The notes beneath the pieces were generated by a model, which saw nothing but the letters and a program-made list of their open reading frames with translations, was not told the DNA's origin and did not search any database. This document shows positions 1 through 64,000 of a stretch of 64,000 bases of DNA, in pieces. Positions within the stretch are counted from its first letter, which is position 1. Every line of letters starts with the position of its first letter. A program made the position numbers and the translations under genes. The DNA comes from Umbilicaria muhlenbergii (taxonomy: Eukaryota > Ascomycota > Lecanoromycetes > Umbilicariales > Umbilicariaceae), in contig KK106985.1 in the NCBI GenBank assembly GCA_000611775.1, positions 2,518,527 to 2,582,526 on the forward strand, read 5' to 3'.

Positions 1-2384
1 GTCAGACCGTAAGACTCATACACTATACCGCACAAGACTACTTCAAGCGAGTCCGCGATACGCAGTTTCCTGGGTTTCACGCCAATATCACCCTGAGCTG
101 CGTCACTTATCTGTCCTTCAAGGCATTATCCATGTCGCGTCGGTGGAAGTATCATTCATATCCTGAAGAGGAGTACTCTGAAAAGTATCCTTTTATACAC
201 TATGCTGCTAAGTATCTAGGGGACCATGCACGATACACTCCAGAAACCGCTCTTGATCAAAAGATACTGCAGAAGATTCGCCACCTTCTATCTGATCCAT
301 GCACGGGGACCTTTCTTTTCAGTTTGTGGTGTAGTATGAAACTATACAGAAAACCGGATGACCAATATCATGGTTCATTCTACTATCGAGACAGTGACAA
401 TGGCTATCTAAACCAGTACTTGAGTGCACAGGATACTGAGGACGAGCAAGACGTGGAGTCTGTCTCCAGTGATTATGGACTAGAAGTATTTGTTTCTCGG
501 GTCTGCGCAGTGACGAAGCTTTTGGAGCTGAAGTCAGCTGGTGATCAAGAAGTGTGTCCAGCTCAAGTTGATGTACATGAGAGTCAGGAAGGTCACGATC
601 ACCTTGATATCCAGGGAGGCCAGCAGAGCAAGTACGACGAGGAAGTCCTGATACTTCTCTTGGGCCGTCTGAGGAAGCAACTGAAGTTGTACAAGAAACT
701 GGATGTCGGCAAGGATAAGACTGATACCCTCACAACTAGCAATACTGAGGAAGGGGACGGGGTCGATCTCTCCATTTCATATAGTTACGTGAAGGAGATA
801 CTCAAACGGCACCGAAATGAAGACCAACAAGATGATCAGGATGATGTTCTATATTTCAGAAACAACAAAGAAGAGGAGAGATTTCTTTTCAACTTGTGTG
901 CAATGATGGAAGAACTGGAAATGTTTGAGGAAGAGGATGACACCGTGCAGGAAGCTCACGAGACAACCCATCAATGTGTTGGCGCCAGAGAGTTGAATGG
1001 GGAGGGGAATGCTGCTTGGGGAGAACATGATATCGAGGCTAGGCACTACAAGGATAATGACGATGGAAGCGATGACAACAAGGACGATAATGATAGTTAC
1101 GCTGTAGATGACAGTGATGATGATAACGAGGACGATGACTCTTCTACGCGGAGCGGAGATTGTTCCAGAACCACCGGCCGGATAGGGAACAGAGATCTGG
1201 GTAAGACTCTTCATTATGGCTCAATGCTGAGTAGATCTGACATCACCGAAACAGTCACGTCCCTACATCTCGCTGCATTCCTCGGTCTGAAGAGAGTAGT
1301 ATCTCTGCTACTGGAGGACAAACTCGACATTGATGCGAAGGACTGTGATGGAAATACGGCAGTCGATATCGCAGTCACAAATGGCTTCGAAGATCTGACT
1401 ACGTTTTTTGTCCAAAACGGCGCATCAGTGCACTTGAATACTCAATACGGTCAAGCGATTCTTCTAATAGCGGTGCAGAATGATTACAATGGAATCGTTG
1501 ACATCATTCTTGATAAGGCAGTCTCTGCAGCTGCAGGGGGAGAGCTTGCCCCATTTCAGCATCAGATCCACTTGCTTTCGGCCGCGTATAAAGGCGACAG
1601 CAAAACCATCCAAGGTCTAGTGAATTCCGGCTTGGTTGATCTTACGTCAAAAGATTTGCGTTTCGCACAGACGGCGATATGTTTTGCGGTAGAATGGAAC
1701 CACCTTGAGACTGTGGAGATCCTAGTCAGACAGGGAGTGGACGTACATACCAAGGACCACATAGGACAAGCATTGTTACATCGAGCTACCAGGCGTGGAT
1801 ATGAAGCAATGGTGAAGCTACTTCTTAGACACCACGCAAAGGTGGACTTTAAAAATCAACAAGGGAATACTGCATGGGCTGAGGGCATTCTCATGGGCGA
1901 CCGAGCGAGCCCGAATATATTAACCATCTTACAAAAGGCGGGCGCGGATTCAAACACCAAAGGCGTCGATGGTGTCAATCCGCTTTATCAAGCGGCCGCA
2001 ACCGGTCAGACCGAAGTGGTTCGTCGTCTCCTTGAGAGCGGCACCGACCCTTCCATTACAACTGATTTCGGCTGGGCTCCACTGCATTGGGCCGCCCATA
2101 ACGGACAGGTGGACTGCGTGCGCCTACTTCTGGATCATCACGCGGATCTCTCGCCGATGTCGGATCAGAGTACTACCCCATTGGATATGGCGAGAAGAAA
2201 TAATCAAGTCGAGATCTCCGAGATACTGGAGCAGGCGGGAGCGAAGAGCGCACAGCAGGTGCTATCCGACCAACATTCGAGTTACCGTCTGGTACAGAGA
2301 GAAGCGCCCTACATGGAAGAGCATTGGAGCGAAGAGGATTGGAGTGATGACGACCCGAGTGACAAGGATGCCCAAAGTAAGTAA
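1..2384 (+). CDS. NACHT-ankyrin repeat protein, 3' part (5' end outside window)
   Basis: The frame is open from the window edge, and the residues before the first in-window ATG (132) read like the end of a fungal NACHT module: HYTAQDYFKRVRDTQFPG matches the usual HYTTQEYFER-type segment of NACHT-ankyrin proteins. So 132 is probably not the true start. Counted from 132, residues 1-290 are a helical, charged linker, residues about 305-345 are a very acidic Asp-rich stretch, and residues about 376-715 hold roughly ten ankyrin repeats with TPLHxAA and LLL-xxGAD type signatures (for example APLHWAAHNGQVDCVRLLLD). The tail is again acidic. Such proteins are NLR-like signalling ATPases in which the repeats sense a ligand; this role is family knowledge and is not shown here. 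The last codons contain GTAAGT at 2377, a good splice donor, so the reading frame may continue past the TAA at 2382 through an intron. Confidence 0.85.
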   Translation, partial: QTVRLIHYTAQDYFKRVRDTQFPGFHANITLSCVTYLSFKALSMSRRWKYHSYPEEEYSEKYPFIHYAAKYLGDHARYTPETALDQKILQKIRHLLSDPCTGTFLFSLWCSMKLYRKPDDQYHGSFYYRDSDNGYLNQYLSAQDTEDEQDVESVSSDYGLEVFVSRVCAVTKLLELKSAGDQEVCPAQVDVHESQEGHDHLDIQGGQQSKYDEEVLILLLGRLRKQLKLYKKLDVGKDKTDTLTTSNTEEGDGVDLSISYSYVKEILKRHRNEDQQDDQDDVLYFRNNKEEERFLFNLCAMMEELEMFEEEDDTVQEAHETTHQCVGARELNGEGNAAWGEHDIEARHYKDNDDGSDDNKDDNDSYAVDDSDDDNEDDDSSTRSGDCSRTTGRIGNRDLGKTLHYGSMLSRSDITETVTSLHLAAFLGLKRVVSLLLEDKLDIDAKDCDGNTAVDIAVTNGFEDLTTFFVQNGASVHLNTQYGQAILLIAVQNDYNGIVDIILDKAVSAAAGGELAPFQHQIHLLSAAYKGDSKTIQGLVNSGLVDLTSKDLRFAQTAICFAVEWNHLETVEILVRQGVDVHTKDHIGQALLHRATRRGYEAMVKLLLRHHAKVDFKNQQGNTAWAEGILMGDRASPNILTILQKAGADSNTKGVDGVNPLYQAAATGQTEVVRRLLESGTDPSITTDFGWAPLHWAAHNGQVDCVRLLLDHHADLSPMSDQSTTPLDMARRNNQVEISEILEQAGAKSAQQVLSDQHSSYRLVQREAPYMEEHWSEEDWSDDDPSDKDAQSK

Positions 2385-2417
2385 TGTTAGCAGCATGTGT
2401 CCTTCCTTATTTAAGAG

Positions 2418-2695
2418 CATGTGGGCTGACTATGATAATCGATCACGCTGCCTTGAGACGCCTCCTCAGCCGACGCCTCCTCAACCTGCGTCGCCGACCG
2501 ATTACGCATTCGAAAAACGACGGTGATCAGAGTACCCCTGCCATCGAGCTGGATCAGAAGAAGCAGACGGAGCAAGTGGGGATGAACAACATCCTGAGGA
2601 AGTCTGACAGTAAGAGTGCTCGCGAATTGCTTGGTGAGGTGGAAAGTGTCATGTTAGGAGATATTGAGTCGGGCCAGCAGCACGTTGCTATTTAA
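2418..2695 (+). CDS. Possible terminal exon of the NACHT-ankyrin gene
   Basis: After the GTAAGT donor at 2377 an open frame runs to a TAA at 2693-2695. Its second half looks like real protein: ELDQKKQTEQVGMNNILRKS followed by an acidic end. The only in-phase acceptor I find at a sensible distance is the AG at 2416-2417, after a pyrimidine-rich stretch. It would give a 41 bp intron, which is short for a fungus. AGs at 2457 and 2469 would make better introns but put the tail out of frame. The alternative is that the gene stops at 2384 and this is untranslated sequence. Confidence 0.3.
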
Positions 2696-3009
2696 GAGAG
2701 GTTTTCCGCCAAAGATAGGAAAATTGGGCATCCCGGTCCGCTCTGCTGTCCATAAGCTTTGAGATCAGTGGATTAGCAGTTGCGGTGGCCAGACCACCCA
2801 CGGTCCAGCGTATTCCTGCTTGTTGTATATTTTTGCTAGCGAATCTAGAGTGCCCATTGTTCTCTATTACCTTCTCAAGGACTCTACGCACGAGATGTTT
2901 GGTGCAAGCGTGTGTGATACCAGTCGTAGTTCCTTCGATGCTAAGGTGATGCGAAAGCGGTGCATACAACTTCCGTAGCATTCTGAATAGGTGCTCGACC
3001 GGCGGATAG
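2696..3009. other. Intergenic stretch, no gene recognised
   Basis: A 138-codon minus-strand frame (2688-3104) covers this stretch, but it overlaps the conserved start of the DUF7025 remnant on the other strand and resembles no family I know. The N-terminal region that normally precedes DUF7025 in the AAA-ATPase family is not visible on the plus strand. Confidence 0.5.
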
Positions 3010-4269
3010 CACTGGACCAGCACAGTCTTGGGTTCTACATCAGTATACTTTGATCGTCCCCAATGGGCTATCGGGGAAAAGAATTCAAGAATACTCAAAA
3101 GCAACCTTCCACTTTCTAACGTTTCCTCTTATATAGCGAAACATCCCGATATTGCGTTCATTGTTTATCGAGACTTTGATAGCCACCCTGGTTTCCTTGA
3201 ATATGATAGCGACATTGTCCCTCCTGTCGGACACACTCGAGAAAGTGTGTTGCCCATCTCAAAGGATCTCATAACTGCTGTCGCATCACTACTGGAATCA
3301 AGACGCGAGTTTTCTGACTACGTCCGGTTATTCAAAGACAATTTCGAACTTCCTGCGCCGTATTTATTTCTCTACCATTCACGAGACATCATCGAGGACC
3401 TGGTTCATGCCCTCCCGGATCCGAGTCAAAGATAGATCTCATTATTGCTTGACTATATCAACTCTGAATACGGGGAAGAATATAGGACAGCTGACTCGCT
3501 ACTCAGTAAGAATCGGATAACTTTATCCTATGTCAAATACTTGTTCAAGCCTGAAGACATTCTTGTCGAGGGGAACGACTCAAATATCAGAGGGTTCGTT
3601 TCAAAGTCCTGGCCCGTCAGCTCGAGTATCAGGGAAGTTTCCGAATCACGAGGCGGTTTAGACTCCCACAGTATACTCGATGGATATAAAGGGGCTATGC
3701 GGTCCAAGCCACATTACAACAAAACCCAGTTTTGGGATATTGGAGTTTGGTCGTGGAGGTTCAACGGGGTTTTCAAAAAAGTCCACTCCCAACTTTATCT
3801 TCAACTTGACGCAAATGATCGTTTGGAGAAGGAAATTGCGGACCTGAATGTACGACCCTTAGCTCACATAAGCGAAAGTCAAGCTCAGCATCTCAAACGC
3901 CGTGGCGAGACGTTCTGGAAGTGTCGATTGAGGAATTTCGTGTCCTATCATGAAGAAGCAAACCGAGGCTTCCAGAACCCAGTAGATGAAAGATACATGA
4001 TAGACCTGAAAACCTATCAAGAACTTCATTCAGAGAGTCGACTGTTGGGAAGTTTCACCGCTGAAGGTCCTTCACTAGATGATCTTGATGAGAAGCTCAT
4101 GGCAATGGAAACGCCTCCTCAGGACAACTTCATTTACCTTCTTCCTTTGACCATCAAGGGATATAACTTACAGCGAAAGAAGTGGGTTGAGCTGAAAGCT
4201 GACAGAATTACTGAAGACCGTTTCTTCTACTCTTTCAGCTGCAAGAAGCTCTTCGCCCGCAATTGGTGA
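3010..4269 (+). pseudogene. DUF7025 AAA-ATPase remnant, lacking the ATPase domain
   Basis: The translation closely follows the DUF7025 module of large fungal AAA+ ATPases. Recognisable segments are YFDRPQWAIGEK, HPDIAFIVYRDFD, HTRESVLPISKDL, LPAPYLFLYHSRD, DYINSEYGEEYRTADSLLS, YVKYLFKPEDILV, FWKCRLRNFVSYHEEA, DERYMIDLKTYQELH and YLLPLTIKGYNLQRKKW. A single in-frame TAG at 3433-3435 splits the frame. It sits where relatives usually have a residue such as Gln in a xQLxLLLDY context, so a C-to-T change of CAG is likely. Similarity ends at about 4215 (KADRITE). The following AAA ATPase core with Walker A and B is absent, and a short unrelated tail ends at 4269. The part upstream of DUF7025 is also missing. 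It overlaps the end of a convergent minus-strand gene. It is best read as a dead fragment left by a rearrangement. Confidence 0.8.
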
Positions 4270-5390
4270 ATTTCCAGCGCTCAATGACCGCTGAGTGGCT
4301 GAAAACCCGGTCGGATGATCATGCTGTCTGACCCTGACCCCAGGTCCCTTAACAGCATGATTCTCTGTTGTCTCAACCATTGAGGGCTCTTCCTCTACTG
4401 CCTCATACTCTACTGTTATAGCATTGTCTGTCATGCCGACTGCTAACGTTGAACTTTCAACTAGTGCACGAAGGCTAAGTTGTTGAGCTAATTTGGTATC
4501 TTGGTCCTGTGTGGTGCTCTCTTGTAGTTCGCGACTCTCCTTCACAGCGGTGGTTGTCTCCATCCTTTCGTCCGCAGGACTGAGAAGTCCATGCTGATTG
4601 ACTTCATGAACACCAGCCTCTGATTCTCTTTCTGAGCTTGGTGTCCTTTCCGTGTATCTCCACTGTTCACTTTCACGCCCGAACTTAGTCCTCTTCTGAC
4701 TTATACCCTCCACATATCCATCTTCCTCGGAAAAGGGGTCGTAGGTAGAACGAAGGTATGTGGCAGACGCAAGACGGCTACGCTTCAGAAAAGCGGGTGA
4801 AGACCACACTTGAGATTCTACTCCCACCCTGGCCTGGCGGTTGGGTACCCAGGGTATTTCAGAGGCAGTAGGTGAATGAGGCGGCGTTGATGATTGTACT
4901 TGTGAATCAGGCGACAGAGTTGAGTGATCAATATTGAGAGAGACTGAGGCCTTAGCTTCAGGAGCAATCTGATCTCAAAGGTCAGCTTGATGGTGCATTT
5001 TGGTGTACGCATACGTCAAACCTGTAGAATTGCTCGTTCACCAAATCTCAACTCCCACCCAGAACCCTTCCCTGGTGTGCTCAACGTAGTCTCATCTTTC
5101 GCCCATTGTACACTGACCAAGCCCACCACAAGCCCATCGCCACTTGTTACACCAGCCCTCGCAACAAGCTTAGCGCTGGAGCCGGTGAAAGTCACACGAA
5201 TCTGTCCCTTCTGCCGGCGCAAACGGAAGTCGGGCTCAGCAAGCAGGAGACTGAGTGAGCGTTTTGATGATGAATAAGGCCAAATCAATGCCACTATTCC
5301 TTTGATGCAGCTGTTGCTCACGTCGACTGCAGGTTGGAGCTCGGCGATAGGCACACGAGTCAGCGACTCAAGATGGTCGGTGAACGCCAT
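4168..5390 (-). CDS. POT1/Cdc13-like telomere-binding protein, probably 3' truncated
   Basis: There are two exons, 5390-5022 and 4968-4168, joined over a 53 bp intron (4969-5021; donor GTTTGA, branch GCTGAC, acceptor ATCAG). They encode 389 residues. The start at 5390 is chosen because MAFTDHLESLTRVPIAELQP begins just before the conserved block; the frame upstream has only a GTG. Residues about 28-123 (IVALIWPYSSSKRSLSLLLA, then EPDFRLRRQKGQIRVTF) match the N-terminal OB-like region of fungal proteins annotated as telomeric single-strand DNA binding POT1/Cdc13. A second family block follows the intron: WSSPAFLKRSR, then YDPFSEEDGYV. The rest is acidic and disordered. The C-terminal Telo_bind domain expected in the longer relatives is not there, and the frame ends inside the neighbouring DUF7025 remnant. 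If expressed, it would lack its main single-strand DNA-binding module. The family call comes from memory of relatives; no search was run. Confidence 0.6.
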
Positions 5391-7567
5391 GGTTAGCTGT
5401 AGGAGAACAAGCTGGATGGTGTCATCTTGCGTTGCGCAGCTTCCAAGCCATTGTATCCGATGGGCACACTGCGGCAGAAAGGAGAGAAGGATCTGGATGG
5501 GCGCAATGAGGGCGCGATGAAGCCTCACGGGGTTCTCCTCCTTCCGTTTGCATTGAATCTCTCACTGACTTCTCGGGGACTGGACTGAGGTGACAGTCGA
5601 CCAATCATTAGCGGGCCTGGCACAAGGCTGAACAAGGGCCCTCACTCGACTCCTTCTGCCATCCACCACTCTGGTTGTTTAATCGTCTCTACCTTTCTTC
5701 AATTCGCTGCTCGTAAACACGAGGTACCTATCTTAAGGTAGGATTGAGCAAGACATTTTCCACCCGGGCTTGCAATGCTGTCTTCGTTGCTAGGGAGGGG
5801 GAGCCGCATTGTTGCTACATATTCATGCTGTTCCTGCAAGCATCGTTCTTCCAGGGTAACACGCAACAAAGAACCTTTCCGCAATCTGATGTTGGTTCTT
5901 TCAGGAGTACCTTGTCTGTATCGTTCGTGGTCTAAGCTGTTACACTCATCAGAGTGGCCAGAGAGACGTTGATAAGGAATCTATCCTCAGGACCGCACTG
6001 CTCATAGCGTCTCTTTCAATCCAGGCTCCGAGTTAAGAAGTCTGGAGCAGCCTCATATCGCATATTCTCACCATGGGGAGCGTACTGCATGTTCCGCAAA
6101 GCAACCGTCCACCAAAAGCAGTAAGGTACTCCTACACAGTCCTACCTTACTCGAAGTGAGGCATACCGTAGGAACCCCACCTTTGATGCAGATCCAAGCT
6201 CAGTCGGGTGCGTCATGAGTGCCCCAGACTACCATAAGACAGTGTGTGTTTCCAAATCTACCGTGCGCTTTGTTGTATTTTGTCGTCAGGCCTGTAGTAT
6301 CAGTGTTCGGTTGGCATCACGTATCATGTTTGGGGGATCTGAAGCACATCGCCCGATACACGAACGTGGCGCCATGCACAATTACGGCACACCCTTTGGA
6401 AACATTTCGATTACTCACTCATTCCGTGATTGCAAGGACTTACATTTCAGAAACCTGTCAGGCGTTGGGTACTTTCAAGTTTTGCATCCCACTTCCATCT
6501 CAGAAGCCGGGTTTGCGAACGTCGGCAGCTCAAAGGGATGATAGACCTGTTGCAAGAGAAAGAGAAAGACAAAGAGAAGTGTCAACTCCAGGGCGCTGTC
6601 TGCGTGTCCCTGACCTAAGCTAGACAGGTAAAAGATCTTCTATCTTGAGGCCATTGACGGCTGGTTGTTGAACGTTACACAGCTCTTTGTCCGCAGATGT
6701 TAGCAGATCGGCTAAAGATAATGGGCCTGCCAGTTGTCATTGACAGGCACGATTGTGGGCGCGGGGATTCTTTCGAACTGGACCACCTGGTTGGCTGCTT
6801 TCTGTGTCGTACCCCTGCACGCGCGCTTGCCAAGCCTCCTTTCAGCAGGCAGACTTTAGCAAAAAGGCGTTACCTTATCATTGATGTCACTGATACAACG
6901 GAAGAAGGCATCGGCATCAGATGAGAACGGCACATTCATCCTTAGGACCCTATACAAATTCTGCCTAACAGCGAGGAGAAGCCCGAAAAAGGAGGTCAGC
7001 ACATGTACGAGTATATCGAAATCATGGGTTCGTCATATCTCGGTAGCATTGGACTGCTGGATCCCATCCCTCATTGGACCTGCTACGACATGCGGCTCCA
7101 AAGCGAAAGATGACTTCAAAGGGCCGTCATTCACCATCCTGCAGGTGGCAACCCTCGCGTCCAGATCAGACAAATTGCTGTGATCGGATTCCTCTCTCGT
7201 CATTGGAGCATCATGATCGACAAGTGATCGACAGGGTCCTGCTTCTTCGGGATTAGCGGGAAATAAAGCACCGCGGGACGTCTAGATGGCGCGACGCCAT
7301 CTAAAGAGCTAAGCCCGGACAAGGCTAGCTTCAGTCCCTGAGCGTCTTGGTGATGGGCTGCATATATTTGTCTTTTGTCCCCAAGAACATACGTTGTATA
7401 TAATAATACTCGACGTTCAGACTCAACAGAAGTGGCTTTCCCACACTTCTTATTGCACTGCCCGCGCATTCCGTAACTCTATCAATCGTTCAATTAAACC
7501 CAATCCAGATACAGGACCCGAATCACAAAACCATCATGTATATGTCAATGACACCTTCTCCGAGCCT
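5391..7567. other. Long intergenic region without a recognised gene
   Basis: There are several open frames of 60-134 codons on both strands (for example 6215-6541 and 6697-6924), but they overlap one another, lack splice-supported continuity and resemble no family. Base composition is like the neighbouring genes. The stretch just before 7568 (about 7394-7567) is probably the promoter and 5' leader of the small gene downstream. The part next to 5391 would hold the promoter of the minus-strand POT1-like gene. Confidence 0.5.
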
Positions 7568-7849
7568 ATGACCGCCCAACACAACTTCCAAAACAAGTAC
7601 GACCTCGACAATCCCGTTGAAGCCATGACAACCTATGCTCGGTATGCTCAACTCCACGCTTCAACGTTTCGAACGTCTTACTCGAAAACGGATCATGCTA
7701 ACAAGACTTGCAGTGTCATGCACCAACACACCAAGTCTCAAATGGATCTTGCCACTCGCTCCGCCCACCGACGGTCACCCAACAACGCTGTGAGCGCAAT
7801 GTCCTCACTATCAGCTGGATCAAACCTCGACAGCCAGACTAGCGCCTAA
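7568..7849 (+). CDS. Small 69-residue fungal protein, two exons
   Basis: Exons 7568-7641 and 7714-7849 flank a 72 bp intron with GTATGC donor, a textbook TGCTAAC branch site and a TTGCAG acceptor. The intron length is a multiple of three, so an unspliced frame also stays open, but splicing gives the better protein. That product runs from MTAQHNFQNKYDLDNPVEAM through TTYARVMHQHTKSQMDLATRSA to a Ser/Asn-rich tail. The core pattern (DNPxEAM..YAR.MHxHTxxQM..A.RSARRRSPN) is familiar to me from short uncharacterised proteins found widely in Pezizomycotina. No domain function is known to me. There is no signal peptide or membrane segment; the product is basic, Ser-rich and probably nuclear or cytosolic. 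The start is the first ATG in the frame that continues over the splice site. Confidence 0.65.
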   Translation: MTAQHNFQNKYDLDNPVEAMTTYARYAQLHASTFRTSYSKTDHANKTCSVMHQHTKSQMDLATRSAHRRSPNNAVSAMSSLSAGSNLDSQTSA

Positions 7850-10434
7850 ATATCCATCAGCCACGACTTGACGTTGCATGGATGATGTATCTGATGCGGG
7901 TTTCGGTGTTGTTGTTCATTGACCCGTTGCGTTCGAGCGAACCATTGATACGGACCAGCATTTCGGTCACCAAGTGATTTGGTGTGCAATACTAGCGGGC
8001 TGCATCATTTTCTCACAGGTAGAGCAGGCTGGCGTTGAACGGTATTTGACTGCGTTGGGTTGTTGATGCTATGTCGGGAGCTGTATACAGGTATGCAGGA
8101 GTACAATATATGCAAACAGTCACACTTTGGAAAAGCTCAGCCGATATATTTGCCCAAGAGTAGCTCGACCATTGAATTCTTGGCAATGTCCGAGTCTCAT
8201 CCCGATCGTTCCCTTTCTCGCAGAGCCAAATGTCCCTGGCCTGCTCACAATCACGCCTGGCGCACAAATGACAGCTTTCGCTCCCATGTTCGACAGTGCG
8301 ACGATCACAGGAGGAGCTATTCTGACCTGATCCACCCAGCAAGCCAGGGCTATGCTGTATCAGACCCGGCAATCTTTTCGCAAGGTCCAAGAGCCGAGGC
8401 AATGAATCTTTCACATGCGACCATGATCATTCCCACAACTTCACACACACCTGCGCCGGTGTCCAGAACTCGAGCGCATTGCGGACTGGCGGCGCCAGCT
8501 CTTTCTTCTGACACTGTCCCAAAACTGGACCATTCTCTCACATTCAGGACGTCCCTGATACACACCAAACTGTGCAACATCACCTGCACCGATTCCTGAA
8601 CAAGCACTTCCAGTCAAATATGGAGGCTTCAAAATGCACATTTCGTCAAGAATTGCCTGGATGACAGAGATTATCTTGGGCGGGTCCTATTATCATTTCA
8701 AATCACTTACAATTCGAAAGCGGATTCGAGCCCGACGCCACCAGGCCAATCATTTTCTAACATGGAGCGCTGGACTTGGGCAGGAAATATGTCAAGGGCG
8801 CAAAGAAGTGACCAACAAACCATCAAGCATGCCTGATGATCCAGTCCCCAGCGTCAGGCCAATCCACCAGGAAAGAACCATCTATACCAACAAGGCCCGG
8901 AATGACGAAGACCGACATGGAAGCTTGCTATATGTGAATGTGGCTTGTCATATTGTTTTGAAAGTTGGAGAAACATTCTACTCGAGCCACTGATGACCAC
9001 ATTGTACCCAGACGAAATGCCTCCGGAGCGCCTCTCTAATCTCGTTGCGCCTGAAAGACCACATACCGCGTCTGGCTTACCTCTTTGGTTCCGAGACCCA
9101 TTCGAGTAACCCCCAGGCCATCGGATCAAGACTGACGCATCACCAAACCGGTCTTCTGTGCAGGCAAAGCGCACGCGACTGGATTGAGAGATTAGAATAG
9201 AGGAGCCGAAGGTATGCTCCTCCAATCCTCGTCCTTCAAGGAAGATGCTAACGGCATAGGCTGAATAAGACAAGTCGAATGAGGAGCTGGCTTCACTGCT
9301 ACCTTATGGTTGTGACCAGGGCCGCAGTCGCAATATATGCTCGGACAAAAACGCCGTGGCGGGATCGAAGCTCGACTGGATGGAAGTAACGACCAGCTGG
9401 ACAGGGGCAAAGTAGCGAGTGGTACGGGGCATGATGACGAGTCGGACTCCGAAGTCCATACCTTCAATCAAATCACGTGGAACGATGCGCACACGGCCCT
9501 GACGTCGGTCTTCTTGATTGCCAGACCCCGTTTGAGTTGGTCTCAGCATGGGATTTACTTCATCGTCCCTACATGTTTCCACCTTTCGCGAGAGGAGGAG
9601 GAGAACGGTCGATGCTAGAAAACGGGTCTTTACTACGACAGCAACGTCGGGGCGTCGTTCTACGAGGACCCGTGACCATAGTTTCTGGCCAAGAACGCAA
9701 TATTAACAAGCTACTCAGCCTACTCCGGACGCGTCACTATTCTCTGACCTTTCTTGTGGGCTGATGCTTCAATTTCTTTGTTCTCGCCCAGCTCCACTTC
9801 GGCAGCGGATGTGGCCCAGCTGTACAGTAGTAGCCCTAACCCTCCCCTGCCGTGCCCTGCCGTGGCCGCTTCTTGGCGGCGTTGAGTCGCGGGCTGGCAC
9901 TCGAGCGGAACCGATGTGGATCCACAATCGCTTAGCCAATACCCACGGGGAGGACTTGATTGCGTGGATCTAGAACACGGAGATCGGTACTGATGGTTTT
10001 GGTTTGTTGAAGCATCCACGGTCTGAGAACGCTGTACACGCCCTGGGCCCTCCCTATCCGACGTGGAAGAATGTTCGTATGTCCAAATGCGCGTTCGGTC
10101 CCAAGTCTTCCGGCTCGGACTGGTACCGTCGTGATTGAATTTCGGCGGACTTGGCTTTGAACGTTCCTGGTGCTAATGTACAGCTCGGCTCCCGATCATA
10201 GGGGGGGGGTTTGGTATGGCAGATGGAGCTGCGATACGATGCACATGGGTTTGAAGACACTATGCGAGGATAAATGTATACGATAGGCAGCCCGTCATGA
10301 GCGGCGCAAACATCATTCTCTCTACAATGTCAGATCCGTACAGAAGCACTACTCGCAGCCCCGAACCCGCCCACAATGTGACAAACGCACACCCCCCATC
10401 CCAAGCGGCCAAACCCCCACGCCCTTCCCCTCCT
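7850..10434. other. Ambiguous region, possible decayed gene on the minus strand
   Basis: Many overlapping frames of 60-180 codons occur on both strands (8060-8599 +, 8854-9273 -, 9304-9582 -, 9337-9618 +). The minus strand between 9582 and 8854 gives the most protein-like text, for example GMDFGVRLVIMPRTTRYFAP and AYAVSIFLEGRGLEEH, but the frame changes between the pieces and no convincing intron joins them. I do not recognise a family. It may be an old pseudogene or plain intergenic sequence. A G-run lies near 10201. Confidence 0.4.
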
Positions 10435-11342
10435 TCACACATACCCTACACAACCGTCAGCAAACCCCACCGTCTCCCGCACCACCCCGCGCCCCACTCA
10501 CCTTTCCTCGCCCCCTGAAAGAAGTACCTGACGATAAAGACCTGCAAGCCAGCCATGCAGACCATCATGCCACTCTCGACCACGCTAAAGTTGAAAATCC
10601 GCCTCTCGGTACTGCGCACGGTGCTGAAATTGCGGTTCTCGCGCGTGCGGAAGTACTTCTGGTTCCGGTTCACGGTCGACAGCTGCCCGGAGATCTTGGC
10701 CATGGATTCTTCCAGCGGGCCCGTCTGCTCCGGCGACGTGCCTTGTTTGCTCGGCAGTTGCGCCCGCTGCTCGTTCTCGACCTGGGAGCGGGATCGCGAC
10801 AGTGCCGAGTCAGTTCGTGAGGGGTGCTGGTGGGGGGTTCGGGGCTTGAGGGGGGGGATTGAAAAACCCCCCGGGGGGGGCAGGGGGGGGAAGTACATAC
10901 GGTGATTTCGAAATCGACAGTCTTCTCCGCGAACGTGCTCATCTCGTTGTTGAAGCAGAAGCGGAATTCGCCCGCGGCCGTGGCGGAGAAGACGAAGTCG
11001 CCCTGCCGCTCTTTCTGGTTCTCCATGATGATCTTCTCCTTCGGCCCCACGACGCTGTAGTCGATGTCGAAGGAGCCGCCCGATTGTACCTGCAGGGGGC
11101 GAATCAGGAAGTCAGTGACAGTGGTAAACCACAATCCGGCCGTATGCGCCCGGAGCAGCTGGTGGATGTCAGGGGATGGTGGAACGTACGGCGAAATAGA
11201 AGGCTAGCTTTGCACCCTTTTCCTCCACGTAGGCGAAGAAGCAGGCTTTCTCGTTCGGGCTGACCTTGTAGGTGAGGGCGGTGGCGGAGGCGAGAGAGGT
11301 GGCATAGGCCAGCAGGCCGTATGCTAAAAGGTGTAATCGCAT
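10435..11342 (-). CDS. p24/emp24 family cargo receptor (GOLD domain)
   Basis: Four exons: 11342-11190, 11089-10901, 10781-10502 and 10445-10435. Introns are 100, 119 and 56 bp, with donors GTACGT, GTATGT and GTGAGT. The product is 210 residues. Residues 1-20 are a signal peptide. Residues about 22-114 are the luminal GOLD domain, with the expected cysteine pair at 34 and 96. Residues about 120-175 form the coiled-coil region ending in YFRTRENRNFSTVRSTE. Residues about 179-201 are the membrane span, followed by the short cytosolic tail QGARKGYV that starts from an FF pair. p24 proteins cycle between ER and Golgi in COPI/COPII vesicles and help load cargo such as GPI-anchored proteins. Length and layout match intact family members. 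The tiny last exon is supported because it restores the conserved KGYV end. Intron 2 contains unusual long G and C runs. Which p24 subfamily (Erp or Erv) it belongs to is not settled. Confidence 0.93.
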
Positions 11343-12077
11343 GATGGGTAGACTGTGGAGTGTGGGCTGAGTTGCGCTGGCCTTTGTCGAAGTTGAAGCT
11401 CTACATTTCAAGGGGTGGGACGTGCACACGAGTCGCGTTTGGGGGAAATCTTGGCATCGAAAGAAGACGGAGGGTGACCGGGCTCATGATCTCATAAAAT
11501 GACTCCCCAATTTGATAATCTTACATTGATGAGTGCTCCTACACTCACCCCTCCTCTCTCGCACTCTCTCGCACAGCCTCAACCCACCGACGACGACTTC
11601 GACGGGGAAGTAACGGGAAATGGCGCGCCTCCAATTCCGGCCCCGTCCTTGAGGCATGTTCCCTTCCGTCTCCTTCAGCATCGTCACCCTTCCCTTCCTA
11701 ACCCCGGTCGTGGTCGGCGTTGTGGATGGCCAAAATTTACGGGACAGAACGACGAACATGGATATGCACGCGAATCATCTTTCATCAAGATCCCGATACC
11801 CGAAGCTCTGGCACCTGGTTTCACGATTTTCTATTCTATGAGGCATGCTAGATCGCTGAAACAAACACATGGTTCGAAAAAATCATTTGAAACGTCAACC
11901 GCACGCATAATTTCGTCTCCTCGTGATTGGTAACTTCGGAGCATCATTATTCATCCAAAGAAAGAGGCTGTGGAGGGGTTGGGTAAGGAGGTAGCAAAGG
12001 GTGAGGGAAAGGAGATGGAGCCAAGACGGAGACGAAAAAGACTGGCGACAAGCAGGGTGGAAGAGGGACAGAAAGCA
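11343..12077. other. Intergenic region upstream of the p24 gene
   Basis: It lies between the p24 start (11342) and the stop of the ankyrin gene (12078), so it holds the p24 promoter and the ankyrin 3' region. A 144-codon plus-strand frame (11499-11933) has Pro-rich, low-complexity content and no family resemblance, so I do not call it a gene. CT-rich stretches at about 11,540-11,580 could be promoter pyrimidine tracts. Confidence 0.5.
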
Positions 12078-14311
12078 TCACCCTTCTCCTCCCCCCTTGC
12101 CCTTCATCATCCTCCTTCTCTTCAGAAACTTCACCACCTCCATCTCCCCCTTCTCCTTCGCCCACTCCTCCGCTGTCCTCCCGGAGCCGTCCGGCAACTC
12201 GATATCTCCTCCCACCTTCTCAATCGCTTCTAGAACACCTCTGTACCCGTTCCCCGCCGCATAATGAATCGCCAGGTTCCCATCTGTGTTTTTAACAGAA
12301 GGGTCGCAGCCAGCATCGAGCAGCAGCGTAGCCACTTTCCCCCGCTCAGCGGCCGAAGGGTTCCACCACCTGCCTGCAAGGTAGAAACGACCAGCCCGAG
12401 CGAGCCTGATGAGGGGCGTGTTACCTCCTGAGTCAAGTAAGTTGGGATCTGCGCCGGCGTCCAAGAGAAGCGTGACGGACTCGTTGCGAGCATTCGCTCC
12501 AGCGTAGTGCAAAGCCGAAGAGCCTTGGTTGTCTTGATAGTGCACGTTGGCGCCATGGCTGAGAAGGACCTTGAGCATGGTGGCGGAGCCGATCTCCGCG
12601 GTCCAGGTCAGGGCAGGTTTGTTCCAGCGGGAGTCGGTGGCCGAGATATTGGCACCGCGGGTCAGGAGGAGGTCGACTATCTCTGGAGTGAGGCCCCAGT
12701 AGGCGGTGATAACGGGGATGCCAGTCGCTCTTGCGCCGTTGGATAGCAGGATGTTTACGAGCTGTTCTTGCGCTGTTAAGGTAGCAATGTGCAGCGGTGT
12801 AAAGCCTTTGCTGCTGGCATGAACGTCGGCACTTTGCGCCAGGAGGCTGCGGACTATTTGCGCGCGCCTCTTAGAGATGGTAGAGTGGGAGGAATCGGCG
12901 GGGAGGCCGTATGTGGAGAGCTTGTAGAAAGCCTCGAAGTCGGGGCCTCTTTTGTCGAGAAGACGGCTCATGAAGCCGTGGTTAGCTTGCATGCAAGCGT
13001 AATGTAAAGCGTTGAAGCCATCCAAATCCTTGGCTTCCAGCTTTGCCCCGAACTTGAGCAGTTGGTGGACAACGGCATCATTGCCGTTGAAGGCTGCGAG
13101 GAACAACGGTGTTAGCCCGATGCCATCCGTTATTTCGACATCGGGGTTACGTCTCAAGAGTAACTGAGTTATTGATCCAGATTCATCCTTCAATGCTGCT
13201 AAGTGAAGACACGTTGCCCGCTGATCATCTACCTCATTCACATGGGCATGATTCTTGAGCAAGAGGGTCACAGTGTCTACGTTCCCGGCACTGACTGCGC
13301 ACATTAGCGGAGTTTCACCGTCGATGTTGCGGAGATCAATGTCAAAGCCGTGGCTGAGAACGTCGCGTGTCAAGTACGCATCTTGCTTGGCTGCAAGATG
13401 GAGGGCCGTCTGACCATCTTCGTTAGCAAAGGTGTGAGCCTGCTCTTGTGCTAGCATATGCTGAATCTCGGGTTCGTAATCTTGTTTTGCCAACGTTGGC
13501 GATCGATCAAGGTCGGAGTCATCATCATAGTTTAAATTTCCATCAAAAGTTGAGGCTTGCGCAATATCCGTTGGTGAAGCCCACGGCGAGTGAGTTGGAG
13601 ACTCGATGGCGGTAGAAGCGGTTTCGAGAAACCTCGTCATGGCAAAGTTGACGTCCTTTATGTGGGAGTCGATGCCTTCAACGCCGGCTTCATTTGATGT
13701 CCCATGACCTTCGGGGCTTCCTTGTGCCATTTTCGGTTCAAGGTTGAGCTTTTTCAAGTACTGAATGATCTCAGTGGTGTCGTTCTTGATGTGGGAAGTT
13801 TTGATTCTGTTATATGTAGGCCATTAGTCTCGTGGGGAACCATGCCCAAGGAACGGGCAGAAAGACGGCATTAGTTAGTTAGGCCTTACACATTGACGAC
13901 AGCTAAGGTCATACTCAGTGTCGACCTGCCATTGCTCAACTGCTCCCCCAGCTGCTTCACATCCTTCTGAGAGAAGGACCATCTCATCCCAGCCACCCAT
14001 CTTGACGTCTTCGATTCGCCCTTTTCTTTTACGAAAGGTTTGATTTTGTCGACCAGTTCGTCCGCGGCCCTGCAGGTATTCGCAAGTGGGATATGCAAGC
14101 TCTGTGTGATCTCCGTAGGGAACTGGGAGTCCTTGTTCTCCTCGAGATACTCATTGAGGGTGCATAGGATATCGCACAGAGATCTGGATTGGTCCGAGAT
14201 ATTCTGGATCTCTTGTGGGGCATCTCGAATGCGCTCGACCAGAGTCAAAAGTTTGTTCGCTGAGTGTAATCCTATAGCTAGAAGACTGACAATCGATACA
14301 GGGTCTACCAT
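12078..14311 (-). CDS. STAND N-terminal domain fused to ankyrin repeats
   Basis: Exons 14311-13890 and 13806-12078 join over an 83 bp intron (13807-13889; donor GTAAGG, acceptor AACAG), giving 716 residues. Residues 1-140 begin MVDPVSIVSLLAIGLHSANK and continue RIRDAPQEIQNISDQ, the pattern of the fungal N-terminal domain of STAND proteins (helical, Helo-like). Residues about 150-265 are a Ser/Asp-rich linker. Residues about 271-702 carry roughly twelve ankyrin repeats (GQTALHLAAKQD, GFTPLHIATLTAQEQLVNIL, SSALHYAGANARNESVTLLL and others), one of them interrupted by RFYLAGRWWNPSAAERGK. The C-terminus is basic (KRRRMMKGKG). There is no NACHT or NB-ARC ATPase between the two parts, so this is a short NLR-like architecture: a signalling-type domain attached straight to a sensor. 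The splice join keeps the frame and gives VVNVIKTSHIKN at the junction. A role in non-self recognition is inferred from family context only. Confidence 0.85.
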
Positions 14312-14877
14312 AGTAAGTTAGTATCGCGATAGTAACAGCATCTTGGAGAGGTAAGACCGGCCTTGGGATGTGTCGATCGACGAAAGAGTAGAGTCTTCCG
14401 CTGTGGCTGAGTCTGTGTAACGCGGAGGACGCGGGGGTAGACAGCTAGCCTCGCTGGCTACTTTGGTAATGATCGCCCACATTTAAAGACTTTGATATTG
14501 CTTGGGGATTCGGTTCTTCATTAAATAGATTGGGAGATCCAACAGGTAACACTTCTCTGTGTTGGGATGTGGAGAGGGAAGTTAGGCAATCAAGAAAGGT
14601 TGCTCCCACTACGTGTGGGTAGCAGCGGCTTTCCCGAAGGTCAAAATAAGTAGTGAAAGCTTGTCGGGTGATATATCATCATTCTCTTAATATGTATTGA
14701 GCATCTGAATGGATTTCTGGAATTCTGACCAGTCACGATTCGAAACTGGGTTGATCACATGGCTTCAATTGCCATGGCCACCGTGACGTGTGGAGATAGC
14801 TACCTTATGTGACAATAATGGTTTGGGCTTACAGAGTTGATAGCTAAGGAAGGTAGACAGGATATCAAGGAATTGAT

Positions 14878-14926
14878 GCCTGAGGGAACTCTCGTGAGGC
14901 CCTGCGTCACGAGAGTTACGTCAGGC
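14878..14926. repeat. Strong hairpin, 20 bp arms
   Basis: The left arm at 14878-14897 and right arm at 14907-14926 are reverse complements at 18 of 20 positions (core AACTCTCGTGA), separated by a 9-base loop. It sits just upstream of the dispersed repeat at 14955. It could be the terminal structure of a mobile element or a transcript terminator-like fold. Confidence 0.75.
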
Positions 14927-14954
14927 AGCAGCTTCAGTGGGAGATGCCTAACTA

Positions 14955-15040
14955 TAAGGCCATGAGTGAGGGGCTTGAACCCTGAAACTCACCCTGAAAT
15001 CTGACGCCTGAGAGCTGACAGCAGCTAAATTCAACACTTC
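14955..15040. repeat. Dispersed repeat, copy 1
   Basis: This segment contains GAGGGGCTTGAACCCTGAAA followed by CTCACCCTGAAATCTGA and GCTGACAGC. A second, more AT-shifted copy with the same order of words lies at about 19265-19360. The differences between the two are mostly C/T or G/A, so the copy here looks like the better preserved member. Confidence 0.6.
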
Positions 15041-15580
15041 CTCTCACTGGAGGCTCCCCAAAATCCCCCAATTTTTAACCCTCAACAAGGCCATATCACG
15101 ACCCTACCAGGCTCAAAATTGTCATGGCATGGTGTCATTTCCAGAGTTGACGTTTGATGGAGTTTGCTGCCGGTAAGGATGATGACACAAGAAGCATGAA
15201 AGGTTGCAACTGTGATGAGAAATCTTTCAAACTGAGGTCAGTGGTGTTGGAGCTGGAAGTGATCATTGCAGCTGAGTAGCGTAGCGCTTCAAATGCAGGT
15301 CTGAGCGAACAGTAACAAAATGAGAAGCAGGCTGTGTGAGGGTACTACAGACTACCTTAATAATGACCTGCACATGACTGTGAAAGAGCAACGTAAAGGT
15401 TCCTGGAAATTAGGCAGGCAGCAGCTGACCCCCTCAGGAGGCGCGGTCACCCAGGATCACCCCCGGGATCACCCAAGTCACGCAACAATCACCCAGGTCG
15501 CGCGACCATAAGGCAGCGCTCACCCTGGTCTCCATGCGGGGTGAGGCCGGCACAGATTACCTTACTGATGCCTTGGTTCT

Positions 15581-15628
15581 AGCTGCATGTAAGCGCTCAG
15601 CTGGGTATGTACCTGAGGCGGCGCATGA
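15581..15628. repeat. Direct repeat, left copy
   Basis: It begins AGCTGCATGTAAGCGCTCAG and ends in ACCTGAGGCGGCGCATGA. A near-identical copy lies about 370 bp downstream. CpG sites are intact in both. Confidence 0.8.
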
Positions 15629-15948
15629 CCCTGCCTTCAGGCCTGCCTCCTTCATCTCCCTCACGTTGAGCGGCGAAGCTCAGCCCGTCAGATATCCCTC
15701 CCCGGCAGATCATGTCCCCCAAATGACCAACACACGGGTGATCGACACTCCGGTGACCCACACTCAGATGACTGACCACTCAGGGGGCACTGACGACCCC
15801 GGGAGGCGGCTCAGGCGACAGCACATGCGGGCAACGCGAGGGGCGCGTTGCCGGTCCAGGACAGGGCTAACCGGAAGGGGAGGCGCACCGCGGGAATACT
15901 CAGGTGTCAGTTCAGATTCCTGCCTGCTGATACGAGCCTGAACCTGGT

Positions 15949-15993
15949 AGCTGCATGTAAGCGCTCAGCTGAGTACCTGAGGCGGCGCATGAG
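15949..15993. repeat. Direct repeat, right copy
   Basis: This matches the left copy at 15581 over its full length apart from a gap of a few bases in the middle. The two copies bracket a GC-richer block of about 320 bp. Confidence 0.8.
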
Positions 15994-16522
15994 CCAACAC
16001 AAGGGTCAGGAAGCAATGTGCTAAAGCAGCTATGTTTACAATTCCAGCGTTAGGACCAAAAGGAGCCACAACTGGGTTCATGGGAGCCTAAAACGGCACC
16101 GCAGCCATCACTTAATGGAGCAATATTAACAAGACCCATGAGATACTGCGCTTCTCGCGCGTCCGACTCTTGTATGGCAAGTGTACTTTTTCGCTCAATC
16201 AGGCTTAGCGTTCTGTTAAAGCAGCTGGGGTCATACAGCTGTTCTACAATGCATTAACTCATACGCGCAAATCAAAATAACTTTACACACTATTGCTCAA
16301 TCTTTTTCAGGGGGCTGCACAGTCCTATGGGTCGCATGTGAGTGTTCTGTACATTGATTGACATCCGTCAAAACACGCAACGCCGCACCGTAGGCGCAAA
16401 TTGAATCATTGGATAGCAGTACGGCGTTCTCATGGCAGCTTGAACCTATGGAATGAGACCAGACAGTGAGGATACGTGAGTTGCAGCTATCATTCTCTTT
16501 GCACGATCATCATGCCTCACCT

Positions 16523-17806
16523 TTACTCATCTGCTGGAGAACTACTCTCAATGTAATCCTCATCCTGCCTTGTCATCCTCTTGGCAACCCTTTCCTCCTC
16601 TTCTAAAAGCCTTCGCTCATCATCTGATTTTAACTCCTCCGGCGGTGTCTTCTGCCTCGGTCGCTTCCTCGCTCCTGGCTTCAACTGCATCATCTTCCCC
16701 TTCCTCTCCTTGACTAGCTTCGCTTTAGCTTCAGCACGCGTGACGAAATCGTATAAGGTAGATGAGGAGATGAAGACGCGGTGGTTCATGGTGTCAGGGT
16801 TCTCAATTAGAGCTTCACTCGCGAAGTCTTTGAGTTGGAGTCCAAGGCCAGTGGCTGGGTCAGTGGCCAGGGTTCCGAGGTCATCGCGAAATTCCTGTGC
16901 AGGTTCATCTTAGTGACGGCATCAGACAAACTTGGGTATGATTAGAGACTCACCTGATCCACAACGGTCTGCAAGGATACCAGGTCCTCCCGCCCATCTC
17001 TTTGCTCCACATATTGTGGCCGCCACACCGAGATCGTTGCCTTCTTTGACTGTTTATATTCAATATTCAAGCCGATTACTACGCGAATATTTCCATCTGA
17101 GCCCAGGATATAGTCCTCAGCCAAGTCCTTCAACTCTTTCTCCTTCTGCGAGAACGACAATTCGATGATAATGCCCGGCCATTGCGCATCCAGATGTGAA
17201 AACGCCGCATCCGGTTCGTGGGCATCATACTTCGATGAAGCCGTCTCCTCTCCATCCCCACCACTAGCCTCTCCCTCGTCCCTCACCTCATCCGCTGGGA
17301 ACTGCAACCGGGGTGACCCCTGATGACTGACATTCTTCGCAAATTCCGCCGCCTCGCCCGTCCCTGTGGCGATTATTCCCAACTGTCGTTGAATCTCGAA
17401 TACGACGCTAGAACAGAAGAACTCGTGTGTAGTTGTTGGCATCCGAAGCACGAATCTCTCGCTCCTTGAGAAGTAGTCATATCTATTCGTGACGCTCTGA
17501 TTAGCAAGAGCTGGCATGTGCGGCCAGTGAGAGGTATCCACACCGAACTTTTTCCTCAAAGAAGCTCCACAGCGACTCATCAGCTTTGAGGAGTGCGATC
17601 AGCTGTTCGAATTCACCAGGGAGGAATTGAAAGACGATCCACGGCTGGTCTGAGGGGTTGAGACCGACCTGGCGAAGGCGGAGGTGTCTGATGATGCAGG
17701 AAGCTTGGTTCGTCGGCTTCAAGGCTTTAGTGTCAGTTGGCGGGGGTGTCAAGGGCGAGTTGACGAAGCTCTCAGGAGGGGTGGCTAGAGTTGGGTTTTT
17801 CGACAT
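16523..17806 (-). CDS. Uma2/PD-(D/E)XK-like fungal dispersed family protein
   Basis: Three exons, 17806-17544, 17482-16954 and 16894-16523, with 61 and 59 bp introns (donors GTGTGG and GTGAGT; acceptors AATAG and CACAG), give 387 residues. The start at MSKNPTLATPPESF fits the family's short Pro/Thr-rich N-terminus. An upstream in-frame ATG at 17854 is possible but less likely. Domain signs in order: an N-terminal helical part (RHLRLRQVGLNP), then YDYFSRSERFVLRMPTTTHE, then a linker, then PDAAFSHLDAQWPGIIIELS, FSQKEKELKDLAEDYILGSD and RVVIGLNIEY. The PD...E-x-S pattern resembles Uma2-type PD-(D/E)XK nuclease folds. A C-terminal basic, acidic and Glu-rich tail (KKRPRQKTPPEE-like) ends the protein. 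Members of this uncharacterised family are numerous and scattered in Pezizomycotina genomes. Nuclease activity is not established. The gene sits next to the AT-rich block and still looks intact. Confidence 0.8.
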
Positions 17807-18049
17807 TACCAAACAGAACGACGCTGTCACATCAGAGTGAGAAATGGTGGTCATAAACGTCGATGGCTGATGGCTGTGTTGAGTGATGAGCGACAAGCTT
17901 TGTTGCCTCAGTCACTCAGACCCCCCTGCCTCAGCTAGGACTAGCCGGGCCCTAATGCCCTTTGGGATTAGCTACAAACGCTGACTGTGTGCGTTTTCCG
18001 GGGAGGGTCTGAGGGCGTAATTCTAAAAACAGGCCAGAAAACGCTTCAT
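17807..18049. other. Upstream region of the Uma2-like gene, ending at the composition boundary
   Basis: It still has balanced composition (CCGGGCCC, CCGGGG). It includes the first copy (18036-18049) of a 14 bp direct repeat, AGAAAACGCTTCAT, whose second copy is at 18083-18096. Beyond this point CpG nearly vanishes and AT content rises sharply. Confidence 0.6.
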
Positions 18050-20028
18050 TTAGCTGTACACACACTCATTATGACTGTATATAGAAAACGCTTCATGTCA
18101 AAATCTCAAGTCGTGGAGGCGCAACAGTCACACAAAATCAATCACATTTTTGTTATTTAATGTTACAACTGTAATAAATTATATAATGGCTGCTTTATCT
18201 AATGCTATAGTCAGTATTTCAAAAAAGTGTCTTGTTATTGAACAGTTTCTTAAGTCTTCACAGAGTGTACTTTTCAGTTCAAAACAGTGACCTTATACCT
18301 CAAAAACTAGATGATCACACTCTCTCAAAATTGCTTCATCATTTGAACTCATTGATAGCAGCCTCTGAACTGAGTTATATAAAAATCCCTAGCACTGAAT
18401 CTTCTGTGTGATGAAAATGTAAAGATTTTGCATAACTTCTGCATAGTTTTGTGCATAACATGCACAAAACTTATGACGCGCAGAAAACAGCAGTGAAAAC
18501 AGCAGTGAAAACAGCAGCAAAGACAACAGAAAAGACAGCAGAACAGTGACAGAAAATAAGTGTAAAAAGATAAGTTCTCAACATGTGAGAAGTTTGTTTA
18601 TGTTTTTAATTACTAAATAGAAAACAAGTATTTCTCAGATGTACACAGCAGAAATATCTGAGCATTGCATTAAACTTAAATTACATGTCTGAAAGTAATT
18701 TTAACCTGTAATTATTAATAACATGCTCAGACTTTATGAAGAAAAGTTATCTGAACAGGTTAACTTCATGATTTTGTCAGAGTGATGTGCATTAACAAGT
18801 CTTTTCAGAATGAGGTTTGAGTTAACTGAGATAAAAGCTTTAAGGTACAGGTTCATCTATTAGTAAAGTAAGTGTCATGACTTTACTTTACACAGCTTCA
18901 AACATCATATCTCAGATTATCATCAAATTTAAAAAATAATTTATTCAATCAAAGAGAAGTTCAAGCTTTATTTAAATAAAATATCATCTCAAGGAAGGTC
19001 ACTATCTAGAAATGAACATCTTAAGATCAGTTCAAGAAGCAGGAAAATTTCTGAACTCTTAAACTTCAAGACAGAAGAAGTGACTCAATAAGATTATTAT
19101 TTCACAACAGAATTACAGCAACAAGATTATCTTAGAAAGTGAACATGTGTAGCATTTAATCTGCTTATTATTCTTCTTCAAGAACTCTGAATATAGAAAA
19201 TGTGAGTTTTAATTTATTATATTCAGACATTCATCAAGTTGAAATTCATTACAATCAAGGCTTACTGTATATGATCATGACTGAGGGGCTTGATCCCTGA
19301 AATTCACCCTGATATGTGACAATATACATGACAGCTGAGGCTGACAGCTGCATTTTCAACAAGTTATAATGAAGCTGAAGAAGAGTAAAAAATTTAATTA
19401 AAATCTGATTATCTGTATATCTCATCACAGTGCATAACTTAAGAGGGTAACATTCTACACTCAATGTTTATGCACTCAAGCCCTGACACAAAGCTAAACT
19501 TGAAGCAATATTTATCAGAGTTTACATAATAAGATAAATATGTGACACTGAAAAATGTACACTTATTAAGAAGCTTGAGAATAAAAGTATAAACTCTCTG
19601 CTGAACAGTTTAAACACACAGTCAATTTAACAAAGTTCAATTATATAAAGAGTCAAATCAAGTTTGCTCTTTTTAGTTTAAAAAACTAAAAGACTTTCTG
19701 AGTTTAAAATCATCAGAGAAGCTGAAGAAGAAAGTCTCTGAGTCTGAAAATTAACAAATCTCAGATAAGATTTTAAGAATCTGAAGAGAGAATCAGAAAA
19801 CTCTCACTGCAACAGCAGATATTAAGAATTTCTGAGTTTATCTTAAAGTTTATAAACAATCAGCACATTTACTGATAAACAGTGAGTGCATAAAAAAATT
19901 TATAAGCTCTTTATTCATTACAAAACATGTAATACAGATTCATAAAAAAGCAAACTGTTACTAACTGCTAAAATTTAATAAAACTCATATAAACTAAACT
20001 GTACTCAATTAAGATTAGTGCATTAAGG
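18050..20028. other. AT-rich region, no element identified
   Basis: There are no long frames and no recognisable retroelement motif. Simple runs such as repeated CAGCAGTGAAAACAG words occur at 18481-18545. A dispersed repeat copy lies at about 19265-19360. It is probably an old mobile-element remnant beyond recognition by eye. Confidence 0.5.
19265..19360. repeat. Dispersed repeat, copy 2
   Basis: This carries GAGGGGCTTGATCCCTGAAA and TTCACCCTGATA, then a GACAGCTG word and a TTCAAC end. The order is the same as at 14955-15040 in the gene region. It is the eroded member of the pair. Confidence 0.6.
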
Positions 20029-20363
20029 TGTCAGAATCATCATATAATAATATGACAATATAATATTATAATATAACATCATATGATGTTATCATTTAAA
20101 TATGATGACTCAGCGCCTAACACTTTAACATTAAGTGAAAACTTTTCATAAGCAGGTTTAAAAACCTGCTTCTTCAGTGATTAGTTTTCTCACTTAATAA
20201 AAGACATACATCACTGCATTAATTTTACTGTGATTATATTGCTTATAACACCCTGTTTAACACTTATATAATGATCATTATAGATCAGCTTTTTACATAC
20301 TGATCACTTTTTACCTTCAGATGAATGACCACATTGAAAGCATAAAACATGATGATATCAACA
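20029..20363 (+). repeat. LTR of family A (5' LTR of a plus-strand fragment)
   Basis: The repeat starts TGTCAGAATCATCATATAAT and ends in ATATCAACA. The same sequence, in either orientation, lies at 32034-32312, 52720-53048 and 58512-58857. Shared landmarks are GATGACTCAGCGCCTA and the CAGTGAT..TTTTCTCACT block. It is followed by the same internal sequence as the 58.5 kb copy. Confidence 0.8.
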
Positions 20364-21680
20364 CTTCAATTTTATCAAGTCAGTGTTACAGCTCCTGCAT
20401 TATAATATTAGCAAAGTATGCAGTGTAAATGTACATATGATACTGCTCACCTTGCTCACCTGTTGAGCATGCTGAGCATGAAGTGTTACATCATGTTGCT
20501 CACCTTGCTCATCATGATGAGCATGATGAGCACACTAAGCACATGAGTCTCCTATAATTTATATAATCACAGGTAGATTCATAGTTTGAAGCTCATACTC
20601 AACTCATGTATCAAAGACAATCTACTAGTTCTATCTTTCAGTACTATTCATGATTACTTGTGATATGAACAGTTCAGTGAATGACAGTACTACTTTAATC
20701 ACTATGACATCACTCATTACAGTCAGTGAAACAGTTAATAATCACATTGAAACAGATTCTTTAATTAACAGGTTTACATTATTAATCATTAACATCTTTA
20801 CTTCTAACATCATTAATGATAATGATGAACATATTAATGTAAACAATTCTGATGACTTCATTAAAGACTTTAAAACAGTCACTGCTCATAATTAAAAAGT
20901 CATTAAGTGTTAATGATTATAATTATGATGTGTACAATAAGAAATTGAGTTTAAAAATAATAAAAAAAAGCTCTGAAAGTTTAATTAACATTTGTAAAAA
21001 GATTCTTCAATTATGATAAACTCAGAAAATGATGCAGGCTTGTCACACAAATTATGATATTAAGTTATAACAGACATCACTTCTTCTCCTTTTTAACACT
21101 TTATAAAGTCATGAAAGCCTCACCTTTATGCAAAAAATGTTAAATTTATTAAATGAAGACTTCAGAAATACTTAAATGAAATTAATCAAAACTGAAAGCT
21201 GCTGTTAAAGTAATTTTTTACTGAATGAAATTTTATTGTCTGAGCAAGCACTTACTTAAAGAAAACAGTCATGAGTGACTGACAGAAGTAAAAAAAGCAG
21301 TATAATCACATCTGAATCATTTATAATAATTACTTAAAAGTATTAAAGAAGAACTTATCCTCTGATGAAGATATAAATAAATAAAATATCATCACTTTTA
21401 ATGTAGTTAAATTTTGTAATCATGATACAATCATCTTTTAATATGACAGATTATTAAAACTCTATTACTTTCTTTCAATTTCACATAAAGAGATTGATGA
21501 GACACTCATTTAAAATTATTAATGAATAAAGCTTTCACATCACATCCTGACTGTCAAGATCAAGCATAGAGTGAGTTATATGAATATGAGTAAATTAAGA
21601 TTCTAAACTAAAGGATGAAGAAGGTACAGGATTTATGCAACATAAATAAACTGCTCACTTAAGCATAAGGCTGATGTTAA
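20364..21680 (+). mobile_element. Family A internal fragment, broken
   Basis: Internal sequence after the LTR matches the minus-strand copy that runs down from 58511, including the segment encoding SLINICKKILQL in both copies. A solo LTR of family B is inserted at 20384-20721. The fragment stops matching near 21.65-21.7 kb, where a minus-strand gypsy remnant begins. It is clearly broken many times over. Confidence 0.6.
20384..20721 (+). repeat. Solo LTR of family B inside family A
   Basis: It begins TGTTACAGCTCCTGC and ends ACATCACTCATTACA, matching the 345 bp LTRs at 33596 and 39630 (shared AGATTCATAG and TCTACTAGTTCTATCTTT words). It is flanked by an exact 5 bp target duplication, GTCAG at 20379-20383 and 20722-20726. 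The copy at 58.5 kb shows the uninterrupted site. Confidence 0.85.
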
Positions 21681-21689
21681 ACTTTAAGT

Positions 21690-24600
21690 ATAATCATCAC
21701 ATTATCTTCTTCTTTTTTAAAGTGATGCCTGCATCACTTCTGTTATGAGTTTAACTTTATTAAATTTTCCTGATGATATTTCTGTATGAGATTCTTGCAG
21801 TTTTCAAACTGATCATCATTTGTGTTGTATCATTCAAGGTCCTTATCTCAGTTATGTCATTTCACTTAATATTGCAAGCATTTCCCTCATTCAAAGAGTC
21901 TTGAATTTAAGATTTCATTAACTTTTCATTCTTCTTGATTCTTCATAATTATTAATGATGATGAAGTTTACTTCTATTCTGACAGTGAGTTCATGACGGC
22001 TCTTCACAGAAGGCTTGAGTGAAACACATCATGAATCAACATTGTTTTTAAGAGTTTTAACTGAAATGCTTTTTTTTCTTTCTTGATAATCTTGAATGAT
22101 TCAAGCATCTTGTCATTTAACTTCTTTGACAGTCTCTGAGTTTTAATGTTCTTTGAGCTCAAGAACATCATGTTTTCAACTTCATAATTCACATTCTTTC
22201 AATGTCAGTTTGTTTATTTTAATATTACTTCACAGGCCTCTGTGAGATGCTGTTTTATGAATATAAATATTTCATTCATCTTCATGATTAACTCTTCAGC
22301 ACTTCATGCTTATAGATGTTGATGAGTTGTTTCATACATTGTCAGGTCAGGTTCAAAACTTTTTCATAAATAAAATTCATGATTCATAAAGAAGGATAAC
22401 AATGTAATTACAGCAGAGTCAATATTGTTATCTGTGAATTCAATCATTAATAATCATGTGTCTCAGTCATTCTGCATCTCATTAATGTAAACTTATAAGA
22501 AGATCTCAACATTCTGATTCACTCATTCTGTTTAATTATTCATTTCAGAGTGAAATGCAGTTGATAAGTTAACCTGTATTCTCATGCACTTGCAAAAGGA
22601 TTTTCACATTGTTGAAACAAACTGTGATTTACAGTCAGAAACAATTGAAGCTGACATTTCATGCAGTCAGTATATTTAATAAATCAGCATATTCAGGATC
22701 TTCTCAGTTATGATTTCATTGTCATCAGAGGTACAGGTGATGTAGTGACATTTTTTTAATAATTTGTTCATGACATTAAATATCACATTCTTCTCATCCT
22801 TCATCATAAGTAATCTTGTGATGAAATTTATTAAAATATTAAGTCACTGTTGTTCTGAAATAAGAAATGAATTAAACAGCTCATTCTTCTGATCCTTTAA
22901 GGATTTTGAACATTTGCACTCATAACAATTTTAAATATATTAATTTACTGTCTTTCACATACCTGATCAGTGATAGTATCACTTAATTAATTTCATTGTT
23001 CAGTTGATATCTTTATGTTTACTTAACAGGGGAACATGCACTTCCTGAATTAATTTCAGAATCAATTTATCATTCACTGAAACTCATAAATCTTCATGCT
23101 GATACAAGGCTCCTTCATGAATGAAGTAGTTTCAAAGTGTGATCTCATGACACTTTTCTTTGCCTTTCAATTTGACAGTCTGTAGTTCAGAACATAATTC
23201 ATCAGTTATGTTAACCTGTTAAATTCATTCAAAGAGAGGTTGAATAATATCATCAGGTTTATCTTTAACCTCAACTGATTTCTTAAGTGCATCAACACAT
23301 GATACAGAGAATTTCTCTGAAGTTAACAGAGTCATCTGCTGAAACTATTTCTGTTCATCTTGAGCATTCAATGACTTGAAGTCAATCATTTAAATTAAAG
23401 CATTCACTTTATTATTCTGTTTCTCAGGTCAAGAGATTATTATGAAATTAAATTTAAAAAGTTTCTCAGCTTATTATACTTAACATCATGTTAATTCCTT
23501 GATTGTCATAAAGTGCTAAAGACTTTTATGATCAGTGAAGACTTTAATTAATACATCAGAGAACTCAAACTCTAATCTTCAGTGTTTAAAGTAATGAATT
23601 ATTATTAACAGTTCCTTGTCATAGATCTCATAATTGCATTCAGCAGGTAATAAGTTCTTGTTATAAAATATAATTGAATGTAAAACACTGTCATCATCTT
23701 TTTATAAAAACACATCACTGTTGATGTAATCAGAGGAGTCAGTTTCAAGATATAATTTATAATTTCAATCAAAATGCTTAAACACAGAAGCTTCAGTCAT
23801 CTGTTTTTTCAGTGAGTTAAAAGTGATTTAACATGTTTTATTTCATTCAAACAGCATGTCTTTCTGCGTCAGCTGTGTCAAAGGTCATACAATCTTCAAG
23901 AATTTCTTAATAAATCTGCAGTAAAAGTTACAAAATTCAATGAAGAACTGAACTTTCATAAATTTAATTAAAACTGCTCATTTCAGAATGATTTCAATTT
24001 TCTGTGAATTTATCTTTAATCCTTCAGTAGACATTAACAAGCTTAAAAAGATTGTTTCCTGTATAAAAAATTCATTCTTCTTTATGTTCACTTGCAAGCT
24101 GACTTCATGAAGCCTTGTAAGTATTATTTAAACATGCTTAACATGTTTCTTTCAGGTCTTACTGTAGATGATGATGTCATCAAGATATGCTTGCACAAAG
24201 TCATTCAAGAATGACAAGAGAGTGTCATTCATGTAATGCTGATATAATGCAGGTTCATTCATAAGATCAAAAAGCAGCACATGATACTTATATAATCTCA
24301 TTAATATAATAAAGGTCATAAGGTCTTCACTTTTAAAGTTCATGCAGAGTTTATTAAAGGCTGTAATGATATTAAACTTTGTGATGAACTTGCAACCTGA
24401 CATGTGAGTCAGTGTCTCATTAATCAACAGTAACAGGTATCAGTCCTTCTTTATAAGAATGTTGAGCTTTCAGTAGTTAATGCAGAATCATAAATCATCA
24501 TTGAACTTTTAAGTGAACAGAATAAGTGAGGTATAAGAGATGTTATTTAAGGTAATGAAATCTTTCTGCAAGTTTTCCTCAAGGTATTCCTTCATTTTTT

Positions 24601-24758
24601 TCAGCTTGAACTGCAACAAAGGGTACAGCTGACTCTTAAATAAGAGTTTATCTGAGTTTATCTCAATCTTATGATCATAAATTCAGTTCAGAGAAAGTAC
24701 TTCAGCAGCTTTCCTGTCAAATACATTCAAGAAGTCATGAAATTCCTTGAGCACTTTA
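21690..24758 (-). mobile_element. Ty3/gypsy pol remnant, broken
   Basis: On the minus strand the region reads as gypsy pol from RT to the end of integrase. RT lies at about 24740-24150, with YLDDIIIYSKT as the catalytic box. RNase H follows, then integrase, whose C-terminal segment lies at 22192-22004 and reads LSSKNIKTQRLSKKLNDKML. Protease and gag are missing. The upper end abuts an LTR of family C at 24759; the lower end meets the family A fragment. Heavily broken, old. Confidence 0.75.
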
Positions 24759-25721
24759 TATCAGGTTTACACTTGAACATTGAACTAAACTGAATGATCT
24801 GAATAATACTGAACTGAATGACTGAACAGGTTAGCAGCGATTAAATTAAATAAATTAACAGTGATTAAATTAATGAATTTAATGCACATATAAAAGTTTT
24901 AATCTTCATGCTCTTTCTTCCTTTTGCTTCTTAAACTAGAATTCTTCTCTATAGCTAAATGTCAATCATCAAAACACATGCATTAATCCTTAATTTGCAT
25001 AATCTTGACATTATTTTAATCTTTTTCTTTATCTCCTGCTGTGAAGCATTCTGAATGAATTCTGAATCAGATTAAAATTGAATCAAAATCAAAACTCAGA
25101 ATCAGAATTAAAATTAAAATTTAAAGTTAATCACAATGATTAAAGAAACTGATAATGTAGTTTACTCATAAATTAAAGAGTCTTTGTTGATTTCTGTGAA
25201 TAATGAATAATTCATTTTAAATAAAAATCTGATTGATCAGATCCTGACAGCTTTAACTGCAGAGATCTTGATTAATCTTTTATAAGAACATTCCTCTGAA
25301 GCAATGATTACTCTTCAACAATTGATCACTAATCATGAGTAGTCTTTGAATGAAATTGACACTGTTAAAAGCACATGAAGAGCTACAAGCAGATTATAAA
25401 AAAATGAAGAATAAAAGCAAGAAATTAAAGAAGAAAGTTATTAAACAAGTTGATGTAATAATATATCTTGAATGAAGAATTATAATCACCTCTACAAGCA
25501 CCTCCTGACCTGATTTTCCTCAACTCACAGTTAAAGAATCATTAAGATTATTAAAGCTCTCTGATCTGTTAATGTTCTTCAGTGACTGTTTGAAATATGA
25601 TGAATGAGTAATGAAGATCAGGAACTACTTACTAATAATGAATGAACAATATCTCATCAAACAGATGAAAATAATGTATATAAAAACAAGAGTTGAGGGT
25701 GATCCTGTTAAATACATAAGA
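24759..25721 (+). mobile_element. Family C gypsy fragment: 5' LTR plus gag, broken
   Basis: The LTR spans 24759-25010, reads from ATCAGGTTTACACTTGAACA to TAATCTTGACA, and is the reverse complement of those at 25722 and 59502. Downstream, at about 25160-25690, the plus strand shows a gag-like remnant with a YLLIMNEQYLIKQMK segment and the usual coiled N-terminal part. It is cut off at 25722, where an oppositely oriented C element begins. Confidence 0.65.
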
Positions 25722-25991
25722 TGTCAAAATTATGCAGATTATAAATTAATGCATGTGTTTTAATGACTGACATTTAACTACAGAGAAGAATTCTAATCTA
25801 GGAAGCAAAAGGAAGAAAGAGCATGAAGATTAAAATCTTTATATGTATATTAAACTCATTAATTTAATCACTGTTAATTTATTCAATCTAGTCACTGCTA
25901 ACCTGTTCAGTCATTCAGTTCAGTATTATTCAGATCATTCAGATTATTCAGATTATTCAATTCAATTCAACATTTAAATGTAAATCTGACA
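25722..25991 (-). repeat. LTR of family C (3' LTR of minus-strand copy)
   Basis: The repeat runs TGTCAAAATTATGCAG to AAATCTGACA as read on the plus strand. A purine-rich tract (AATAAAGAAGAAGGTAA read on the minus strand) lies immediately outside it at about 25992-26010, as expected for the polypurine tract before a 3' LTR. Confidence 0.8.
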
Positions 25992-28900
25992 TTACCTTCT
26001 TCTTTATTTAATGAGCTTCATGAGCTGATTGTTTACTTTTCTGCTTTGTCATTGATGTATTCAGTAACTCAGTCAGCTTATTTGAGTACCTTTCATGAAA
26101 CACCTCTTTTAGTTCAAGTGAGTGTTTAAATTCATCAGTGTTGTATCAAGTCTTGTCAAGTGAGTACTTTTTTCATATCACTCTGTACTGTAATCTGTGT
26201 TTTCATCAACAGTTATCATTAATTTGTTTAACTTCTCATTTCAGTTCAGCCTGTTCAGTTATTACTGATGATGATGATGATTCAATTTGTTCAGGCAAAG
26301 GATCATTCACAGTGAGTTGTAGTAAAAAGATGTGAAAGACAGGGTGAATCTTCATTAATTTAAGCAGTTCAAGTTCATATGTTTAAATTAATACTTTCTT
26401 CTTGATTCAAAAAGGTCCTTCATTCTTGTGATTCAGCTTTTTGAACAAGTGAGTCATTTAAATGTTTTTTGTTAACAATTATATCAGGTCTCTCACTTGA
26501 TATGTTGAAGTTAATATTTAAATTCTGTTCATAAAGTCTTCTTGCTGAAGTTGTGCTGCTGTCATGTTCTCTTATAACATCATATGTAAAGCTTTCATAT
26601 GATTCATTATGAAATCAGCTTTTTCCTTCAGAATTTGTTCTCTTGTCAGCAGTGAGGTGATCAATCATTCAGGGTTGAAGCTCATTCAAGAGTGATATTC
26701 TTTATTCACAAAGAATGATGAAACTTTGATGAAGTCAAAAGCTGCATTGTTGGCTGCAAACTTAATCATCAGTAATCATTTTGCTCAGTCATCTTGTTGA
26801 TAGTTCACAAATGCTTTAAGATACTGTTCAACATTCACATTTACATTTTCAGACTGCCTGTCTGTCTCTGAATGAAAAGTGATTGAAGGTTTCAGTCTGA
26901 TTCAGAGTCATTCACATAAGTATTTTCAGAGTAATGCTACAAATTGTGATCCTCAGTCTGATGTTATTGTCTGTGATAATTCATGAAACCTTTATACATT
27001 GCAGAGCAAGAGTTTAATAATGTATTTAATTAATGTTCCCTCTTCTTTATCTGTTGAGCAAGAGATATAATGTCTTTTCTTAATTAATCTGCAAATGACT
27101 GTCAGGATTATGTTGAATCCTTCACTTTCAAGTAACTTAATAATCAAGTTGAGTGAAATATCTTGTCATAAGTGACTTGAAATTAAGAGTGATTTCAAAG
27201 CTTCTTGATACTGCTTATTCATGTTCTTTGTTCAGCGGCAGATGTGACAATTTTGAACAAAATGACTGACTGTTCAATTCATTCAGAGTCAGTAGTAGGA
27301 GTGTGCAAACAGTTTCAAAGTCTTTTAATGTTCAATATGTTTTACTGTCAGCTGTTCATGAGCTTCTTGAATTAATCATCATTGTAATTTGTTTTAATTC
27401 AGATTATTATTAATGCCTGAGACTCATACATGTTCTTAATAAAGTAGCTGACCTGTGTTTTTAATGCAGTCACTGAAAGAGATCTTTGTTGAATGTCTTG
27501 TCTTAATTTATAATAAGCTTAGAATTTCCTGACAGAAATTGTCTGCTTTCACATAACAGGTAATCAACTTGTTTAAAGTTTCATTCAAGGCTGATTCAGT
27601 TGATTTGTTTAAAGTTTGTTCAGCTGATTCATTCAAGATCTGTTCAGTTGATTTGTTTAAAGTCTGTTCAGTTGATTTTAAAAAATGAAGAGCTTTTTCC
27701 TTTTATTTAATAATGATGCATGAGTTTAAGCAGCAGCTCAGTAGCATGATTTAAGATTAATATCATAAATGCTCATCATCTTCATTCTTCTTTAATTGAT
27801 CATTTGAGTATTTAATGAGTATATTCACCTTTTCATTTTTCTTGCCTGTTCAGTAAGTGATCACAAAGTTGAATTATAAAAGAAATTCAGCTCATTTGAC
27901 TTATCTGTGAGTCAGTTTCTTGATCATCATAAAGTACTTCAAAATTTTATGATCTGTTAAAATTTAAATCAGATCCTCTGTTCTTATTAATTCAACACAT
28001 CATTCTTTTAAACTTTAAATGATAATCAACAATTCCTTGTCATAGATTTCATAATTGCATTCAGCTGATATGAGTTTCTTAAAGAAAAATGTCATTGAAT
28101 GCATTAATTTTTAATCATCTTTCTGAGATAGTACTCCTGTGAATATCAGATCAGATGAATCACATTTAAGATAACATGTTCAAGTTCAGTCAAAGTGTTG
28201 TAATATCAACATGTTAATCAATCAGTTCTTTAGTTCATTAAAGGCTTGAAGACATTGTTCAATTTATATATTAAAAAGTATGTTCTTGCCTGTCAGTCTG
28301 ATTAAAAGCTTTGTGATTTTGAAATATCCCTCTATGAATCATTAATAAAAGTTACAAAATTTTAAGAATGCCTGCAGCTGTTTTAAATTAATCAGTACCT
28401 CTTAAGTCTTAATGACTGCAATCTTTTTAAAGTTCACTCAGATGTCATGATGTTTTATGATCAGTTTTAAGTATTAAGTTTCAGTCTTGTGAAATTCACA
28501 CTTCTTGATTTCAGTTTATAAATCTGCCTTTCTCAGTCATTTTAGAATGATTCAGACATGAGTTCAATGTTCAGATAAAAACTCTGAATAGATGAGAATG
28601 TTATTTAAATATGTTGTACAACATGTGTTCAATAAGTTGAATAATACATCATTAATAAAGTGCTGAAAGGTGACTGATTTATTAGTGAGTCTGAAAGATA
28701 AGATCTTATATTTGTAAAAATCATGCCTTGTTCAAAAGGTTGTCAGGTCTTCAGATTCAGGATTCATTTATATGCAGTGAAATGCCTGTTGTATATCAAT
28801 CTTGATGAAGTATTTTGCTTTTAAAATCTGAGTCAAGGTTTCCTCAATTAAAGGTAATGAATATCAGTCTTTTTTATAATTGAATTCAGCTTTCAGTAGT

Positions 28901-29951
28901 TGATGCACAGTCATAAAGACTCATCTTTCTTTTATATAAACAGAATCAGTGAGGCTACTGATGATTAATTAACTTTAATGAAATTCTTTTGCAAGTTGTC
29001 TTCTATGTAGTTTTTCACTGCTATCAGTTCTTCATGTGACATGTTGTAGAGAGGTGTGTATCTTAACTTTTGCTCACTCTTTAAGACAATCTTATAATTA
29101 TAGAGTTGATGTGAAGGGAGTTCATTTGCAGCTTTTTTAGAAAAGATATCAATCAGGTCATGATATTCAGAAGAGAGAATCACCTTAATATTCAACTCAT
29201 TTAACTTCAGTTCAAAGTTCAATGCTTCCTCAATCTGTTGAATAAAGATAATAAAGATTTTATTGCCTTTCTTCATATTCAATGTGAACAGTGCTGTGTC
29301 AATCATCTTGATATTAACTGCATGTGAGGGGCTATTACTCTTTGATGCAGAGGCTGATTTGAAATCTGTCTTTGTGATGAATTTCTTCAGGATCTGATAG
29401 GGTTTTAGTGATTCATTCAGTTTCATTCATTCATTTGATGTTCAGTTGTTCAGTTTCATTCATTCATTCAGTTCAGTTCAGTCATTCAGTTTCATTCACT
29501 CATTTGATTCAGTTTGGTTCATTTGTTCAGTTTGATTCAGTCATTCAGTTTGGTTCATTTGTTCAGTTCAGTTCAGTTGTTCAGTTTCATTCATTCATTC
29601 AGTTTAGTTTAATCATTCAGTTTTGATTGTTTGTTCAGTTCAGTTCATTCATTCAGTGGGAAAATTACTACCTGATTCACAGGGTTGATTAAAATCTGAG
29701 TGTGATGCATTCAAAAGAGTTTCAGTATAATGCTGAGATCTTTCATGTTTATAATCATCATGAGGGTGAGTCACTGAGAATGATTGTAAACCTTCATAAT
29801 TGAATAAATCATGTGTATAACTCATCTCACTGTCTTCTTCTGGAAATCATGTAGAGTTCAGAGCTTTGACAATGATACTATTTTAATTTCAAATCATTCA
29901 ATCAGAGTCTTTATCAGGTTAACATTAATGAATGTATATTCAGTTGACTCA
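25992..29951 (-). mobile_element. Family C chromovirus (Ty3/gypsy) pol, broken
   Basis: In minus-strand order: the end of protease and start of RT (29426-28965, with VILSSEYHDLIDIFSKKAAN and TPLYNMSHEELIAVKNYIED), RT to about 28300, RNase H to about 27750, a Leu/Asn/Ser-rich tether (27690-27560), integrase (about 27400-26600), and a chromodomain-like end (about 26250-26070, with FKHSLELKEVFHERY). Gag is not seen; the upper end meets the palindromic D element at 29952. A simple TTCAG/TTCATT repeat lies within it at 29408-29660. Many breaks, old. Confidence 0.8.
29408..29660. repeat. Degenerate TTCAG/TTCATT simple repeat
   Basis: Tandem words CATTCATTCAGTTCAGTT and variants run for about 250 bp inside the family C element. 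The third element copy (59.5-62.5 kb) does not extend far enough to show whether this expansion is ancestral. Confidence 0.8.
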
Positions 29952-31092
29952 CATCAGCAATTTAGCAAGTTAACTCTGAGTTAATTTTTAACACTTTGAG
30001 CACTCTGAGCTTCTGATCTCATGTCTCAGCTAACAGCCGCTCTTAGCACCCTCTGAGCGCTTTGAGCTCAACCTTAAATCTTGAGCGGAACATCAAAATT
30101 TTGTGATAAAAAAACAGTTATTAAAACAATTGTTTAAACAAGTACACACACAGTGTTATAATAACAGTAAAACTTATAATAAGTAAACTTTTGCTAAAAT
30201 TCACTTTTCTGCAATAAAAAATCATGATTTGTTGAGTCTGAAAGCACTGTATAAGTGTTGAGTTCTGAATATTTAAAGAACTTCAAGATTTTCATCACTT
30301 AAAAATTTACACACTTTAATAACTTTTGCAACTCAACAGATATGAAGAAACTTTCAATGCATAAATTATAAAAAACAGTATTATCTATTAATGTTAAATT
30401 AAAAGTTTCTTCATAACTGCAGTTGTTGTTAAGTTATATTTAATTCAAGTTAAGTTATATTTAATTCAAGTTTTCAACAGCGAAAAATCTTTCAAAAAAA
30501 GTCACATACTTTGAATAACTATTGCGCTTTTATACTTATAATATAACTTTCAGGTTATAAGTTGTAGAGAATAAGCTGTTTAAGAGTTTTCTGATACAAA
30601 GTTTCTTTTTATGTGTTGTTGTTATTGAGTTATTCAAAAAGTCATTAAAAATCTGTTTATTAATGTTGTAATTTTCATCACTGAAAGTTTGAAATCAATA
30701 TAACTTTTTAACAACAACAGTTATAAAAAAACTTCAAGTTATAAAACTGTTTAATAGCTTCTTCTCTACAACTTATAAACTAAAAGCTATATCATAAGTA
30801 TAAAAGCGCAATAGTTATTTAATATGCTAATATATTTATAATTAGTTCAAAGTTTTTTAATTCATAACTATTGCAAATTAAAACTTATGAAGAAATCTTT
30901 AGTTTGTAAAGTGTACAGAATAAAGAGATTTAAAACTTTTCAATAAAAAGTTTCTTATTATTCATGAAGGTATAATAGTTATTTAAAGTGTAAGATTTGT
31001 ATGAGCTCATTTACTGCTCAGAGAGTGCTCTGAGCGCATAAAGTACTATTAACTAAAACCTTATTTTTGAGCGGGCTGCCAAATTGTGAATG
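29952..31092 (-). mobile_element. Palindromic TIR element D, copy 1
   Basis: This is a ~1.14 kb non-coding element with imperfect terminal inverted repeats, CATCAGCAATTTAGCA on one side and, read inward from the other, CATTCACAATTTGGCAGCCC. The interior folds on itself: AATAACTATTGCGCTTTTAT at 30514 recurs inverted at about 30800-30820. CpG-bearing words such as GAGCGCTTTGAGCTC and GCGCTCAGAG are intact, unlike the flanking DNA. The sequence is nearly the same as copies 2 and 3. It has no ORF, so it must be mobilised in trans. Its target duplication is unclear here. Confidence 0.8.
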
Positions 31093-32033
31093 ATCATCTT
31101 AAACTCTTTTTTTTACAGTCTTTTATCATTTTATGTTCACTTTATTTTTAAAACTTCTGTATATTCTTTTAAGCTTTAATTAACACTGACTGCACAGTTT
31201 ACTTACTCATTTATAATTAATTAACTTATATGATCTGTGATCAGCTTAATTTAAAACCTGTTTCTCTCTTTAAACTTAAGTGAGTATGTGATTTTAATAA
31301 CCAGTTCTTTAAACATTAAATCATTCACATCATTTATTTAAATTTACTTATGAAGAAAAAGTATAAGAAAATTATCATTTTTATATTAATAACTGACTTA
31401 AAATAACATGACATCATTTTCAAAAAATCATGAATGAACTGAAATCAGCTTTTTTTAAATATGAAAAATGACTTTATCATTTTTAAAAAAAATCTCCTCT
31501 TTTTATTAACAGAAAAGACAGAAGTAAAATGTTCATCCTTTTTTAAATTTTATTTTTTCACCTTTATTTTTTCTTTTAATCACTTTAAATATTCTGTTAT
31601 AACTTATCTTTACTGCAGATAATAATTCATTTTATATATACAGTATTAAAGCAGCACTTTACATCATACAAATTTATTAAAAAAAGGTATAAATATTTAT
31701 TATATTAATGAAGAACATAAATAAACAATTAACATTAAATTAAAAATGTCATATGAAGAAACTCAGCATTCAATAAAACATTTTTTAACATTTAAAAAAG
31801 ATTCATCAGCAGCTTTTTACTAAATATCATAAGTATTTTAATGTTTTTAATTACTTTTAAATCAGTAAGCTTCTGTTTCACTGACTTTATAATCATAAAA
31901 TTAAACTGTTAAATAATATCATTCTGTTTTAAAGCTGAGTTTACTGTATGTCATCTTATAAACTTCAGAAGATTAAAAAGTATTTTAATGAAAACTTCTT
32001 TAAAAACTTCATTATTTTAAGTAAAGTGATTTA
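31093..32033. other. AT-rich stretch, nothing recognised
   Basis: T- and A-rich sequence with no frame longer than about 60 codons and no matching element elsewhere in the window. It may be the continuation of the family C element or of the DNA that family A entered. Confidence 0.4.
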
Positions 32034-32312
32034 CTGTAAGAGGCTGATTTATGACGTGAGGTCATATAGATGTTGAATGAAGTATCATAAGCAATATAAT
32101 CATGATAAGATTAATGCAGTGATATATGTGTCTTCTATTCAGTGAGAAAAATTGATCACTGAGAAAGCAGATTTTCAAACCTTCTTGTGAAGAGTTTTCA
32201 CTTGATGTCAAGGCACTACTCACTGAGTCATCATATAAATGAGTTATAATGATGTACTGTTATACTGTCATACTGTTGTACTGTTGTACTATTATATATG
32301 ATGACTTTGACA
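32034..32312 (-). repeat. LTR of family A, partial (3' LTR)
   Basis: This matches 58590-58857 well through TTAATGCAGTGATATATGTG and the CTGTTGTACTGTTGTACTAT end. The outer edge fades at about 32034, so it is incomplete. A purine-rich tract (GGAAGAGAAATGCTG on the minus strand) lies next to its inner edge. Confidence 0.75.
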
Positions 32313-32700
32313 CAGCATTTCTCTTCCTTATGACATCATCCTCAGTGTCAATTGACTCTGAATTCATCATTATAGATATCATCATGATAGTTTAATAAGT
32401 GATTGATCATGTAGAGTAAGTGTGTGAAACTGTGTTAAGATAAGATTAATCATTATAAGTTTAAAACACCTCTTTCTTATGTTTCTCCTTCATCACCTCT
32501 CTTATGACATGTTGTTGTACTTCTCATGACTTTTTCACAGCTCATTAAGTGACTTAATGACTTCATGACGTCATCCTCATGCAGAGGTGTTCATCACATG
32601 AAGAAGATATTGTGAAGCTCATAACTCACAACTCAACATTCTTTGTAGTGTCATACTTAATGAACTTGTCACTCTTGACCCTTGCTGTAGATCACTTATA

Positions 32701-33150
32701 AGGTCTCAATAAAACCTGTAAAACCTCTTGAGGAAAATCAGGAAAGAGTGTCTTTATGATATTAACTAAATTCTGTTTGAGCTGTTCAAATTGTTCAGCA
32801 TGTTCAGAATCATTTAAACTGTTTGAACTGTTTAAATTATTCAGCATGTTTGATGTCTTGCAAGGTCTTGATAAAACCTGTACAACCTCTTGAGGAAAAT
32901 CAGGAAAGAGTGTTTTTATGACATTAATTAAATCCTGTTTGAATTGTTCAGACTGTTCAAACTGTTCAGATTGTTCAGCATGTTCAATGAATCACTCTTG
33001 ACTCTTGCTGTAGATACTTTATAAGGTCTTGATAAAATCTGTAAAACTCCTTGAGGAAAATCAGGAAAGAGTGTCCTTATGACATTAATTAAATCATGTT
33101 TAAACTGTTCAGACTGTTTAAAACATTCAGATTATTCAGCTTGTTTGATG
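32701..33150. repeat. Three tandem units of about 162 bp
   Basis: Units start with AGGTCTYRATAAAAYCTGTA at 32701, 32863 and 33024, giving periods of 162 and 161 bp. Each continues with CTTGAGGAAAATCAGGAAAG and ends in a GTTCAGACTGTTCA-type run of short sub-repeats. They lie in the inner 3' part of family A. Confidence 0.85.
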
Positions 33151-33284
33151 TCTCACATACACATGTCTATGATGGCAGAAAGAGTGATGACACATTGTAA
33201 ATTTATCTTTTCTACTCCCCTTTCATTTTTGTTTAATATGAGAAAATGTCATAGTAATTGTCATACTTTTGTTGTACTCATGTA

Positions 33285-33595
33285 TATTCATTGTATTAAT
33301 ATATTCATCACAGCTTGCTTTTTAAGCATGTAAGTCATGAACTGCTGATGTTTCAGTCATATCATCAGCTTCAGTATTCATTATACTGATATGTTCATCA
33401 TATTAATATGTTCATCATATTGATATGTTCATCACGGCTTGCTTCTTGAGCATGTAGGTCATGAACTGCTGATGTTTCAGTTGTATCATCAGCTTCAGTA
33501 TTCATCATACTGATATGTTCATTGTACTGATATGTTCATCATACTGATATGTTCATCACGGCTTGCTTTTTAAGCATGTAGGTCATAAACTGCTG
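33285..33595 (-). repeat. Tandem array T, segment 1
   Basis: Units of 124 bp (starts of ACTGCTGATG at 33341, 33465, 33589) contain the words GCTTGCTT, AGCATGTA, ACTGCTGATGTTTCAG and TATCATCAGCTTCAG plus a variable number of 17-bp sub-repeats (ATCATATTGATATGTTC type). The array is cut at 33596 by chromovirus B and resumes after it. Confidence 0.85.
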
Positions 33596-33940
33596 TGTTA
33601 TAATTTAATCAGAACAGTACTTAGAAGTACATGCTTGCAGTGAACAGTTGATATCAATCAAAGTGATCAAGATGAGTGAAGACTTGAACATTTCAATCAC
33701 CTCAATCAGGGTGATCAAGTTGTTCAGAGTGATTAAGAGTTTAATCATTATAATCACCTCAATCACATAAGTCTCCTAGAGTCTATATAAACACAGGTAG
33801 ATTCATAGTTAGAAGCTCATGCTCAACTCATGTATTAAAGACAATTTACTAGTTCTATCTTTTAAGTATTATTCAATCATAATTTGAATAGTTTAATGAA
33901 CAACAGTATTACTCTGATCACTATGACTTCACCTGTTACA
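33596..33940 (+). repeat. 5' LTR of chromovirus B
   Basis: The repeat begins TGTTATAATTTAATCAG and ends CACCTGTTACA, with a TATATAAACACAG promoter-like word in the middle. It is the same length as the right LTR. Confidence 0.9.
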
Positions 33941-36900
33941 CTTTGAGCATCAACTTATGAGGTATCAGTCATGCAATAAACTGACTCATCAGTCTCATGA
34001 TGTTCAAATCCTCTGACAGAGAAGGATCAGTCACTGAACATCTTTTTAACAAAGTAATTTAAGTTAAGATCTCATTATCAGATAAGTTCCTTAATGAGAG
34101 AAGATTATTAAACTCATTTTTCACTCAGCTTGACATGTACCTGCAGTTCAACAAGTCTCTATTCATGTTAAAATCAGAGAAGGTGTTGTTCACTTTCTCA
34201 TTTTTAAGATTAAATGCTTTGAACTGATTCAAACTTATTTTTTAAGATTACCTTGATAATAAAAGTGAAGATCAGGATGACTTGACTAATAAAATCTTTT
34301 ATAAATTGAGGGAATACAAGAAGCAGATAAGAATAATGTTTAAATTAATTAATGAAGAAAGAACAGTGAAGTGAGAAATTTACAACATTCAGCAGAAAGA
34401 AGCAGCTGCTACATATGCAGTAAACTTTTAAAGACTCACCTCATATACAAATTGAGATGATATTGCTTTAACAGCGCAATATTATAAGGAATTAAAAGAT
34501 GTGATGGAAGATGAAATCTTTAAAGCTGAACACTCTGCCACGCTCTCAGAAATGATTGAATGATCAATCATTATTAACAACTGAGCTTATGAATGAAGCT
34601 TAAAGAAGAGTCACAAGATTCTCATATCATAAAAAGCTGAGAAGAACCATGAGCGTCAGTATAATAATCAACTTTATTATGAACCTCAATCTATGAAAAT
34701 TGATGCAGCTACTCAAGTAAATCAGTTTCAGTGAAAGAAAGACTCAGGGAAGAAAGAGAAGCCTCATAGAAATAATTATTACAATTATAAAAAATTAAGA
34801 CATTTCACCTGAGATTATTGAATCCCTGAAAAGACTGTTCAACCAAAGAAGACATACACTGCCATGTGAGAAGCAGAAGACAAGAACAGTCATAACATTA
34901 TATTTTAAACAGCATGTTACAATGATGACTGTCACACACATCAGAGTGATAAAGATGGCTCTGAATGATTTTCACATCAACTCAAGAGGATAAGAGGATA
35001 TGTCATTATCTTTTATCTAAATCAAGTCATAAACTTGAAGAAACAACAAGTTTGATGAGATCAATTCAGTCAAGAGGGCAATTATGTTAACAGTGATAAA
35101 ACAATACCCTCATCTAGTGAGGAGGAAGATTTCATGAAAGTAATAAACTCTGAAGATTCAAGAGAGCTCATTGAGAAGAATGATGACATTTAAGCAATCA
35201 CTCATAAAGAAGAGTGATTGAAAACTTATAAAAAAGTATTTAAAGTGATGAAAGAATCTCCTGAGAATTACAATAATTACATAAATCTATTGCAGGAATG
35301 AATTCTATGAATAATTAAAAACATGTTCACTCAGAAAGATGAGACTAAAAACATAAATTATCAAGATATACTCAAAGAAACATCATTAAAAAGCTCAAAA
35401 TTCATCACAAAAGAAGGATACATTACTCTTGATGAAGCACACATCTCAAGAAAACTATGAATAAAAGTTTAAGAACTCTGAAGTGAATACTTAAAGTTGA
35501 ACTTAATATGATATTCAGAAAAGAAAGTTGACCTGAAGGATTTCAAGTATGTGAGAGAGAATCTGAGATTCCTCTCATTTAATTTAAAAAACTAGAAGGC
35601 CCTTCAGGTCAGAGGCCTCTGAAGATGCTTAAATCAAAGTCTTTAAAAGAGGTGATTGCTAAAGAAATCACTGTCACAGAAGACATGAGCAATTTCTGTG
35701 TTTAAGTTAAAGTGAAAGGCCACTCAGTCAAGCTATTAATTGACAATGACTACACAAGGAATTTCTTAAATTTATGATTCACTAAATTGAACAGGATAGA
35801 AATTCAAAGGAAGCAGAATTCTTATTTACTTCAAGAGTTTAATGAAACCCTCATGAAACACAATAATGATCATGTAAATAAAGAAACAGTTCTGATACCT
35901 GTTCAGATAAATCAACACTGAGAGAAAATCAGTTTTGACATCATGAAGCAGCCAGGAAGTGACATAGTTCTAAGCATATTTTAACTTTGAACAGTCAATC
36001 TCATGATTGATTGACCTGAGAATGAGATATACTTCATGAAAGGCAGTATTTTTATGAAGTTATATTCAGTCCTGTACTCACCTGAAGGAGTGAAAGTCTT
36101 CACTATAACAGTGAAAGAAACACATGAGGAATTAAAAAATCCTGATGCAAAGATACTGTGAATTAAGCAAGTCAACAATGATTAAAACTTTATTATCAAG
36201 TTATTTATCTTTAAAGAATATAAAGACTTTAAAGAGTTGTTTACAGCAGTTAAGAAACAGGACGCCTTGCTGAAACATTAAGAATAAAATCATGAAATCA
36301 AAATCATAAAAGATTGTAAATTAACAAAACAACTCATATACCTGTTGTCACCTCAGAAGCTAAATACATTGTGAGAATACTTAAAAGAGAATTTATGAAA
36401 AAAATTCATTCAAGAATCTCAGTCTTCAGCTGAATATTCAATATTGTTTGTCTCAAAATCTGATGAATCATTAAGGTTGTGTGTCAACTACAGAGCACTG
36501 AACAACATAATAATAAAAAACAGTTACTCACTGCTGCTCATGTCAAAACTGCAGGACAGATTTCAAGAAACATAATGATTCACAAAGTTCAACATTTCAG
36601 AGGCATTCAATCAGATATGAATAAAAGAAGGTGATGAATAAAAAACAATGATTTAAATGCATTCAGAGCTATATGAATACTTGATGATGTTATTTGAGTT
36701 AATCAACATCCCCGTGACTTTTCAGGCCTTCATCAATAATGTTTTATGATAATATTTAAATCAATTTATGATCATCTACCTCAATGATATATTGGTGTAC
36801 TTGAAAATGAAAGAGCAGCATGTCAAACATGTTCAGAAAGTTTTACAAGCATTGAAGAACACTGACCTGTGAGTTAAACCTGAGAAAAGTCTTTTTCATG

Positions 36901-39629
36901 CCAAGGAAGTTTAATTCCTTGAATTCATCATCACATTAAAAGGTTTACAGATGAACCTGAAAAAAATCAGATTCATAATTAAATGATTAAAACTGATAAA
37001 CATCAAGGAAGTATAATTCTTCTTAAGCTTCACAAACTTCTATAGAAAGTTTATTAAGGAATATTTCAAGATCACAACATCTTTGATGAAGTTGATGAAG
37101 AAAGACTGAAAATTCATTTAATTTATTGAAGCACAGAAATTCTTTGAAGAGCTGAAAAAGCACTTCACATCACAATCAATTCTCATGAGTTTCAACCCTG
37201 AGAAACTTATTACGCTCAAGATGAACGCATCAGATGAAGTTATAAGAGCATGCATTAATCAGTTAAATAATAAAAGATGTTTGTGATCAGTAACTTACTA
37301 CTCATGAAAGCTTCTAAACACTGAACAAAGTTATGAGATACATGACAAGGAGCTATTAACTATTGTTGATGCATTTAAACAATGACATGTATATCTTGAA
37401 GAACTGAAGCATGAGGTTCAGATGTATTCAGATCATAAGAATCTGTTATACTTCATGACAATGAAAGTCCTGAACCAAAGACAAGTTCATTGATCAGAAG
37501 AATTGTCACAGTATAATTTCAAGATTCATTATCAAAAAGGATCAGAGAACATTAAAGTGAATACTCTCAGCAGATAAGCTGACTACCTGCAGAAAAAGTT
37601 AATCATAAATTAAGTCATCCTCTGAGAAGATGAGCAAGAGAGCATAACATACAACAGAGAAATCAACTTTATGATAAAAGTTGAGAATAACACCTTCAAA
37701 AGTTGAGTTCAAAAAGTGTTGAAGAATGACAAGTTAATGCAGCAAGTTCTTTAGAATATTAATGATCATGAAAGCTTTGAAAAGTGAGAAGGTCTTTTAC
37801 TTTTTTAAAACTTAATTTATGTACCAGTCAGCTTATGAGAGACGCTGATAAAAGAATGTCATTTCAGCAAAATGAATGAGCATCAAGAAGTCAAAAAAAA
37901 TAATAAAATAACTCACATGAATATACTACTTCTCACAGTTGAGGAAGAAGGTTGAATAAATCATTTAAAAGTGTGATACCTGCTGAAAAAATAAAGCAGA
38001 ACATCATAAATCATATGAGTTATTAAAATCATCATCAACATCATCATAATCATGATCAAGCATTGCATTAGACTTCATGATAAAATTATCAAAGTCAAAG
38101 GAACCCTTGATGAAAGTATTATATAATGCAATACTTGTTATAACAGACTGACTCACAAAGTACAGATATTTCTTGTCATATAAAAAATCATCATTAGCAG
38201 AAGAACTAACATACATGTTTTTAAAAATTATAGCAGTCAATCATGAGCTATCAGAAGAAATAATCTCAGATAAAAATAAACTCTTCACTTTCAAGTTTTA
38301 AAAATCATTAGTGAATCAGTTAGGAATTCATCATAAACTGTTCACTGCATATCATTCTCAGACAGACAGACAGATCAAACACTTAAATTAAACATTAAAA
38401 CAATACTTGTGCTGTTATGTCAATTATCAACAAATCAACTGAGTAGAGTTCTTACTGATAGCTCAGTTAACCTACAACACAGCAACAATGAAATCAACAG
38501 GAGTATTATCATTTTACATTAATTACAAGTTCAATTCACTTATGAACAAAGTAAGAGGGCTGATAATGATAACATAAAGAGTGAAAGTACAAGTGAATCA
38601 CTTAAAGGACCTTCATCAAGAACTTTAATGAAACATAAAATTCACCTCTGAAAGGTCAGTGATGTATCATAACAAGAAAAGAGATAAGAGACTTACTTTT
38701 AAAGAAAAAGATAAAGTATATCTCCTGTATCACAACATCAAGATAAAACAATCAAGCAACAAATTAAATCACAAGAAGCTGAGACCTTTTCACATTTTAA
38801 AGAAGAAAGAAAGTGTTAATTATGAACTTAAACTTTCATCAGCTATGTAAATACATTCAGTATTTTATATGTCTTTACTTGAATCAGCTGACTTGAAAAC
38901 ACTGTTACAAGATAATTCACCTGAGATTAACCCTGAAAGTCAAGATGCTGAGTTCAAAGTAGAGGAAATTTTAAATCAGCAAGAGATAAATGATAAGTCT
39001 TACTATCTGATCAAATGAAAAAGTTATAACACGGCAGGGAATACATGAGAATCAATGAAGAATCTTACTCATTATTCAGTGAAGTTACATCAGTTTTATC
39101 AGAGGAACCTGCTGTCAGTCAGTCATCAAAAATAATGAAGAGTTCAAAGAAGTTAAAAAGAGAATCAGTAATTTAACTTTAAGTCAACTTCTTCTGCTTC
39201 AGTTCTTCAATGTTTTAAAGCTCAGTATGAATTAAATTCATCTGTCACTTCTCAAGGAGAGTGATTTGTTTGTGAAGTTTTTTTTCTTCATCTTCAACTC
39301 TCACTTCCTGGCAGAAATGTTTGTCTTTTTCTTTCATAAATATAAGAGTTCCTCTCTGACATGATTCAGCTCAGCTGAAGAAATCACAAGGTCATAAGCA
39401 ACACTTGATTAAACATAAAAACTGCAACAGTCAGATTTTAAAAACATAAAACACTCACAGTCACTGAAGACACAGCAGTGACAAGATCACATGATGAAAT
39501 TATTGTAATTAATGATACAGTCAATCAGGTGAAAGTGATGAATTAAGAATTAAATAATCTTTCTGTCATCAGAGTAAGGCATGAGGAGCTTTTGATTTTC
39601 AAGAATGAAAACCTTGTGAGAGGAGCTAG

Positions 39630-39974
39630 TGTTATGACTTAATCAGAACAGTACTTAAAAGTACATGCTTACAGTGAACAGCTGATACTGATTGAAGTGA
39701 TTAAAGTGAATGAGAGCTTAAACACTTCAATCACCTCAATCAAGATGATTGAGCTGTTCAGAGTGATTGAGGGTTCAATTATTATGATCACCTCAATCAC
39801 ATGAGTCTCCTAGAGTTTATATAAACACAGATAGATTCATAGTTAAGAGCTCATGCTCAACTTATGTATCAAAGACAATCTACTAGTTCTATCTTTTAAG
39901 TACTATTTGATCATGATTTGAACAGTTCAATGAATGATAATATTACTTCAATCATTATGACTTCACCTGTTACA
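39630..39974 (+). repeat. 3' LTR of chromovirus B
   Basis: The repeat begins TGTTATGACTTAATCAG and ends CACCTGTTACA. The target duplication follows immediately, then 20 bp of tandem array T before palindromic element D copy 2. Confidence 0.9.
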
Positions 39975-39999
39975 TGCTGATGTTTTAGTTGTATCATCA

Positions 40000-41124
40000 C
40001 ATCCGCAACTTGGCAGCCCGCTCAAAAATAAGGTTTTAGTTAATAGTACTTTATGCGCTCAGAGCACTCTCTGAGCAGTAAATGAGCTTATACAAATCTT
40101 ACACTTTAAATAACTATTATACCTTCATGAATAATAAAAAACTTTTTATTGAAAAGTTTTAGATCTCTTTATTCTGTACACTTTACAAACTAAAGATTTC
40201 TTCATAAGTTTTAATTTGCAATAGTTATGAATTAAAAAACTTTTAACTAATTATAAATATATTAGCATATTGAATAACTATTGCGCTTTTATACTGATGA
40301 TATAACTTTCAGTTTATAAGTTGTAGAGAAGAAACTATTAAACAGTTTTATAACTTAAAGTTTTCTTATAACTGTTGTTGTTAAAAAGTTACAATGATTT
40401 CAAACTTTCAGTGATGAAAATCACAACATTAAGAAACTGACTTTTAATGACTTTTTGAATAACTCAACAACAACAACACATAAAAAGAAACTTTGTATAA
40501 GAAAACTCTTAAACAGCTTATTCTCTACAACTTATAAACTGAAAGTTATATCATAAGTATAAAAACGCAATAGTTATTCAAAGTATGTGACTTTTTTTAA
40601 AAGATTTTTCACTATTGAAAACTTGAATTAAATATAACTTAACAACAACAGCAGTTATGAAGAAACTTTTAATTTAACATTAATAAAGAATACTATTTTT
40701 TATAATTTATGCATTGAAAGTTTCATCATATCTGTTGAGGTGCAAAAGTTATTAAAGTGTGTAAATTTTTAAGTGATGAAAATCTTGAAGTTCTTTAAAC
40801 TGAATATTCAGAACTCAACACTTATACAGTGCTTTCAGACTCAACAAATCATGATTTTTATTTGCAGAAAAGTGAATTTTAGCAAAAGTTTACTTATTAT
40901 AAGTTTTACTGTTATTATAACACTGTGTGTGTACTTGTTTAAACAATTGTTTTAATAACTGTTTTTTTATCACAAAATTTTGATGTTCCGCTCAAGATTT
41001 AAGGTTGAGCTCAAAGCGCTCAAAGGGTGCTAAGAGCGGCTGTTAGCTGAGACATGAGATCAGAAGCTCAGAGCGCTCAAAGTGCTAAAAACTAACTCAG
41101 AGCTAACTTGCTAAATTGCTGATG
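40000..41124 (+). mobile_element. Palindromic TIR element D, copy 2
   Basis: The element is 1,125 bp, from CATCCGCAACTTGGCAGCCC to the terminal TGCTAAATTGCTGATG. The outer 16 bp of the two ends form an inverted repeat, CATCMGCAAYTTRGCA. The empty site is known from neighbouring tandem units: TATCATCAGCTTCAG is split with a 2 bp CA duplicated on each side. Sub-terminal blocks hold small palindromes such as GCTCAGAG-CACT-CTCTGAGC. No coding capacity. It is near identical to copies 1 and 3 while surrounding repeats have drifted. Confidence 0.85.
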
Positions 41125-42928
41125 CAGCTTCAGTATTCATCATACTGATATGTTTGTTGTACTGATATGTTTATTATATTAATATATTCATCACGGCTTG
41201 CTTCTCAAGCATGTAGGTCATGAACTGCTGATGTTTCAATTGTATCATCAGCTTCAGTATTCATCATACTGATATGTTTATCATACTGATATGTTCATTG
41301 TATTAATATGTTCATCATGACTTGCTTCTTAAGCATGTAAGTCATGAACTGCTGATGTTTCAATTATATCATCAGCTTCAGTATTCATCATATTAATATA
41401 TTCATCATGACTTGCTTCTTAAGCATGTAAGCACTGACTGCTGATGTTTCAATTGTATCATCAGCTTCAGTATTTATTATATTAATATATTCATCACGGC
41501 TTGCTTCTTGAGCATGTAGGCACTGACTGCTGGTGTTTTAATCATATTATCAGCTTCAGTATTCATCATATTGATATATTCATCATGACTTGCTTTTAAA
41601 GCATGTAGATTTTATATTGCTGATGTTCTGATGAGATCACTGCATCATATTCATGTTTATCATCTCAGACTCAGTCAAGTTGTTTTTATCATTAAAAGGG
41701 GTAGTTAATCTCTGTCATACTCATCATATCAAATCATCTTTCAACTGTTCAGTATGACTTGTGTGTTCAAGTTGTTTGATAAACATTCTTATATAAGCTG
41801 TTATCTCCTTACCTAGAGGTGAGTGAGTAAACATGAGTTGAAGTGCTTCAACAGTGTCAGCAGAAGAGTGCTATGCTTAATTTAAAGATTAATAAAAACA
41901 CAGCTTGCATTATTGTTCATAATTACAGTTTCTGCTGTGTTATTCTTAATTGAGTGTTACTCAGGTTCTGCACTCAAGCTTTTTTATTCAATCACAGCTT
42001 GCTTCTTAAGCATATAAATCACAGACTGCTGATGTTTCAGCTGTATCATCAACTTCAGTATGCATCATACTGAATAAGTGATGCACTGCTGATGTTTCAG
42101 TGTCATTGATAATTTCATTTTCATTACAGCTTGCTTTTTCTTGAGTTGATAAATTTCACATTACTGATGTTCTGATGAGATCATCATCTTCAGTATTCAT
42201 CATATCAGTAGATTCTTCACTGCTGATGTTTTAATGATACTGTTGATTTCATTTTCATTACAACTTGCTTCATGAGCAGGTAAGTTTCTCACTGTTGATG
42301 TTTTAATGAGATCATTATCTTCAGTATTTGTTGTATCAGTAGATTCATTATGACAGGTATGACATTCTTTTGTTATAACTTTTGTTGTACTGAGTGTCTT
42401 GATTGCAGTTCATTACAGTTTACTTCTTCTTGAGCAGATAAATTCTGCATCACTGATGTTTTAATGAGACTGTCATTTTTAGGAATCATCATACTGAGTA
42501 GATGATGCACTGCTGATGTTTCAATGATATCTGTCATACTGAATAGATGATGCACTGCTGATATTTCAATGATACTGATGACTTCATTTTCATTACAGCT
42601 TGCTTCTTTTTAAATTGATAAATTCTACATCACTGATGTTCTGATGAGACTGCCGTCTTCAGTATTCATCATATCAGTAGTATTCATTGTGATAGGTACA
42701 ACATTCTTTTGTTGTAACTTCTGTTATATTAAATAAATTCCTCACTGCTGATGTTTCAGTGATATTATTGATTTCATTTTCATTACAGCTTGCATCATGA
42801 GTAAGTAAATTCCTCACTGCTGATGTTCTGATAAAATCATCATCTTTAATATTCCTCATACTGATAGATTCCTCACTGCTGATGTTTCAGTGATATTGTT
42901 GATTTCATTTTCATTACAGCTTGCTTCA
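41125..42928 (-). repeat. Tandem array T, segment 2
   Basis: Continuation of the array with units of about 124 and 89-91 bp (starts at 41224, 41348, 41437, 41526, 41617), then more diverged units with CACTGCTGATGTTTCAGTG and TTCATTTTCATTACAGCTTG words. On the minus strand parts at 42373-42555 and 42674-42859 read open with a recurring TSAV-(R/H)-x-L motif, so the array may once have coded for a repetitive protein. Copia element E interrupts it at 42929. Confidence 0.8.
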
Positions 42929-43152
42929 TGTCAAATTAAAAGACATTTTAAAGGCTCAGAAGTGTTGTGAACTTGATTGATTAAAATCTAAAGTGATTAA
43001 CACATTCAGAGTTTTTCATCAGATAAATGCTTCATAGATAGAATAAAATAAACAAGCAAGAACAAGAACAACATGAGCATTTAAACTTATCAATAGTTTA
43101 CATTTTTCAATGTATGCTTTTAGATTGATCCTTTAACTTTTTTAATTCAACA
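42929..43152 (+). repeat. 5' LTR of copia E
   Basis: The repeat begins TGTCAAATTAAAAGACATTT and ends TTAATTCAACA. It shares AAAGTGATTAACRCATTCAG and GAACAAGAA words with the right LTR and has the same length. Confidence 0.9.
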
Positions 43153-44176
43153 GTTATGAGCTTGAAATCATAACCTCTATCACTTATTTAGAGACAACAC
43201 ATTTTTCAGTGAACTCATTGACTTGAGTATTAATACATTTTTCAGTGAACTCACTGACTTGAGTATCAACACATTTTTCAGTGAACTCACTGACTTGAGT
43301 ATTAATTTATTCAGAATACCACTGAATTCATTTAAAACATCACTGAATTTATTCAGAACATTACTGAATTTACTTAGAACATCACTGAACTCATTTAAAA
43401 CATCATTAAACTCATTTTAAACATCATGAAAATCAACACAGCTAATCATGAAAGGCAGCAAGAAACTTGTTCTGACAAAGTTAATTGATTAAGCATCATG
43501 AATTTCAGTTGTCTATATCAAAGCAGAGCAACTAGAGATCTGAGAGAAAGTGAACTCAACACTGAACATAAAGCTGAAAACACTCACAAAATCAACAAAG
43601 CTGAACCTTCAGAGGATTCAAGAACTGTCAAAGAAGGAGTAAAAAATCACTTTTAAAAACTTTAAAATTAAAAAGAACATATACAAGTTCAAACTTAATG
43701 ATTATGAGAAGGAAAGAAAAACATTCACAGACTTTATCATGTTCATATAAAACACAATTGCAGCAAGCAATATTGTGTACTTACAAGAGATAAAATCACA
43801 TTCATGAAATATTCTTCAAGCCTTCAAGCAGCGTCTGTCCCTCAGTGACAAAACTCAAGTTTATGAACTTAAGAGAAAGTTTCTGAAAATGTGAAAAAAA
43901 TCTTCCTTCAATCAGAACATCAATAAATGACTGAATGATTATGTTCTCATCATTTCACAAGTCAAAACCCTCAAGCTCATGAAAGTCTTCAATTCACAAG
44001 AGACAATTCTAGACTTTTTAATCATTATAATTAAAAGAGACAAGAGCTTTTCTGACATTTAAATGAAGAAGCTGAAGGACAGACTTCTCATTAACATCTA
44101 TTAAGTCATCATCAAGTTCAAGTAATGACAACAGTATAAGACTGTATTCTCTTCCTCAAGCAGCAAGAATGAAGAC

Positions 44177-44383
44177 TGTTACAATTAATTATTTCACTTC
44201 ATAAGCAGGCCTAAAACTGTTGCAAGAGGTGAATTATTTGAACTTAAAAAAGTACAAAGAAGGAAGCAGTCTTGTGAGTGTGATCATAACATAAATGTTA
44301 AAGTGTCAAGACACACTAATTTCAATTTAATTTAACATCAGGTAATTCAATATTCATCAGTGTCAATTGATCATGTCATAACA
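44177..44383 (-). repeat. LTR of chromovirus F (3' LTR)
   Basis: TGTTACAATTAATTATTTCA to TGATCATGTCATAACA. It pairs with 50219-50425 along its entire length, with mostly C/T or G/A differences. Confidence 0.9.
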
Positions 44384-47300
44384 TCATTTCTCTTCAGACA
44401 GAAGGCTTGTTTTTAAGTTTTATAAATTTATGTTTTCCTCTGCAACCTTGTTTTCTTTTCTTTGTTTATTGTTACATTATTCTCCTTCACAGGGTTGAGC
44501 TCCTTTCCGGTTTTGTAAACTTTCAACTAAATATTCAGTCTCATTGAGGGCCTCATCTTCTCTGAGTAAGTATCATGATACTGTTTAAGCTTGTGTGATG
44601 ATTCAATGAAGTCATTAGTGTCATATCATTCAGAGTTGAGGTCATAACCCTCTCAATTGACCTGATATTGTAGTACCTCATTATGAACTCAGCTTGTTAA
44701 AACCTTGTTGACAGTATACTTTAATTCTTCATTAACTTTCATTAATGACTTCAGGTCCTGAATTTGATCTGATAAAAAGTTATCATCAGCTTTTCTTAAG
44801 TGATCTGCATGAAAAACATTGTTCATCTTCATGTGCTTGAGTAAGTTTAAGACATAAGAGTGACCTTTCATAAATAAAATTCAATATGAGCCCGCAGTCT
44901 GATGATTTAGCTTTAAGCTTGATCACTCAGTGATTCACCCTTTGCATGTGATGTAGACTCAATCATTGACTTTAAAGTTAAACTCTCTTTGATGCTTGTT
45001 GACTTGAACTGTCATTTTATTTTAAGCCTGTTTCAGGTTTTCCTTTGCTCATTTAACTGCATCATGAGCTCTGATAATGAAGGTTTGAGCTTCTTCTCTT
45101 GTCAGTTGCTCCCTTACAGTGTTAAAAGACTGTGTACAGTCTTTTCAGTGAAAGTGTAAACATGAGGTCTGTTTTAATTTCAACTCATAAGGTGACATGC
45201 CTGTAGATTTGTGAGTGAGAACCACTTGAGTGAAATTCATTACTGACAAAAGGTCTGACCAGTTATCCTGAAAGTGATTCACAAATGAGCATAAGTGCTG
45301 ATCAATGTACTGATTTATTACCTCAGTGTTGTCATTCATCTGTGAGTGATAAGTGATCAACAGCTTTTGCTTGACTCCTGTTAACTTGCAAAGCTCATCA
45401 GTGAACATTGATACAAATTGAGGATCATGATCTGAGGTAGCAGTCTCAAGTGACTCATAAATTCTTTAAATATATTAATAATACAGTTCAGCAGCTTAAG
45501 CTGCTGTAACAGTCTTCTGACATGACAGGGAGAAAGCTCTTTTTTTAAAGCAATCAACAATGATGAAGATGTTATCAAAGCCTTTTTTATTCAACAGAAA
45601 TGACTTAAAGTTGAAGAAAACATACTGTCAGCATTAATCTTTAATTAACAATGAGTGCAGCAGACCTGGTGTTTTGTTTTTAAGAATGTGCATTCAGTGA
45701 CATGTTCAGCAGTTTAAAATAAAAACTGAACAGTCATTTGACAGACCTGATCAATAGTACTGAATTGATAATAGCTTTGCTGTCTTGATCTTGCCTGAGT
45801 GCATCATCACTGGCGTTGAGTGAGATTCATTAATCAAATGAGTCTGCAAAGCATTCACATTCAGCATCATGAGCTTTTTAAATCATGTAAGAAGGTCATC
45901 TTGAAGCTTTCAACCTCATTTCTCTTTCTTTGCTATCTGATGATATTGATTCAATGATTCATGAGAGTGATTGACCTGCAGAATCTGATTTATCAACTGA
46001 TAAGAATTTTTCACCTGTTTAATCTCATTTAAAGAATCACTTTCAACATCTGCTGAACCCTCACTTATTGTGGTTATTACGCAACTAGGATTCAAAAACA
46101 GTTGCATTTATGCAGTGATGTTTTTTTCTTTCTGAGTAATCAGCTCATCATGTTTTCTTGTCAAGACATCAATGATGATGTTGATTGTTTCTGAGTGATA
46201 AGTAATCTTGAAGTTGTAGTCTGTCACAATATCAGCTCATTTAACTTGCCGTGAGTTGAGTAAATGCTTGATGATGAAGTATTTCAGCACTCAGTGATCT
46301 GTAATTGTGACAAATGAGACTGCTTGTAAGCTTAATAACATGTCACATCATTCTTGAAGGGCTTTAACAACTGTTAGCATCTCTTTGTCATGAATCTCAT
46401 ATTGCATTTCCTCAGGTGACATTGTCTTTGAGAAGTAAATTACAGGTTTTCACTTGTCATCTTTCTGCTGCTGAGTGTCAGTGAGCACTTTTGTAACAAC
46501 TTCATCACTGACGTCTGTCTTCATTCAAGTCTTTAAATAAGATGAATAATGAGCTTGAACAGCATCTGACAGCACAAGCTTTTTTGCCTTCTTAAAAGCT
46601 TGAATTTTCAGCTCTTTTAAGAGGTGTCAGGCTCCTTTTGTGATCAGCTTTGTCAACAGATGTATGACTTGACCTCATTTTTTCAATAAGCAACAATAGA
46701 AGTTGCAGAATCTCAGAAAGAACTGAATTTCCTTAACTGATTTTAATAACAATTAATTCTTGATGATGAAAACTTTATCTGAGTTCATTGTAATACCTTT
46801 GATGCTGATGATGAAGCTCAGAAACTTTGTAGTTTAAATGTTGAACTTATTCTTCTTTATGTTCACTTGTAGACTTGCTTTCTTAAGATGTTGAAGCACC
46901 TTTTTAACTTGCACATCATGTTTCAACAAATCCTCTGAGTAGATCAAAATGTCATTCACATAAATTGTGCAGAAATCATTCAAGTAATTGAATAAGACAT
47001 TGTTGATATACCTCTGAAAGAAGGCGGGTTCATTGCAAAGACTGAAAGATAAAATCTTGTATTTGTAGAATTCATACCTCATCTGAAAGATAATTAAATC
47101 CTCAACAGATTTCTTCATCTGTATTTGATAAAATGCCTGCTTAACATCTAACTTGATAAAAACCTTTACTTTAATCAGTCAGGTCAGTGTCTCCTCAATT
47201 AAAAATAAAAAGTATTTATTCTTTTTTGTGATAATGTTGAGTTTTCAATAATCAACATAGAAACATCACCCCCCCTCTGACTTCTTCACAAACAGGACTG

Positions 47301-50218
47301 ATGATGCATAAGAGATGTTATTAAAGACTATGAAACTCTTCTTCAGATGATTTTTTAAATAAGCTTTAATTAACTGCAACTGCTTCAGTGACATGCTGTA
47401 CAAAGAGCTTGAGGTCAGGTTATTTTCATCTTTCAAGATGATATCATGATTCACTTTTTTCTTATGTAGCAGCAGCTGATCTGATGTCATTTTGCTGAAA
47501 ACCTCTGTAAACTCTTAATACTGATGAGGTAATTTTTTCTTTATTTTTTAATTCAGCTCTGCTTCATTCTGCAGCAGCAGACAAGAATTTCTTCAGTTCT
47601 TTATTAAGTGATTAACCTCATGAATGTTAATGACATTAATAATCACCTCTTTTCTTTTAACATTGCATAGAAAGTTTCCTGTTTTCAGAAATGTGATATT
47701 CACTTCTTGATAAAAAGGAGGTTCATGATCCTTTAATTTCTTTATGTTTAATGAACTTTGACCTTCATTCATTGAATTACTTATGTGATTCATTGAATCT
47801 TCTTTTTCATTCAATTGTTTTTTCATCTCATTGATGTTGATCTGCTGCTGAGCTCTTCATGTTTTTGGTTGTGTTCACAATTGTAGGATTAACTTTTTAA
47901 GAGATTTAATGAGTCTTTTCTTTCATTCATTTAACTTCATCAGATGTTCAGTATCCTCAGGGTCAGTTTTGTTAAATGTCATTATGATTTCATCTCTTTC
48001 TGCTCTTCTTAAAATCTGAGTTGATGTTGCTGCCTCATGCAAGTGATCTTGATGATCAACATCTGCTTAATGTTTTGATTTGACTTCTGATAATTGTAAT
48101 TCTCATCTTAACATCATTAAGTTCTTGCTTGCCTGATATTGAGCCTCCTCAGGTCAAATCAGCTTTTGATTGAAATAATCAATGAAGATTTAAGTCTTTT
48201 TAAATCATTTTCTCTTGATCAAAACATCATGCCTGCTGGTATCACAAAACAAGAAGTGAGTAGGGATTCATCTTTCATTAATCATTAAATTTGCTGTAAA
48301 TGCTCTGAAGATCATCTTAACATTTTAATTATTATATATTATTAAGAGAACTGACCTTTGTGCTGTCCTGATGTATAACTGCAGATGCTTTTCCACAAAT
48401 TTAAAGTGCTTCTTGTGAATGAAAGCTTTCTCAGCAGCACTGATGTTTAATAGAGCTGCTACTCTCATGATTAAACTGTTAACTGCAAGTCAACAATCTC
48501 AGGTTAATGATGATTTTCTCAGAATGTTTAATATTTTCATCTTGTTTATCTTTGCTCCTTCTGTTGACTCTAGAGTGAAGACTTCACTTAAAGTAATTCA
48601 TTTTTTAAATCTGAATGATCAGAGTTTACAGCTTTTGCCTCAGCTTTCTTTAACTTATCAGGATAATCCCTCATCAGGTGTTCTTTCTTATTGCAGATGT
48701 AATAAATTATGTTAATCAACATTAACTTGATTGCTTCTCATGTGATGACAGTGATTGTGGTGATTATCTTCTTTTTAAATTTAAAAGTTGATTACTTCCT
48801 CTGCAGCTCTTACTGATTCTTTCATTTCTTAATTCTCTCATCAGTCTTAATAAGATCTCTCATGAACTGTTGAGCCTTTTTATAATAAACATCAAATGAC
48901 ATGTCCTCATCAGCAACATAGATTTCCATTTAAATTCAAAGTGAATCATATAACTTGTCATGAATTTTCTCTTTTCACTGATTCATAAGCATCTTTGCTG
49001 AGTTTATCAGTCATAGAAACTCTGACTGAAACATGTTAAAGTTCTTAAGATAAGACATCTTGAACTTCTTCAGTTGCTCTTATGCCTTTAAGTGATGATC
49101 TGAATCCTTGAAGATGTTCTTCAGGCATTAAATAATTTCTTCAACATAAATCTCTCTTCCTGACTGAGCCTTCAATCATGAATAAAGATGTTCAGCAGCC
49201 TTGCTGTTAACTCACATCTTGATGTAAATTATTTTAACATGTTCAGCTTTATCTTGATCTGATTGATTAAATCAATCATCATTGATTCATAACTTGCTCT
49301 TCATCTGGTCATTTCATACTCAGAACATGAGCTTAAGATCATCATTCAAAATTAGTGAATCTGAAAACTTCACTGAACACTTCTTTATTGTGTCACTCAT
49401 GTTTCATTTAAGTGTGCTTTCTCTTGACCGCTCTGCTTCAGGGTTGTTAAGTTGTCAGGTTAACTTCAACACATTCTGTTTTAATTCTTGTTTCTCAGTT
49501 GTTAACTTTTTTATTTAAAAGTCTTTTTAATTGTTCTGTTCTTCTAGATTCTTAATCAGTGCCTTGTATGAATCTCTTTGATTTAGTGCCTTCAACATTA
49601 AACAGCAGGTGTTCTTTGAATCATGTGTTACTTTCTTTGAATCATGTGTTACTCATCACTGTAAGTTTTCAGAGATCACCTCACCTCAAGAGTTCACCTT
49701 CATGATGTTTATTATTTTCAATCTCTCATGATCATCTGACTGTTCTTCAGTCAAGGATAATTTTTCAGATTGAGAAGAAATCTCTTTCTCTTAATATGAT
49801 TTAATCATGATTTCTTCAATGCTTCAGACATCTACTCTTAATGCTGAGATTATTTAATTCAGAACCTTGCTCTTTCAACTGCCTTTACTGCAGTTGTCTG
49901 TGTTTACAAATAAATCTTTAAGGGTGCTTACATGTTGCAGAACTTTCTGTTTATTATAATTACTTCTCATAATTACTTATCACTGTGACAGAGTACTTCT
50001 TGATCATTCATTACTTACTTCTCACAGGACTTGAGAATTGATTATTAATAATTAATTAATAAATTTAAGATGTTCTAAAAACCTCCTGATCACTTGATAA
50101 ACTGTGAGTTGAGACATTTGATGATGTCAAGGAAGAATTTTTTCATCAATATACATGTTTGTCTCAGCTGATATTCTGTCACCTTCAGAGGTTAAAAAGA
50201 GTGTAGGTACTTTTTTAA

Positions 50219-50425
50219 TGTTATGATTAATTATTTCACTTCATAAGTAGGCCTAGAATCATTGCAAGAAGTGAGTTATTTAAATTTAAAAAAGTACAAA
50301 GAAGGAAGCAGTCTTGTGAGTGTGATCATGACATAAATGTCAAGGTATCAAGACACACTAATCTTAATTTAATTTAACATCAGGTAATTCAATATCCGTC
50401 AGTGTCAATTGATCATGTCATAACA
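50219..50425 (-). repeat. LTR of chromovirus F (5' LTR)
   Basis: TGTTATGATTAATTATTTCA to TGATCATGTCATAACA, pairing with 44177-44383. The copia sequence resumes directly after the target duplication at 50430. Confidence 0.9.
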
Positions 50426-52290
50426 AAGATCACTCAGTGTTTCAAACAGAAGTCAACACTACTTATACAAAATGAGATCAAGATGATAAAAAGCAGCTGA
50501 AGTGTTTATGTGAATATAAGTACTGATGATTCACATGTTACTACCTGAACTCAAAAGTGGAAAAACCAGTGAACTGAAAGCCAAAACAGGATGTTCAATA
50601 GAAGATCAACAAAAAGCTTAAAAACATCTCTCTCAAGCAAAGAATAAAGAATTTTATTAATTAATTCAACATTCAAAAACAGCAAGATGAAGGAAAGCTG
50701 AAGTTTATAAACTCAGTCAACATAAAAGTTATTAAACTAAATGATATCTTCACCTTCACTGTCATCAGCTCAAATTATATGAGGAAAGTGAATTCACCTC
50801 TTAAGACTTCATGAATATTGAACTTCAGATCTGATTCACACATCTGTAATAATATGATGAAAGATCAGTTTATCACAAAAAGAACTGCACACAAAGATGA
50901 CATAATCACATCAGGCACTTATATGCAAATTAAGGGCTATGAAGAACTGTGAATTAATATTGTAACAAGCAACAAACCTGACACAATTTTGCTACAAGAT
51001 GTGATTTACATCTTGAATTATCTTATCAATCTGATTTCCCTACATAAAGCAGAAGTTAAGGGGGTGAACTAAGAATTACAATAAAAACAACTTACTCAAA
51101 ATGACAAGTGCATCACTAATGTGAAAAGTCATGAAGGTCATTATTTGCTAGAAGACAATACTACATCATCAGTAATTAACATTTAAGCACATCACACCAT
51201 CAAAACCACTACTATGCAACAATGACATAACATACTGAGTCATACATCAGCTGAATTTATCAAGCACTTGAAGAATTCAGCTGAGGAAATGAAAATTGCA
51301 GATAAGAAAGAGATTTCTGCATTAAAAACTCATGAGTGTGAGATCTGTGCTTTATCAAAAGCACATCACATAATTTTCAGAAATCTGAACAAATCAGAAC
51401 CTTTTACATGATCATTTCAACACATATCCTTTGATCTTATGCACTTTGATGTTGCATACAACAGTCATCAATGAGTGTCACATCTGACTTGTGACTACAT
51501 CAATTTCAACATGATCTACACACATCATCTTAAGAGTGATGCACTGCAAATTCTGCTGAACAGTCTAGCACTCATCAAGAAGAGGTATAATCAAGAGGTT
51601 ATTTTCATATGCACAAATGAAGAGAAAGCCCTTGATTATGCTTTTCAGAATGAATTAACTGCTCAAGACATTACCTTTGAGACATCTTCACCAGATACAT
51701 CAGCACAAAATAATCATGCAGAATGAAAAGAAGATGTACTGACAGTTAAAACTCACACTATATGCATTGTTGCTAACATACCTCAGTATATGTGGTCAGA
51801 ATGTATGTGTGCAGCAGTATATATTATTAACTGAACACTGATGAAGAAACATAACTGAAAGACTTCATATGAAAAAGTCATCACTCTGAAATTACACATT
51901 GATTATTTAAAAGCATATAAATGCAAGGCCTACTCCCTTATCAAGCATATTTCAAAGAAGGCAAAGCTGATGAAATGAGCTCATATCAGTTATCTTATAA
52001 GTTATAACTCAACAAATATCTTTCAGATTTGAATTCTCAGTCAATGAAAGATTATATAAATCAGAGATGTCATATTTGATGAGATGTCATTCTACAACTC
52101 ACAAGAACTGAATCTCTGACAATTAATTGCAGAGCTTATGATGAAAACTTCTTTAAACATATCAAGACTGATAATGAAAAACTGAATAACTGAACAGAAT
52201 TCTGAACAGGATTTTAAACAGAATTCTGAACAAAATTCTGAACAAAACTTAAAAGATGCAGTCTCTTCAAAAGAAAAAAAAAGAAGCAGT

Positions 52291-53232
52291 CATCCACAAC
52301 TTGACAGCTTGCTCAAAAATAAGGTTTTAGTTAATAGTACTTTATGCGCTCAGAGCACTCTCTGAGCAGTAAATGAGCTTATACAAATCTTACACTTTAA
52401 ATAACTATTATACCTTCATGAATAATAAAAAACTTTTTATTGAAAAGTTTTAGATCTCTTTATTCTGTACACTTTACAAACTAAAGATCTCTTCATAAGT
52501 TTTAATTTGCAATAGTTATGAATTAAAAAACTTTTAACTAATTATAAATATATTAGCATATTGAATAACTATTGCGCTTTTATACTTATAATATAACTTT
52601 CAGTTTATAAGTTGTAGAGAAGAAACTATTAAACAGTTTTATAACTTAAAGTTTTCTTATAACTGTTGTTGTTAAAAAGTTACAATGATTTCAAACTTTC
52701 AGTGATGAAAATCACAACATGTCAGGGCCACCATATAATAGTATGACAGTACGACAAGTACGACACTATAGTACGACATTATATAGACATGATGACTCAG
52801 CGCCTAGTGCCTTGGCATCAAGTAAAACTCTTCACAAGGAGGTTCAGAAACCTGCTTCCTCAGTGATCAGTTTTGTGACTGAATAGAAGACATATAATTA
52901 TTGCATTAACTTATCATGACTATATTGCTTATGACACTTTGTTCAAACATCATTATGACACTCTGTCATACATCCTGCCTCTTACATACTGATCACTCAG
53001 TACCTTCAGGTGAATGATCATGTCAGAAGCAAATAAGACATGATAACAAAACAATTGTTTTAATAATTGTTTTTTTATCACCAAATTTTGATGTTCTGCT
53101 CAAGATTTAAGGTTGAGCTCAAAGCGCTCAGAGGATGCTAAGAGCGGCTGTTAGCTGAGACATGAGATCAGAAGCTCAGAGCGCTCAAAGTGTTAAAAAT
53201 TAACTCAGAGCTAACTTGCTAAATTGCTGATG
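52291..53232 (+). mobile_element. Palindromic TIR element D, copy 3, interrupted
   Basis: The left part (52291-52719) matches D copy 2 almost base for base from CATCCACAACTTGACAGC onward. The right part (53049-53232) matches its end through GCTGAGACATGAGATCAGAA to TTGCTGATG. Between them lies a solo LTR of family A, and about 500 bp of the D middle is missing. It sits inside copia E, so D moved after E arrived. Confidence 0.82.
52720..53048 (+). repeat. Solo LTR of family A inside element D
   Basis: It starts TGTCAGGGCCACCATATAAT and ends AGACATGATAACA. It keeps several CpG sites (GTACGAC repeated) and GGG/CCC words that are lost in the other A copies, so it is the best preserved A LTR in the window. 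The flanking five bases, CAACA and AAACA, are not identical, consistent with the deletion of D sequence at this point. Confidence 0.8.
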
Positions 53233-55196
53233 ATTTAATCATCTATTGACTTCAGATTCATTAATCAGTACTTTAACTCCTTCCTCAACAGATAATTCAG
53301 ATACAATAGTACTGAAGATAATAATATTACTTAATTTACCTCAACAAAAAGCAGCAAAAGCAGGAGAAATTTTTATTAATTTAAATACTGAAAACATTCT
53401 GTCTGAGAAAATGAAATGCAATAAATGCTGCAAAGCCTACACTGCTCAACTGCAGACAGTACATCAACAAATTTTCATCTTTCACACATCATTCTCAGCT
53501 TTCTCAAGTGCCTTAATGTACTGTGACGCTACAACAAAGCCTGCATCAGTATCAGCAACACTGTTGTCAGCAGTATCATTACACAGAGACAACATACCTA
53601 TCAAATCAAATGAATATAAGAAGATGCTTAAACACCCTCATGCAGCAAGCTTTATTCAAGTCATAAGTATAAAAATTAACACCTTACAGTTAAAGCAGTC
53701 ATGGCAAGAAGTCTCTCTGAAATATGCATGCACAGTCAGTAAAACACTTATATCTACAAGATGAGTATTCAAGTATAAGTTTAATGATTAAGACTATTTC
53801 ATCAAATACAAGACATGATTAGTTGCAAGAGAAGACTTACAGAAGACTCTGATAAACACATATACAATCACATTAACTGCTAGAATTTTTCATGTCATTA
53901 TAATAATTACAGCAGCTTTTGACTTAAAGACACAGCAATATGATGCTGTCAATGCCTTTGTTAATAATTTAATAAATAAGGCAACTTATTGCAATCTGTC
54001 AGAAGGATGAAAAAAACATCAGAAGATTATTCTTCTTCTTCTTCATGAATTATATGAACTGAAGCAGTCTTCAGCTCTATGATACAAACACCTCACTGAA
54101 ACATTATTGAAGCTAGAATTAGAATCAGTTTCAGATGCTGAATGCATGTATATAAATCAATACATGCTTATCTTCTTTTATGTGAATGATATTGCTGTTA
54201 TCTACAATAGGAAATTCACTCTTCAAGTTAATGAGTTTGAAAGGAGACTTTTCAATGCTTATAAAATAAGACTTCTTAATGAAGTTCAATGATTTCTAGG
54301 TATTCAAATTATTAGAAATAAAAATACTCATCATCTTTGACTGTCACAGTCCTCCTACATCAACAAGCTGCTGACAAAATTCAAAATCTCAATGAACGAA
54401 AGATGAGTGAAAACATCACTGTTTATTGAGGAAATTCAAAAGGCCAAAACAGAAGCAAACACTCAGGACATATATACATATCAATAATATGTGAAATTCA
54501 TCAATTTTGCTGCAGTGATAACATGAGCAGACATTACATATGCAGTATTCATTCTGTTTACTCATCTCATTAATTCATTCAGAAGGTATATGAAGCTTGC
54601 AGTTCAGATGCTTAAATATCTCAGATTCATGAAGCACTACATCATTCAAGTAAATTCTAATGATAGCACTCACAATATATTCATTGCAAGCAGTGATGCC
54701 TCATTCAGAAATGATCTGAACACTCAGCAAAGCACACAGGGATATGCCTTTACCTTATTCAGAGTTATCATTGATTGAAAAGCCACTAAACAGTGAACTG
54801 TCATCATTAGCACTATGAAAGCAGAACTACTGATCTTATTTAAAGCAAGCAAGGAAACCTGATGATGAACAAGATTTTTTAAGTCAATTGACTTTGATAT
54901 TAAACATGCTACATCAATTGAATGTGATAATCAGCAGACAATATGACTGCTGTTATCAGATCACTCATGATTCACTATCAAGCTTAAACATATTAACATT
55001 CATCATCATTGACTTAGGCAAGAGGTGCAACAAAAATGAATACAAGTTCACTGAACATCATCTGCTAAGATGATAGCTGACAGATTCATGAAAGCTCTAT
55101 TAATTTAAAGACACACTGAGTTTGTTAAGATGATAAAACTGATCAACCTCAGCAAGTCAAGTTATCATACTGCTCATGCAGATGATGAAGGGGGTG

Positions 55197-55420
55197 TGTT
55201 AAATTAAAAGGCATTTTGAAGGCTCAGAAGTGTTATGAACTTGATTAATTAAAATTTAAAGTGATTAACGCATTCAGAGTTTTTCACTGAATAAATACTT
55301 CATAGATAGAATAGAATAGACAAGCAAGAACAAGAATAATATGAGCATTTAAACTCATTAATAATTCACATTCTTCAATGTATGCTTCTAGATTGATCCT
55401 CTGACCTTCTCAATTTAATA
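55197..55420 (+). repeat. 3' LTR of copia E
   Basis: The repeat begins TGTTAAATTAAAAGGCATTT just after the purine tract and ends CAATTTAATA. It is the same length as the left LTR; differences are mainly C/T or G/A. Confidence 0.9.
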
Positions 55421-55745
55421 CTTCATGAGCAGGTAAGTTTCTCATCACTGATGTTTTAATGAGACTGCTGATTTCATTTTTATTACAGTTTACATTCTGC
55501 ATCATTGATGTTCTGATGAGATCATCATCTTCAGTATTCATCATATCAGTAGATCCCTCACTGCTGATGTTTCAGTGATATCATTAATTTCATTTTCATT
55601 ATAATTTGCATTCTGCATCACTGATGTTCTGATGAGACTGCTGTCTTTAATATTCATCATACTGATAAATTCATTGTGACAGGTATAACATTCTTTTGTT
55701 ATAACTCCTGTCATACTGAGCGTCTTGACTGCAGTTCATCACAGC
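55421..55745 (-). repeat. Tandem array T, segment 3
   Basis: The same words as segment 2 (CACTGATGTTTTAATGAGAC, CATCATCTTCAGTATTCATC) continue directly from the target duplication of copia E. This shows that E landed inside the array. The array ends near the CTGCAGTTCATCACAG word. Confidence 0.8.
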
Positions 55746-56635
55746 AAGCATGTATAAATTCTTTTATACTGACTTATAATCTTTACTTCTCAAGTGAAAG
55801 GACTGTCACATTATTTCAGTAGCAGTTAAGGTACTGACAGTCTTCAGCAGTTCATAATCAGGCTGTTTATATCATATCAGGTCTCAGTATTTAGCAGCTT
55901 CTTACTGTAATATGTAACTGATAATCAGTGCAATTGACCGTCAATCTTAAAGTGTTACATCAATATTCTATCAATTGTGAATTCAGAGGCGTTCATTTCA
56001 ACCCTCATGAGTTTATTTTCATCAAAATAGCACAGTAATGAAGCACTCATGAAGGTCTTCTTTAAAGCTTTAAAAACTTTCAATGCAGCTTCTAAAGGTG
56101 AAAAAGAGGCAGGTATAATGTTTTCTTGTTATAACTTTTTTTTAACTTGTGAACTGCATGCTGAGTAACTTGTGTTAAATCTTTACAATGAGATTAAGCT
56201 GCTCTGCTTTCCTTTTATGTCTTGATGAGGAGCAGTCTGTTGAGAAGAAGAGAAATATCATTAATGACAGATAAAAAGATGAGCTGAAGGTTGATTGTGA
56301 ATTATTTATTCATATTAATTGTAATCATGACTGCTGTTGATCATCCTGTTGTACAGTCATTCATTCAATGACTGATAACTTTACATTTGATACAGAGGTC
56401 TGCTGCCTTTTGTGCATTTACTTTCTTCCTTGAAATGAAGTCTTCTTGTCAGCATGAGGAAGTCATGAGTGTTTATGTCATCATCATCATAATTGTTTCT
56501 TCAGTGATTAATAAGTGATTGAGATTCTGACTCTGATTACAGTCACTTTCACAGCTGACTTGAGTGAATTGAGTGCAGGTTGTTTATTGTTCAATGAGAG
56601 ATTCTTTTCTGTCATAGTATGACATTCATGTTTAT

Positions 56636-57502
56636 GCTGCACCATGGGTTGGGTTTTACCCAGTGGGTTTGGGTTTGGGTTGGGTTTGGGTTGGGTTTTG
56701 AGGTGGGTTATACATGTCAAAACCCAACTCAGAAAAAAACCAACCCATTTAACCCAAACTCAGAAAATTCTGGGTTAACCCAGTACATACAAATAGTTAT
56801 GGTAGTCTTTATGGTAGTCAAACAAGTCAGTTCAAAAGGTGCCTTCTCAAGTCATTTTCAAGGCTATTTTTTGAGGCCGTCATCAAAGCCATTTTGGAAG
56901 CTGTTTTGAAAGCCGTTTTGAAAGCCGTTTTTTGAGGCCGTCGTTGAAGCCGTTTTGAAAGCCATTATGGAAGCCGTTTTTCAAGGCCGTTTTTCGAGGC
57001 CGTTTTTTGAGGCCGTCGTTGAAGCCGTTTTGGAAGCCATATTGGAAGCCGTTTTTTGAGGCCGTTATTCGAGGCCGTTTTTCGAGGCCGTTTTTCGAGG
57101 CCATCGTTGAAGCCGTTTTGAAAGCCATTTTGGAAGCCGTTTTTCGAGGCCGTTTTTCGAGGCCGTCGTTGAAGCCGTTTTGGAAGCAATTTTTTGAGGC
57201 CGTCGTTGAAGCCGTTTTGGAAGCCATTTTTCATGGCCGTCGTAGAAGCTGTTTTGGAAGCCGTTTTTTGAGGCCGTCGTTGAAGCCATTTTGAAAGTCA
57301 TTTTGAAAGCCGTTTTGAAAGCTGCTTTGAAGGCTGTTTGGATGAGTCATATACGTGAACTTGAACTGGGTAACCCAGTGAAAAACCCAACCCAAACCCA
57401 AAAAAACCCAACCCAGTGTGACCCAACCCAAAAAAAACCCAACCCAGTGTGGGTTGGGTCACAATAGTCAAAACCCAGCCCAAACCCAGCTCATGGTGCA
57501 GC
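56636..57502. mobile_element. Non-autonomous TIR element with GGGTT-rich ends and internal minisatellite
   Basis: The ends are inverted: GCTGCACCATGGGTTGGG on the left, and on the right the complement, reading GCTGCACCATGAGCTGGG inward. Next to both ends are runs of GGGTT/AACCC words. The interior (about 56870-57345) is a GC-rich array of 11-13 bp words of the type GAAGCCGTTTT and GAGGCCGTTTTTC with intact CpG. The flanks ATGTTTAT and GTATTCAT could be an eroded 8 bp target duplication, which would fit a hAT-type element. There is no transposase. The frames in it are only translations of the repeat. Confidence 0.7.
56870..57345. repeat. GC-rich minisatellite, GAAGCCGTTTT / GAGGCCGTTTTTC words
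   Basis: About forty variants of an 11-13 bp unit are tandemly arranged with short-range higher order (GTCGTTGAAGCCGTTTTGGA recurs). CpG is retained throughout, in sharp contrast to the surrounding 45 kb. Confidence 0.85.
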
Positions 57503-58511
57503 GTATTCATGTTGTACTTTTATTTATATCATTAATCTTGCTCTGATGATCCTTTTTAGTGTCTGAGCGGCTTTGAAACAGTTCATGATCAATGATGATG
57601 TCAAAATGTGCTGATATTTCCTGCACTGACTGTCTTGCAACCTGCATCAGATCTCAACGTCATAATTCAGTTAAAACATGATGTGAAAGTCTTGATCATC
57701 AGTGATCTTGAATGAGCATCTCACTGATTTCCTTGTGTGAAGCTGAAAGGAAGTGATAGAGTTCTGATAATCTGTCATATCAGGAGGTGATTGTATCATG
57801 TTTATGAAATTCAACTGCATTAAAAGTGATGATATTTCATTTATCTGTATCTTCATCAGAGGATAGGTTTTTCTTCAGCATCTTCAAAAAGTTGTTATAA
57901 GTGACTTAAATGTGATCATGTTGCTCCTTTGGCTTTCATCAGTCACTCATGACTATTTTCTCAAGGTAGATGCCTGCTCAGATGATGAAATCTCATTTAA
58001 TAGAAAATTACTCTGACATCAGCTCCTGATTCTGATTGATTTCATTCAAGTATTCTTAAAGTTTTTATCTCATGACTTTGACACCTCTTGCATAGAGATG
58101 AGGCTCTCATGACTTTATAAGATGTTGAAAAGAGGAAGGTGTGATGTCTGTTGTAACTTAATGTTGTAATTCATGTGATGAACCTGCATCATTTCTTGAG
58201 TTTATTATAGTTGAAGAATCTTTTTGCAGATGTTGATTAAGCTTTTAAAGCTTTCTTTTATTGTCCTCAAACTCAATTTCTTGTCATATGTGTTGTAATT
58301 ATAATCACTGACGCTTGATGACTTCCTGATTGTGAGCAGTGACTGCCTCAAGATTATTAATGAAGTCATTGAGGTTACCTGCATTGATATGTTCATCATT
58401 GTCATTGATGATGTCAGAAGCAGAGGTGTTGACAGTTAATAATATAAATCTGTTAATTGAAGACTTTGATTCAGCTTAATTGACTGTTTCACTGATCTGA
58501 TGAGATTGAAG

Positions 58512-58857
58512 TGTTGATGTTATCATGTCTTATTTGCTTCTGACATGATCATTCACCTGAAGGTACTGAGTGATCAGTATGTAAAAGACTGATCTATGAT
58601 GTGAAGTCATATAAGTGTTGAATGAAGTGTTGTAGACAATATAATCATGATAAGATTAATGCAGTGATATATGTGTCTTCTATTCAGTGAGAAAAACTGA
58701 TTATTAAAGAAGCAGGTTTTCAAATCTTCTTGTGAAGAGTTTTCACTTGATGTCAAGGTGCTACTCACTGAGTCATCATATAAATGAGTTATAATAATGT
58801 ACTGTCATACTGTCATACTGTTGTACTGTTGTACTATTATATATGATGACTTTGATA
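58512..58857 (-). repeat. LTR of family A (5' LTR of the split element)
   Basis: Plus-strand reading runs TGTTGATGTTATCATGTC to GATGACTTTGATA. It is 346 bp and includes the GTGTCTTCTATTCAGTGAG and CTCACTGAGTCATCATATAA landmarks shared with the copies at 20029, 32034 and 52720. Confidence 0.82.
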
Positions 58858-59501
58858 TTTACTTTTCATCAATGTTATTTATTCTGAAGGTAAACAATGA
58901 TTTATAATTCTGCATGAATTATTGAAAGCTTAATGTTTTTATAAAATAAAATTAATATCCTCTTTTATTAATAAAGAAGGTTATAAAAAAGATATTAAAA
59001 TAAAAACACTTCACTTATCTGAATATCATCACTGTTTTTAACAAATTATGTATGTATTTAAACAGTGAAAACCTCATCACTTTTATTAAAACTTTGCATT
59101 TAAGCTCTGCAGTTAATGTGACTTTTAATAAACATATATAAATCTGTTATACATATTAATTTAAAACCTGTAATGTTCAGTTTAAATTTTTAACAAGCAG
59201 GAAGAAAATACTAATGACAGACTTAAAAAATTAAAATCAATGATAAAGGACTGAGCACTTTTAATAATTTAACTCTTATTTAAACAGACTGAAAAGTGAC
59301 TCTGAAAGAATTTAATAAATATGTTTAAAAAACCTGTAAGTGTGTACTTCATTAAAAAAGAAAAAGGTGAAGTGCTTATTCTATATGATAATTTAGAAAC
59401 TTTTCTTTTAATCTTTATTCCTCCTTTTAATCTTATTTAATTAAGCTTAAAATTTAGCATTAAAGAATTTTACAGTTAATTTTTAAACTTCTGAGAGGTT
59501 C
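58858..59501. other. AT-rich stretch, nothing recognised
   Basis: There is no frame over 60 codons and no match to the named families. It separates the family A LTR from the family C LTR and may be the oldest surviving flank. Confidence 0.4.
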
Positions 59502-59764
59502 TGTCAGGATTATGCAGATTATGAATTAATATATGTGTTTTAACAGCTGACATTTAACTACAGAGAAGATTTCTAGTCTAAGAAGCAAAAGGAAGAAAGA
59601 GCATGAAGATTAAAATCTTTATATGCATGTTAAGTTTATTAATTTAATCACTGTTAACCTGTTCAGTTTAATCACTGCTAACTCATTCAGTCATTTGGTT
59701 CAGTACATCATTCAGATCATTTGAATCATTCAGTTCAATTTAATGTTCAAGTGTAAACTTGACA
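59502..59764 (-). repeat. LTR of family C (3' LTR of second minus-strand copy)
   Basis: TGTCAGGATTATGCAGATTA to GTGTAAACTTGACA. It matches 25722-25991 in the same orientation, with a purine tract adjoining at about 59765-59785. Confidence 0.82.
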
Positions 59765-62477
59765 TTACCTCTCTCTTTATTTAATAAGCTCTGTGAGCTG
59801 ATCATCTACTTTTCTGCTTTGTCATTGATGTATTCAGTGGCTCAGTCAGCTTATTTGAGTACTTCTCATGAAATGTCTCTTTCAGTTCAGGTGAGTGTTT
59901 GAATTCATCAGTGTTGTATCAGATCTTGTCAAGTGAGTACTTTTTTTATGTCACTTTGTACTGTAGTCTGTTTTTTCATCAACAGTTGTCATTAATTTGT
60001 TCAACTTCTCATTCTAGTTCAGCCTGTTCAGTTATTACTGGTGGCAGTGATGACTCAATTTGTTTAGGCAAAAGATCATTCACAGTGAGTCATAATAAAA
60101 AGATGTGAAATACAGGGTGTATTTTCATTAATTTAAGCAGTTCAAGTTTATATATTTAAGTTAATACTTTCTTCTTGATTCAAAAAGGTCCTTCATTCTT
60201 GTGATTCAGCTTTTTAAACAAGTGAGTCATTTGAATGTTCTTTGTTAACAATCATATCAGGTCTCTCACTTGATATGTTGAGATTAATATTCAGATTCTG
60301 TTCATAAAATCTTCTTATTAAAGTTGTGCTGCTGTCATGTTTTCTTGTAACATCACATGTAAAACTTTTATGTGATTCATTATGAAATCAGCCTTTTCCT
60401 TCAGAATTTATTCTCTTATCAGCAGAGGTGAGGTAATCAATCATTTAAGATTAAAGCTCATTTAAGAGTGATATCTTTTATTCACAAAGAATAATGAAAC
60501 CTTGATGAAGTCAGAATCTGCATTGTTGACTGTAAACTTAATCATTGATAATCATTTTGCTCAGTCATCTTGCTGATAATTCACAAATGCTTTAAGATAT
60601 CATTTAACATTTGCATTCACATTTTCAGACTGCCTGTCTGTCTCAGGATGAAAAGCGGTTGAAGGTTTCAATCTGATTCAGAGTCATTCACACAGGTATT
60701 TTTAAAGTAATATTATAAATTGTGATCCTCAGTCTGATATAATTGTCTGTGATAATTCATGAAATCTTCATACATTGTGAAGCAAGAGTTTAATGATGTA
60801 TTCAGTTAATGTCCCCTCTTCTTTATCTGTTGAGCAAGAGATATAATGTCTCTTCTTAGTTAATTTGCAAATGATTTCAGGATTATGTTGAATCCTTTAC
60901 TTTCAAGTAATCTGATAATCAAGTTGAGTGAAATATCTTGTCATGAATGACTTGAGATTAAAAGTGATTTCAGGACTCCTTAATACTGCTCATTCATATT
61001 TTTTGTTCAGCGGCAGATGTGACAATTTTGAATAAAATGACTGACTGTTTGATTCATTCAAGGTCAGTAGTAGGAGCATGCAAGCAGTTTTAAAGTCTTT
61101 TAATGTTTAATATGTTCTGCAACTGATTGTTTATGTGCTTCTTGAATCAGTCAGAGTTGTAATTCATTTTTATTCAAGTCATTATTAACTTCTAAGACTC
61201 ATACACATTCTTGATACAATAACTGACTACTTGCATCTTCAGTACAGTCATTGAGAGAGATTTTGATTGAATGTCTTGTTTTAATTTATAATAAGTTTAT
61301 AACTTCCTGACAGAAATCATCTGCTTTTACATAATGAGTAATCAACTCATTTAAAGTTTCATTCAGGGCCTGTTCAGCTGAATTATTCAAGGCTGATTCA
61401 TTCAGAGCTGATTCATTCAGAGCTGATTCATTCAGAGCTGATTCATTCAAGACTGATTCATTCAGGGTTAATTTATTCAGAATTGATTTTAAAAGCTGAG
61501 AAGCTTTTTCTTTTTGTTCAACAATGATGCATGAATTTAGGCAGTGACTCAGTAGCATGATTTAAAATTGATATCATAATCACTCATCATCTTCATTCTT
61601 CTTTAATTGATCATCTGAGTGTTTAATGAGTACACTCATCTTTTCATTTTCTTTGCCTATTCAGTAAGTGATCATAAAGTTGAATTATGAGAGAAATTCA
61701 ATTCATCTGACTTGTCTGTGAATCAGTTTCTTGATCATCATAAAGTACTTCAGGACTTTATAATCTGTTAAAATTTAAATCAGATTCTCTGTTTCTGTTA
61801 ATTCAGCATATTATTCCTTTAAACTTTAAATGATGATCAACAATTCTTTGTCATAAATCTTGTAATTGTATTCAGCTGATATAAGCTTCTTTGAAAAGAA
61901 TGTTACAGGATGCAGTAGTTCTTGATCATCTTTTTAAGATAAAACACCTGCTGATATCAGATCTGAGGAGTCACATTCAAGGTAACATGTTCAAGTTCAG
62001 TTAAAGTGTCTCAGTATTAATGTTTATGTCAATTGATTCTTCAGTTCCTTGAAGGCTTGAAGGCATTATTTAATTTATATATTAAAAAATATGTTTTTGC
62101 CTGTCAGTCTGATTAAAGGCTTTGCAATTTTAGAATATTCCTTTATGAATCATCAGTAAAAGTTACAAAAATCTAAGAATGTCTGCAGTTGTTTTAAGTT
62201 GATCAGTATCTTTTAAATCTTAATGACTGTGATCTTTTCAAGATTCACTCAGATGTCATGACATTTTATGATTAATTTTAAATATTAAGTTTCAGTCTTG
62301 TGAAATTTATACTTCTTGATTTCAGTCTGTAAATTCACCTTTCTCAGTCATTCTAAAACAGTTCAAACATGAGTTTAATGTTCAGATAAAGACTCTGAAT
62401 AGATCAAGATATCATTCAAATATGCTGTACAGTATGTGTTCAATAAATCAAATAATACATCATTAATAAAGTGCTGA
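59765..62477 (-). mobile_element. Family C chromovirus pol, second copy, broken
   Basis: It runs collinear with 25992-28680: chromodomain-like end, integrase, tether, RNase H and part of RT. It stops at AAGTGCTGA, where the sequence switches to a D-like terminus at 62478, while the first copy continues AAGTGCTGAAAGG. The tether (61480-61360) carries five LNESA-type pentapeptide repeats, which are fewer and different in the first copy. Many breaks. Confidence 0.8.
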
Positions 62478-64000
62478 CATCCGCAAAGTGGCAGCCCGCT
62501 CAGATATTTTCACTTAAAGAGATACAGTTTTAGCGCTTATATTCTAAATCTGAGCACTCATTTAGCAACTTGTTGTTGCCATGAGCGCACATTCATCACA
62601 TATACATAATTAATATTTCCCTCAGCCAGTCATCCTGCTCATCATTGATTTATGCTAGGTTACTTATTTTACATTTAAAAGCTCTGATCAACATCTCTCT
62701 TCCTCAACAAAGTCAGCTCCTGAATGACTTGCTTCTGCTCTTTATTCCTCATATTCTTCTGATAAAGGATTATCCTCTTCATTCTCTTTCATCAAGACAT
62801 TCAGTTTTCTAACCTCTTCTCAGTCATCTTCAATGATGAAACCTGAGTAATCATGCCTGTCAAGAGCTTTCTTTCATGCATTCATAAATCACGCCTTGTT
62901 GAACCTAGACTTGCTTTCATCCTCAAGATGAGCACTGAGGTTGACGGTGAACTCATTGATGAAGTCAACCAGGTCTGCCTGGATTTGCTTTGAAAAGGTA
63001 ATGATGTTGAGGAGGTCTCAGTCATCATCATAAGCCTGCTGAAGTGCTTCATTGATCATGAGCATCTGATGCATGATCTTTTTCAACTTGTTTTTCATCT
63101 GTGTCACCTCTTCACTCACTACCTTCCTGATTGCCTTCTTCTCCGTCGCGTCATGATTTTTAAGTGTATTACTTGAAGATTGTCCTTCTGACCTGATGCT
63201 CATGCTCAACAGTCTCAGCTTCATCTCTGAGGGTTGATCTACCCTCATCAAGCTCAGTAATGCTGGTTCTCACATGATCAGTCATGAGGTCTTCAGTTGA
63301 GCAGGCTTTTCAGTCAGCAGTGAGAGCTTCATGAGCTGTACAGGTCTTAGGTGCTTACCTGATCTTAAAAACCTCATGATGATGACTGTGTAATCAAATC
63401 TAGAGTCTCCTTGAATGAATGACCTCTCACTCAAACTTCACTCACTTGCTTTTCACTTCTTTACCTTCTTTTTCATGTCTTTCTTCAATATCACTGAATC
63501 CCCTTTCCTTGCCCCTGCCTCACTGATGAACTCATATTGGCCTCATCAGACCTGATTGTATCATTCAGCCCCTCAGTTTTCTTCATCAGACTGAACTTTG
63601 AGCTTGATGGCTGAGCTCAGACTGTATCATATGACCCTAGGAGCTTCATTTGCATCAAAGTCTGCCTTGTATTGAGTCACTCAATTATTGATAATGAGCT
63701 GTTTCATCACCTGTTGCATCAGGTGATCAGTGAGCCTCACATTCACTGATGAAGCTGTGTTTATGTCTTTCACGTCATATGAACTTCAATTGAACTCATG
63801 ATAGTAGACTGATCAGTCTGCAAAGTTCATGTTGATCAGAGCTTTCTTGCAACTCATGATGATGTTTCTTCTGACTGATCCTCCCTCCTTGTATACCTTC
63901 AGAACATGAGGTGAGCTTGAGATCTTGATCTCATCTTTCTGATTGCTTTCTTTGATGATTGTTTTCACTCTCTTCAGTTCAGGAACCTCAGTTGACACAG
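62478..64000 (-). mobile_element. D-like terminus with unrecognised coding remnant
   Basis: The left boundary reads CATCCGCAAAGTGGCAGCCC, almost the same as the D element end, and is followed by a diverged but similar sub-terminal block (TTTTAGCGCTTATATTC, GAGCACTCATTTAGCAAC). Beyond it the minus strand has open pieces: 63998-63813 (MSTEVPELKRVKTIIKESNQ), 63251-63018 (with SEEVTQMKNKLKKIMHQMLM), and a further protein-like stretch to about 62640 (QADLVDFINEFTVNLSAHLE). I do not recognise the protein. It could be the coding part of a larger D-related DNA transposon reading toward its terminus. The right end is outside the window. Confidence 0.5.

Follow-up and report, generated by a model that had tools for sequence, protein, structure and literature searches.

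The 64,000-nucleotide stretch of DNA analyzed here (the window) holds three copies of a gene-less repeat, family D, that keep CpG words in DNA stripped of nearly all others. The locus raises two questions, namely, what moves D and why it is spared. Our analysis indicates that D is very probably a non-autonomous cut-and-paste transposon of the PlavakaB type, moved by a Plavaka transposase and hit less than its parent by a RIP-like process.

Structure of D in the window

Location and alignment to the copy at 40000 confirmed all three copies. The first (29952 to 31092, minus strand) is full length, with its A end on the left and its B end on the right, and is 94.2% identical to the 40000 copy. 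The second (40000 to 41124, plus strand) is also full length, with the B end left and the A end right. It is flanked by CA on both sides, the 2-bp CA duplication noted in a preliminary description of this DNA. The third, at 52291 to 53232, has both D ends but is not a D copy throughout. Its B-end part (52291 to 52720, plus strand, D 1 to 430) and A-end part (53049 to 53232, plus strand, D 942 to 1125) are 98.4% and 96.2% identical to the 40000 copy, and D 431 to 941 is replaced by a foreign, probably LTR-like piece of 328 bp (52721 to 53048). This piece holds 4 of the 9 CpGs of the third copy, compared with 0 to 2 kept in its seven relatives among the sequence retrieved.

The 16-bp inverted ends of D are real, but they are not common to both sides as first described: the A end is CATCAGCAATTTAGCA and the B end is CATCCGCAACTTGGCA. 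The middle is self-complementary. In the second copy, two arms of 122 nt (40270 to 40391, plus; 40460 to 40581, minus) are 83% complementary across a 68-nt spacer, and the middle folded as DNA reaches -81.2 kcal/mol versus -25.1 for 100 shuffles (z of -14.7). GAGC/GCTC sites cluster next to the ends, five at the B end (40020 to 40087, plus) and nine at the A end (40990 to 41103, minus), with none at 171 to 600 bases counted from either end. D contains no stop-to-stop frame of at least 150 aa, and an Rfam scan of the window at gathering thresholds gave no match.

D copies across the genome

A genome scan with the 16-bp ends gave 526 matches, versus 20 control matches, or roughly 250 copies of D. 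They range from about 0.3 to 1.5 kb, with a full length of about 1.1 kb. Mean identity was 0.961 in an alignment of 33 copies, for which loci 1 to 50 (L001 being the window copy at 40000) and the 29952 copy were screened and those with an identity of 93% or less or a span below 1,100 bases were dropped.

Exact 2-bp target duplications flanked 22 of 48 copies (5.8 expected; L028 and L030 were omitted, as their matched ends are incomplete) and were inexact in the other 26. With transitions allowed, the count rose to 36 (14.7 expected). The exact duplications were AA (6), TA (5), TG (4), TT (4), CA (2), and AT (1). Flank matches showed no excess at 3 to 8 bp (48 copies) or 9 to 10 bp (28 copies). 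When the flanks of 52 copies were joined, an unoccupied relative was found for 19, and the net difference was 2 bases in 17, 1 base in one, and 3 bases in one. Among 96 contiguous control pieces, which gave 68 non-self matches, the gap was 0 in 62 and 2 in one. The genome-wide search and the empty sites, both proposed in the preliminary description, agree with its picture of a mobile element that has inverted ends and a 2-bp duplication and whose copies are very alike throughout the genome.

A decayed Plavaka element carries the ends of D

No named superfamily with these ends had been recognized, and here the first description has to be replaced. PlavakaB is described with termini CATCA..TGATG and a target duplication of 2 to 3 bp (PMC12730594). 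The A end of D has CATCA exactly, and the B end has CATCC, which agrees in four of five letters; mutated D copies show CATCT, CATTC, and other variants of the B end. The duplication of D also falls within the PlavakaB range.

Moreover, a Plavaka element with the two ends of D begins in the window. Its left part lies at 62478 to 64000 (plus strand), and the whole element is 22,911 bp (C5:2581004-2603914) with GA on both flanks. It carries a Plavaka-type transposase domain (PF18759), matched at C5:2596123-2597022. There are 11 such matches in the genome, the best at 8.9e-46, and at least 11 Plavaka left ends. None of the 11 matches is an intact transposase; nine longer ones contain 14 to 18 stops each, and two short ones contain 9 and 6. 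At the left limit, 10 other scored copies begin at query positions 576 to 579, with the end word at 579 (40 of 126 candidates were scored). At the right limit, two copies stop at the same end and have different flanks.

The B end of the second D copy (40000 to 40024, plus) matches the left end of the element at 62478 in 23 of 25 bases, and its A end (41108 to 41124, minus) matches the right end of a Plavaka copy on contig C3 in 17 of 17. The right end of the C5 copy differs from the A end by four transitions in 16 bases. Alignment scores were 40 for B with the left end and 37 for A with the right end, whereas 500 shuffles reached at most 21 and 24, respectively. Pairing the ends the other way gave scores inside the shuffle range (18 for B with the right end and 16 for A with the left end). 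Beyond the ends, D shares nothing with the parent sequence examined, and simple internal deletion of the parent does not account for its interior. On contig C1, none of four Plavaka matches lies between two ends with at most one mismatch from the pattern, which indicates that these copies have lost their ends or carry them in decayed form.

By its ends, D belongs to the already described Plavaka group, which assigns this gene-less repeat family to a named system and supplies it with a parent. The preliminary description gave clear membership of a known superfamily as grounds for refutation, and by duplication and ends this applies to its classification part. Because D and Plavaka share their ends and the 22.9-kb element carries a transposase, D was most likely mobilized in trans by that PlavakaB transposase; about 250 D copies, with their PlavakaB-like 2-bp duplication, stand against at least 11 parent left ends. 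We suggest that the transposase would recognize both unequal ends, with the subterminal GAGC/GCTC repeats as putative binding sites, and that D would be excised, or copied through gap repair, and pasted into staggered 2-bp targets. Inverted, deleted, and half-duplicated D copies probably arose from gap repair through the palindromic middle.

We also considered a TET/JBP demethylase borne by the parent as the parent's protection. This idea had no Pfam support, as no TET/JBP domain was found in the parent frames scanned, which leave out window positions 62478 to 63133 and cover C5:2582527-2591599 through a C2 relative alone (L058, L061, and part of L053).

D is probably hit less than its parent by repeat-directed mutation

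D does keep CpG words in CpG-stripped DNA. Within the AT-rich block at 18501 to 62478, D has 22 CpGs in 2,880 bases (7.6 per kb) and the rest has 42 in 39,896 (1.05 per kb). The CpG observed/expected ratio is 0.38 to 0.44 in D and 0.04 in 18500 to 56500 without D. Among genomic copies, the transition/transversion ratio was 3.8 for D and 41 for Plavaka, and CpG survival by the same estimate was 0.69 and 0.11. However, D is affected too. Counted plainly, its 21 CpG columns had CG in 278 of 691 cells, TG in 288, and CA in 125, and end CpGs also decay (column 4 has 15 CG, 9 TG, and 8 CA). In sets of six copies, C-to-T polymorphism in D resembled that in Plavaka at CpA and CpT, was 0.22 versus 0.28 to 0.29 at CpC, and was about half at CpG (0.21 versus 0.38 to 0.45). 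That D is hit less than its carrier is therefore partly supported. As a check on selection bias, we used D copies met in 360 kb of flanks and other loci. Second copies in L005, L023, and L028 were 95.5 to 96.1% identical with the middle taken inverted; pieces were 97.9% (L013), 95.7% (L025), and 92.8 to 98.3% (L052) identical; and a fragment in L044 was 84.5 to 86.2% and 95.0% identical in its two stretches.

The preliminary description left two options, recent movement or escape from mutation. In the explanation we favor, a host RIP-like process directed at CpG/CpC ruined the long parent, whereas D, with its AT-rich composition and scarcity of CpG and CpC, was hit less often even though transversions are commoner among its copies. 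Why D is spared is inferred. A further reading, less likely than not, is that D is a passenger hardened against RIP: the interior of its ancestor was already stripped of CpG and CpC while the transposase-binding ends were kept, and the resulting AT-rich sequence is poorly suited to homology recognition. That would let about 250 copies of a 1.1-kb, 96%-identical element pass RIP while the helper is destroyed. D is 27% GC, with 4.4 GAC/GTC per kb versus 24.1 in the parent. Length, identity, and base composition are all reported to influence RIP (PMC4858203, PMC9970103, and PMC12543289). One Plavaka copy contains an unrelated insert of similar size (about 1.1 kb) with 6 CpGs in 1,143 bases (observed/expected, 0.15), whereas the window relative of this insert has 40 in 873 (0.89); this weakens length alone as a cause.

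It is doubtful that D spread only once the mutation process had largely run its course, which would make its CpGs young and not spared. The high identity of the 33 aligned copies fits such a history, as does a D copy inside a Plavaka copy, which places at least some D moves after that insertion. However, a C-to-T process makes no transversions, and these are commoner among D copies than among Plavaka copies, both pairwise (0.0081 versus 0.0020 per site) and as private changes (about 0.0011 versus 0.0002 to 0.0003 per site and copy). Private transitions to transversions, with recurrent hot-spot hits excluded, were 52:39 in D (47:37 away from gaps) and 459:7 in Plavaka (Fisher P of 3.5e-27 for 47:37 versus 459:7, with mutations taken as independent and a gap filter stricter on D). 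Repeats other than D (42 aligned pieces in three bins spanning 87 to 96% identity) had 0.005 to 0.012 transversions and 0.055 to 0.105 transitions per site, with CpG survival of 0.05 to 0.09; D has 0.031 pairwise transitions per site. The single piece in the 96 to 99% bin had 0.016 transitions and 0.005 transversions. A low transition/transversion ratio is not unique to D, as a repeat pair of another kind within L050 (796 sites) has a ratio of 3.2. Because D copies have more transversions yet fewer transitions than the RIP-ruined Plavaka copies, partial escape is better supported than mere youth; full sparing is not.

We consider it unlikely that CpG retention reflects only selection on the ends, whereby copies with intact transposase sites amplify, without any protection from mutation. 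Twelve CpG columns retain CG in six or more of the 33 copies, and eight of them do lie within the first 60 or last 155 of 1,120 columns, near the GAGC/GCTC clusters. Yet internal CpGs are kept as well (column 284 in 31 of 33 copies, 566 in 32, and 610 in 26, with column 415 in just 6), and the weak C-to-T excess among private mutations (C>T 14, G>A 13, A>G 12, and T>C 8) is beyond the reach of selection before insertion.

D and Plavaka form a contrasting pair: they have the same ends and lie in similarly CpG-stripped DNA, yet repeat-directed mutation ruined the 22.9-kb helper and touched the 1.1-kb passenger much less. D is therefore a useful natural test of what the repeat-destroying process recognizes. 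The pair may allow composition to be told apart from length, because an insert of comparable size (about 1.1 kb) within one Plavaka copy has lost its CpG.

Helpers from other superfamilies

It is highly improbable that another superfamily (Tc1/mariner, pogo, hAT, or MULE) moved D and that its Plavaka-like ends are convergent, although such transposases are present (DDE_3, 16 matches; DDE_1, 43; MULE, 24; hAT, 13), since a chance match of two different ends in the right order is unlikely and target duplications of Tc1/mariner (TA), hAT (8 bp), and MULE (about 9 bp) are unlike the 2 bp of D. TA makes up only 5 of the 22 exact duplications, and the flanks have no excess at the hAT or MULE lengths. 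On C1, where all 94 ends were listed, a plus end to the left and a minus end to the right within 25 kb were found for 2 of 24 such matches (both DDE_1), and the nearest ends around these two are closed pairs of short D copies. The D copy at C1:6651734 has a MULE match (C1:6650681) about 760 bp away, outside the element. ISL2EU elements make a 2-bp duplication, but their YqaJ nuclease partner had no match in the genome, with a profile that matched in 2 of 14 control genomes. The Transposase_21 profile had no match here or in the control genomes, hence no evidence of absence. DDE_3, DDE_1, Transposase_21, MULE, hAT, and YqaJ were thus searched and set aside as helpers.

Comparison with known systems

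CACTA/EnSpm elements have CA..TG ends, short duplications, and clustered subterminal motifs. D is alike in all three, but its ends are not CACTA.

The closest likeness is to PlavakaB of the CMCT group (PMC12730594), with which D has in common termini CATC..GATG, a 2-bp duplication, and a Plavaka transposase on the parent. The left end is CATCA in PlavakaB and CATCC here, and one D empty site suggests 3 bp. The parent here is 22.9 kb, with no TET/JBP domain found by Pfam in the parts scanned. The Plavaka families described in that source are from Agaricomycotina, whereas we judge the present host to be Pezizomycotina. This judgment is based on nine HET matches and a DUF7025 gene in the genome.

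D resembles the MITEs of Zymoseptoria tritici, which are described as short, non-autonomous, and less RIP affected than long elements (PMC9970103). According to that description, most of those MITEs are found away from large RIP-affected regions, and short length is the suggested reason for their escape. In contrast, D is about 1.1 kb at full length, and its three window copies lie inside a CpG-stripped block.

D copies in the window and across the genome

The assembly comprises 34.8 Mb in 7 contigs, and the window covers C5:2518527-2582526. Its nine HET matches, a DUF7025 gene, and two long and two short DNA-methyltransferase matches fit Pezizomycotina, in our judgment.

Positions 1 to 18000 of the window are gene-like, with a GC content of about 0.5. 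The remainder is mostly AT-rich, with a CpG observed/expected ratio (o/e) of 0.04 (18500 to 56500) and 0.09 (57500 to 64000). The three copies of the nonautonomous transposon D (29952 to 31092, 40000 to 41124, and 52291 to 53232) are present as the preliminary description had it, although a 328-bp LTR-like piece interrupts the third. CpGs in the AT-rich block number 22 in 2,880 bases of D, 4 in the 328 bases of the LTR-like piece, 40 in 873 bases of a separate, GC-richer insert (56633 to 57505), and 42 in the other 39,896 bases. In the separate insert (CpG o/e, 0.89), TGGGTT/AACCCA-rich ends enclose a minisatellite. A relative of it sits inside a copy of a Plavaka transposon (13616 to 14758 of L052, oriented, with L062); this relative has 6 CpGs in 1,143 bases (o/e, 0.15), and about 7 flanking bases are repeated where it inserted.

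A genome scan for the 16-bp D end pattern with at most one mismatch found 269 forward and 257 reverse ends, counts that take in some ends of the parent element described below; the control gave 10 and 10. On contig C1, where 94 ends were fully listed, 42 formed 21 facing pairs 307 to 1538 bp apart, and 52 were single. Three single ends that were fetched (543219, 568534, and 6930128) each proved to be one end of a D copy. Of 312 candidates, 40 were scored; 39 other long matches (at least 1,769 bits) were 95 to 97% identical, and one further match was 90% identical.

Many D copies are rearranged, with an inverted middle, internal deletions, or half-duplications. The middle of D forms an inverted repeat whose arms are 122 nt long (fold z, −14.7). 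It (271 to 582) exists in both orientations, and with the middle reversed the copies in L005, L023, L028, L033, and L049 are 95.5 to 96.6% identical to the window copy. The copies in L023 and L025 have a common left flank and differing ones on the right, the arrangement that recombination between two copies would leave.

D makes a 2-bp target duplication

Exact 2-bp flank matches occurred in 22 of 48 D copies, versus 5.8 expected from swapped pairs, and in 36 versus 14.7 expected when transitions were allowed. No excess of 3- to 8-bp matches was found in these 48 copies. The duplicated pairs were AA, TA, TG, TT, CA, and AT; therefore, the duplication is not TA specific. With joined flanks as the query, an unoccupied relative was found for 19 of 52 copies; 17 of these showed a net gap of 2 bases, and the other two showed gaps of 1 and 3. 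Of 96 contiguous control pieces, 68 had a nonself match, with a gap of 0 in 62 and of 2 in one.

D ends pair with those of a Plavaka element

Searches for a helper transposase gave 11 Plavaka matches (best E value, 8.9e-46), all carrying stops, mostly TGA. The loci compared belong to one large repeat family of about 92% identity, here called the parent. Its right end, seen in two copies whose flanks differ, is ..GCTGATG or ..CACTGATG; the last 17 bases of the copy on contig C3 are exactly the D A end, one of the two unequal D ends. The left part extends into the window, where a relative on contig C2 matches 63134 to 63995 at 91.9%. The left end lies at window position 62478, with the end word beginning at query position 579, and 10 other scored copies of this part begin at 576 to 579. 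Its first 25 bases match the D B end at 23 positions. The copy on contig C5 (C5:2581004-2603914, 22,911 bp) is flanked by GA on both sides. End alignments scored 40 for B-left and 37 for A-right (shuffle maxima, 21 and 24), and the crossed alignments scored 18 and 16. The pairing of D ends with parent ends is therefore specific.

GAGC/GCTC words are clustered at the two D ends, numbering 5 and 9 within 170 bases, with none in 171 to 600. The parent ends have 4 and 3 within 170 bases (shuffle P = 0.012 and 0.02) and 6 and 2 in 171 to 600. Apart from a D copy inserted in one parent copy, nothing in the parent sequence that was compared matched the D interior. None of the four Plavaka matches on C1 was enclosed by a pair of ends fitting the pattern with at most one mismatch.

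Window positions 61900 to 62477 belong to another repeat family (at least 29 scored copies and a short piece), which the Plavaka insertion split. The element also holds a fragment that matches the spliceosomal helicase Prp28 (L061:304-1026, C2:6024904-6025626; best E value, 7.6e-83), mostly in sequence common to two copies; it is likely a captured host gene piece. A DUF6532 match (1.8e-8) lies near the right end, at L059:237-440.

D appears partly spared from mutation

In pairwise comparisons, transitions and transversions per site were 0.081 and 0.0020 for Plavaka (7 copies, giving 35 aligned pieces and 142,859 sites), versus 0.031 and 0.0081 for D (33 copies, 528 pairs). Estimated CpG survival, presuming independent hits on either strand, is 0.11 and 0.69, respectively. 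A plain count over 21 D columns gave 278 CG, 288 TG, and 125 CA (0.40 kept); nine of these columns have CG in just 1 to 4 copies and may represent old losses or new CpGs.

Private mutations, counts of which miss recurrent hits, were 459 transitions and 7 transversions in Plavaka versus 52 and 39 in D (47 and 37 away from gaps, the transitions being 14 C>T, 13 G>A, 12 A>G, and 8 T>C). D variation is partly common to several copies, and a variant private among the 33 may occur in unsampled ones. By transversions D therefore looks older, and yet it looks less hit. Because recurrent hits are missed, variation is shared, and CpGs in the D ends do decay, we consider D partly spared, not immune.

Among 186 aligned pieces of other repeats in fetched flanks, those of 87 to 96% identity had 0.055 to 0.105 transitions, 0.005 to 0.012 transversions, and CpG survival of 0.05 to 0.09; three 100% pieces were overlaps of one place. 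One piece in the 96 to 99% bin (within L050) had 0.016 transitions and 0.005 transversions. Its ratio of 3.2 shows that a low value is not confined to D.

Comparison with known systems

In its Plavaka passages, which deal with Agaricomycotina, PMC12730594 gives PlavakaB families 2- or 3-bp duplications and CATCA..TGATG termini. In the titles and abstract openings of the searched literature naming Plavaka, we found no description of one from an ascomycete.

Repeat-directed mutation of Plavaka copies genome-wide prefers CpG and CpC. The mutated fractions in sets of 6 and 5 copies were 0.45 and 0.38 for CpG, 0.29 and 0.28 for CpC, 0.11 and 0.12 for CpT, and 0.07 and 0.07 for CpA; in sets of 6 D copies they were 0.21, 0.22, 0.10, and 0.07. 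In contrast, the part of PMC12543289 on RIP-like defenses describes a shared CpA preference.

Composition may bear on why D is spared. The D sequence is AT-rich and has few GAC/GTC words: 4.4 per kb, compared with 24.1 for the parent and 17.4 for positions 19 to 29 kb of the window. For Neurospora, PMC4858203 reports that homology recognition can depend on base composition, with GAC named an efficient unit. Where PMC9970103 treats the subject, Neurospora RIP is reduced under about 500 bp, and the escape of MITEs is ascribed to their short length; D is longer than that limit.
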